From positions 1 through 34,595 of the forward strand of contig JAMCWL010000068.1 in NCBI GenBank assembly GCA_023481285.1: 34,595 nucleotides of DNA, in the 5' to 3' direction. The notes under the pieces are model-generated. The model saw only the letters and a program-made list of their open reading frames with translations. It had not been told where the DNA came from and did no database searches. The position numbers and the translations under genes are program-made. This DNA comes from Actinomycetota bacterium (lineage in GTDB: Bacteria; Actinomycetota; Aquicultoria; Aquicultorales; JAMCWL01). Of this stretch, positions 1-34,595 are shown piece by piece; positions within the stretch are counted from its first letter, which is position 1; each line of letters opens with the position of its first letter.

Positions 1-960
1 AGCGCCCATCGGCACTGATGGCAGGCCGTCCACTGTAGCCATTTGCTTGCACACCAGTGCTCGAGACGCTTACCCTTGTCGTAGTGCTTAATAAGCGGTC
101 GCGGACGAAAATGTCACCATTGGAATTAGTATCGCCATCAACAAGGTTAGTGGCATCCGATGAAAAAGCCACATAGCTCCCATCTGCGCTGATAGAGGGA
201 TTACTGCTGTAGCCATTCGTCTGCTCACCGGTACTTAAAACGCTTACTCGCTTTGTTGCACCGGCCTGTACGTCGTGAACAAAGATATCTGAAGCTGCAT
301 TTGTGTCGCCGTCGACAAGGTTGTTGGCATCCGATGAAAAAGCTACATAGCGCCCGTCGGCACTTATAGCATGCCAAATACTATTGCCATTGCCCTGCTC
401 CCCAGTGCTTGAGATGCTAACTCGCCTTGTCGTTCCAGCTTGTAAATCGCGGACAAAGATATCATCTATTGCGTTTGTGTCGCCGTCGACAAGGTTGTTG
501 GCATGCGATGAAAAAGCCACATAGCGCCCGTCGGCACTTATTACAGGATATCCGCTGTAGCCATTTGCTTGCACACCAGTGCTCGAGACGCTTACCCTTG
601 TCGTAGTGCTTAATAAGCGGTCGTGGACGAAAATGTCATCAGCGGAGTTGGTGTCGTCTGGTACCAGATTGGAGGCAGCCGACCAGAAAGCTACATAGCG
701 CCCATCGGCACTGATGGCAGGCCGTCCACTGTAGCCATTTGCTTGCACACCAGTGCTCGAGACGCTTACCCTTGTCGTAGTGCTTAATAAGCGGTCGCGG
801 ACGAAAATGTCACCATTGGAATTGGTGTCGTCTGGTACCAGATTGGAGGCATACGACATGAAAGCTACATAGCGCCCATCGGCATTGATAGTGTTCCAAC
901 TACCATAACCGTTTCCCTGTTCACCAGTGCTAGACAAGCTCACGCATGTGGTGGTGCCAA
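1..960 (-). repeat. 174-bp in-frame tandem repeats in the propeller gene
   Basis: Repeat units begin at 1, 175, 349, 523, 697 and 871, an exact 174-bp (58-codon) period. Bases 1-127 are identical to 697-823, and the unit at 523 is nearly identical over its second half. The identity at DNA level, not only protein level, points to recent duplication or gene conversion. The array continues beyond the left edge. Confidence 0.9.
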
Positions 961-1948
961 GCGCTAAAGTACCGCTAACGAGAGCAGCGCTGGTCGGAGC
1001 TATATTGTCAACCCCTACGATGCCCTCTTCCGTTACGGCAACCGGATCGTTTCCGTTATACGGCCAACCGCCTGTAATATAGATTTTGTTGTTGATCGCT
1101 GCAGCTGCGGCTGCATACCTGGGCGTTGATGGTGGGGTCTCCGGTGACCAGGTATTTGTAACTGGGTCATACGTCTCTGCGGAAAACGCACCGTTTAACG
1201 TTAGGCCTCCTATGGCATAGACCTTGCCGCTAACCGTCACAACCGAATGCTGGTATCGACCATCGATCATCGGCGCTTTGGCGGTCCAGGTATCGGCAAC
1301 CGGATCGTACTCCTCTACGGTGTTGAGATAAGGATAAGCACCGCCGATAGCATAGATTTTGCCGTTCACCGCTATGACACCGAGATCGTATCGTGGTGTC
1401 GGCATCGAGGCTCTAGTTGTCCAGGTATCGGTAGTCGGGTTGTACTCCTCAACCGTGCCGACACTAGAGCCTGTGCGCGGATCTTCGCCCCCGATAGCGT
1501 AGATCTTTCCATTAACAACCGCAGTGCCAAGCCTAAAGCGGACAGTCGGCATCGGCGCTCTTGCTATCCAAGTATCGGCAACCGGATCGTACTCCTCTAC
1601 GGGGTTATTGTAAGGCCAATAATGCTGTGAGCCGATAGCATAGATTTTGCCATTTACCGTTGCAACAACTGCATACCGCGGCGTAGGCATTGGGGTTTTG
1701 GTTGTCCAGGTATTGGTGGCCGGATCGTATTCCTCAACAGTCCCTGTAACTTGTCCACCACCGTAACCACCAATAACATAAATCTTGCCATTGACTTCTG
1801 CGGCAGCTGCACCTACTCGAGGTGTCGGTATAGGCGCCTTGGTGCTCCAGGCTATGGCCGCTATAGCTGAGCCAAATGGAATCAGGGTGGTCGCCGGTAA
1901 AGCAAACGCAACCACGATACTCAGGCTTTTAATCTTCCTCAGGTTCAT
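1..1948 (-). CDS. Secreted Kelch / TolB-like beta-propeller protein (C-terminus cut by window edge)
   Basis: The gene reads on the minus strand without a stop for 649 codons and runs off the left edge. The ATG at 1948-1946 is preceded by a strong AAGGAG site. Residues 1-30 form a signal peptide (basic start, hydrophobic core, small residues before AIA-AIA), so the product is exported. Residues 33 to about 310 contain six Kelch-type repeats, each with W-x-x-(K/R)-x-P-x-P-T-P-R, NGKIYAIGG and VEEYDP motifs, enough for one six-bladed propeller. After a short linker come near-identical 58-residue repeats with ISADGRYVAF, NLV-DTN and DIFVRD motifs. These resemble the PD40/TolB propeller blades of periplasmic and surface proteins. 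No enzyme domain is visible in the available part. A role in surface binding or adhesion is inference from the fold only. Confidence 0.85.
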   Translation of the reverse strand, partial: MNLRKIKSLSIVVAFALPATTLIPFGSAIAAIAWSTKAPIPTPRVGAAAAEVNGKIYVIGGYGGGQVTGTVEEYDPATNTWTTKTPMPTPRYAVVATVNGKIYAIGSQHYWPYNNPVEEYDPVADTWIARAPMPTVRFRLGTAVVNGKIYAIGGEDPRTGSSVGTVEEYNPTTDTWTTRASMPTPRYDLGVIAVNGKIYAIGGAYPYLNTVEEYDPVADTWTAKAPMIDGRYQHSVVTVSGKVYAIGGLTLNGAFSAETYDPVTNTWSPETPPSTPRYAAAAAAINNKIYITGGWPYNGNDPVAVTEEGIVGVDNIAPTSAALVSGTLALGTTTCVSLSSTGEQGNGYGSWNTINADGRYVAFMSYASNLVPDDTNSNGDIFVRDRLLSTTTRVSVSSTGVQANGYSGRPAISADGRYVAFWSAASNLVPDDTNSADDIFVHDRLLSTTTRVSVSSTGVQANGYSGYPVISADGRYVAFSSHANNLVDGDTNAIDDIFVRDLQAGTTRRVSISSTGEQGNGNSIWHAISADGRYVAFSSDANNLVDGDTNAASDIFVHDVQAGATKRVSVLSTGEQTNGYSSNPSISADGSYVAFSSDATNLVDGDTNSNGDIFVRDRLLSTTTRVSVSSTGVQANGYSGRPAISADGR

Positions 1949-2397
1949 TCGGATCTCCTTCTAAACAACTCGTTGCCATTAGTTGATACGCGGCAGATAA
2001 CCTTTAACCGCCACCTCCTCTTTAACCTCGACTTGACCGGTTTGTGGTTGTTCTTTCAACTCTTACCTGTTGAAAAGCAGCACGAGAAATCGACAATCAG
2101 TTAACAAGCGGTTGCTTGTATTAAAAAGGATTCCTATATAAGCCTACTTGTTCTATAAACTGCTGTCAAATACTTATGACGCACGCTTAAAGTAGTGCTG
2201 AGCGACTCTTTCGTCCCCACGGTTGGAAAATGACTTTTGCAGACATGCAGCCATTTGCCAAAAATCAGCGGGATTGCCGCGTCGAATAAGGGTCCGTTCA
2301 AGGAACGGAGCTTACAGCTCAAGATGGCTTAAAATTACGGTGTTTGCGATGAATACTCATCGCGTCATTTCGAAAGAGATCCTTTGGCTGACCAAGG
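1949..2397. other. Gene-free stretch upstream of the propeller gene
   Basis: No convincing gene was found here. On the minus strand a 26-codon frame (2059 to 1979, TTG start, ending VKGYLPRIN then TAA) lies between the probable promoter and the propeller ATG. It may be a leader peptide or the tail of a lost gene, and there is no way to decide from this sequence. The rest (2170-2397) is AT-richer DNA with no coding signal that I can support. Confidence 0.4.
2141..2169 (-). promoter_or_regulatory. Possible promoter of the propeller gene
   Basis: On the minus strand a perfect TTGACA (2169-2164) is followed after 17 bases by TAGGCT (2146-2141), which matches three of six -10 positions. A TATATA lies just downstream as an alternative. 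The site is about 190 bases upstream of the ATG, leaving a long leader. Confidence 0.4.
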
Positions 2398-2775
2398 GAT
2401 CTCTTCGCAAACAACCGTCAACACATCGAGAAGGAGCCCGCGCTGGTCGTCGTCAAGGACAATAAAGAAGGGTTGAAGCCGGACTACAAGCGTTTGGGTG
2501 AGAAGATAAAGAGCGATTACGCATAGCTTTATCCTGGGACGAAGGTCGGAAGCACGGTCGTCGTCAAGATAGAGGGCAAAGACTGGCTAAGGGTTGATTT
2601 GGACTACACTCAGCCTGGGGCTGCTAAAAAGGAAAACGTGAAGAAAACGCGGTACGTGAATATTGGCTCTCGCGTCTACTGGCTAACCTTCGCCCTGACC
2701 GACGAAGCCTCCCACGCCGGTGAGCAGGATACGGCGCTCACTGAACAGATCATGAAAACGGTTGTGCTGAAGTAA
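2398..2775 (+). pseudogene. Decayed gene, copy 1 (unrecognised family)
   Basis: One frame encodes a protein-like sequence that is broken by an in-frame TAG at 2524-2526 and ends with TAA at 2773-2775. No start codon is visible and an in-frame TGA lies just upstream. The readable parts include VVVKDNKEGLKPDYK, then VVVKIEGKDWLRVDLDYT and RVYWLTFALTDEASHAGEQD. The last segment recurs at 2829-2952 and 5408-5490, which shows that a real protein family once sat here. The charged, beta-rich pattern could suit a small extracellular or lipoprotein domain. I do not recognise the family and assign no function. Confidence 0.55.
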
Positions 2776-2778
2776 GTC

Positions 2779-2952
2779 ATGAGCCCTTAGGTATTCGTCA
2801 TTAATATGACCGTCAGGCAGAAACGCAGTACGTCCGCTTCGACCGCTCACGCGTCTACTGGCTCACCTTAGTGCTCACTGACGAAGCCTCTCACACCGGA
2901 GGCCAGGATAAAGCGCTCATCGAACAGATCATGAAGATGGTTGATTTGAAAG
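2779..2952 (+). pseudogene. Decayed gene fragment, copy 2
   Basis: It begins ATG-AGC-CCT then TAG, and the homologous frame continues after a frameshift as YVRFDRSRVYWLT and LTDEASHTGGQDKALIEQIMK. It is clearly homologous to the end of copy 1, which it follows directly, and to copy 3 near 5.4 kb. Its 3' end runs into the DUF5615 gene on the other strand. Confidence 0.5.
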
Positions 2953-2967
2953 TCTATGCATGGCGGC

Positions 2968-3330
2968 CTAGATGGGAAGGTTGCGCACGCGAACTCTGGT
3001 CTCCTCGAAAATCGCAAGGGATCCACGTTCCAGATCGAGTGCAATATCCAAGAGGTATCGATCAAGAAGGTTGTTGATGATCACCGGGCGGCTATCATGA
3101 AGTCGAAATATGATGACTGAAGGTGTCGCCAGTTTTGAAGACGCAAGTATGGTGGCAAAATCAAGATCAGCTGTGAGTAAGATCCTTTTTTCGACTTCAG
3201 CCAACTTGGCAATATCTTGGTCTTTCGCCTTCCCTAGACCTAGATCTAGCAAATGAACAACATCATATCCTTTTGACTTAAGATGTTCGACTGTAGAGCG
3301 GGAGATTGGCATATCAGCCAGGAAGCGCAT
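2968..3330 (-). CDS. DUF5615 PIN-like protein, putative toxin
   Basis: This 120-residue protein starts MRFLADMPIS, and has a second acidic motif LLTADLDFA near residues 51-59. These are the conserved acidic positions of DUF5615 (PIN-like) proteins. PIN-fold proteins are usually Mg-dependent RNases, and members of this family are commonly paired with a DUF433 protein as VapC-like toxin and antitoxin. Here the DUF433 gene lies immediately upstream, and the two overlap in TGATG, so translation is probably coupled. The length is normal for the family and no frame damage is seen. Toxin activity is inferred from family and context. Confidence 0.8.
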   Translation of the reverse strand: MRFLADMPISRSTVEHLKSKGYDVVHLLDLGLGKAKDQDIAKLAEVEKRILLTADLDFATILASSKLATPSVIIFRLHDSRPVIINNLLDRYLLDIALDLERGSLAIFEETRVRVRNLPI

Positions 3331-3557
3331 CAGGCACTCTTTGTCGGAATTATGCGCTCTTCGGTAGCCCAGGCGGCATAGTCAAGAGCTTCCTTGATAT
3401 CTTCTTGCTCAAGGGTCGGGTATTCTTTTAGAATCTCGTCAACCGTCATCCCGGCAGCCACAAGTTTAACCACAGTCGCCACCGGAATTCTCAGCCCTCG
3501 AATGCAGGCAGACCCACCCATCACTTCGGGGTCAAATGTTATTCTCTCAAGAGCCAT
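3330..3557 (-). CDS. DUF433 protein, putative antitoxin
   Basis: A protein of about 75 residues with the DUF433 pattern: RITFDPEVMGGSACIRGLRI, then VATVVKLVAAGMTVDEILKEYP and LEQEDIKEALDYAAW. The fold is a small helix-turn-helix-like domain. The ATG at 3557 has GAGAGGAAG upstream. A GTG at 3566 is also in frame, but it sits almost on top of that Shine-Dalgarno sequence and is less likely. The stop codon overlaps the start of the DUF5615 gene. DUF433 proteins are regarded as the antitoxin partner of DUF5615 toxins, and by analogy it probably represses its own operon. Confidence 0.8.
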   Translation of the reverse strand: MALERITFDPEVMGGSACIRGLRIPVATVVKLVAAGMTVDEILKEYPTLEQEDIKEALDYAAWATEERIIPTKSA

Positions 3558-3620
3558 CAAGCCCACTTCCTCTCAAAGCTCACGTTATCATCATAAGTTT
3601 TAATTAGGGGACAGTCAACA

Positions 3621-3656
3621 GGCAGGCAACAAGGCAGGCAACAAGGCAGGCAACAA
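3621..3656 (+). repeat. Three perfect 12-bp tandem repeats
   Basis: The unit GGCAGGCAACAA occurs three times without a mismatch at 3621, 3633 and 3645, in a gene-free stretch. Just before it is a GGGGACAGTC motif that is related to other GGGGAC motifs in the window. Confidence 0.85.
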
Positions 3657-3718
3657 GATCGGCTACTACCCGACGCTGTCTTTACGGGCGAAGTTCTGTC
3701 AAGAAAACCGTCGTTCTT

Positions 3719-3750
3719 AAGTACGGGCGGTTCGCGAACCGCCCGTACTT
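3719..3750. repeat. REP-like perfect palindrome
   Basis: A 32-bp perfect palindrome centred on TTCGCGAA, with arms rich in GGGCGG/CCGCCC. A partial second motif (TTCGAATCGCCCC) follows. It belongs to the dispersed hairpin family also seen at 5.0, 5.2, 6.4, 8.0, 8.56 and 8.63 kb. Confidence 0.75.
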
Positions 3751-3840
3751 TCGTTTTCGAATCGCCCCCCATTTACTTGGACGTACTGCAGCTTGCGAAT
3801 TACACAGGGACCTCGCTACCTCCACCTGGCACATTGTCAA

Positions 3841-3880
3841 TTTCCATAAAAAGTAAGGAACTCGAGTTCCTTAAATCGGG
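3841..3880 (+). repeat. 40-bp direct repeat, copy 1
   Basis: This stretch contains the palindrome AAGGAACTCGAGTTCCTT and is repeated at 5273-5312 with 39 of 40 bases identical. It lies in the space before the HEPN/MNT pair, and its second copy lies just after that pair. Confidence 0.8.
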
Positions 3881-4187
3881 AAAAGAGGGGACGTTCTTTT
3901 ACTTTTTTAACTAACTTTCGGAGGCCCTGCCGTTTAGGGCCGACGTGGCAATCCGGTTGACCTTCAGCAAGCGTTACCGATTGCCAGCGCCAGGGATCGC
4001 CATGAGCTCCCTCACTTCGTTCAGGATTACGAGCCCTTTTGGGCTCTCCGGCGGGTGTGATCGGAGACAAAGTCTCCGACAATCTTAGCTCTCTCGCATG
4101 ACGTGAAAAACATATTCTCTATTAAGTTGCGGAGATTTCCTATAAGCTATTGTAAAGCATGAGGACCCTTGAGAAAGCCAGTAGATT
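3881..4187. other. Gene-free stretch with several hairpins
   Basis: I see no gene here. The stretch holds a GGGGACGTTCTTTTAC motif (3887-3902), a GAGCCC/GGGCTC hairpin (4031-4046) and an 8-bp-stem hairpin TCGGAGAC/GTCTCCGA (4061-4079). The whole 3558-4187 interval looks like a build-up of repeat elements. Confidence 0.6.
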
Positions 4188-4571
4188 ATGTCGAATAGAG
4201 CACACGATTGGTTAAGTCAAGCTAAAAGAGATCTAGAGCAAGCCATAGATTCTAGCCGAGCTAGCCGTCATGAGTGGGCTTGTTTTGCCGGTCAGCAATC
4301 CGCCGAAAAGGCGGTTAAGGCGTTGCATCTTCATTTAGGCCAAGAAGCTTGGGGGCATGTTGTTGCCAAACTGCTTGATGAATTGCCAATTGATATTCCT
4401 GAAGAATTAGTAGAGAAAGCGAAAGTTTTAGATAACTTCTATGTTGCTTCAAGATATCCCAATGGACATCCTGCGGGAGCTCCCTTCGAGCATTATGGTT
4501 CTTTGCAGAGCAAGGAGGCTATTACGTATGCCCGTGAGATTATTGACTTCGTCAATACTAAAATGGCCTGA
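4188..4571 (+). CDS. HEPN domain protein (partner of MNT nucleotidyltransferase)
   Basis: This 127-residue protein starts MSNRAHDWLSQAKRDLEQA and carries the HEPN signature CFAGQQSAEKAVKALHLHLG at residues 32-51, then helices with NFYVASRYPNG and KEAITYAREIIDFV. HEPN proteins are small all-helical proteins, often RNases, coded beside MNT-type nucleotidyltransferases. RASRHE near residue 25 is the only Arg/His pair I see near the first helices, so RNase activity is uncertain. The gene overlaps the downstream MNT gene by 44 bases, and the MNT ribosome binding site lies inside it. The ATG at 4188 is the natural start. Toxin function is inferred. Confidence 0.85.
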   Translation: MSNRAHDWLSQAKRDLEQAIDSSRASRHEWACFAGQQSAEKAVKALHLHLGQEAWGHVVAKLLDELPIDIPEELVEKAKVLDNFYVASRYPNGHPAGAPFEHYGSLQSKEAITYAREIIDFVNTKMA

Positions 4572-4896
4572 TGCTAACCGGGTTAAGAAGGCAGTCGGCC
4601 AGTGGACTAAACAAATTGTAAAGCAACAACCCGATGTCATCCGTATTGGCTACTTTGGCTCCTATGCCCGGGGGGATTGGGGTGTAGGCAGCGACTTGGA
4701 TATTATTATGATTGTTCGATCATCAAAGGAACCTTTTGAAAAGAGAGCTTCTAAGTGGGACCTAACTAAGCTTCCGGTGCCCGCCGACTTACTGGTTTAC
4801 ACCGAAGATGAATGGCAATCCCAGAAAAAACAGCAAAGTAAGTTCTATCGGATGCTTATGAAAGAAGCTGTTTGGCTTCACATAAAAGATAAATAA
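4528..4896 (+). CDS. MNT-type nucleotidyltransferase (antitoxin-like)
   Basis: A small DNA polymerase beta-type nucleotidyltransferase. The motif GSYARGDWGVGSDLD matches GS-x10-D-x-D, the metal-binding signature of minimal nucleotidyltransferases. In the studied HepT/MntA pairs such enzymes adenylylate the HEPN toxin and so neutralise it. I choose the ATG at 4528 because AAGGAGG lies 9 bases upstream, within the HEPN gene. This gives 122 residues and a 44-base overlap with the HEPN gene. The first residues (MPVRLLTSSILKWPD) are read from the overlap. HEPN first and MNT second is the opposite order to the second pair at 5.5-6.2 kb. Confidence 0.85.
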   Translation: MPVRLLTSSILKWPDANRVKKAVGQWTKQIVKQQPDVIRIGYFGSYARGDWGVGSDLDIIMIVRSSKEPFEKRASKWDLTKLPVPADLLVYTEDEWQSQKKQQSKFYRMLMKEAVWLHIKDK

Positions 4897-4918
4897 ACCC
4901 CCACATATCCCGTCAGAA

Positions 4919-5010
4919 ATCGTATTTTGCTTGCTCGATCCGTTCCCCATATAATCGATAAAGTGAAGCAAGTCACGTTGTAAGCGGACGCTATTAATGC
5001 GGTCATCGGG
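4919..5010 (+). repeat. Promoter-bearing direct repeat, copy 1
   Basis: This 92-bp stretch recurs at 6270-6360 with three substitutions and one single-base indel. It contains TTGCTT (4927-4932), a 17-base spacer and a perfect TATAAT (4950-4955), a near-consensus sigma-70 promoter. Both copies are followed closely by a REP-like hairpin pair, so repeat and hairpins seem to travel together. Confidence 0.8.
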
Positions 5011-5030
5011 GATATGGGACCTTCATTTTG

Positions 5031-5080
5031 AAGGGGCACGCCTACGGCGTGCCGCGGGCGGTTCTCGAACCGCCCCTACA
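5031..5080. repeat. Bipartite REP-like hairpin pair
   Basis: First hairpin GGGGCACGCC-tac-GGCGTGCC, second hairpin GGGCGGTTC-tc-GAACCGCCC, ending in CTACA. The same two-hairpin architecture recurs at 7969-8019, with variants at 5189, 6383 and 8629. Confidence 0.8.
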
Positions 5081-5188
5081 CACCGAAGGCCTGACAGCCG
5101 AGGTCTCGAAAGAGGTCGAGCCCCGAGCAAAGCAGGGGAATCCCGCGAGCTTTCAGCTACCGGTATCATTTTGCCGAGGTCATATCCA

Positions 5189-5236
5189 GGGCACGCCATA
5201 GGCGTGCCCACGGGCGATTCTCGAATCGCCCCTACA
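5189..5236. repeat. Bipartite REP-like hairpin pair
   Basis: GGGCACGCC-ata-GGCGTGCCC followed by GGGCGATTC-tc-GAATCGCCC and CTACA. It is a variant of the 5031 element with GATTC/GAATC in the second stem, so the stem changes are compensatory. Confidence 0.8.
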
Positions 5237-5272
5237 TTCATTTGCGAGCTGCCCTATGGCTTGCGCCTGTTA

Positions 5273-5312
5273 TTTCCATAAAAAGTAAGGAACTCGAGTT
5301 CCTGAAATCGGG
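5273..5312 (+). repeat. 40-bp direct repeat, copy 2
   Basis: Copy of 3841-3880 with one base difference (TTAAATCGGG against TGAAATCGGG). It includes the same AACTCGAGTT palindrome. Confidence 0.8.
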
Positions 5313-5362
5313 TAATATCGCAGCTCAAGCCCCTGATTTTGCTCTTCCTCCTTCGGGAAGAT

Positions 5363-5502
5363 ATGAGCCCACAAGTATTCGTCATTAAATATGACCGGCA
5401 GAAAACATGGTACGTCACCTTCGACCGATCGAGGGTCTACTGGCTTACTTAGCCCTGGCTGACGAAGTCTCCCACTCTCAGGAACAGGACAAGATTGGGT
5501 GA
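5363..5502 (+). pseudogene. Decayed gene fragment, copy 3
   Basis: It reads MSPQVFVIKYDRQKTWYV, then TFDRSRVYWLT and a TAG stop. The frame beyond the stop is still similar to the other copies (ADEVSHSQEQDK). It is homologous to the fragments at 2.4-2.95 kb, so three broken copies of one family lie within 3 kb. Confidence 0.5.
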
Positions 5503-5542
5503 AGATTGGCTTGAAAAGCAGGTCTTTTAAGGCTCCGTTCAA

Positions 5543-5871
5543 TTAGTGAACGATCTTCTCCAGGGCAGCAACTAAAGGTAGAATATTAGCTTGAATTGTG
5601 TCCCATACAAGAACCATATCGATGTCATCATATTCGTGAATTAGCACGTTTCGCATTGCAATCATGTCGTTCCATGGCAGGTCAGGAAAAGTCTCCCTGT
5701 TTGTCCTGAAATACGACGGGCGGCTTCGCCAATGATCTCGAGACGACGAACGACGGCGTCTTGACATTGAACGTCGTCGAGAAAATCTTGTTTGGTTTTT
5801 CCACTAATGTACCGAATAACGCGTTTTGCCGCCTCCAGGATATCCAGCAGGCATTCACTATCACGCGACAT
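5543..5871 (-). pseudogene. hepT: HepT-like (DUF86) toxin gene with a frameshift
   Basis: From the ATG at 5871 the frame reads MSRDSECLLDILEAAKRVIR, then VRRLEIIGEAARRISGQT. Near 5700 the homology jumps to another frame: FPDLPWNDMIAMRN, VLIHEYDDIDMVLVWDT and LVAALEKIVH, ending at TAA (5543). A loss of one base just after the ACA codon would explain it. The downstream part carries RNVLIHEY, which matches the RX4HXY RNase motif of HepT, so the catalytic site is present in the DNA but not reachable in the original frame. The ATG overlaps the end of the mntA-like gene by 11 bases. It may be a true pseudogene, a sequencing or assembly error, or a slippage site. Confidence 0.75.
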
Positions 5872-6178
5872 AAACGACCTCTGCTGAGCTAAGGATAGCG
5901 TGCCGTCGCCGGTAGTTCGGACTGGATTCAAGGCCTCGCCGGCTTACCAGATCCACTTCTCGTCCAAATATCTCTTTAAGCTCGTTTCGCATACGGATCA
6001 AATCGAACAAGGTTATATGAGCGCTCGAAGAGAATGAGACTAGCACGTCAATGTCGCTGTTAGGGCGGAAGTCAGCGCGTAGGACTGAACCAAACAACGC
6101 TAGTTCGCTTATTCTCCATTTTCGACAGAACTCCGCTATTCTATCGTGCGGAATCTGAATACCCGCGTTACGGCTCAC
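5861..6178 (-). CDS. mntA: MntA-like nucleotidyltransferase (antitoxin)
   Basis: This 105-residue protein has GSVLRADFRPNSDIDVLV, which fits GS-x10-D-x-D, and a third conserved carboxylate in EIFGREVDLVSRRGLE. The length and motifs fit the minimal nucleotidyltransferases of type VII toxin-antitoxin systems, which AMPylate HepT. It lies directly upstream of the hepT-like gene in the usual MntA-HepT order, and the genes overlap by 11 bases. It is intact, whereas its toxin partner is frameshifted, as expected if the toxin was lost first. The function is inferred from family and pairing. Confidence 0.85.
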   Translation of the reverse strand: MSRNAGIQIPHDRIAEFCRKWRISELALFGSVLRADFRPNSDIDVLVSFSSSAHITLFDLIRMRNELKEIFGREVDLVSRRGLESSPNYRRRHAILSSAEVVYVA

Positions 6179-6269
6179 TTTGCTTAGCCTCCGACATGTT
6201 GGAATTCACAACGTTTTAGTTACATCATGTTCTTAATGATACCTAAAAAGCATCACGAGGACTAGAATC

Positions 6270-6360
6270 ATCGTATTTTGCTTGCTCGATCCGTTCCCCG
6301 TATAATCGATAAAGTGAAGTGAGTCACGTTGTAAGCGGACGCTATTAATGCGGCATCGGG
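6270..6360 (+). repeat. Promoter-bearing direct repeat, copy 2
   Basis: 91-bp copy of 4919-5010. TTGCTT (6278-6283), a 17-base spacer and TATAAT (6301-6306) are all kept. Here the motif points towards the BchE-like radical SAM gene and may drive it. In copy 1 no gene follows. Confidence 0.8.
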
Positions 6361-6382
6361 AGGATATAGGCGTCTTCGTTTT

Positions 6383-6433
6383 GTAGGGGTAGCCGCCGGC
6401 GTGCCCATGGGCGATTCACGAATCGCTCCTACA
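6383..6433. repeat. Bipartite REP-like hairpin pair (degenerate)
   Basis: GTAGGGGTAGCCGCCGGCGTGCC followed by GGGCGATTC-ac-GAATCGCTCC and TACA. The first stem has decayed. The upstream part of the radical SAM reading frame crosses this element, so start codons before about 6434 are not credible. Confidence 0.7.
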
Positions 6434-6460
6434 GGGCCCTCCAATAACGATGCGTTGAAG

Positions 6461-7945
6461 GTGGTCATCCTGGCAGGTCCAGCCAAGAGGCAAAAGAAAG
6501 TCCTGTTGATAACGCCGCCTTACCACTGCGGGGTGCTGGAGTCCGCCGGGGTTTGGCTGCCGCTTCCCTTCGTCTACCTGGCCGGCGCTTTGCGGTGGGC
6601 CGGGTACGGCCCGGTGATCTACGACGCGATGAGCCGGTTTGACGATTACGAGGCAATCGGGAGGCGCATCGAAGAGGAGAAGCCGGACGTCGTCTGTTCG
6701 ACCGCCTACACGGCGACGGTTACGGACGCCATCGAGGTACTCAGACTTGCCAAGAAAATCAACCCGGAGGTCGTCACCGTCCTCGGCGGGATTCACCCTA
6801 CCTTCTGCTGGGAGGAGATCCTCACCGAGGATGCGGACGCCGTCGGCTTCGTCGTCCGCGGGGAGGGCGAAGTCACTCTGCCGGAACTCCTGGATGCCGC
6901 CTTCGGCGGCGGCGATCTCTCAAAAGTTAAGGGTATTGCTTACCTTGAAGGTGGGCGCCCGGTTGTAACCGCCCAACGTCCCTTCATAGGCAACCTCGAC
7001 TCTCTCGGGCTGGCATGGGACCTCGTCGATTGGCCGCTCTACACCTTCAGGACGAAAGATAATTCTGTTTTAGCCGTTACCCAGAGCTCTCGCGGGTGCA
7101 CACAGGGGTGCACATTCTGCTCGCAGCAGCTCTTCTGGGAGCGGACGTGGCGAGCCCGCAGTCCCGAGAATTTTATAGAAGAGCTCGAATTCCTACGGGA
7201 CCGCTTTGGGGTAGACGTCGCAATGATCACCGACGAGGTGCCGACGCTCGACCGGGAGAGGTGGGAGCGCATCCTCGACCTTATGATTGAACGTAAGGTT
7301 GGGGTTGAGCTTCTCATGGAGACGCGCGTCGACGACATCCTGCGCGACGAGGCGATCATGGAGAAGTACCGGCGGGCGGGAGTCGTCCACATCTACGTCG
7401 GCGTCGAGTCGGCCTCCCAGGAGACGCTCGACCGCTGGGGGAAGAACATCGAGGTCGAAGAGTCAAGGCGGGCCATCGAGCTGATCAACGGAGCGGACAT
7501 CATCTCCGAGACCTCTTTCGTTCTGGGCATGCCCGAGGAGACGCCCGAGTCGATCGCCCGCGCGGTCGAGCTGGCCAAGCACTACAACCCGGACATGGCC
7601 TTCTTCCTGGCCATCGCTCCTTGGCCCTATTCCGAGATCTACCCGGAGGTAAAGGAGCACGTTGCCACCCTCGACTACCGCAAGTACAACCTGGTTGAAC
7701 CGGTTATCAAGCCGGTCGCCATGAGAGTAGAAGAGCTATCCGACGCCCTTCTCAGGTGCTTCCGCGACTTCTACATAGGTAAGTTCGCGCGGCTTGATGA
7801 CCTTTCTCCCTTCAAGCGCGAGTACATGCTGAAGGTTGCCAAGCTCCTGGCCGAGCACTCCTACCTTAAAGAACAGATGAAAGGCATGGGCGAGATGCCC
7901 GCGGAAGTAAAGGCGCTATTAGAGAAAGTAGACAGTAGACAGTAG
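6461..7945 (+). CDS. BchE-like B12-binding radical SAM protein
   Basis: A protein of about 494 residues. The N-terminal part (KKVLLITPPYHCG, YLAGALRWAGYGPVIYDAM, VTVLGGIHPTFCWEEIL) is a B12-binding-type Rossmann domain. The radical SAM domain has CTQGCTFC, the CxxxCxxC cluster motif, then SQQLFWERTWRAR and ITDEVPTLDRERW. Along its whole length the pattern resembles BchE, the anaerobic Mg-protoporphyrin ester cyclase (GGVHGTF, CTFCSQWKFWRDYR, DMANWAMYTPWPFSD). No other chlorophyll gene is present, so the substrate is unknown and a BchE reaction should not be assumed. The frame is open further upstream but passes through a REP element, so I prefer GTG at 6461 (TTG at 6455 or 6506 are possible). 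The last codons (VDSRQ) and the TAG stop are heptamer repeat. Confidence 0.8.
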   Translation: MVILAGPAKRQKKVLLITPPYHCGVLESAGVWLPLPFVYLAGALRWAGYGPVIYDAMSRFDDYEAIGRRIEEEKPDVVCSTAYTATVTDAIEVLRLAKKINPEVVTVLGGIHPTFCWEEILTEDADAVGFVVRGEGEVTLPELLDAAFGGGDLSKVKGIAYLEGGRPVVTAQRPFIGNLDSLGLAWDLVDWPLYTFRTKDNSVLAVTQSSRGCTQGCTFCSQQLFWERTWRARSPENFIEELEFLRDRFGVDVAMITDEVPTLDRERWERILDLMIERKVGVELLMETRVDDILRDEAIMEKYRRAGVVHIYVGVESASQETLDRWGKNIEVEESRRAIELINGADIISETSFVLGMPEETPESIARAVELAKHYNPDMAFFLAIAPWPYSEIYPEVKEHVATLDYRKYNLVEPVIKPVAMRVEELSDALLRCFRDFYIGKFARLDDLSPFKREYMLKVAKLLAEHSYLKEQMKGMGEMPAEVKALLEKVDSRQ

Positions 7946-7952
7946 ACAGTAG
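7928..7952 (+). repeat. Heptamer array (GTAGACA)
   Basis: The unit GTAGACA occurs three times plus GTAG. It overlaps the end of the radical SAM gene and supplies its last residues and its TAG stop (7943-7945). Confidence 0.85.
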
Positions 7953-7968
7953 GCCAGGTTTTCGGCCA

Positions 7969-8019
7969 GTAGGGGCACGCCTACGGCGTGCCACGGGCGG
8001 TTCTCGAACCGCCCCTACA
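7969..8019. repeat. Bipartite REP-like hairpin pair
   Basis: Nearly identical to the element at 5031: GGGGCACGCC-tac-GGCGTGCC then GGGCGGTTC-tc-GAACCGCCCC and TACA. It lies between two genes on the same strand. Confidence 0.8.
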
Positions 8020-8066
8020 TGGCACAGGGCCTCGCGATGACAGCCAAGGTATTTTAGAGTAGAGCT

Positions 8067-8537
8067 ATGGATGAAATGACCCCTCAAGAGATAGAAGAGT
8101 TTCTCGAAGATGAGGTCACCTGCCGGTTGGGGGTGGCCGTAGACGGCACGCCCTACGTAGTTCCTCTCTCGTACGTCTACATGGACGGGGCCGTCTACAT
8201 CCACCTTGTAGGAGGTCACGGCAAGAAGGCGGAGTGGATAGAGAAAAACCCCAACGTCTGCGTTGAGATAGACGCTTACACCAAGGACCACCTTTACCGA
8301 AAAAGCGTCATTATCAACGGGCGTGCCGAGAGGGTGACCGACAAGAAGACGCTCGTGGAGTTTCTAACTCGATTGGCCTCAAAGTATCCCGACTTCAGTC
8401 CCGGGAAGGTAGGCAAGCACCCGGCGGTGGCGAGGCCTTTTCTCAAGCTCAGCATGCCGCTCATGGCTGAAAGAATCACCGTTTACAAGGTGACGCCGAG
8501 TGCTATCACGGGCCGCAAGAATGACGATAGAAAGTAA
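8067..8537 (+). CDS. Pyridoxamine 5'-phosphate oxidase-fold (FMN-binding split barrel) protein
   Basis: This 156-residue protein starts at ATG 8067 and has the split-barrel pattern: LEDEVTCRLGVAVDGTPYVV, then PLSYVYMDGAVYIHLVGGHG, KAEWIEKNPNVCVEIDAYT and SVIINGRAERVTDKK. Proteins of this type bind FMN, heme or F420 and include nitroimidazole-resistance-type proteins. Residues 19-90 are the best conserved. It is not a vitamin B6 enzyme by default. A long C-terminal stretch ends in a basic tail. It follows the BchE-like gene on the same strand with a REP element between. A shared role is possible (many flavin- or heme-binding members), but that is speculation. Confidence 0.85.
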   Translation: MDEMTPQEIEEFLEDEVTCRLGVAVDGTPYVVPLSYVYMDGAVYIHLVGGHGKKAEWIEKNPNVCVEIDAYTKDHLYRKSVIINGRAERVTDKKTLVEFLTRLASKYPDFSPGKVGKHPAVARPFLKLSMPLMAERITVYKVTPSAITGRKNDDRK

Positions 8538-8558
8538 ATCTAGGTGCTGGATGCTAAA

Positions 8559-8585
8559 GTAGGGGCGGTTTGCGAACCGCCCCTC
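8559..8585. repeat. REP-like hairpin
   Basis: GTAGGGGCGGTT-tgc-GAACCGCCCCTC, a single-hairpin member of the family. ATGCCC-aaa-GGGCAT follows directly at 8586-8600. Confidence 0.75.
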
Positions 8586-8628
8586 ATGCCCAAAGGGCAT
8601 GATGTTTGTCCGACTTCGATAAAAAAGA

Positions 8629-8675
8629 GTAGGCACGCGTTTGCGTGCCTACGGGCGATTCGCGAATCGCCTCTA
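8629..8675. repeat. Bipartite REP-like hairpin pair
   Basis: GTAGGCACGC-gttt-GCGTGCCTAC followed by GGGCGATTCGCGAATCGCC and TCTA. The first stem differs from the others but stays fully paired. Confidence 0.8.
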
Positions 8676-8742
8676 TGGCTCTCGCAATGACACGCTCCTC
8701 TAGCTTCTTGACCTTCTGCCTGCCACTTTTTAGAAACCCTTC

Positions 8743-8751
8743 TGTTATAAT
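8743..8751 (+). promoter_or_regulatory. Extended -10 promoter of the TPR operon
   Basis: TGTTATAAT is a perfect -10 hexamer with a TGn extension. No good -35 is visible at the right distance. Transcription would begin near 8758, which rules out a TTG at 8754 as the start of the next gene. Confidence 0.55.
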
Positions 8752-8801
8752 ATTTGCGGCTTGCAGGAACCTTAACAGAACGGCCAATTGGGGGATTGAG
8801 A

Positions 8802-9566
8802 TTGGGAAGGCACGCCCGCCCTAAGGAGAACCGTCTTTCAGCCAGAATCTTGGCGATCATCGGCGTCGTCTTGATTATGGCGATCACGGCCGGCGTCACC
8901 GCTTATTTCGTCTGGCCTTCGCCGCAGAGTCGCCGGGTTAAGGCGCCTGAAATAACCAAGGTTACGAGGGAGGAGCTTCTTGGCGATTATCGCAAAGGTG
9001 AATTCAAGGCGCTCGTCCCGAAGCTGGACGCGTACCTCGTCGACCATAAAGACGACTTCGAGGTCCGGTCATGGCTTGCCTCTTCCCTGGTTTTAACGGG
9101 CAAGGCGGACCGCGCCGTCAAGGAGTACAAGACGCTTATCGACGCCAAGCCCGACAACAGCGACATCCTCTACCAGGCCGGAGTTGCCATGGGTCAACTG
9201 GGCCGGGTGAAAGACGCCATCGACTATCTTGGGAAAGCGACCAAAGTCTCCCCCGGCGTCGCCCTCTATCACTCCGAGCTCGCCCGTCTTCTCGTGGGGG
9301 ACAAACAGTATGACATAGCCCTGACCGAGTGGCAGCAGGCGCTGTCGCTGACCGCTCAGAATGACCGCTACCGGGCGACCATCTTCGCGGAGATGGCCTC
9401 CATCTACGTGGCCAAAGGACAGGTTGGAGCGGCCAAAGAGATAGTCGACAACGGGTTGAAGATCGATCCTCAAAATGACTACCTGAAGAGTCTTTCAGCC
9501 CAGATAGCCGCCTCCCAACCAGCCCAGCCGGCGACGGAGACGAACAGGACTACGAGGAGGCGGTAG
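8802..9566 (+). CDS. Membrane-anchored TPR protein
   Basis: About 254 residues from TTG 8802, which has GGGGGA upstream and comes after the -10 element. A basic N-terminus precedes one membrane segment, roughly residues 15-37 (ILAIIGVVLIMAITAGVTAYFVW). The rest faces outside and contains three to four TPR-like repeats (YLVDHKDDFEVRSWLASSLV, EYKTLIDAKPDNSDILYQAG, YLGKATKVSPGVALYHSELA, IVDNGLKIDPQNDYL). TPR domains bind other proteins. Its TAG stop shares one base with the GTG start of the next gene (TAGTG), so the two are very likely translated together and may act together at the cell surface. No specific function can be assigned. Confidence 0.8.
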   Translation: MGRHARPKENRLSARILAIIGVVLIMAITAGVTAYFVWPSPQSRRVKAPEITKVTREELLGDYRKGEFKALVPKLDAYLVDHKDDFEVRSWLASSLVLTGKADRAVKEYKTLIDAKPDNSDILYQAGVAMGQLGRVKDAIDYLGKATKVSPGVALYHSELARLLVGDKQYDIALTEWQQALSLTAQNDRYRATIFAEMASIYVAKGQVGAAKEIVDNGLKIDPQNDYLKSLSAQIAASQPAQPATETNRTTRRR

Positions 9567-11830
9567 TGTTTCTCAGAAGATGGCTGCCCGTCGCCGTCAT
9601 GCTGCTTCTCATCTTCCATCCGGCAATCGCCCAGGCCAGCCAATTGATTACCAATGGCTATTTCACCGACGGTCTTAACGGATGGCGCGTCGCCTCGCGT
9701 CTTGCCAAAGTTAAGGCCGAGGTGGCCGGCAACCGTGGCCCGGGCAGCGTCAAGCTTGAGCTGATGGGCGGCCGCCTCCGCGGTGAAGCCTCGATCTCCC
9801 AGGATATCCCCGTCAAACTGAGCCCGGGGAGTAAAGCATCGATAAGCTTCTCCTGGCGGAAGAATTGGCTCGGCGCCGCGCCGGCCGAACAGTCGGCGGT
9901 CATCCAGATCATCCAGCCGGACGGCAAGGCCGTCGACGTATGGTCGGACAAGGTCGCGAGCTCCGCCGATACCTGGCATTCAACAACTGTCGACGTGGCC
10001 AACGCGATCGGTAAAGAGGGTAATTACGCCATCCGTCTCGCTGCGAACTTCGAGAACGGTGCCGGCGCCGGCGCCGGAAATCAGGTCTCCTTCGACGATG
10101 TCTCCTTTTCCGTGCCGACCATCTCCTCGGAACCCCGGACGACCATACTCGCGCCAACCGGTTTAACTACTCTTTCAGGAAGCAACCAGGTGGTTGCCGG
10201 CGTGACCAACGACGATGCGACCGTCTCGAAAGTCGAGCTTGCTTTTCGGAGAGAGGGAGACGGTTACTACTGGAACGGTAACTCCTGGAGCCTCTCGGAA
10301 TCCTGGGTCCCGGCGAAGATCATTACCGGCCAGGGGACGAAGGGCGCAACCTGGTCCTACAACTGGCCGCTCCCCACCTCGGATGGGGAGAAGTTTAAGC
10401 TCTTGGCTAGCGCCGAGGACGCCGCCGGGAACAGGGAGTGGTCGCGCTCGATCGATTTGAAGGTCGACACCGTAGCCCCGACCGGCGCCATCTACATCAA
10501 CGACGCCGCGAGTTATACGAGAAGCCGGCAGGTCAAGATCGACAACCAGGTGACCGGCGCCAGCCAGATGCGCTTCTCCATCGATGGCGGGCTCTCCTGG
10601 AGTAAGTGGAGACAATTTGCGCAGAGTGTGGAGATGGAGCTCCCGGCTGGCGACGGCAGTAAGGTGGTGACGGGCGAATTTCGGGACGACGTCGGCAATA
10701 CCTTCAAGGTTTCAGATAACATCGCGCTCGATACCACTCCCCCGGTTACCAGAATGACCTTCCCGCCTCCCGGAGCGAGCAAGGTCAAGCCAAGCTCCAC
10801 GATCGGCGCCGTCTTCTATGAGGAGATGAACGGCGCCACATTCAAAAATGACGGAACCGAGTCGGGATCGACTTTCTACGTCAAGCAAGGTTCCGCCTGG
10901 ATGCCCGGGAGCGTTATTTACGACGACGGCACCAGGACCGCCAAGTTCATCCCCGCCTCGCCCCTGGCCGAGGGAACGATGTACACCGCTTACCTCACGG
11001 GCGTTGAGGACGCCGCCGGCAACCGGCTGGCAGCCAACTACTCCTGGTCTTTTACGACTGCCGGAAGTTCGAAGCTCTCCTTAAGCAGCGTAATAACCAA
11101 GGCTTCCGGAGGCAAGATCTCGGACGGAAGCGGTCTCATCGAGCTCACGATTCCACCCGAGGCGGTAGGGTTTGATGTGACGGTCAGCCTCACGGAGGTC
11201 AAGGAGGAAGAGGCTCCGAAGACGACCGGGCTCACCAGGTTCAGCGGCGTCTACAAGCTCGGACCGGATAGCATTAAATTACTTAAACAGGCGCTCCTGC
11301 GCGTCAAATACCAGCCGGTCGAGGGGGTCGACGAGTCGATCATCCGGGTGTTCGTATACGACAAGGAAGCACAGCAATGGACGGTCGCCCCCTCAAGGTT
11401 GGACGTTACGGCGAACACGGCTTCAACAAGCGCAGATAAGGCGATTCTTTTCACGGTGGCGGCGCGGGCCGATTCCGAGCCGCCGACGACCACGATCTTG
11501 AACCCGACCGGCTCGACGGTCCTTTCCGGCAAGACGCAGGCGATCGTCGGAGCCGCGACCGATGACTTCTCCGTTTCCAGGGTTGAGGTGGCGATCGTCA
11601 GACTTAAGGATGGTTTTTACTGGAACGGCAACTCCTGGAGCGCATCGGAATCCTGGGTCGCGGCTAGAATCATCAACGGCCGAGGAACGAAGAGCGCATC
11701 ATGGTCTTACAACTGGCCGCTTCCCATAGCCGACGGGCGGAATTACCGAATTCTGGCCCGGAGCATCGATGGCGGCGGCAACCGCGAACAGAACCCGGCC
11801 GCCGCTTACGTTGAGATGGCGGGAAAATAG
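9566..11830 (+). CDS. Secreted multi-domain beta-sandwich protein
   Basis: 754 residues from GTG 9566, with GGAGG upstream inside the TPR gene. Residues 1-24 are a signal peptide ending AQA. The domains in order: a jelly-roll region like carbohydrate-binding modules (about 26-190, starting LITNGYFTDGLNGWRV); a Bowman-like Ig module with YYWNGNSWSLSESWV (about 195-303); a module with SGGLSWSKW (about 304-390); a Big_5-type Ig-like domain (about 390-498, TTPPVTRMTFPPPG to YSWSFTT); a ZU5-like domain (about 513-631, GLIELTIPPEAVG); and a second copy of the YWNGNSW module (about 644-750). No catalytic domain and no sorting motif is visible. A cell-surface or matrix role is likely, but the partner is unknown. 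Confidence 0.8.
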   Translation: MFLRRWLPVAVMLLLIFHPAIAQASQLITNGYFTDGLNGWRVASRLAKVKAEVAGNRGPGSVKLELMGGRLRGEASISQDIPVKLSPGSKASISFSWRKNWLGAAPAEQSAVIQIIQPDGKAVDVWSDKVASSADTWHSTTVDVANAIGKEGNYAIRLAANFENGAGAGAGNQVSFDDVSFSVPTISSEPRTTILAPTGLTTLSGSNQVVAGVTNDDATVSKVELAFRREGDGYYWNGNSWSLSESWVPAKIITGQGTKGATWSYNWPLPTSDGEKFKLLASAEDAAGNREWSRSIDLKVDTVAPTGAIYINDAASYTRSRQVKIDNQVTGASQMRFSIDGGLSWSKWRQFAQSVEMELPAGDGSKVVTGEFRDDVGNTFKVSDNIALDTTPPVTRMTFPPPGASKVKPSSTIGAVFYEEMNGATFKNDGTESGSTFYVKQGSAWMPGSVIYDDGTRTAKFIPASPLAEGTMYTAYLTGVEDAAGNRLAANYSWSFTTAGSSKLSLSSVITKASGGKISDGSGLIELTIPPEAVGFDVTVSLTEVKEEEAPKTTGLTRFSGVYKLGPDSIKLLKQALLRVKYQPVEGVDESIIRVFVYDKEAQQWTVAPSRLDVTANTASTSADKAILFTVAARADSEPPTTTILNPTGSTVLSGKTQAIVGAATDDFSVSRVEVAIVRLKDGFYWNGNSWSASESWVAARIINGRGTKSASWSYNWPLPIADGRNYRILARSIDGGGNREQNPAAAYVEMAGK

Positions 11831-11870
11831 CTATCAGCCGTCAGCTATCAGCTATCAGCCGTCAGCAATC
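11829..11870 (+). repeat. Heptamer array (AGCTATC/AGCCGTC)
   Basis: Six 7-bp units, AGCTATC, AGCCGTC, AGCTATC, AGCTATC, AGCCGTC, AGCAATC. The first begins inside the TAG stop of the secreted protein gene. Bases 11829-11859 are the exact reverse complement of 21232-21262. Confidence 0.85.
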
Positions 11871-11910
11871 GCCTTACACCCCTACCTGATCAGCACAGGT
11901 GCCTTTAGCC

Positions 11911-11938
11911 ATGAGCTCTGAGCTATGAGCCATGAGTT
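11911..11938 (+). repeat. Heptamer array (ATGAGCT family)
   Basis: Four degenerate 7-bp units: ATGAGCT, CTGAGCT, ATGAGCC, ATGAGTT. Confidence 0.7.
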
Positions 11939-11991
11939 AAAACCCAACGCTTGGATGCGCCTTTCTGGTCTCTTAGTACCTTGGTACCTTA

Positions 11992-12018
11992 GTAGGGGCG
12001 AGCCGGTAGCTCGCCCGC
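11992..12018. repeat. REP-like hairpin
   Basis: GTAGGGGCGAGC-cggta-GCTCGCCCGC. Same opening as the other REP-like elements but with a GAGC/GCTC stem. Confidence 0.65.
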
Positions 12019-12076
12019 AGCCCTGGCAACCCCATCCATCGCGAATAGCGCCTCAAATATCCACGCATGTGCTTTT

Positions 12077-12104
12077 GCTCACAGCTCACAGCTCAGAGCT
12101 AAAA
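12077..12104 (+). repeat. Heptamer array (GCTCACA)
   Basis: 7-bp units GCTCACA, GCTCACA, GCTCAGA, GCTAAAA, with decay towards the end. Confidence 0.7.
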
Positions 12105-12210
12105 GCATAAGCTTCCGTGCGTACGTGAATGTAAGCGATTAGACACACGCATCCCCGTGTCAGATTACCCAAAGCGACTAACCACCAGGCCCCAAACCCC
12201 TAAAAAACAG

Positions 12211-12239
12211 TTGACTATTCAAGCAAGGGAAATTAAAAT
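12211..12239 (+). promoter_or_regulatory. Promoter of the DtxR-family regulator
   Basis: TTGACT (12211-12216), a 17-base spacer and TAAAAT (12234-12239) form a near-consensus sigma-70 promoter about 50 bases upstream of the regulator's GTG. The -10 lies inside the operator palindrome. Confidence 0.8.
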
Positions 12240-12258
12240 TTCGGGTAGCCGAAATTTT
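12235..12258. promoter_or_regulatory. Operator palindrome overlapping the -10 box
   Basis: 10-bp perfect arms AAAATTTCGG and CCGAAATTTT around a GTAG centre. The symmetry and the GG-n4-CC core resemble DtxR/MntR/IdeR boxes. Because it covers the -10 hexamer, binding would block RNA polymerase. The likely ligand is the regulator coded next to it. Confidence 0.8.
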
Positions 12259-12287
12259 TGGCGCTAGCACCTTATTTAGGGGCCTAA

Positions 12288-12941
12288 GTGAAGATCGTTC
12301 ACCGGGAATTTGTTAAGGAGATTATCCGCCTGCAGCAGCGGGACGGGCAGGTTCACGCGCTTAAGCTTGCGGAGGCCTTAAACCTACCGCCCTCAACCGT
12401 TACGGAAACGCTCAAGAAGCTCGCCGCCGCCGGTTTGATAAACCATGTCCCGTACCGCGCCATTACCCTCACCGAGAAGGGCGAACGTGAAGCGATTAAA
12501 AGTTTAAGGCGTCACCGGATTGTCGAGCGCTTCTTGACCGATGTCCTTGGCTTCCAATGGTATGAGGCTCACCGGGAGGCTTTGCCCTTCGAACACGGCA
12601 TCTCCGATGAGGTCGAGGAGCGCCTTTTCAAGGTTCTAGAGCAGCCGAAAACCTGCCCGCACGGCCTGCCGATACCCTCCCGGCCTGAGGAGGCGTATCC
12701 GAGGGCTACCAGGCTCTATGATTTGGAGCCGGGCGAAGCCGCGCGAATCGTCAATGTCGGTGAGGTCGATGAGGACATGCTCAAGCTGATCGAGAAGCAG
12801 GGCTTAAGGCCGGGGACGCAGCTTAAAGTAGTCGAAAAACCCCCGTTCAAGGGGCCGATAACCGTGACCGTCGACGATACAAAGCGCTCTGTCTGGTATC
12901 AGTTGGCCATCAACATTTCGGTGGATCGACTGCCCGCTTAG
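12288..12941 (+). CDS. DtxR/MntR-family metal-dependent transcriptional regulator
   Basis: 217 residues from GTG 12288 (AGGGG upstream). Residues 1-65 form a winged helix-turn-helix (ALKLAEALNLPPSTVTETLKKL, then LTEKGEREA). Residues 70-130 form the dimerisation and metal-binding domain (RRHRIVERFLTDVLG, FEHGISDEVEERL, TCPHGLPIP). The C-terminal part (about 143-217, LYDLEPGEAARIVNV) is an SH3/FeoA-like domain. E102 and H103 fit the usual metal ligands, but the position of DtxR Cys102 or MntR Glu99 is Leu99, so the primary site differs from the standard one. It is probably autorepressed through the operator at 12235. The pyrophosphatase gene follows after 36 bases and may be under the same control. 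Whether it senses iron, manganese or another metal is not clear. Confidence 0.9.
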   Translation: MKIVHREFVKEIIRLQQRDGQVHALKLAEALNLPPSTVTETLKKLAAAGLINHVPYRAITLTEKGEREAIKSLRRHRIVERFLTDVLGFQWYEAHREALPFEHGISDEVEERLFKVLEQPKTCPHGLPIPSRPEEAYPRATRLYDLEPGEAARIVNVGEVDEDMLKLIEKQGLRPGTQLKVVEKPPFKGPITVTVDDTKRSVWYQLAINISVDRLPA

Positions 12942-12977
12942 GGCGTTTAAATAAGCAGCTAAAGGATGGGAGGTAAA

Positions 12978-15203
12978 ATGTTAGGTCTCAGCGGGATAAG
13001 CTTTTTGGCCATGGCCACGGGTGGGGCTTTCGAGTTCAACCTCACCAGCGTGGAGCAGCTCTCTCTCTGGAGCGTTGTCGTCGTCGCTCTCCTGGCTCTG
13101 GTCTACGGCGCTGTTCTAGCCGTGCAAATCCTCCGCAAGGAGAGGGGAACGGCAAACATGCAGAAAGTCGCCCTGGCCATCCAGGAGGGCGCAAACGCAT
13201 ACCTGAGGCGCCAGCTCACGACGGTAGCTTTTCTAGTAGTCATACTGGCGGCCGTAATCTTCGGGACGGCGTACAGCCTCGGCACGAACATCGCTGTCGG
13301 ACGCACCATCGCCTTCCTGATCGGCGCCGTCTTTTCGGCGGCGATCGGTTTCCTGGGGATGGGACTTGCCGTCCGGGCCAACCTGCGCACGGCGGCCGCT
13401 TCATTCAAGGGTTTCAACCAGGCGCTCTCTATCTCTTTCAGGAGCGGCGTAACCACCGGCATGTTCACGGTCGGCCTCGGTCTTCTTGGGCCTGCCGCCA
13501 TCCTCTTGATCTATGAGGGAGATGCGCCCGAGGTTCTCATCGGGCTTGGCTTTGGGGCCGCTCTCCTCGCTCTCCTGATGAGGGTTGGTGGAGGCATCTT
13601 CACCAAGGCGGCCGACGTCGGCGCCGACCTCGTCGGGAAGGTTGAGGCGGGCATTCCGGAAGACGACCCCCGCAACCCGGCGGTTATCGCCGATAACGTC
13701 GGCGATAATGTTGGAGACTGCGCCGGTATGGCGGCCGACCTCTTTGAATCTTATGAAGTGACTCTCGTCGGATCGATGATTCTGGGGTACGCCGTTTTAA
13801 AGTCCCCGATCGGAGTTCTCTTCCCACTCCTCGTGATGGCGGTAGGCGTCATCGCGTCGATCATTGGTAGCTGGTTCGTCCGCACGAAAAAACAGGATGC
13901 GCTGGGCGCGATGAACTTCGGTTTCGCTATCGCGGCCCTGATCGCGGCCGCAGCCGTCGCCAACCTCTCCTTCTACTTCATGGGTGCCCAGATGGAGGCT
14001 TTCTGGGCGACCGCATTCGGCCTGATACTTGCGGCGGTTATCCTGCTTGTGACCCAGTACTACACCGCGACCCAGTTCAAGCCGGTCAAAGAGATCGCTT
14101 TCTCGGCGCGATCAGGGCCGGCGACGACCATTCTGACGGGCATAGCGGTCGGCAAGGAGTCCACCGTGGTGGCGGTCGTTGCGATCGCGCTCGCCGTCAT
14201 GGGGGCCGTCTTTCTCTCCGACGGTGAGGCTGGGAAGGCGCTCTACTACGTGGCCCTCGCCGGGCTCGGGATACTTACGACGACCGGCATGATTGTTTCG
14301 ATGGACAACTTCGGGCCGGTGGCCGACAACGCGGGCGGCATCGTGGAGATGTCCCGCGATGGAAACGATGAAGCACAGGAGGTCATCGACAAGCTCGATG
14401 CGGTCGGCAACACGACGAAGGCGGTTACCAAAGGGCTGGCCATCGCTTCGGCGGTCATCGCCGCCATCTCCCTTTTCGGTTCGTTTATCGAGATCGCAGG
14501 CTTAAAGAACGGCATCCGTGTCGACGTTCCCCAGGTTTTCGTCGGTCTACTTATAGGCGCCGCCGTTCCCTTCCTCTTCAGCGCGCTCACCATCCGCGCG
14601 GTGGGCCGTGGGGCGACCGCCGTCGTCGAGGAAGTCCGCCGGCAGTTTCGCGAGATCAAAGGTATCATGGAGGGCACCGGCAAACCGGATTACGCGTCGA
14701 TCACCGACATCTGTACCAAGACGGCGCTTAAGGAGCTCATCGCCCCCGGCCTTCTCGCCGTTCTCATGCCGGTCGTCATCGGCTTCTCCTTAAAAGAGGC
14801 GGCCCTCGGCGGCTTCCTGGCGGGCGTTATCGTCACCGGGCAACTGCTTGCCGTCTACCTGTCGACCGCTGGCGGCGCCTGGGACAACGCGAAGAAGTGG
14901 ATCGAGGACGGCAATCTGGGCGGAAAGGGCTCGGACATCCATAAAGCAGCCGTCATAGGAGATACCGTCGGCGACCCGTTCAAAGATACATCCGGCCCGG
15001 CGCTGAACCCGCTTCTCAAGGTAATGAACCTGATATCCCTGCTCATCGTTCCGCTCGTCGTCAAGCCGGAGCTGGCAACGACCGGTTACTGGGTGGCCGC
15101 CGCGGCCTTGGCGATTGTGGTCGGGGCCGTCCTTCTTTCGAAGAGAGAAGCTCTGCCGGAGGTTGAGGCTGTACCGGAGAGACAGCCGGAGGTTGCTTCA
15201 TAG
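12978..15203 (+). CDS. hppA: K+-independent proton-pumping membrane pyrophosphatase
   Basis: 741 residues and about 16 membrane segments. It splits pyrophosphate and pumps protons. The substrate motif is complete: DVGADLVGKVEAGIPEDDPR followed by NPAVIADNVGDNVGDCAGMA, and a C-terminal KKWIEDGNLGGKGSDIHKAA with GDTVGDPFKDTSGPALNPL. The motif GNTTKAVTKG has Lys where K+-dependent enzymes have Ala, which marks the K+-independent H+-pumping subfamily. The start at ATG 12978 has GGGAGG four bases upstream. The ATG at 12966 is too close to its own purine-rich site. It lies 36 bases after the DtxR-family gene and ends before a strong terminator. Such pumps save energy from biosynthetic pyrophosphate in low-energy anaerobes. 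Confidence 0.95.
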   Translation: MLGLSGISFLAMATGGAFEFNLTSVEQLSLWSVVVVALLALVYGAVLAVQILRKERGTANMQKVALAIQEGANAYLRRQLTTVAFLVVILAAVIFGTAYSLGTNIAVGRTIAFLIGAVFSAAIGFLGMGLAVRANLRTAAASFKGFNQALSISFRSGVTTGMFTVGLGLLGPAAILLIYEGDAPEVLIGLGFGAALLALLMRVGGGIFTKAADVGADLVGKVEAGIPEDDPRNPAVIADNVGDNVGDCAGMAADLFESYEVTLVGSMILGYAVLKSPIGVLFPLLVMAVGVIASIIGSWFVRTKKQDALGAMNFGFAIAALIAAAAVANLSFYFMGAQMEAFWATAFGLILAAVILLVTQYYTATQFKPVKEIAFSARSGPATTILTGIAVGKESTVVAVVAIALAVMGAVFLSDGEAGKALYYVALAGLGILTTTGMIVSMDNFGPVADNAGGIVEMSRDGNDEAQEVIDKLDAVGNTTKAVTKGLAIASAVIAAISLFGSFIEIAGLKNGIRVDVPQVFVGLLIGAAVPFLFSALTIRAVGRGATAVVEEVRRQFREIKGIMEGTGKPDYASITDICTKTALKELIAPGLLAVLMPVVIGFSLKEAALGGFLAGVIVTGQLLAVYLSTAGGAWDNAKKWIEDGNLGGKGSDIHKAAVIGDTVGDPFKDTSGPALNPLLKVMNLISLLIVPLVVKPELATTGYWVAAAALAIVVGAVLLSKREALPEVEAVPERQPEVAS

Positions 15204-15224
15204 CTTTAGAAATAAAACGCCCAA

Positions 15225-15257
15225 AAAACGCCGTGGGAAAGCTCACGGCGTTTTGGT
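15225..15257. terminator. Bidirectional intrinsic terminator
   Basis: Perfect 11-bp stem AAAACGCCGTG / CACGGCGTTTT with an 8-base loop, T-rich on both strands. It ends hppA transcription and, from the other side, the convergent membrane gene whose stop is at 15258. Confidence 0.9.
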
Positions 15258-16478
15258 TTATTCAGACGCCTCTCGGCTGGTCAGGCGCCTGATGCTAAGT
15301 TTTAACACCGGTTCCTTGAGGGGGTTTGTCAGCCTCGCCCCGGCTCCAACCATCAGCCAGACGGCGGGCGAAACGACGATCGAACTACCATAAGCCACCG
15401 AAGCCACGGCGTAGCCCCCCACACCGCCGAGGACGCCGAGGATGAAAGCGCGCTCGACGTCGGATTTTTCAACCAGACTCGGCACACCCTGCATAAAAAA
15501 GGCCGCCACCAAGACGAGAAAGAGCAGAACGGATGCGGCACCCATTTTCATCAACTGGCCCGTCGCCGGCCCACCTACTCGCCCGACATCTCTGACGAGT
15601 TCTTTGGCGACCGCTGATTCGCTGGCAAGCTGTGCCTTCTCGACCTTCGGCCAACCTCCAAGCGGAGCTCTACCACCGACGAGGACCGCCACCAAGAGGA
15701 TGAAAACCATCAGAAGCGAAGTCGCGGCAATCGTCGAACTCCTATTGATGAGCGAGGGGACGAGAAGAAAACCGATGGCCATAGTGAAAAGCGCCAGGAC
15801 GGGTAGGGTTGTTATCGCATATATGCTAGCCGCAATGAGCGGGGGCACGAAGGCATACCGGCTGAGCCAGCTCCGTCGCACCATCACCTGAGCGGCCAAA
15901 AAAGGGAGGGCGAAAGAGATATAAAGGCCCATCTCGGCCCCATTGTTTGGCATCGGGGTCGGGCGACCTGCGCCTGCATAGCCTAGAGCGACTATCGCCA
16001 TTCTCGCGCCGTCGAGGATAACGGTCGTCGTCAGCAGGAACGAAGTGAGGACGAGGAGGCGCCGCCTGTCCCGACGAGAATCAACGAAGACATAGCCAAG
16101 ATAGGCCATGAGGGCAAGGAGAGCGCTATCGGCTAAACTTCCATTTATGAAGGAGGGATCAGCGGGTCCGAGCGGTGGCCGGGGGTTAAGCTTCGCCATT
16201 GCGAGCACCAGAAAGAAGAGTGCGGCCGGCAGAGCGAGGGTCGATCTCGGAATCCGAACCGCCCTCTCAACTACTGCAAGCCAAACTACGTGAAGGAGCG
16301 CGAGGAGCGAGAATGAGTAGAAGAGAGTTGGACCCACCGGTATCTTGAAATAGCCGATCATGGGGAAATAACTTAAGGTTGCGAGCGCCGTGATGAAGAC
16401 CAGCGTTCTCGCGACCGTCGATTCCAGGGAGGAAACGGTATAAACCTCATCGTCAAGACTAACTTGTCTGTTGGTCAT
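15258..16478 (-). CDS. Polytopic membrane protein, O-antigen ligase-like
   Basis: About 406 residues with some ten to twelve hydrophobic segments. A likely periplasmic loop holds GYAGAGRPTPMPNNGAEMGL, followed by YISFALPFLAAQVMVRR. The layout of many short membrane helices plus one loop after the middle resembles Wzy/O-antigen ligase-type proteins, which join or polymerise surface glycans, but the family motifs are weaker than in the gene at 23261. I place the start at ATG 16478 because AGGAAG lies just upstream. An in-frame ATG at 16526 has a poorer site. It runs against hppA and shares the terminator. It is the only minus-strand gene between the regulator/hppA pair and the lysA block. Confidence 0.65.
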   Translation of the reverse strand: MTNRQVSLDDEVYTVSSLESTVARTLVFITALATLSYFPMIGYFKIPVGPTLFYSFSLLALLHVVWLAVVERAVRIPRSTLALPAALFFLVLAMAKLNPRPPLGPADPSFINGSLADSALLALMAYLGYVFVDSRRDRRRLLVLTSFLLTTTVILDGARMAIVALGYAGAGRPTPMPNNGAEMGLYISFALPFLAAQVMVRRSWLSRYAFVPPLIAASIYAITTLPVLALFTMAIGFLLVPSLINRSSTIAATSLLMVFILLVAVLVGGRAPLGGWPKVEKAQLASESAVAKELVRDVGRVGGPATGQLMKMGAASVLLFLVLVAAFFMQGVPSLVEKSDVERAFILGVLGGVGGYAVASVAYGSSIVVSPAVWLMVGAGARLTNPLKEPVLKLSIRRLTSREASE

Positions 16479-16552
16479 AGCGCTTCCTAGCAAAAGCTCT
16501 CTTCGAGGTCTTATACATTGGCTCATATTCCCATAAAGCAGATTCTAGACAC

Positions 16553-16573
16553 TGGATACTGGATACTGGATAC
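16553..16573 (+). repeat. Heptamer array (TGGATAC)
   Basis: Three perfect copies of TGGATAC, followed by TAGAGAG. Confidence 0.85.
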
Positions 16574-16587
16574 TAGAGAGTGAAGAA

Positions 16588-16610
16588 GGGCACGCCAAAC
16601 GGCGTGCCCC
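16588..16610. repeat. REP-like single hairpin
   Basis: GGGCACGCC-aaac-GGCGTGCCCC, the first half of the bipartite element on its own. It is the last family member seen; none follows in the housekeeping part. Confidence 0.75.
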
Positions 16611-16720
16611 GACAGACCAATGCCGGATGCTCGTTATCAAGACCGCTTAGCTTGTTTCTTACCGACGAAGCCGGAATCCAAGGTAAGCCCAATTTCTGGA
16701 CTGCATCAAAAAGGGGTTAG

Positions 16721-17374
16721 ATGAAGCTCACGCAGATCATAGCCAGGGACCTTACCGACGCTTGGTTCCAGGCGATAGGCGCGGTCGTCAAGGATGGCTA
16801 TGAATATGTCATCGAGCGGGGGAGCTACGCCGGAACAAGGAGACGAGAGCTCGATTTCGTAACGATTAAGATCGAGCACCCGGGGACCAGACCCCTCGTT
16901 CCCGACATCCCGCCTCATCTCGGGCTGACGCCGCCGGTTTCTCAGGATTACGCCGAGGACTACCTTAGATATCTCATGACCTCGGAGAAGCAGGAGAATG
17001 AGCAGTACACCTACGGGGAATTCCTTGAGCCTCAAATCGCCGAGGTCATCAGGATGTATAAAGAGGAAGGTTACGAGACGAATCAGGCGTGCATGGCCGT
17101 CTGCGATCCGAAGAGTATATTTCTTGAAGATCCACCCTGTTTACGACAGATAGATAGCCGGGTGCGCTATGGAAAGCTTCATTTCGTCGTCTACTTCCGC
17201 AGTTGGGACCTGTGGGGCGGCTTTCCCGCGAATCTCGCCGGCATCCAGATGATGAAGGAGTATATCGCGGATGAAATAGGTGCGGGCGACGGTGAGATCA
17301 TCGCCTGCTCAAAGGGGCTCCATCTTTACGAGTACGCCTGGCCTCTGGCCAACATAAGGTTAGGGAAAAATTAA
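16721..17374 (+). CDS. thyA: Archaeal-type thymidylate synthase
   Basis: 217 residues from ATG 16721 with AAAGGGG upstream. Thymidylate synthases methylate dUMP to dTMP, and archaeal relatives may use other folates or act on dCMP-like substrates. The nucleophile is Cys140 in EDPPCLRQIDSR; the phosphate- and nucleotide-binding stretch is FVVYFRSWDLWGGFPANLAG (155-174), and IIACSKGLHLYEYAW follows. The protein is short compared with E. coli ThyA (264) and lacks its PCH motif. Its closest pattern is the archaeal (Methanothermobacter TysY-like) group. The stop overlaps the lysA ATG (TAATG), so the genes form an operon. Transfer from an archaeon or a deep lineage is possible. Confidence 0.85.
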   Translation: MKLTQIIARDLTDAWFQAIGAVVKDGYEYVIERGSYAGTRRRELDFVTIKIEHPGTRPLVPDIPPHLGLTPPVSQDYAEDYLRYLMTSEKQENEQYTYGEFLEPQIAEVIRMYKEEGYETNQACMAVCDPKSIFLEDPPCLRQIDSRVRYGKLHFVVYFRSWDLWGGFPANLAGIQMMKEYIADEIGAGDGEIIACSKGLHLYEYAWPLANIRLGKN

Positions 17375-18687
17375 TGTCGCATACTGTGCTTCCTATAACC
17401 GCTAAAGTTAATGGGAAAAACCACCTGGAAATCGGCGGTTGCGACTGCGTGGATCTCGCGAAAGAGTTCGGAACGCCCCTCTTCGTCATGGATGAAGAGC
17501 ATTTGAGGAGCCAGTGCCGAAGGTTCATCCGGGCGTTCTCCGGAGGGCCTGTCAGGACAGAGGTCATCTACGCGAGCAAAGCGTTTATTTCAGTCGCCAT
17601 GTGCCAGCTCGTTAATGAAGAAGGACTCTCCCTCGACGTCTCAAGCGGCGGAGAGCTCTATTTGGCGCTTGAGAGCGGCTTTCCGGCGGCGAAGGTTTTT
17701 ATGCACGGAAACAACAAGACGCCGGATGAGCTTAAGCTCGCCCTTGAAAAAGGCGTTGTCCACATCGTCGTCGACAGTTACGATGAGCTTTTCCTCCTCA
17801 ACAAGCTGGCTGGAAGTTTTGGCAAGCGCCAGAAAATACTCTTGAGGATCACGCCGGGCATCAAGCCGGACACGCACAGCTACGTCCAGACCGGCCAGGT
17901 CGATTCCAAGTTCGGTTTCGGCCTTCAAGACGGCATCGCTCTTGAGGCCGTGAAAACAGCGCTTTCCCTTTCCAACCTCGAACTTGATGGCATCCACGCC
18001 CACATCGGCAGCCAGATATTCGTACTTCACTCCTACGCCAAGGCGGTCGAGATAATCATGAGCTTTCTTGCCCAGGTTAAAGATGAAACGGGCGTCACGC
18101 TAGGCGTTTTCAACGCGGGAGGGGGTCTTGGTATAAAGTACAAGGTCGCCGACGAGCCGTCGACCATAGAGGAGTTCGCGTCGGTGATCCTTGGGGGAGT
18201 TGAGCGAGAGGCTACCAGGCTTGGGCTGCCGGTCCCGAAGGTCATGGTCGAACCCGGACGGGCCATCGTCGGAAACGCCGGCGTCACTCTCTATACGGTC
18301 GGGACGATCAAGGAGATCCCGGGAGTGCGCACCTACATTTCGGTGGATGGTGGGATGAGCGACAACATGCGACCCATGCTCTACGATGCGGTTTACGAAG
18401 CCTACCTTGCAAATCGAATGAGGGATAAAAAGACCGATATTGTTACAATCGCCGGAAAGCACTGCGAGACCGGGGACGTTCTGGTAAAAGATGCACTTCT
18501 GCCGGCGCCGGCGGTGGGCGACGTCCTGACGACGCTCGCCACCGGGGCGTACGGCTACGTAATGGCCAACAACTATAATAAGCAACCCAGACCGGCGGTA
18601 GTTTTAGTCGAAGATGGAAGCGCGAGGGTTATTATAGCCAGGGAAAGCTATGAAGATCTGGTGCGCCTGGAAAGACCACTTAGATAG
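17374..18687 (+). CDS. lysA: Diaminopimelate decarboxylase
   Basis: 437 residues. This PLP enzyme of the fold III class makes lysine from meso-diaminopimelate, the last step of lysine synthesis. PLP lysine is K69 in EVIYASKAFIS. Other landmarks are HIGSQIF, EPGRAIVGNAG and GKHCETGDVL (Cys of the second active-site loop), with YGYVMANNYNKQPRP near the end. Length is typical. It starts at the ATG that overlaps the thymidylate synthase stop and is followed by hom after a heptamer-filled gap. In Actinomycetota lysA-hom-thrC-thrB is the usual order. Its TAG stop runs into a heptamer array. Confidence 0.97.
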   Translation: MSHTVLPITAKVNGKNHLEIGGCDCVDLAKEFGTPLFVMDEEHLRSQCRRFIRAFSGGPVRTEVIYASKAFISVAMCQLVNEEGLSLDVSSGGELYLALESGFPAAKVFMHGNNKTPDELKLALEKGVVHIVVDSYDELFLLNKLAGSFGKRQKILLRITPGIKPDTHSYVQTGQVDSKFGFGLQDGIALEAVKTALSLSNLELDGIHAHIGSQIFVLHSYAKAVEIIMSFLAQVKDETGVTLGVFNAGGGLGIKYKVADEPSTIEEFASVILGGVEREATRLGLPVPKVMVEPGRAIVGNAGVTLYTVGTIKEIPGVRTYISVDGGMSDNMRPMLYDAVYEAYLANRMRDKKTDIVTIAGKHCETGDVLVKDALLPAPAVGDVLTTLATGAYGYVMANNYNKQPRPAVVLVEDGSARVIIARESYEDLVRLERPLR

Positions 18688-18755
18688 CTACTGGCCACTA
18701 GCTACTAGCTCAAGGCAATCAGCTAGAAGCTAGAAGCTAGAAGCTAGAAGCTAGT
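18686..18755 (+). repeat. Heptamer array (AGCTACT then AGCTAGA)
   Basis: Ten 7-bp units in register, from AGCTACT, GGCCACT, AGCTACT to four AGCTAGA units and AGCTAGT. It starts inside the TAG stop codon of lysA (18685-18687) and ends 50 bases before hom. Confidence 0.85.
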
Positions 18756-18805
18756 TTACCCCGATGTTATCATTAAAAGGTTGGTAATTCTTTAGAGGTG
18801 TACGA

Positions 18806-20101
18806 ATGCGAACTGTCAAAAGTGAGATCAGGGTCGGTCTTATCGGTCTTGGTACCGTCGGTTCCGGGGTCGTTGAGATTCTGAGCAAACATCAGGAGGA
18901 CTTCAGGACGAAAACAGGGGTGGATGTGGTCCTCGCCAAAGCCGCCGACCGGGATGAATCGAGGGCTCAGGCGCTGGGCCTGCCGGCTGAAATCGCCTGC
19001 GGCGACGCCTCACTTGTCATCGACGATCCGGATATCGACATCGTGATCGAGCTTGTCGGCGGTATAAACCCCGCCAAGGACTTCGTGCTGAGGGCGCTCA
19101 AATCGGGAAAAAACGTGGTCACGGCAAACAAGGCGCTCATGGCTACCCACGGCAAAGAGATCATGGAAGAGGCGGAGGCTGCCGGAGTCGATATAGCGTT
19201 CGAAGCTTCGGTCGGCGGGGGCATTCCGATAATCCATCCACTCAAGGAAAGCCTGGCGGCGAATGAGATTGAAAAGGTCATCGGCATAGTGAACGGGACG
19301 ACCAACTTCATCCTTTCGGAGATGGCCGAGCAGGGTATCCTATTCGAGGAAGCCCTGGCGGAGGCGCAGCGGCGTGGATACGCGGAGGCCGACCCGACGG
19401 CGGATGTAGATGGGCTCGACGCCGCGGCGAAGATAGCGATCCTCGCGTCAATAGCTTTCAATAGCCGGACCACCTCCGACAGGGTCTTCACCGAGGGAAT
19501 CCGAAAGATAACACCGAGCGATATTGCGTACGCGCGCGATATGGGATATGCGATCAAGCTCCTGGCCATCGCCGCCAGGACGGCGGAGGGCATTGACGTG
19601 AGGGTCCACCCGACGATGATACCTCTGGCGCATCCGCTGGCTTCGGTAAACGGCGTCTATAACGCCATCTACGTCGTCGGCGATTCCGTAGGAGACGTGA
19701 TGTTCTACGGCCAAGGAGCCGGAAGTCTACCGGCGGCCAGCGCGGTCGTCGGCGACGTGATCGACGTTGCGAGGCGCCTGGCCGTCGGAAATCCCAGGCT
19801 CATCGGGTGCACCTGCTTCTTCGATATTCCAATCAGAGACCATCTCGAGACGCGAACCAAACATTATGTGAGAATGAGGATCATCGATAAGCCGGGCGTT
19901 TTGGCGCAGATCGCAAAAACCTTCGGGGATAACGAGGTTTCAATCGAGAGCGTCATCCAGAAAGAGCCGAGTGAAGGGGGCGCAGAGCTGGTCTTCGTGA
20001 CCCATGTCGTCAAAGAGAAAAACCTTCAGAAGGCGCTCTCCGGCATAGAAAGGCTGGAGGTCGTGAACGAGATCGCCAACCATGTCCGGGTGGAGGGATA
20101 G
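18806..20101 (+). CDS. hom: Homoserine dehydrogenase
   Basis: 431 residues; reduces aspartate semialdehyde to homoserine, the branch point to threonine and methionine. NAD(P) site GLIGLGTVGSGVVEIL near residues 11-26, then ANKALMATHGKE, the catalytic-domain signature IVNGTTNFILSEMAEQG and YAEADPTADVDGLDAAAK, and a C-terminal ACT domain (about 352-431, VRMRIIDKPGVLAQIAKTFG) typical of threonine feedback control. AGAGGTG lies upstream of ATG 18806. The stop TAG is joined to thrC directly (TAGATG), so the two are translated as an operon. The length and the ACT domain fit the usual bacterial form. Confidence 0.97.
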   Translation: MRTVKSEIRVGLIGLGTVGSGVVEILSKHQEDFRTKTGVDVVLAKAADRDESRAQALGLPAEIACGDASLVIDDPDIDIVIELVGGINPAKDFVLRALKSGKNVVTANKALMATHGKEIMEEAEAAGVDIAFEASVGGGIPIIHPLKESLAANEIEKVIGIVNGTTNFILSEMAEQGILFEEALAEAQRRGYAEADPTADVDGLDAAAKIAILASIAFNSRTTSDRVFTEGIRKITPSDIAYARDMGYAIKLLAIAARTAEGIDVRVHPTMIPLAHPLASVNGVYNAIYVVGDSVGDVMFYGQGAGSLPAASAVVGDVIDVARRLAVGNPRLIGCTCFFDIPIRDHLETRTKHYVRMRIIDKPGVLAQIAKTFGDNEVSIESVIQKEPSEGGAELVFVTHVVKEKNLQKALSGIERLEVVNEIANHVRVEG

Positions 20102-21154
20102 ATGGCTCAAAAGGGCTTGATCGGAAGGTATCGGGAGTACCTTCCGGTCTCGTCAAGCACTCCAGTCATAACGCTTTTGGAGGGCGACACCCCCCTCATT
20201 CCGGCCAGGGCGCTCTCGACGGAGCTTGGTCTTGCCGTCTACCTGAAGTATGAAGGGCTTAACCCGACGGGCTCTTTCAAGGACCGCGGCATGACGTTGG
20301 CGATATCAAAAGCTTTCGAAGAGGGATCGACCGCCGTGATGTGCGCCTCGACGGGCAATACGTCCGCTTCGGCGGCGGCCTACGCGGCCAGGGCCGAGAT
20401 GGATTGCGTTGTCATAATTCCAGGCGGCAGAATAGCTCTCGGCAAGCTCTCCCAGGCCCTCATGCATGGGGCGAAGGTAATTGCGGTCGACGGCAACTTT
20501 GACGCCGCCTTGAAGATCGTTCGTGAACTAACCGAGATTCACCCGATCACGCTCGTTAACTCTCTCAACCCTTATCGCATTGAAGGTCAGAAGACTGGCG
20601 CTTTTGAGATCTGCGATTCGCTTGGAAGAGCTCCGGACTACCTCGCGATTCCCGTTGGAAACGCCGGAAACATCACCGCCTACTGGCGGGGGTTCCGTGA
20701 GTATTGCGAGAAACGCAAGGTTGAGGGACGGCCGAAGATGATCGGTTTTCAGGCGGCCGGAGCGGCCCCGATAGTTCTGGGGCAGCCGGTTGAAAATCCG
20801 GAAACCATCGCAACCGCCATCCGTATCGGCAATCCGGCGCGCTGGAAAGAGGCGGAGGCCGCCGCCAAGGATTCGGGTGGAGCCATCGACATGGTCACCG
20901 ACGAAGAGATACTCGACGCCTACAAGTTTCTTGCATCAAGCGAGGGCGTTTTCTGCGAGCCGGCTTCGGCGGCTTCCGTCGCGGGCTTGAGAAAGTTCAA
21001 GAAAGAGGGCAAGATAGCTGAGGGTTCGCTCGTCGTCTGCGTGCTTACCGGACACGGCCTCAAGGACCCGGATACGGCCATCAAGATGGGAGAGGCCGTC
21101 ATCGAGAGCGAAGCAACCGCCGAAGCGGTCGAAAAAATCATTAAGGATCGGTAA
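20102..21154 (+). CDS. thrC: Threonine synthase
   Basis: 350 residues; a PLP enzyme that turns phosphohomoserine into threonine. PLP lysine is K60 in [13 protein letters not shown]. Also present are [17 protein letters not shown] and the phosphate-binding glycine turn [10 protein letters not shown]. The compact length is that of the short thermophile/actinobacterial type (class II-like lengths are over 450). Start ATG with GGAGGG upstream, zero bases after the hom stop. The downstream gap holds a heptamer array and a terminator, so hom-thrC form a unit separate from thrB. Confidence 0.97.
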
Positions 21155-21230
21155 TTAGTAATTGGTGCTTCGTTGCTTAAATCTATCAGACACCCTGTTG
21201 GAACCTCGAGGTAGCGCAACAGATGCCTTT

Positions 21231-21262
21231 AGCTGATAGCTGATAGCTGACGGCTGATAGCT
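21231..21262 (+). repeat. Heptamer array (AGCTGAT)
   Basis: Units AGCTGAT, AGCTGAT, AGCTGAC, GGCTGAT and AGCT. Bases 21232-21262 are the exact reverse complement of 11829-11859. Confidence 0.85.
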
Positions 21263-21272
21263 TAATTTAAAG

Positions 21273-21310
21273 AAGCAGCTCGCGCTCTGGCGCTGGCTGC
21301 TTTTTCTTTT
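21273..21310 (+). terminator. Intrinsic terminator after thrC
   Basis: AAGCAGC / GCTGCTT stem with a GCGC-tctg-GCGC inner stem, followed by TTTTTCTTTT. It closes the hom-thrC unit. Confidence 0.85.
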
Positions 21311-21438
21311 AGCTGGTGCATATTATTGACTCTTTTTAGGTAGATATTATCGGCAAGCCACTGGGAGTGGGGTTCTGACCGCCATTTGGAGGGCAGGGCT
21401 GTGAGCGGAGAATACTTGGGTCAAAGGAGGGGTTTGCC

Positions 21439-21621
21439 GTGTCGATGGATTTCAAATGTGAAAGGTGTGGACACAAGGGCGGGTTTCGACGGAGGGGTAT
21501 AGCCGGCGCTGAAATTCCAATACTTTTCCTGACCTTTGTTATTCCAGGGCTTTACCTATTACTCTATTTTCTTAGTAGGCCGGGACTGGTATGTTCGGAC
21601 TGCGGGCATTTTTCGAAATAA
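21439..21621 (+). CDS. Small zinc-ribbon membrane protein
   Basis: 60 residues from GTG 21439 with AAAGGAGG eight bases upstream, one of the best ribosome sites in the window. CERCGHKGG near residue 8 and CSDCGHFSK at the end give two CxxC pairs that could hold one zinc ion. Between them is a hydrophobic stretch (IPILFLTFVIPGLYLLLYFL, about 27-46) that would cross the membrane once or form a hairpin. Similar zinc-ribbon-plus-membrane arrangements occur in many small unknown proteins. It lies between the thrC terminator and a convergent gene. No function is assigned. Confidence 0.75.
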   Translation: MSMDFKCERCGHKGGFRRRGIAGAEIPILFLTFVIPGLYLLLYFLSRPGLVCSDCGHFSK

Positions 21622-21639
21622 TATATGTTAGACAAGCCC

Positions 21640-22140
21640 TTAATCATTGGCTTGGCCGATCTCCGCCAGTGAGAGCCTCCATCTTCGACCGTAATATTCG
21701 AGCAAGGGTATGTCTTGATTGATATCCCGAAGCATCAGGCGAAAGTTGGTCTGCCCATTGTCGGTTAGATAATATCCGCTGACCTCCACGATATTTGCAC
21801 GTGCGGAGTTCGCTGGTGAAATGGCACCCGAATCTGAAAGGTAGTCAAGCTTCTTTATTTCGACCGCACGGATCTTTCTTGCGTCCCTTAGGAAGTCTTC
21901 GGTCAATTTGACGTCAAGGTCCCCGAAGCTCTCACGCCGATCTGCAGGAAGGCTCCAGAAGGAAAGGGCGCCCGCACGGTTCTGAGCCCTTACTTCGGCG
22001 AAGAAGCGTCGCACCACTCGCTCGGGTGACCCAAACTCCTGAGCGTCTCGGATGTATGCACCGGCCCCAAAGGCCAATGCAAGGAGGGACACGGCAAGGC
22101 CTGTCAGTAGTATGAAGGTTAGCCTATGCCGCTCGTTCAT
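21640..22140 (-). CDS. Membrane-anchored protein of unknown function
   Basis: 166 residues. One N-terminal membrane segment (about 9-30, FILLTGLAVSLLALAFGAGAYI) is followed by an outer domain with SPERVVRRFFAEVRAQNRAG, ALSFWSLPADRR, VEIKKLDYL, VEVSGYYLTDNGQTNFRL and EYYGRRWRLSLAEIG. The mix of one helical start and later beta strands ending in W-R-L is like NTF2-like or DUF4829-type lipoprotein domains, but I cannot place it in a family. It points towards the zinc-ribbon gene with 18 bases between stops. No lipobox Cys is seen. Confidence 0.75.
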   Translation of the reverse strand: MNERHRLTFILLTGLAVSLLALAFGAGAYIRDAQEFGSPERVVRRFFAEVRAQNRAGALSFWSLPADRRESFGDLDVKLTEDFLRDARKIRAVEIKKLDYLSDSGAISPANSARANIVEVSGYYLTDNGQTNFRLMLRDINQDIPLLEYYGRRWRLSLAEIGQAND

Positions 22141-22361
22141 CCGTCCACCGACCGTAACTCTCCGAGTTTTTCAGTTATTGATACCCACAAAAACCTACAA
22201 AGCAAGGCGCCGGGTAATCGATAATGAAACAAGACGGAGGGCTGCATTTATAGTTTAGCATCTGCTTCTGCTTCCTGGTCTCCGGTTTCAACCTGGCAGA
22301 CAACCAGTCTGTTAATTGTTAAAATAGAGCGCAAGTCTTGCCTTTATATGAGGAGATTTGA

Positions 22362-23264
22362 TTGGTTGAGGTAAATGTCCCCGCGACCACCGCCAACCTG
22401 GGACCAGGCTTTGACGTGCTGGGCCTGGCGCTCGGCCTTCATAACACGATTCGCATGGAGGAGTGGGGCAGCGGGCTTTCCATCCGAATTTACGGAGAGG
22501 GTAGCCTAGACCTGCCGACCGACGAGGAGAACGCGGTCTCTAAGGCGGCCATGCGCCTTTTTGAGGAGGTTGATTACCGGCCGCACGGTCTGTACATCGA
22601 AACCGTTAACAAAATCCCGCTTGGGCGGGGCCTCGGATCGAGCGCTTCAGCGATTGTCGGCGGGCTGGTCGCTGCCAATGAGTTGGCGGGCGCTCCCCTC
22701 TCCCACCAGGAGATCTTCAAAATGGCGACGCAAATCGAGGGGCATCCCGACAACGTTGCCGCGGCTCTCTTCGGGGGGTTGACCATCTGCTATCAAACGG
22801 AGGACGGGTGGAGGTCGCTTCCCCTCAGGCCGGCCGATTCCATAAAAGCGATCGTTCTCATCCCCGATGAACAGTTGCCTACATCCGAATCGCGCGCGGT
22901 TCTGCCGATTGAAGTCACCCACGCGGATGCGGTCTTCAACATCTCTCGGGCGGCTCTGCTCGTCGGTGCGGTTCTAAACGGTCGCTCGGATATGCTCCCG
23001 GAGGCGACTCGTGATCGCTTGCACCAGCCCTACCGGGAGCCGCTCATACCGGGGCTCGATCACTTTACCGCGAATGTCCGGGAGATGCTCGAAATAGGGG
23101 TGGCGCTTTCGGGAGCCGGGCCTTCGATCATCTGCTTGATCTCCGCTTCGCAGGAGAAGGAGGCCTGCCGAAAGCTCAAGGGTTTTATTGACGAGCGCCA
23201 GCTAAATTACCGCATTCAACCGATGGAAATAGACCAGTGCGGCGTCCGCGTTATACGGAGTTAA
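22362..23264 (+). CDS. thrB: Homoserine kinase
   Basis: 300 residues; a GHMP-family kinase that phosphorylates homoserine before ThrC acts. Motif 1 is VPATTANLGPGFDVLGLALG, motif 2 (ATP loop) is IPLGRGLGSSASAIVGG, and motif 3 is GVALSGAGPSIICL. Start is TTG 22362 with AGGAG six bases upstream; no ATG suits the conserved N-terminus. It is about 1.2 kb from thrC instead of next to it, with two unrelated genes between. It ends convergent to the O-antigen ligase gene, and both stop codons share the palindrome TTAA (overlap 4 bases). Confidence 0.95.
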   Translation: MVEVNVPATTANLGPGFDVLGLALGLHNTIRMEEWGSGLSIRIYGEGSLDLPTDEENAVSKAAMRLFEEVDYRPHGLYIETVNKIPLGRGLGSSASAIVGGLVAANELAGAPLSHQEIFKMATQIEGHPDNVAAALFGGLTICYQTEDGWRSLPLRPADSIKAIVLIPDEQLPTSESRAVLPIEVTHADAVFNISRAALLVGAVLNGRSDMLPEATRDRLHQPYREPLIPGLDHFTANVREMLEIGVALSGAGPSIICLISASQEKEACRKLKGFIDERQLNYRIQPMEIDQCGVRVIRS

Positions 23265-24595
23265 TGGTGGCCGTAAAGATCAAGGACGGCTACACGTTTC
23301 GTTCGCGGGTTTAGAAATACTTTTCGGCCTGCCACGAGGAGCCCTAAGAGGAGCCAGAAGGTGTAGCTGATCGGCATCGAGTTATAAGGGTTGTCCACCA
23401 ATGAAGCAAGCGAGAAAGCAATGAAGGACGATGCAAAAGCTAGGCCGACAAAGCCGCCATAACCCTTGAGACGTGAAAGGTCTAGGGCCGACCAAATCGC
23501 GATTATGATGATGGCCAGCAACGCTAAGACAGCTACAAGGCCGACTTCAGCGGCCACATTCAAGAAGAGATTATGAGCATGCCAGAGGCTGACGGGGGCT
23601 TCACTCTGAGCAAAGCGCCTAAAATTACCGAGGCCGACCCCGAGAAATGGCTTTTTGGCGATCAGATTGAAGGCTGTCGACCAGGCGGTCAGCCTTTCAA
23701 GAGTGCTTCCTAATCGACCGCTGGCAAAAGGGTTGACAAGGATAGTGAGCGCCAACAGTGGGACTGCAAAGATAAAGCGACGATTCTTTCTTACCAGAAC
23801 AACTCCGATCGCCGTCAGCAGAGAAATGATGGCACCCCGAGAGAACGTTAGCGCGAGGGCTACGACTGAGGCCAACACGATAGCGCCCGCCGTCCACTTC
23901 GACGAGCCAAGTCTTTTAATGGAGGCGGTCGCAATCGGTATGAGTAGGATAAGGTAAGCGGCGAGTATGTTTGGATTATTGAAATGGCCCGACGCCCGTA
24001 CGATGGCCCCTTTCGGCATATCCAGGGATTCGATCGCTACCCAACGGCCCTGATAGACGAGGAAGAAATTCGTATTCTCCTGCGAAACGACCTGTTTTAT
24101 CGCGACTAAAGCGGCTATCGATAATGCCACGAGGAAGATGAGCATGGCGCTTTCGAACTCCTTCTGATTGCGGATAAGGCCTACGACAAGGAGAAATGCA
24201 AGAACTTCCTCCGCTTGTAATCTAAAGCCAGAGAAGCTCACAGGTGACAGGCTATAAAGGGATGAAATAGCGCTCCAGGCTAGAAAGAGGGCTATCGGTA
24301 TTAACAGATATAACGGTCTTTTTACGACTCGCCCGCCGGTTCCTGGAGGCTTCTCGATAAAGCGCAGAGCAAGCAGAGAGATCAATCCTAACGACAAGAT
24401 GAGGCGTGTCGTCGTAAAGTATTTGAGGACGACGATATCGGGCAGGAATGAGATGGAAGTTTGCAGGATTAGAAGGCCGAGACAGGATGAAGCGATACCC
24501 CTCAATCCATTTTGGGCTCTAATTGCTAAGCCCGCCCTCATCTTGCCCTCTTCCGTCCGGTGTGATATCAGGAATGGGTTTTTCACATATGGCAT
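23261..24595 (-). CDS. O-antigen ligase family protein (Wzy_C domain)
   Basis: Up to 444 residues with around twelve membrane segments. The core Wzy_C pattern is plain: ASGHFNNPNILAAYLILLIP, ALTFSRGAIISLLTAIG, KKPFLGVGLGNFRRF and LWHAHNLFLNVAAEVGLVAV. The conserved Arg of SRG and the His of AHN are thought to bind the undecaprenyl-linked glycan in this family, which ligates or polymerises surface polysaccharide. The frame starts at ATG 24595; ATG 24541 has a better GAGGG site and would shorten the protein by 18 residues. No glycosyltransferase genes are next to it. It sits between thrB and sppA on the opposite strand, so it looks like an insertion in the conserved block. Confidence 0.85.
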   Translation of the reverse strand: MPYVKNPFLISHRTEEGKMRAGLAIRAQNGLRGIASSCLGLLILQTSISFLPDIVVLKYFTTTRLILSLGLISLLALRFIEKPPGTGGRVVKRPLYLLIPIALFLAWSAISSLYSLSPVSFSGFRLQAEEVLAFLLVVGLIRNQKEFESAMLIFLVALSIAALVAIKQVVSQENTNFFLVYQGRWVAIESLDMPKGAIVRASGHFNNPNILAAYLILLIPIATASIKRLGSSKWTAGAIVLASVVALALTFSRGAIISLLTAIGVVLVRKNRRFIFAVPLLALTILVNPFASGRLGSTLERLTAWSTAFNLIAKKPFLGVGLGNFRRFAQSEAPVSLWHAHNLFLNVAAEVGLVAVLALLAIIIIAIWSALDLSRLKGYGGFVGLAFASSFIAFSLASLVDNPYNSMPISYTFWLLLGLLVAGRKVFLNPRTKRVAVLDLYGHH

Positions 24596-24680
24596 CAGCC
24601 AATTCTATTTTTCACTTAGGGGACGGTAGTAAACCCTGTCTTTAGTCGGTGATCCCCGGGCGGAGAAGAACAACGGCTTA

Positions 24681-24709
24681 TTGTCGCAACGGGGCTCGTC
24701 TGGTATCTT
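24681..24709 (+). promoter_or_regulatory. Probable promoter of sppA
   Basis: TTGTCG (24681-24686), a 17-base spacer and TATCTT (24704-24709). A transcription start near 24716 would favour ATG 24731 over ATG 24713 as the sppA start. Confidence 0.5.
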
Positions 24710-24730
24710 CTTATGGATCGGGGTGATTTT

Positions 24731-25648
24731 ATGTCCAAAAAGTGGAAAGTGGCTATATGGATAGTTGTCGGACTCCTGATTGCGGGGTATCTCATCGCCA
24801 TGGTCTTCGCCGTCAGCTCTGCTATCGGCGGGGGATCGGGAGGAAGCGATAAAATAGCCGTCATCAAGATAAGCGGTATCATGTCCAGCTCCGGGCTTAG
24901 CGGCGGACTTTTCGGTGAAAGCGGTACAACGGCCGAGAAGGTAGTCGGCGATCTCAAAAAGGCGGAAGAAGATCCCGACGTGAAATCGATAATTCTGCGC
25001 ATAGATTCGCCAGGCGGTACGGCCTCGTCCGGCCAGGAGATATACTCCCAGGTTAAGCGAACGCGGAAGAGTAAACCGGTGGTGGCGTCCATCGCCGACG
25101 TCGGAGCGTCGGCCGCCTACTGGGCGGCCTCCTCTACGGACGAGATCATCGCCGGGCCGGCGTCGGACGTGGGCTCGATCGGTGTTATCATCAGCGTCCC
25201 AAACTACAAGGGCCTCATGGACAAGCTGGGTATCTCATTCGTCACGATTACGCAGGGCAAGTATAAGAGTATTGGCGACCCCGCTCGCCCGATGACGGAG
25301 GAAGAGAAGCAGATTCTAAGAGGTCAATCGGAGGTTATATACCGTCGCTTTATAAGCGACGTCGCCACCGGCAGGCGCATGAAAGTACCCGAGGTCGAGA
25401 AGCTGGCGGATGGACTTGCCTGGCCGGGTAGTCAGGCTATCGAGATGAAGCTTGTCGACCGGTTGGGGAATTGGCAGGACGCAGTTGACCGGGCTGCCAA
25501 ATTGGGTAAAATTGAAGGCAAGCCTGAGATTATCAGTTATGACGAGCCCTCGCCTTTTGAGGTGTTACGCTCCTTGTTTGGGGCTAAATCGCCGAGGTTG
25601 TTGGATATTCTCTCCTCCGAGGTGGGCAGGCAGCCTCTCAGTCGTTAA
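24731..25648 (+). CDS. sppA: Signal peptide peptidase SppA
   Basis: 305 residues, the short single-domain form (as in B. subtilis), with an N-terminal anchor (about 7-30). This serine protease breaks down cleaved signal peptides in the membrane. The nucleophile is S127 in DVGASAAYW and the general base K179 in GKYKSIG. SPGGT (93-97) gives the oxyanion region, and GSIGVI follows. Residues AIGGGSGGSDKIAVIKISG begin the protease domain. Start ATG 24731 has GGGGTGA four bases upstream. It is followed by a 165-base gap and the metallophosphoesterase gene on the same strand. Confidence 0.92.
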   Translation: MSKKWKVAIWIVVGLLIAGYLIAMVFAVSSAIGGGSGGSDKIAVIKISGIMSSSGLSGGLFGESGTTAEKVVGDLKKAEEDPDVKSIILRIDSPGGTASSGQEIYSQVKRTRKSKPVVASIADVGASAAYWAASSTDEIIAGPASDVGSIGVIISVPNYKGLMDKLGISFVTITQGKYKSIGDPARPMTEEEKQILRGQSEVIYRRFISDVATGRRMKVPEVEKLADGLAWPGSQAIEMKLVDRLGNWQDAVDRAAKLGKIEGKPEIISYDEPSPFEVLRSLFGAKSPRLLDILSSEVGRQPLSR

Positions 25649-25813
25649 TATATGGGCCAGGCGCGGTTGAAGCGCGATATCGGTTGGGTATATCAAGCTA
25701 GGGTTCGCGCGTATAAAGAAGTCGGCGCAGGAGCGTCTAGTAAATGGTGCGTTCCCTCTTACCTGGAGACATTTCCTTAGCTCTCTTATGAGACGCATCC
25801 GGAGCAAGCGTTA

Positions 25814-26623
25814 ATGCCTAAAAAAAATTCGTTGACCATCGCGCACATCTCCGATCTCCATACCGGTTCCCAGTATTTCATCCCGAATCTCCTTAGTAGG
25901 ACGATAGAGGAGCTGAACCAGATGGGGCCGGACATAGTCGTCGTGACCGGAGATATAACGGACGCCGGGTTTGAGCAAGAGTACAAGATGGCCGAGACAT
26001 TCCTGTCGCTGCTCAAGTGCGAGCGGCGTCTTCTCGTACCCGGCAACCACGATTCAAGAAACGTGGGCTACCTTCATTTCGAGGAGATATTCGGAATACG
26101 CGACGGCAAGCTCGAGCATGGAGGCGTCCGGGTTCTTGGGACGGACTCGTCCGAGCCGGACCTCGACAACGGCCGGATAGGCAGGGAGAGGTACCGCTGG
26201 ATGGAAGAGGAGTTCACCGACCCGGACGAGTTCAAGATATTCGCGCTCCATCATCATCTTCTGCCGGTTCCAGGGACGGGGCGCGAGCGGAACATCGTCT
26301 ATGATGCCGGTGATCTTCTCGAAGTGCTCCTAACCTGCGGGGTGGATATCGTCCTCTGCGGCCATAAGCACGTTCCGTACGTTTGGCGCCTTGAAAACCT
26401 GGTCGTCGTCAACGCGGGAACGGCCTCGTCACTGCGGCTCAGAGGCAAGACTAAACCCTGCTATAATATCGTGAATGTGGAAAAAGAGCAGGTGAGGATA
26501 TACCGGAAATATCCGTACGGCCAGAGCGAGCTGATCGCTGAGTTTTCATGTGACGAACGCGCCGTCTGCAAATGGGAAAGAATGAACTCCGAAGCCCGGC
26601 CGGGGGTGGTTTCCGATCGATAA
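25814..26623 (+). CDS. Calcineurin-like metallophosphoesterase
   Basis: 269 residues with the complete five-motif set: ISDLHTG (D14, H16), TGDITD (D47), VPGNHD (N78-D80), ALHHHLLP and CGHKHVPYVW. These hold two metal ions. The family includes cyclic nucleotide phosphodiesterases (CpdA/Icc type), which it resembles in length, but the substrate is not fixed by motifs. Its end overlaps the cyclic 2,3-diphosphoglycerate synthetase by 8 bases if that gene starts at AUC. A hydrolase for a cyclic phosphate next to a cyclase is worth noting, although no experiment supports that pairing. Confidence 0.88.
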   Translation: MPKKNSLTIAHISDLHTGSQYFIPNLLSRTIEELNQMGPDIVVVTGDITDAGFEQEYKMAETFLSLLKCERRLLVPGNHDSRNVGYLHFEEIFGIRDGKLEHGGVRVLGTDSSEPDLDNGRIGRERYRWMEEEFTDPDEFKIFALHHHLLPVPGTGRERNIVYDAGDLLEVLLTCGVDIVLCGHKHVPYVWRLENLVVVNAGTASSLRLRGKTKPCYNIVNVEKEQVRIYRKYPYGQSELIAEFSCDERAVCKWERMNSEARPGVVSDR

Positions 26624-27953
26624 GGTAATCGCCCTTGTTGATGGGGAGCACTACCCGCCCGTCGTTCGCGACGCGCTCGACTCCTTGACAAGAGATTATG
26701 GATACGAGCTTGCCGCGGCAGTCTTCGTCGGGGGGCTTGAGAAGGTATCCGATCAAGAGGCGCTCTCGTATGGTCTTCCGCTTTATCGTGAAGAAAGCCC
26801 CGAGCAGGCCTTGGCAAAAGCGATCGACGAGCTCGCTCCCGACGCGGTCGTCGATCTTTCGGACGAGCCGGTTCTGGACTACGTCAAACGTTTCCGGCTC
26901 GCGAGTCTGACCCTCGCGAGGGGAGTCGCATATGTAGGAGCCGATTTCCGCTTCGACCCACCGGATCTGCCCGAAGTGCTGGCCAAGGCCTCGATCGGCG
27001 TGATCGGGACGGGGAAGCGGATAGGCAAGACGGCGATCTCGGGTTTCGCCTGTCGCGAGCTCTCGTCGGCGGGGTTCAAGCCGGTCGCGATCGCCATGGG
27101 CAGGGGCGGGCCGCCGGAGCCCGAGATTCTGCTCGGCCGGGAGGTCGAACTCACACCGGAAGGCCTGCTTGCTTTTGCGGATAGTGGAAAGCATGCGGCG
27201 TCCGATTATTTCGAAGATGCTTTGACGAGCCGGATTACAACGATCGGCTGCCGGCGGTGCGGCGGCGGCCTGGCCGGAGCGCCTTTCGTCTCGAACGTTC
27301 TTGCCGGGGCGCGCCTCGCGAACTCCCTCGAGGAGAATTTCGTGGTGGCCGAGGGGAGCGGCGCAACGCTTCCGCCGCTCAAGGTCGACGCCTACATTTT
27401 ATCGGTCGGCGCCGGTCAGCCGCTTGAATATGTTGCCGGCTACTTCGGGACATACCGGGCGCTTCTTTCCGACGTCGTGGCGATCACCATGTGTGAGGAG
27501 CCGTTTGCGGGCAGGGAGAAGATTGAAAGTATTTACGGAGCGCTCAAAGAGATAAAACCCGATCTCAAGGTGGTTAAAACCGTATTTCGACCCAAGCCGC
27601 TCGGTGAGATCAAGGATAAGCGGGTTTTTGTTGCCATGACCGCTTCGCCGGGCGTCGAGGCCGCAGTACGCTCTCACCTTGAGGCGGCGGGGGCTCAGGT
27701 CGTCGGGATGACCTACTCCCTTTCAAACCGCCCGCAACTCAAGCGAGAGCTTAAAGAGGCGTCCGGAGCCGAAGTTCTTCTGACGGAGCTGAAAGCGGCG
27801 GCGGTCGATGTGGCCACAAGAGAAGCGCTTGCCATGGAGATGGAAGTCATCTACCTGGATAATGAGCCGGTGACGGTTGGCGGAGACGGCGATCTTAAAG
27901 AGCTCATCCTCGAGGTTGCCGGCACCGCGGTCGAAAGATTCTCTTCTTCTTAA
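26616..27953 (+). CDS. cpgS: Cyclic 2,3-diphosphoglycerate synthetase
   Basis: About 445 residues. In methanogens this ATP-dependent enzyme closes 2,3-bisphosphoglycerate into cyclic 2,3-diphosphoglycerate. The N-terminus VIALVDGEHYPPVVRDALDS is the family signature; the ATP loop is GVIGTGKRIGKTAISGF; VVAEGSGATLPPLKVDAYIL and LTELKAAAVDVATREAL follow. No ATG, GTG or TTG lies in frame between the upstream TGA and VIALVDGEHY. The only usable codon is AUC at 26616, six bases after GGGGGTGG. The first ordinary start, TTG 26685, would remove the conserved DGEHYPP. The 2-phosphoglycerate kinase gene follows after 22 bases, completing the pathway. Confidence 0.88.
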   Translation: MDKVIALVDGEHYPPVVRDALDSLTRDYGYELAAAVFVGGLEKVSDQEALSYGLPLYREESPEQALAKAIDELAPDAVVDLSDEPVLDYVKRFRLASLTLARGVAYVGADFRFDPPDLPEVLAKASIGVIGTGKRIGKTAISGFACRELSSAGFKPVAIAMGRGGPPEPEILLGREVELTPEGLLAFADSGKHAASDYFEDALTSRITTIGCRRCGGGLAGAPFVSNVLAGARLANSLEENFVVAEGSGATLPPLKVDAYILSVGAGQPLEYVAGYFGTYRALLSDVVAITMCEEPFAGREKIESIYGALKEIKPDLKVVKTVFRPKPLGEIKDKRVFVAMTASPGVEAAVRSHLEAAGAQVVGMTYSLSNRPQLKRELKEASGAEVLLTELKAAAVDVATREALAMEMEVIYLDNEPVTVGGDGDLKELILEVAGTAVERFSSS

Positions 27954-27975
27954 ATAGCTGTTGGGGGGCTTATCG

Positions 27976-28923
27976 ATGAAAAAACCCAAGCAAGAAGGGA
28001 AAAAGAGGCAGATAATCATCAGCGAAAAGAAGCACGACTTGCCCTACTCGAAGGGCCTCATGGCTTCGTCGATCATGGCGACCGGGCTCCCGCCGAGTCG
28101 AGCGTACAGGATCGCCAAGCTGATCGAGGATGCGATGGTCGAAGCGGGTAAGTTTTCGGTCAGCCTGGACGAGCTGCGGTATTTCGCGTATGAGACGATC
28201 GCCGAGGAAGAAGGATTGGAGTTCGCCCAGAAATACCGGCGGTGGCAAGCAATGGGCAAGCTTGACAAGCCGATGATCATCCTGATAGGAGGTACGACGG
28301 GCGTCGGCAAATCGACGATCGCGACGGCCATCGCGCACCGCCTTGGCATCACGCATATCGTTGCCACCGATTCTCTACGGGAAGTTATGCGGTCGCTGCT
28401 GTCGACCGAACTAATGCCTACGCTGGGCGAATCGAGCTTTTCCGCCTGGCGGGCGATCTCCTTGCCGCTTCCGCCCGACGCCGATCCGGTCATCGTTGGT
28501 TTTCGGGAGCAGGTCGCGGCGGTAAGCGTCGGCATCAAGGCGGTCGTCGACCGGGCCGTGCATGAGGGCCTTAACGCGATAATCGAGGGCGTTCACGTTG
28601 TGCCTGGTTTCCTGGCAGTTGAGGCGTTTGAGAACGCTTTCGTCGTCCAGATCATCGTCCATGTGGAAGACGAAGACGACCACCTTTCCCACTTCTACAT
28701 CCGTGAATTGCAGACCGACGGGCTCCGAGCCTTTGAGAGGTATAGGGCGAATTTTGTCAATATCCGTAAGCTTGGCGAGTACATTCTCGACATGGCGAAG
28801 GATAATGGAATTCCGGTCGTCAGGGGGAACAATTTCGACTTGGCTGTGACCGTTTCGCTGGAAATTATATTGAATCGGGTGCTGGGTCCGGTTGAAGAGA
28901 AGAGCGTCAAATCAGGCAATTGA
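27976..28923 (+). CDS. 2-phosphoglycerate kinase
   Basis: 315 residues. In the cDPG pathway it phosphorylates 2-phosphoglycerate to 2,3-bisphosphoglycerate, the substrate of cpgS. Residues 10-92 are an ATP-cone-like regulatory domain ([45 protein letters not shown]). The kinase part begins with the P-loop [11 protein letters not shown] (104-114), then [25 protein letters not shown] and IREL with an Arg-rich lid. Start ATG 27976 has GGGGGG seven to eight bases upstream. It lies directly after cpgS, and transaldolase follows after 40 bases. The ATP-cone suggests allosteric control by adenine nucleotides. Confidence 0.88.
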
Positions 28924-28963
28924 GTTGTATGTTTTTAGTAGCCGTGAATCTAGGGAGGATGGA

Positions 28964-29626
28964 ATGAAGCTATTCATCGACACCGCAAATATCGAGCATA
29001 TCCGGGAGGTGAATAGCTGGGGAATCCTGGACGGCGTGACCACAAATCCGACGCTCTGCGCCAAAGAGGGGCGGGATTTCAGAGAGGCGATCGCGGAGAT
29101 ATGCGCCGAGGTTGCAGGGCCCGTTTCGGCAGAGGCGGTCTCCGTGAACCGCGAGGAGATAATCACGGAAGCGCGCGAGCTGTCGCGGATAGCTCCGAAC
29201 GTCGCCGTCAAAATCCCGATGACCACGGAGGGACTGGCGGCCACCAAGGTGCTCTCGGGGGAAGGTGTAAAGGTCAACATGACCCTTATATTCTCCGCCA
29301 ATCAGGCGCTCTTGGCAGCCAAAGTCGGGGCGGCTTTCACTTCGCCTTTCGTTGGAAGGATAGACGACACCGGCCACGACGGGATGGAGCTTATTGACGA
29401 AATCGTCACCGTTTACGATAATTACAACGTTCCCACGGAAATCATAGCTGCAAGTATCCGCCATCCCCTTCACGTCATCCAAGCGGCGATGCTCGGCGCG
29501 GATATCGCGACGGTGCCGTACGCCGTTATCAAGGCGATGGTTAAGCATCCGCTTACCGACAGGGGAATTGAAAGTTTTCTGAAAGATTGGGAGAAGCTTC
29601 AAGATGCCATAAAGGTCGGCGGCTAA
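28964..29626 (+). CDS. tal: Transaldolase (small TalC/MipB type)
   Basis: 220 residues, the short form shared by transaldolases and fructose-6-phosphate aldolases. Schiff-base Lys is K83 in [31 protein letters not shown] opens the barrel, GVTTNPTL follows, and [21 protein letters not shown] and [12 protein letters not shown] are all present. Start ATG 28964 has AGGGAGG upstream. The Arg in SFV-G-R and the length suit TalC. Motifs alone do not settle transaldolase against F6P aldolase, but the former is more common. It follows the cDPG genes, and rho begins 79 bases later, so it may share their transcript. Confidence 0.92.
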
Positions 29627-29705
29627 GCTTTTACGCTTTAGGGTTGGCCTTGCACCAGCGTGATCCGTATCTACAATACATAGGCTTAAGGAAGGTGTTA
29701 TCTGT

Positions 29706-31133
29706 ATGGACCGAAGCGAACTGGAGAGTAAGACCTTAGCCCAGCTTCGTCCGCTCGCCAAGGAACTGGGTATCTCCAACATAATCGCGATGCGCAAGAA
29801 TGAGCTCATCGACGCTATTCTGGAGAAAGAAGCTGGAGGTAAAATGGAAGGGCGCGCGAGACCCCGGGGGGTACCCGCTGCGGAAGAGATGGAGGAAGCG
29901 CCGGCACGGGAATACGCTCCCCGAGAGGTACGCGAGTATGCACCGAGGGAGTACCGGGAGTACGTTCCTCGGGAGCCGCGGGAGTACGCACCCAGAGAAA
30001 GAATCGAGCAACCCCTCGTCGTCAAGCAGGGGATTCTCGACATCCTGAGCGAGGGTTATGGGTTCTTGCGCACCAAGGGCTACCTCCCGAGCGACGGCGA
30101 CATCTACGTTTCGCTCTCCCAGATTCGCCGCTTCAATCTCCGACGCGGGGACGAGGTCGCCGGTCAGGTGCGACCGCCAAAGGATTCGGAGAAATACTAT
30201 GCGCTTCTGCGGATCGACAAGGTGAACGGGGACGACCCCGAGGTCGCCCGCGCCCGCGCGCAGTTCGAAACTCTCACCCCCATTTATCCGGAGAGCAGGC
30301 TGGTGCTCGAGACCAAGCCGACCGATGTCACCCAGCGCATCATCGACCTTATCGCGCCGATCGGCAAAGGCCAGCGCGGTCTGATCGTATCTCCGCCAAA
30401 GGCCGGAAAGACGACCGTCTTGAAGCAAGTCGCGAACTCCATAGCCCAGAACAACCCGGAAGTGCTCATTATGGCCCTTCTCGTCGACGAGAGGCCGGAA
30501 GAGGTTACGGATATGGAGCGCTCAATCAAGGGCGATGTTGTATCGTCAACTTTCGACATGCCGGCCGACAACCACGTCGCCGTCGCCGAACTCGTTCTCG
30601 AGCGGGCGAAGCGGCTCGTCGAGCACGGTAAGGACGTCTTCGTCCTGCTTGATTCGATAACAAGGCTGGCGAGGGCTTATAACCTGACCTCTCCCGCATC
30701 CGGGCGCGTGCTCTCCGGCGGCGTGGACTCGACGGCGCTCTTCCCCCCAAAGCGATTCTTCGGCGCGGCGAGGAATATCGAGCACGGCGGCTCCTTGACG
30801 ATCATTGCCACCGCCCTCGTTGAGACTGGATCGCGGATGGACGACGTCATCTTTGAAGAGTTCAAGGGGACCGGTAACCTGGAGCTCAGACTCGACCGGC
30901 GCCTGGCCGACAAGAGAATCTTCCCGGCGATCGATATCGATGCGAGCGGCACTCGAAAGGAGGAGTTGCTTCTACCCTCGGGTGAGCTCTCGCTTGTCTG
31001 GAAGTTAAGAAGAGTGCTCCACGCGCTCGATCCCGCGGCAGCCTTGGAGCTCTTGATCGATAAGATCAAAGAGACGAAGTCAAACAGCGAGTTTCTCCAG
31101 TTGATAACAAAGACAAGAGTGGAAGAGTACTAA
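29706..31133 (+). CDS. rho: Transcription termination factor Rho
   Basis: 475 residues. RNA-dependent hexameric ATPase that ends transcription. Rho_N at 3-43 ([20 protein letters not shown]), then an acidic/basic insert (46-100) with four octapeptides REY(A/V)PREx, an OSCF/CSD RNA-binding domain (about 105-175, [15 protein letters not shown]), Walker [13 protein letters not shown] near 229-240, Walker [10 protein letters not shown] near 312-320, and the [15 protein letters not shown]-loop region. The insert is the sort found between Rho_N and the RNA-binding domain in high-GC Gram-positive bacteria, but is short. Start ATG 29706 has GGAAGGTG upstream. The nitroreductase gene follows after 3 bases. 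Confidence 0.97.
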
Positions 31134-31136
31134 GAA

Positions 31137-31649
31137 ATGGAACTTTACGAGGCGATCCATGCTCGCCAGTGCATCAGGTCGTACGGGGACGGGCGGATAC
31201 CGGATGGGGTTGTCGAACGGCTTTTAGAGGCGGCTGTCGCGGCACCCTCCGCCGGTAATCTCCAATCTTGGCGCTTCTACGTCGTGGCCGAACCTCGACT
31301 TAAAGAAGGGCTCGCGCGCGCGGCGAGACAGCGGTTTGTCGGCCAAGCTTCTCACGTGATAGTCGTCTGCGCGGACCTCGTCACCGCCGAAAACGGCTAT
31401 GGGGATCGGGGGAGGGAGCTCTACTGCTTCCAGGACGCGGCGGCGGCTACGCAGAACCTCTTTCTTGCCGCCACGGCGGAAGGACTGGCCGCCTGCTGGG
31501 TGGGCGCCTTTGACGAGGCGGCCGTCTCGCGCCTTCTCGACCTTCCGGCCCGTTTTCGCCCGGTGGCACTGGTTCCGCTCGGCTATCCCGGCGGGACGAC
31601 GGGCAGGCGTCCTCGCAAGCCGCTCAGCGAAGTCGCCGAGTGGCGGTAA
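31137..31649 (+). CDS. Nitroreductase-family protein
   Basis: 170 residues. FMN-dependent oxidoreductase fold: IHARQCIRSYGDGRIPDGVV binds the FMN phosphate, AAVAAPSAGNLQSWRFYVV stacks on the ring, DAAAATQNLFLAATAEGLAA forms the long helix, and VALVPLGYPGG ends the core. It is a short single-domain form. The substrate cannot be told, since the family covers nitro compounds, quinones, thioether rings and dehalogenation. It begins three bases after the rho stop, so it is almost certainly translated from the rho transcript. Rho and rpmE are usually adjacent, and here this gene and a 390-base gap separate them. Confidence 0.88.
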   Translation: MELYEAIHARQCIRSYGDGRIPDGVVERLLEAAVAAPSAGNLQSWRFYVVAEPRLKEGLARAARQRFVGQASHVIVVCADLVTAENGYGDRGRELYCFQDAAAATQNLFLAATAEGLAACWVGAFDEAAVSRLLDLPARFRPVALVPLGYPGGTTGRRPRKPLSEVAEWR

Positions 31650-31728
31650 GAAGACATATCATCCCTTGCGCTTTGCCAGCCGCTCGGCAGGCCACCGAAG
31701 TAGCTTGTGAGTAACATTAATCCCCAAA

Positions 31729-31823
31729 CTAGTACGGCACCAACTTGTTCCTAATGAGAATACTCTATTGCAAGTGGTTGTCCTACCCTGAAGCCTAGGC
31801 GTATCAAGTTGGTGCTGTACTAG
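31729..31823. repeat. 95-bp element with 19-bp inverted ends
   Basis: CTAGTACGGCACCAACTTG at 31729-31747 and CAAGTTGGTGCTGTACTAG at 31805-31823 pair with one mismatch. A 57-base centre separates them. The size and ends resemble a MITE, or a large transcript hairpin. No clear target duplication is visible. Confidence 0.7.
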
Positions 31824-31868
31824 GAGATAACCCGTTGCTAACAAAACGTGACCTTTTCCTCTGCTCTG

Positions 31869-31941
31869 GTGCGGAGGGTCTTGATGTGCAGAGTTTTGAC
31901 AATCGTGCGGAGGGTCTTGTGCGGAGGGTCTTGATTGTCAA
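31869..31941 (+). repeat. 14-bp repeats inside a 9-bp inverted repeat
   Basis: GTGCGGAGGGTCTT occurs at 31869, 31905 and 31919; the last two are in tandem. They are framed by TTGACAATC (31896-31904) and GATTGTCAA (31933-31941). The right arm overlaps the -35 box of the rpmE promoter, so the block may be an operator. Confidence 0.7.
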
Positions 31942-31963
31942 GCTTATCCGGGTGTGCTAGCAT
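31935..31963 (+). promoter_or_regulatory. rpmE promoter
   Basis: TTGTCA (31935-31940), a 17-base spacer, TGC and TAGCAT (31958-31963) give an extended -10 promoter. Transcription should start near 31970, 73 bases before the rpmE ATG. Confidence 0.65.
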
Positions 31964-31986
31964 TATGAAGTTCATCAGCGCACTTC

Positions 31987-32017
31987 GTTCACGGTTGCAT
32001 GACCGTGAACTCTTTTT
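31987..32017 (+). terminator. Leader terminator or attenuator before rpmE
   Basis: 9-bp perfect stem GTTCACGGT / ACCGTGAAC, 6-base loop, then TCTTTTTT. It is only about 17 bases after the predicted transcription start and 16 bases before the GGAGGTGA ribosome site, so it cannot serve an upstream gene alone and would stop rpmE transcription unless relieved. Confidence 0.7.
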
Positions 32018-32042
32018 TGAAACCTTGTTTGGAGGTGACGTT

Positions 32043-32324
32043 ATGAAGAAGACCGGACATCCGGAGTATGTAAAAGCTCGTATACTCTGCTCGTGTGGGG
32101 AGGTCTTTGAGACCCGCGCCACTCAGGAGGAGATCCGCGTAGAGATCTGCTCGAAGTGTCACCCCTTCTACCTGGGGACGGGGCGCCAGCGCCTTGTCGA
32201 TAAAGGGGGTAGAGTCGAGCGCTTCCAGAAGAAGTATGGCGAGTATCGGGCCCAGCCTGTTCAGCAGGAAGAGGTCGCCAAGGAGGTCGCGCCGGCAGCC
32301 GCAGAAGGTACCGCTGAGGCATAA
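32043..32324 (+). CDS. rpmE: 50S ribosomal protein L31
   Basis: 93 residues from ATG 32043, with a perfect GGAGGTGA upstream. [20 protein letters not shown] opens the protein; CSCG and [10 protein letters not shown] provide the zinc-type (C+) ligands, and [10 protein letters not shown] follows. This is the zinc-binding paralogue, which links L31 to zinc status in many bacteria. An Ala/Glu-rich tail (about 70-93) extends past the usual end. An in-frame extension upstream through the leader hairpin is not a credible start. The DUF1385 gene follows after a terminator. Confidence 0.95.
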
Positions 32325-32355
32325 AATGTTGACAGCGACCGTTAGCCCTTGAAGG

Positions 32356-32386
32356 GCCCCGCGGTATCATACCGACGGGGCTTTCT
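32356..32386 (+). terminator. Intrinsic terminator after rpmE
   Basis: GCCCCG-c-GGTAT / ATACC-ga-CGGGGC stem followed by TTTCT. Confidence 0.8.
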
Positions 32387-32393
32387 GGCTTCT

Positions 32394-32417
32394 TGGTACC
32401 GTGGTATCGTGGTACCG
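32394..32417 (+). repeat. Three 8-bp repeats (TGGTACCG)
   Basis: TGGTACCG, TGGTATCG, TGGTACCG in tandem. Similar TAGTACCT/TGGTACCT units occur near 11974. Confidence 0.75.
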
Positions 32418-32501
32418 CAGCACCTTGAGATGCTGGCGTCTCGGTACAGGGTATCAAGTTAGTTTACTTAGTAAAGAACGTCCCCTTATGGGAGAGCGGT
32501 A

Positions 32502-33395
32502 ATGGCTGAGTTTCGCGTTGGAGGACAGGCGGTAATTGAGGGCGTTATGATGCGCGGTGAACGCGAGTGGAGCGTGGCCGTCCGAACGCCCGATGGCGAG
32601 ATTGTCAGGACAAAGCAGTCGGTCGGCTCACTTCTGGAAAGATATCCCATTCTGAAAAAACCGCTCTTGCGCGGCATCGTCTCGCTCGTAGAAACGCTCG
32701 TTCTGGGCGTCAAGGCCCTCTCCTACTCGGCGAACGCGTCGCTTGGAGCGAAAGACGAGGAGATCACGGCGATCTCAAGTAAAGAATGGGCGGCTACCTT
32801 TGCGCTCGCCGTCGTCGTTACCGTCGGGCTCTTTATGCTCGCCCCATATTATCTGACGCGCTTCGTCGCACAAGGCGCGGGCAACCGGGTCTTCTTCGCG
32901 ATGGTTGAAGGGCTCTTCCGGATCACCATCTTTCTTGGCTACATAGCCGTGATTTCTCGCATGAAAGACATCAAGCGCGTCTTCCAATATCACGGCGCCG
33001 AACATAAGGTGATCAACGCCCTGGAGGCTGGGAGAGTGCTTACGCCGGAAAACGCCGCCGAGTACTCGACCCAGAATGTGCGTTGCGGGACAAGCTTTCT
33101 CCTGATCGTCATGGTCCTGGCGATTTTCACCTTCTCATTTTTACCGACCGCGAGCGTTTTTCAAAGAGTTATCGGCAAAATCCTGCTCATTCCTGTGATC
33201 GCGGGCGTCGGATACGAGCTCTTCAAATTCGCCGCCAGACATCTCGACTCGCGGGTAGTTAAAGTTCTGGTCTGGCCCGGCCTTACGCTTCAAAAACTGA
33301 CGACGCGCGAGCCCGATCACGCTCAACTTGAAGTTGCGGTAGCGGCTCTTCAAGAGGTCCTCCCCGCCGAAGATATGGAGCCAGCGAAAGCATAA
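32502..33395 (+). CDS. DUF1385 membrane protein (YqhQ type)
   Basis: 297 residues. The N-terminal signature is VGGQAVIEGVMMRGEREWSV, followed by four or five hydrophobic segments (AATFALAVVVTVGLFMLAP, FRITIFLGYIAVISRM, FLLIVMVLAIFTFSFLPTA, KILLIPVIAGVGYELFKFAA) and the polar block FQYHGAEHKVINALEAG with ENAAEYSTQNVRCGTSFL. The function of this family is unproven. Next to rpmE and prfA it is found in several Firmicutes and deep Actinomycetota. Start ATG 32502 has GGGAGAG upstream. A GGGGACGTTCTTT motif on the minus strand lies just before it. Confidence 0.92.
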   Translation: MAEFRVGGQAVIEGVMMRGEREWSVAVRTPDGEIVRTKQSVGSLLERYPILKKPLLRGIVSLVETLVLGVKALSYSANASLGAKDEEITAISSKEWAATFALAVVVTVGLFMLAPYYLTRFVAQGAGNRVFFAMVEGLFRITIFLGYIAVISRMKDIKRVFQYHGAEHKVINALEAGRVLTPENAAEYSTQNVRCGTSFLLIVMVLAIFTFSFLPTASVFQRVIGKILLIPVIAGVGYELFKFAARHLDSRVVKVLVWPGLTLQKLTTREPDHAQLEVAVAALQEVLPAEDMEPAKA

Positions 33396-33421
33396 CTCCT
33401 GCTAGAAGTGGGAGCGGTGTA

Positions 33422-33450
33422 TTTACGGTCACCCTCCGTTCGACTATAAT
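33422..33450 (+). promoter_or_regulatory. Possible prfA promoter
   Basis: TTTACG (33422-33427), a 17-base spacer and a perfect TATAAT (33445-33450). It would give a leader of about 100 bases that includes the hairpin at 33495. Confidence 0.55.
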
Positions 33451-33494
33451 CGAAGAACACCACCGGTCAGACAATACGAGACGGTTTTTCAGAG

Positions 33495-33524
33495 CGCTAC
33501 CGGAAACATGGGTAGCGATTTTTA
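33495..33524 (+). terminator. Hairpin in the prfA leader
   Basis: CGCTACC / GGTAGCG stem with a 9-base loop and ATTTTTA after it. It lies between the possible promoter and the prfA ATG. It may end the DUF1385 transcript or act as an attenuator. The T-run is short. Confidence 0.5.
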
Positions 33525-33559
33525 CGTCCGATGATCGTTGGTTTCAAAGGTGAGTTCTC

Positions 33560-34595
33560 ATGATCGATAAACTAAGAGAGATCGAAGAAAGGTACAACGA
33601 AATAACGGAGAAGCTGGGCGATCCAGACATCCTCTCCGACCAGGAGAAATATCGCGAGTACGCCAAAGCGCACTCGGAGCTGTCGCCGCTCGTCTCCAAA
33701 ATCAAGCGCTTGTCCGACATTCAGAGGGATATAGCTGACAGCCGCGAGATGATTAAAGAAGAACGCGACCAGGAGATGCGCGAGTTTCTTGAGAAAGAGG
33801 TTCACGCCCTTGAGGAGGAGCGGGCGCAGGTTGAGGAGGAGATCAAGATCGACATGATTGCCAAGGATCCCAACGACGAGAAGAACATCATCGTCGAAGT
33901 AAGGGCGGGCACCGGTGGTGAGGAGGCGGCGCTTTTCGCGGCCGATCTCTCCCGCATGTACACCCATTTCGCCGAGCGTAATCGCTGGAAGACCGAGATC
34001 TTAAGCTCTTCGCCATCGGACGTCGGAGGCTTCAAGGAAATTATCTTCGAAGTCAAAGGGAAGGGCGCCTACTCCAGGCTCAAGTACGAGTCCGGCGTCC
34101 ATCGCGTTCAGCGGATTCCGGTGACCGAATCCGGCGGGCGGATTCACACCTCGACGGCGACCGTCGCGGTCTTGCCCGAAGTCGAAGAGGTTGAAGCCGA
34201 GATCAACCCGCAAGATGTCCGGGTGGATATCTTCCGCTCCGGCGGCCCTGGTGGGCAGAGCGTAAACACGACCGACTCGGCCGTCCGCCTGACCCACCTG
34301 CCGACGGGCATAGTCGTCTCCTGCCAGGATGAGCGCAGCCAGCTCCAGAACAAGGATCGGGCCTTCAGGATACTGCGCGCGCGCCTCTATGAGATGAAGA
34401 TCGAGGAGCAGGAGCGTGAGCAAGCGTCGGCCCGCCGTTCCCAGGTCGGCACGGGGGATAGGAGCGAACGAATCCGGACCTATAATTTCCCGCAGAACCG
34501 CGTGACCGATCACCGGATCGGCTTTACCACCCACGACCTGGGAGGCGTTCTCGAAGGGGCGCTGACCGAGCTCCTCGACCACTCTATCGAGGTCG
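33560..34595 (+). CDS. prfA: Peptide chain release factor 1 (3' end beyond window)
   Basis: 345 codons are visible and the frame is still open at the edge; the full protein should be about 355-360 residues. The stop-codon reader motif is P187-V188-T189 in [12 protein letters not shown], the RF1 type (UAA/UAG), not the SPF of RF2. The catalytic GGQ is at 231-233 in [14 protein letters not shown]. The N-terminal helices ([19 protein letters not shown]) are normal. Start ATG 33560 has GGTGAG upstream. Here prfA follows DUF1385, not rpmE directly. Many genes in this window end in TAG, which RF1 reads. Confidence 0.95.

Follow-up and report, generated by a model that had tools for sequence, protein, structure and literature searches.

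A hybrid contig end in a Kelch and PD40 propeller gene of an Actinomycetota bacterium: a repeat of probable k-mer length and a possible four-blade duplication

The window, by which we mean the whole stretch of DNA analysed (34,595 nt, JAMCWL010000068.1 of assembly GCA_023481285.1, from an Actinomycetota bacterium), is the whole of one contig, C65, in a genome of 115 contigs and 2.17 Mb. Since the window is an entire contig, the propeller gene that opens it is truncated by the contig's own end, and its 3′ part is found on a second contig, C35. The features of the gene and its surroundings are as follows.

2..1948, minus strand: 5′ part of a secreted-looking Kelch and PD40 propeller gene, 649 codons long and running off the contig
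1055..1852 (limits approximate), minus strand: Kelch propeller with six Kelch_1 stretches (Pfam Kelch_1, E 1.9e-66)
758..931, minus strand: PD40-like blade B1
584..757, minus strand: PD40-like blade B2
410..583, minus strand: PD40-like blade B3
236..409, minus strand: PD40-like blade B4
62..235, minus strand: blade B5 as assembled, a hybrid whose first 38 codons are its own and whose last 20 are identical to B1 (nucleotide identity)
2..61, minus strand: opening 20 codons of a sixth unit, matching B2 exactly and cut by the contig end
697..823, minus strand: internal copy of the 127-bp repeat (second part of B1 and start of B2)
1..127, minus strand: terminal copy of the 127-bp repeat, its length being the putative k of the assembler
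123..127, minus strand: hybrid junction, where the blade 5 and blade 1 sequences have 5 bp (AATTC) in common
123..221, minus strand: exact 99-bp overlap with the start of C35 (window 221-123 = C35:1-99)
2428..2772, plus strand: degenerate partial copy of a 338-aa gene of C35, 70% amino acid identity
2820..2951, plus strand: a further degenerate copy of that gene, shorter than the first, 80% amino acid identity
C35:1-1072: 3′ part of the propeller gene, its stop reached on C35
C35:1225-2241, minus strand: 338-aa gene downstream of the propeller gene

The encoded protein starts with a stretch that looks signal-like when judged by eye, followed by the Kelch motifs and then by the PD40 blades. Kelch_1 scores 219.5 bits over six stretches (gathering score 20.1), enough motifs for a putative ring, and PD40 (PF07676) scores 71.0 bits in the window part and 48.5 bits in the C35 part with a cut-off of 20.9. 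The C-terminal region on C35 matches an OmpL47-type domain (84.2 bits vs 40) and also Ig-like families, one of which, Big_3_4, lies above its cut-off. When C65 and C35 are merged at the 99-bp overlap and the hybrid tail is left out, the result is 932 amino acids in frame, consisting of the Kelch part, seven PD40-like blades and the C-terminal domains. The product is an ordinary two-propeller surface or secreted protein with six Kelch motifs, a PD40/TolB-like propeller, for which seven blades are usual, and C-terminal beta domains. Its likeness to TolB and other PD40 propellers lies in the PD40 score; against the TolB model (TIGR02800) the C35 part reaches 18.1 bits where 343.15 are required and the window part is not among the matches at E 0.01, thus by that test the gene is not a TolB orthologue. 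From its family and fold, the PD40 domain probably serves as a stable scaffold for extracellular binding. All of the 18 plasmid records with matches were below 60% identity and are uninformative for the propeller gene, and phage records gave no match at the DNA level. The right end of the window has 25 bp in common with the interior of another contig.

Blades B1 to B5 run from 931 to 62 in steps of exactly 174 bp, without indels and in one open minus-strand frame (TRF: period 174, 5.1 copies, 1-889). The preliminary description of this DNA had counted six 58-codon blades in perfect period; the period stands, but the array holds five complete blades and 20 codons of a sixth. Its longest exact repeat is 127 bp (1-127 = 697-823) at a lag of 696 bp, or 4 x 174, and the next longest are two pairs of 69 bp. 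Units 1 and 5 are indeed identical over 127 bp while the units between them differ, as had been described, yet this identity begins abruptly within blade 5: codons 1-38 of B5 as assembled are 67% identical to B1 at the nucleotide level and codons 39-58 are 100% identical. Identity over 127 bp or more occurs in the gene only at the contig end, where the assembly stops. That the identity is beyond chance can be seen from 98 complete seven-blade arrays listed in the survey described below, where the longest exact internal repeat has a median of 20 bp and a maximum of 105 bp, with at least 60 bp in six arrays and at least 90 bp in three.

Contigs of a k-mer graph terminate in shared k-mers, and the ends of other contigs of the genome show how the length of 127 bp is to be read. 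We compared the ends of 61 of the 115 contigs with one another and against the window, C35 (8 kb) and C10 (12 kb); eight contigs were all N, which left 106 ends. Exact terminal matches of at least 90 bp were found at 18 of these ends, seven of them 127 bases long, four 99, three 126, two 123 and two 137. The seven ends of 127 bases comprise three contig pairs and C65 against its own interior, and among the 106 ends there was neither a terminal match of 36 to 95 bases nor any pair sharing the full 300 bases compared. Because the exact matches cluster at 127 and 99, the length of the repeat is most likely the assembler's k-mer, although the shared lengths of 137, 126 and 123 mean that some contig ends are not clean k. 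The figure of 127 bp is most likely a lower bound imposed by the assembler, and the identical tract may in truth be longer. We infer that SPAdes, run with k values of 99 and 127, produced the assembly; the Unicycler paper gives 127 as the largest SPAdes k and describes SPAdes contigs as keeping overlapping sequence at their ends (PMC5481147). The observations support a gene split across C65 and C35 where the k-mer graph failed to traverse the repeat. An exact repeat of length k at a contig end can be mistaken for gene conversion, and the contig ends of the same genome allow such an artefact of length to be separated from a possibly real hybrid junction.

Past the 99-bp overlap, C35 diverges from the window and carries another continuation of blade 5, two further blades and the C-terminal region, ending at C35:1072. 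The 338-aa gene that follows has no Pfam match at E 0.01. On C65 both of its degenerate copies lie upstream of the propeller gene and are oriented relative to it as the 338-aa gene is on C35, and the occurrence of the gene on C35 and of its copies beside the C65 gene suggests a single neighbourhood. We judged it unlikely that C35 carries an unrelated paralogue, since the overlap has exactly a k-like length and copies of the neighbouring gene lie next to the propeller gene of C65. The degenerate copies themselves are remnants of an older duplication around the propeller gene.

The junction within B5 is a separate matter from the length of the repeat. A 21-base word across it occurs once in the bacterium's own genome, at the contig end itself, and k-mers of 9 or more bases spanning it are absent from a hybrid-free pool made of the window from base 123, 8 kb of C35 and 12 kb of C10. 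With no second source of this word in the genome, reads bearing the junction were most likely required to build the graph, from either real DNA or chimeric molecules. An assembly artefact, named beforehand as what would count against recent exchange, is therefore half of the answer: assembly accounts for the length of 127 bp and for where the array stops, but the hybrid junction calls for real DNA or a chimera.

Blade number across the family was counted with a 14-blade profile (blades of the window, C35 and C10) run on 114 loci, of which 79 came from one GTDB scan. These 79 ranked highest, in likeness to a seven-blade alignment, among at least 543 confirmed relatives, a choice that biases the seven-blade share upward. 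A further 17 edge arrays, including those of the window and C35, were left out of the count; three edge arrays have 9, 11 and 14 units, read from translations and coordinates only. In this sample, biased as it is towards seven, seven blades are present in 101 of 113 complete arrays listed, and in 98 of 110 once three duplicates are removed, so that the constant blade number considered in the preliminary description largely holds across species. The remaining 12 of the 110 were called by the profile as having four blades (3), five (2), six (6) or eight (1). Seven blades were also found in the paralogous domain on C10 of the same genome and in each of two loci of the best-scoring other genome of the class (G025). 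The C10 domain is complete and internal to a 2928-aa protein (C10:1590-10376, minus strand), YD-repeat-like when classed by eye.

In a composite of B1-B4 and three C35 blades the median identity between blades is 57%, where the 98 seven-blade arrays listed have a median of 55%. Of the 15 blade pairs among B1-B5 and the sixth blade from C35, 7 are saturated in synonymous differences, which makes the array as a whole old; the closest pair is B1 and B2 (dS 0.24). The repeats had been called recently homogenised, and a blade-to-blade comparison of synonymous changes had been proposed as a check. Neither the identities nor that comparison, now made, agrees with such a history: without the hybrid tail the seven blades are about as diverged as those of other arrays, and we rejected general homogenisation on this ground. 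Recent blade sharing is seen more cleanly than in the window in an array of Nitrospirae JdFR-88 (L200_2), which has a complete set of seven blades and an exact 105-bp repeat with its copies three blades (522 bp) apart, inside a contig of 52.9 kb.

The window's own protein, being cut and modelled without an alignment, gave a mean pLDDT of 47.4, too poor for use, and the fold was taken from a complete relative, L175 (422 aa, alignment A2 of 31 sequences), whose model is predicted at pLDDT 94.6 with 28 strands, or seven blades of four. S9 peptidases and TolB propellers come first in its Foldseek ranking, and realignment with VIA-align places the CylK propeller (PDB 7fh7, 7ron; Z 34.6, rmsd 2.4, 347 aligned residues, 14% identity) highest among solved structures; searching solved structures by sequence, with alignment A1 as the query, found no match at E 0.01. 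The C-terminal propeller of CylK has seven blades, each with a Ca2+ site of similar kind (PMC8916777). The likeness is one of seven-bladed fold at 14% identity, it concerns L175 rather than the protein of the window, and it carries no suggestion of alkylation chemistry. By analogy, the conserved D-T-N...D blade loop would suit a candidate Ca2+ site like that of CylK.

Two systems described in the literature are close to the situation at this contig end. Pereira and Lupas (2022) describe propeller blades as amplified continuously, with two otherwise identical paralogues of 6 and 9 blades, and warn of assembly trouble from identical overlaps; in their account amplification is mostly by a single blade, with one two-blade case (PMC9218822). 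The shared element is duplication of blades within a propeller, and the difference is that the unit considered here would be four blades. Their mark of a highly repetitive propeller, a median blade identity above 60% (PMC9218822), is passed by 27 of the 98 arrays listed, and the propeller gene, at 57%, falls below it. A locally amplified propeller in their sense has nearly identical blades within an otherwise diverged array; in the propeller gene the identity of 127 bp or more is confined to the contig end. The second system is that of the het-d, het-e and het-r WD40 genes of Podospora anserina, whose repeats are proposed to evolve via unequal crossing-over and which short-read SPAdes assembly often splits into two scaffolds and sometimes provides with chimeric repeats (PMC12222747). 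The propeller gene resembles them in the proposed crossing-over and in the splitting; their repeats are more than 80% identical, eukaryotic and involved in non-self recognition (PMC12222747). A literature search for at least four of five terms together (unequal crossing-over, propellers, bacteria, blade number, length polymorphism) returned this report as its sole match.

The explanation that we lean towards, with slightly more confidence than doubt, is that the hybrid end derives from a single unequal exchange that recently duplicated four blades (696 bp) in tandem and in frame. The exchange would have linked blades 5 and 1 at equivalent codons, and the resulting gene would have 11 blades, four above the usual ring. 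The duplication may be present in all or some of the sampled cells, and as a recent event it would be what broke the k-mer graph. A toy graph was built from two models, a seven-blade gene (932 aa) and a four-blade duplication with 11 blades (1164 aa), both in frame. With the duplication, the path at k=127 stops exactly at window base 1 and the contig at k=99 begins exactly at C35 base 1; with the seven-blade model alone there is a single contig with neither break nor hybrid, and a mixture of both gives a graph identical to that of the duplication alone. The seven-blade gene as the sole sequence, free of chimeras, was rejected on this result. Unequal crossing-over or gene conversion had been put forward for the mosaic from the start; unequal exchange is the simplest source of a B5/B1 hybrid and plausible for one recent event, whereas a general homogenisation by such events is not borne out. 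The event proposed is of a known kind and the gene family an ordinary one. If the duplication is real, it shows a propeller caught just after enlargement, a step normally inferred from blades that have already diverged.

Several observations weigh against the four-blade duplication. Full coverage at k=127 predicts that C35 starts with 127 shared bases, and 99 are observed, so the model must assume a coverage gap at that junction. None of the 110 distinct complete arrays listed has 11 blades, and a second four-blade copy was not found in the bacterium's own genome, where 8 of the 61 contigs examined were masked. Moreover, a library chimera or a second strain produces the same graph as the duplication.

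A chimera of library preparation or assembly, in a gene of seven blades that has seen no recent recombination, is the strongest of these competitors and on balance unlikely. It agrees with the joining of C65 and C35 into exactly seven blades in frame, with seven as the usual number of the family, and with the chimeric repeats reported in some SPAdes assemblies of highly repetitive WD40 genes (PMC12222747). The junction, however, shares 5 bp only and its 21-base word is unique in the genome, and a graph with k of at least 21 would hardly have formed it without reads that carry it; a rare chimera is also weakly disfavoured by the two links, that to the hybrid apparently being retained at k=127 and that to C35 apparently no higher than k=99. 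Less likely still is gene conversion in one strain, by which a tract of blades 1-2 would have overwritten blades 5-6 with the number still seven, C35 being the unconverted allele of another strain. By reasoning outside the toy-graph models, the same two contig ends would be expected, and the exact internal tracts of 90-105 bp in three of the 98 complete seven-blade arrays listed suggest that tract sharing without change of number occurs in the family; yet the assembly ends at window base 1, before any far end of a tract, and two strains in the bin would be required. We are more doubtful again about a surface propeller that alternates between 7 and 11 blades within a population as a four-blade block is exchanged, both forms being in the assembly, which if true would be a natural, ongoing enlargement of a propeller via a multi-blade unit. 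A generally homogenised array whose blade number varies between strains so as to vary the binding surface has very little probability, as the hybrid blade and the known near-identical propellers of differing blade number (PMC9218822) are outweighed by the ordinary blade identity without the tail, the synonymous saturation and the blade number strongly conserved across species.

The rest of the window holds smaller features of other kinds. A HEPN-domain gene overlaps a nucleotidyltransferase frame at 4188-4896 (plus strand), and another small nucleotidyltransferase is encoded nearby at 5861-6178 (minus strand); we take these genes to resemble HEPN-MNT toxin-antitoxin pairs. A DUF5615 protein (83.8 bits) is encoded at 2968-3330 on the minus strand, and DUF5615 is a PIN-like family frequent in toxin-antitoxin settings. 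Short tandem arrays with units of 7, 12, 14 and 21 bases are located at 3612-3657, 7923-7952, 11829-11870, 18700-18754, 21230-21262 and 31905-31933, several of them with AGCTA or TAGCT words.

Follow-up and report, generated by a model that had tools for sequence, protein, structure and literature searches.

Does a bacterium that carries genes for both enzymes of cyclic 2,3-diphosphoglycerate (cDPG) formation make this compound, and if so, what is the metallophosphoesterase (MPE) encoded directly in front of them doing there? A 2023 structural paper described cDPG as exclusive to hyperthermophilic methanogens (PMC10690619). No report on bacterial cDPG was found in open papers, which is not proof of absence. 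We analysed a 34,595-nt stretch of DNA (the window) in which the genes for cDPG synthetase (cpgS) and 2-phosphoglycerate kinase (2PGK) lie side by side.

Layout of the locus

The host is an actinomycetote of the same order as Ca. Aquicultor, in line with a preliminary description that had placed both cDPG-forming enzymes in an apparent bacterium. Its assembly consists of 115 contigs and is 92% complete with 3.25% contamination. MPE, cpgS and 2PGK are all intact in the window, and the coordinates first given for them proved correct: cpgS is open from 26616 to 27953, overlaps MPE by 8 nt, and is separated by a 22-nt gap (27954-27975) from the 2PGK ATG at 27976. The features are as follows.

25814..26623, forward strand: MPE, a distinct metallophosphoesterase subfamily (PF00149 match); putatively a cDPG hydrolase or a 2,3-DPG phosphatase
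26601..26608, forward strand: Shine-Dalgarno-like CGGGGGTG, 7 nt 5' of the cpgS start, a spacing that recurs in relatives
26616..26618, forward strand: non-canonical cpgS start codon ATC (ATA or ATC at the equivalent site across the class)
26616..26623, forward strand: 8-nt overlap of cpgS start and MPE stop, ATCGATAA, read from the sequence
26616..27953, forward strand: cpgS, cDPG synthetase, 445 codons plus stop (homology to 8oru/8ork)
27976..28923, forward strand: 2PGK, ATG start (NF008994 and NF003259, full length, below cut-off)
28964..29626, forward strand: fructose-6-phosphate aldolase/transaldolase, conserved 3' neighbour (TIGR00875 above cut-off; synteny)
29706..31133, forward strand: rho, conserved 3' neighbour (TIGR00767 above cut-off; synteny)

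Synteny among relatives showed a conserved block around the operon (hom, thrC, thrB ... fsa, rho, L31, DUF1385). An alternative in-frame TTG for 2PGK is present at 27961, and GGGGGG occupies 27963-27968. An Rfam search of positions 20000-34595 returned zero RNA elements.

The two cDPG-forming enzymes

CpgS matched three solved structures, each named cDPG synthetase (PDB 8oru, 8ork and 9sxb), over its full length (E = 1e-120 to about 1e-131). Residues 3-443 aligned to residues 5-456 of the crystallised Methanothermus fervidus enzyme (8ork/8oru; PMC10690619) at 49% identity (E = 2e-131), and the two proteins share the N-terminal domain and the P-loop. PMC10690619 names 12 residues in contact with 2,3-DPG, Mg or ADP; 11 could be mapped, and all of these were identical in the window protein (E42, K43, K134, R135, K138, T139, D197, E294, T342, E391 and K393); the twelfth, P335, was left out because its numbering disagrees with the sequence at that position. 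Seven of these contacts (E45, K46, K145, R146, K149, T150 and D208 in M. fervidus numbering) showed no variation among CpgS sequences from bacteria (57) and archaea (18). T353, E404 and K406 were each missing only from a single bacterial sequence, where the alignment has a gap. Loss of active-site residues had been named beforehand as a finding that would speak against the pathway; the ligand-binding residues of CpgS were instead kept wherever they could be mapped. CpgS would form cDPG from 2,3-DPG and ATP, and cDPG production in the host is likely. The protein differs from the M. fervidus enzyme in being bacterial and phylum-wide and in that its gene shares an operon with those for MPE and 2PGK and has an ATC/ATA start codon.

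2PGK matched PRK12337 (NF008994, E = 1e-94) and PRK04220 (NF003259, E = 5e-92) over its full length, with residues 15-315 aligned to 3-300 of 306 in NF003259 and the P-loop present. The identities assigned to both enzymes in the preliminary description were therefore upheld, with 2PGK scoring below the curated equivalog cut-offs (308 bits versus 343, and 318 versus 603). A search of solved structures gave no match for 2PGK. The protein could be aligned end to end with 2PGK of methanogens, at about 38-40% identity, and of Poribacteria, where the homologue adjoining cpgS exceeds the 343 cut-off. Unlike the window gene, 2PGK was not linked to cpgS in the methanogen loci examined, except in Methanolliviera. 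In Poribacteria, 2PGK, cpgS and a phosphoglycerate mutase gene are consecutive, and this row points to 2-phosphoglycerate as the starting compound. By homology, 2PGK would phosphorylate 2-phosphoglycerate to 2,3-DPG.

Distribution of the three genes

In an evenly drawn set of 217 Actinomycetota genomes, cpgS was present in 118. The cDPG route described for this bacterial core region is thus present in the host, not as a single-genome oddity but as a phylum-wide trait, and about half of Actinomycetota appear to make cDPG. Both cpgS and MPE were present in 117 genomes, cpgS alone in one, MPE alone in one and neither in 98 (counts uncorrected for ancestry). Co-occurrence at no more than the chance level, which the preliminary description would have held against the phosphoesterase, was not what we observed. 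The same MPE subfamily was linked to cpgS in methanogens as well: the corresponding numbers in Methanobacteriota were 92, 9, 6 and 8 (Fisher p = 8e-5, uncorrected for ancestry), with M. cuticularis among the nine that carry cpgS without MPE and six carrying MPE without cpgS.

MPE adjoined cpgS in at least 99 of the 118 cpgS-positive Actinomycetota, with G066, G154 and G156 counted among the non-adjacent genomes, and 2PGK adjoined it in 93. Since the same arrangement recurs throughout the phylum, it is far beyond chance. MPE and 2PGK followed cpgS almost one to one, joint losses included; all three genes are absent together from two genomes (G028 and G064) whose relatives in the same family retain all three. 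In one family (f23), MPE is still beside cpgS, and 2PGK has been relocated and has diverged. In another (f14) and some others, cpgS and 2PGK occur without an adjoining MPE and with only a ~46-50% paralogue elsewhere; one genome (G037) has none. Bacillota carry cpgS without 2PGK and without a close MPE. Gene content and distribution are firm.

The metallophosphoesterase

The two-metal motifs D-x-H, GD, GNHD, H and GHxH are present in MPE (D14, H16, G46-D47, G77-N78-H79-D80, H146 and G183-H184-H186), and these residues, together with those of a subfamily signature, HHHLLPVPGTGRERN...DAGD...GHKHVPYVWRLEN, were invariant across 18 bacterial and archaeal relatives. The nearest solved relatives by sequence and fold were two phosphodiesterases of PF00149, the glycerophosphodiesterase GpdQ and Rv0805. 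They share the fold and the two-metal motifs with MPE but are only 20-25% identical to it and lack the signature (GRERN...DAGD...GHKHVPYVW). Methanogen relatives of MPE showed 42-52% identity and have the GRERN...DAGD signature in common with it. MPE fitted no curated equivalog, every NCBIfam match being far below its cut-off.

A cDPG hydrolase activity has been reported from Methanothermobacter thermautotrophicus, and the open papers yielded no gene assigned to it. MPE would catalyse the identical reaction if it opens the cDPG ring. The activity is cited in PMC1224877 as membrane-bound, whereas inspection of the MPE sequence by eye revealed no obvious membrane segment. Since MPE relatives also track cpgS in methanogens, the genetic evidence makes MPE a strong candidate for this hydrolase; whether it acts on cDPG we put at about even odds.

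The start codon of cpgS

No ATG, GTG or TTG is present between an in-frame stop at 26583 and the conserved KVIALVDGEHYP N-terminus of CpgS, and the first plausible initiator is the ATC at 26616. Among 26 members of the host's class examined, the start was ATA in 20 and ATC in three; one genome (G020) has GTA at this position. The window ATC start appears genuine because relatives carry ATA or ATC at the equivalent site. Non-canonical starts were found in only one of 152 other neighbouring genes. The Shine-Dalgarno spacer was 7 nt in 19 of the 22 relatives with an ATA/ATC start. What is new here is the ATC start of cpgS in the window and the ATA/ATC start across the class, usually 7 nt past a Shine-Dalgarno sequence.

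In the same class, infC has a start of this kind, and infC and other AUA/AUC/AUU-start genes (PMC13009471) likewise combine a strong Shine-Dalgarno sequence with a conserved AUH. Unlike these, cpgS is a metabolic synthetase gene, its start lies at a gene overlap, and the codon is conserved across families of one class. In S. aureus, AUA and AUU starts reduce expression to about 10% of that from AUG (PMC13009471). The conserved ATA/ATC start behind a Shine-Dalgarno sequence suggests that CpgS synthesis is throttled, which argues against a bulk thermoprotectant role in the host. A strong Shine-Dalgarno sequence and translational coupling can, on the other hand, offset a weak start codon.

Alternative explanations

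The likeliest alternative is that cDPG is made but MPE has another job, as a phosphodiesterase of nucleotides or phospholipid head groups or as a housekeeping phosphatase, and sits in the operon only because a conserved core block allows the genes to be co-expressed. The whole block from hom to DUF1385 is conserved, so that proximity of MPE and cpgS alone is weak evidence; glycerophosphodiesters or cyclic nucleotides are the substrates of the nearest solved relatives, and several lineages have cpgS without an adjoining MPE. We consider this reading possible but rather improbable, as MPE tracks cpgS genome by genome even when the two are not adjacent, including in methanogens without such a block, is lost jointly with cpgS and 2PGK, and stays beside cpgS in the family in which 2PGK has left the site. 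A switch of substrate by bacterial CpgS and 2PGK, yielding a related cyclic pyrophosphate, would fit the roughly 50% divergence of CpgS from the studied enzyme and the Bacillota homologues without 2PGK. It seems distinctly unlikely given that the mapped 2,3-DPG/Mg-ADP contacts are conserved in archaea and in nearly every bacterium sampled, and given the end-to-end alignment of 2PGK with its methanogen counterpart, and the phosphoglycerate mutase beside both genes in Poribacteria. Accumulation of cDPG to high concentration against heat or salt, a role established in Methanothermus and Methanopyrus (PMC10690619, PMC12136491), is also unlikely here. The host genome, at 92% completeness, showed no full-length reverse gyrase, many host-associated methanogens carry cpgS, and the weak cpgS start codon is conserved in the host's class. 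These points weaken the thermoprotectant reading.

At the overlap itself, ribosomal frameshifting could in principle join MPE and CpgS into a fusion, leaving cpgS without a start of its own and the ATA/ATC incidental. The frames overlap, a canonical start is absent, one relative has GTA at the site, and Shine-Dalgarno-like stretches are able to stimulate frameshifting. In one relative (L069), however, MPE already ends 26 nt upstream and an in-frame TAA stands immediately 5' of the ATC, and in another (L052) the MPE stop is again 5' of the ATC. ATA/ATC is common to three overlap geometries with a mostly 7-nt spacer, and members of the 4-nt-overlap group, except L043, have A before the MPE stop although the codon otherwise varies. 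We rejected the fusion, which is very improbable on the evidence of these stops and of the shared ATA/ATC. Recent transfer from methanogens, from which the pathway is best known, or a contaminating contig in an assembly of 115 pieces with 3.25% contamination, is hardly credible and was rejected too. Over some 12-15 kb the locus shares its gene order with its nearest relatives. A phylogeny of CpgS placed the archaeal proteins in a clade of their own (SH-aLRT 97), and the test of one common clade for all actinomycetote sequences did not reject it (AU p = 0.80); with cpgS in 118 of 217 Actinomycetota and the methanogen proteins separate, the operon was not acquired recently. Searches of plasmids, phages and viral contigs found no relatives of the operon, and spread by mobile elements was therefore dropped as an explanation.

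Proposed role of the operon

We think it probable that MPE, cpgS and 2PGK make up an old operon of the Actinomycetota for producing and turning over cDPG, with cpgS throttled and the product serving as a controlled reserve or regulator. The analysis shows gene content, conserved residues, distribution, synteny and start codons; what the enzymes do, which substrate MPE has, the coupling and throttling of cpgS and the physiology are inferred. 2PGK would convert 2-phosphoglycerate to 2,3-DPG, and CpgS would use ATP for ring closure, yielding cDPG. MPE would most likely re-open the ring as a cDPG hydrolase, dephosphorylation of 2,3-DPG being less likely, and this step would send carbon and phosphate back to gluconeogenesis. 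Translation of cpgS may be coupled to the MPE stop and kept low by the AUC/AUA start behind the Shine-Dalgarno sequence. If throttled and coupled in this way, cDPG in the host's class probably serves as a phosphate/energy reserve or regulator under metabolic control and not as a bulk heat protectant.

The conserved AUA/AUC start of cpgS is a rare, clean case of class-wide start-codon identity in a metabolic gene, and with MPE the cDPG hydrolase, so far reported as an activity, gains one specific candidate gene. As about half of the evenly sampled Actinomycetota genomes carry the whole route, a role of cDPG beyond heat protection becomes directly testable. More tentatively, cDPG may be a widespread metabolite of bacteria that is ancestral to Actinomycetota, MPE may be the cDPG hydrolase of bacteria and methanogens alike, and in the host's class the conserved AUA/AUC start, sensitive to initiation-factor fidelity, may keep CpgS synthesis low and so link cDPG with the state of translation in the cell.

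Identity and arrangement of the cDPG genes

The window corresponds to contig C65 in a draft genome (2.17 Mb, 92% complete) and carries consecutive genes for a metallophosphoesterase (MPE), cyclic 2,3-diphosphoglycerate (cDPG) synthetase (cpgS) and 2-phosphoglycerate kinase (2PGK):

25814-26623, + strand, MPE, metallophosphoesterase
26616-27953, + strand, cpgS, cDPG synthetase
27976-28923, + strand, 2PGK, 2-phosphoglycerate kinase

The adjacency reported in the preliminary description was confirmed, and the coordinates bear out its 8-nt MPE/cpgS overlap and 22-nt cpgS/2PGK gap. The cluster is preceded by lysA, hom, thrC, thrB and sppA and followed by genes for fructose-6-phosphate aldolase, rho, nitroreductase, ribosomal protein L31 and a DUF1385 protein. 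Elsewhere on the contig, a membrane pyrophosphatase (12966-15203; NF001952, above cut-off) bears on phosphate energetics, and 16721-17374 matches best, though well under cut-off, the methanogen-type thymidylate synthase family TIGR03283.

By every available sequence test, CpgS is a cDPG synthetase. It matched the Methanothermus fervidus crystal structures across its full length (49% identity), and no loss of ligand residues was seen: 11 of the 12 named for that structure could be mapped, and all 11 are identical. E45, K46, K145, R146, K149, T150 and D208 do not vary among the 57 bacterial and 18 archaeal CpgS compared; the sole absence at T353, E404 and K406 is a gap in one bacterial row, and E305 is kept in 51 of the 57. 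The window 2PGK matched 2-phosphoglycerate kinase models end to end, but under their strict cut-offs. It shares 38-40% identity with methanogen 2PGK, the P-loop is kept, and 32 alignment columns are invariant across bacterial and archaeal sequences. In a Poribacteria locus (L102:3784-7694), cpgS lies directly between a 2PGK that scores above cut-off and an archaeal-type phosphoglycerate mutase, an independent pointer to 2-phosphoglycerate as the starting substrate.

cpgS is widespread in Actinomycetota

Among named organisms, Candidatus Aquicultor and other deep-branching Actinomycetota are closest to the host. All 11 same-order genomes carry cpgS, as do 46 of 60 relatives; in an evenly drawn set of 217 Actinomycetota genomes, each at least 90% complete, 118 have it. 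Methanogen CpgS branched apart as its own clade (SH-aLRT 97), and a single clade for the actinomycetote sequences was not rejected (AU p = 0.80). Together with the phylum-wide occurrence, these comparisons indicate that Actinomycetota have long carried cpgS and passed it on mostly vertically, rather than acquiring it recently. Most methanobacteria carry cpgS (101/115), many host-associated Methanobrevibacter among them, and its presence therefore does not depend on a hyperthermophilic lifestyle. In the 92% complete host genome, reverse gyrase gave no full-length match, the best matches being fragments far under cut-off.

Further bacterial carriers are Bacillota, Poribacteria and Mcinerneyibacterium. 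Bacillota loci L103, L104 and L130 (also L097, L118 and L123) have cpgS in genomes that lack both 2PGK and a close MPE. The neighbors of cpgS in L103 and L130 are a GntR/UTRA regulator on one side and, on the other, an importer similar to 2-aminoethylphosphonate (phnS2/PhnT2) transporters. The M. fervidus CpgS reaction is reversible; speculatively, then, these Bacillota may take up cDPG or a related compound and use CpgS in reverse to make ATP.

MPE is a candidate cDPG hydrolase

The upstream MPE had been proposed as a possible recycling or control enzyme, and its co-occurrence with cpgS favors a role in recycling. With MPE presence scored at E < 1e-30, both genes occurred in 117 of the 217 Actinomycetota, cpgS alone in one (G037), MPE alone in one (G096) and neither in 98; among 115 Methanobacteriota the corresponding counts were 92, 9, 6 and 8 (p = 8e-5), both sets being uncorrected for shared ancestry. 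2PGK followed the same distribution in the 217 genomes, with only G183 and G065 as exceptions. Genomes G028 and G064 lack all three genes, and members of their own families carry all three. MPE adjoins cpgS in at least 99, and 2PGK in 93, of the 118 cpgS-positive genomes. In family f23, MPE lies beside cpgS and 2PGK has relocated and diverged to ~33% identity; family f14 is the opposite, with 2PGK beside cpgS and MPE only as a paralogue elsewhere. Mcinerneyibacterium has a tandem MPE 3' of cpgS-2PGK.

Methanogens encode close MPE relatives (42-52% identity) that share the signature GRERN...DAGD...GHKH. By sequence and predicted fold (pLDDT 82), the nearest solved relatives are the phosphodiesterases GpdQ and Rv0805, whose chemistry fits the opening of a cyclic phosphoanhydride by analogy only. 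A membrane-bound cDPG hydrolase was reported in M. thermautotrophicus (PMC1224877), to which no gene was assigned in the open-literature papers searched. Linkage and co-occurrence with cpgS, the methanogen relatives, the phosphodiesterase kin and this reported activity make MPE a well-founded candidate, rather than a demonstrated, cDPG hydrolase.

Many Actinomycetota encode a second MPE paralogue of ~50% identity (e.g. G001:C32:28614-29327), seen only in cpgS-positive genomes, G096 excepted. In genome G175 (contigs C4 and C61), MPE and 2PGK adjoin without an intervening cpgS and a diverged cpgS (31% identity) is found on a separate contig, possibly reflecting loss and replacement.

A conserved non-canonical cpgS start

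The window cpgS has no ATG, GTG or TTG start; an in-frame stop lies at 26583, and ATC 26616 is where the conserved CpgS N-terminus begins. Of 25 same-class relatives, 20 have ATA and 2 have ATC at this position, 1 has GTA and 2 have ordinary starts. A Shine-Dalgarno-like stretch lies 7 nt 5' of ATA/ATC in 19 of the 22 such relatives and in the window. A canonical start was missing in only 1 of 152 other neighboring genes of these genomes. The ATA/ATC start is kept in three geometries relative to the MPE stop:

4-nt overlap of cpgS start and MPE stop (ATAA/ATAG)
8-nt overlap, in the window and family f6
no overlap, in loci L052 and L069

ATG was never seen in the 4-nt-overlap group, though it is compatible with a valid TGA stop for MPE, and TGA stops are in use in these genomes. 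Like cpgS, infC of the class mostly starts at ATC/ATA/ATT behind a strong Shine-Dalgarno (loci L175-L198), and infC of the window's own genome (L192) has this start type too. In S. aureus, such starts yield ~10% of AUG expression (PMC13009471). We infer that CpgS synthesis in the class is held low or conditional.

The apparent GTA start (L043/L080, genome G020; ATA in relatives) would be either an error in sequencing or an even rarer start codon. The thrC of L069 (G018) likewise lacks an in-frame ATG/GTG/TTG start.

A proposed bacterial cDPG pathway

In this pathway, 2PGK would convert 2-phosphoglycerate to 2,3-diphosphoglycerate, CpgS would cyclize this to cDPG, and MPE would convert cDPG back, with MPE and CpgS translation probably coupled at the gene overlap. 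Conserved sugar-phosphate-metabolism neighbors, fructose-6-phosphate aldolase and, in an f23 genome, a class II fructose bisphosphatase (slightly under its cut-off), are compatible with a link to gluconeogenesis. The bacterial cDPG pathway of the preliminary description is partly supported and extended: gene identities, ligand residues, linkage, start codons and a phylum-wide distribution stand, while the enzyme activities, the MPE substrate, the translational coupling, the restrained CpgS synthesis and the physiological role are still putative. CpgS, 2PGK and MPE are known kinds of enzyme; new here are a bacterial operon with a linked MPE, its phylum-wide spread and a conserved non-canonical cpgS start.
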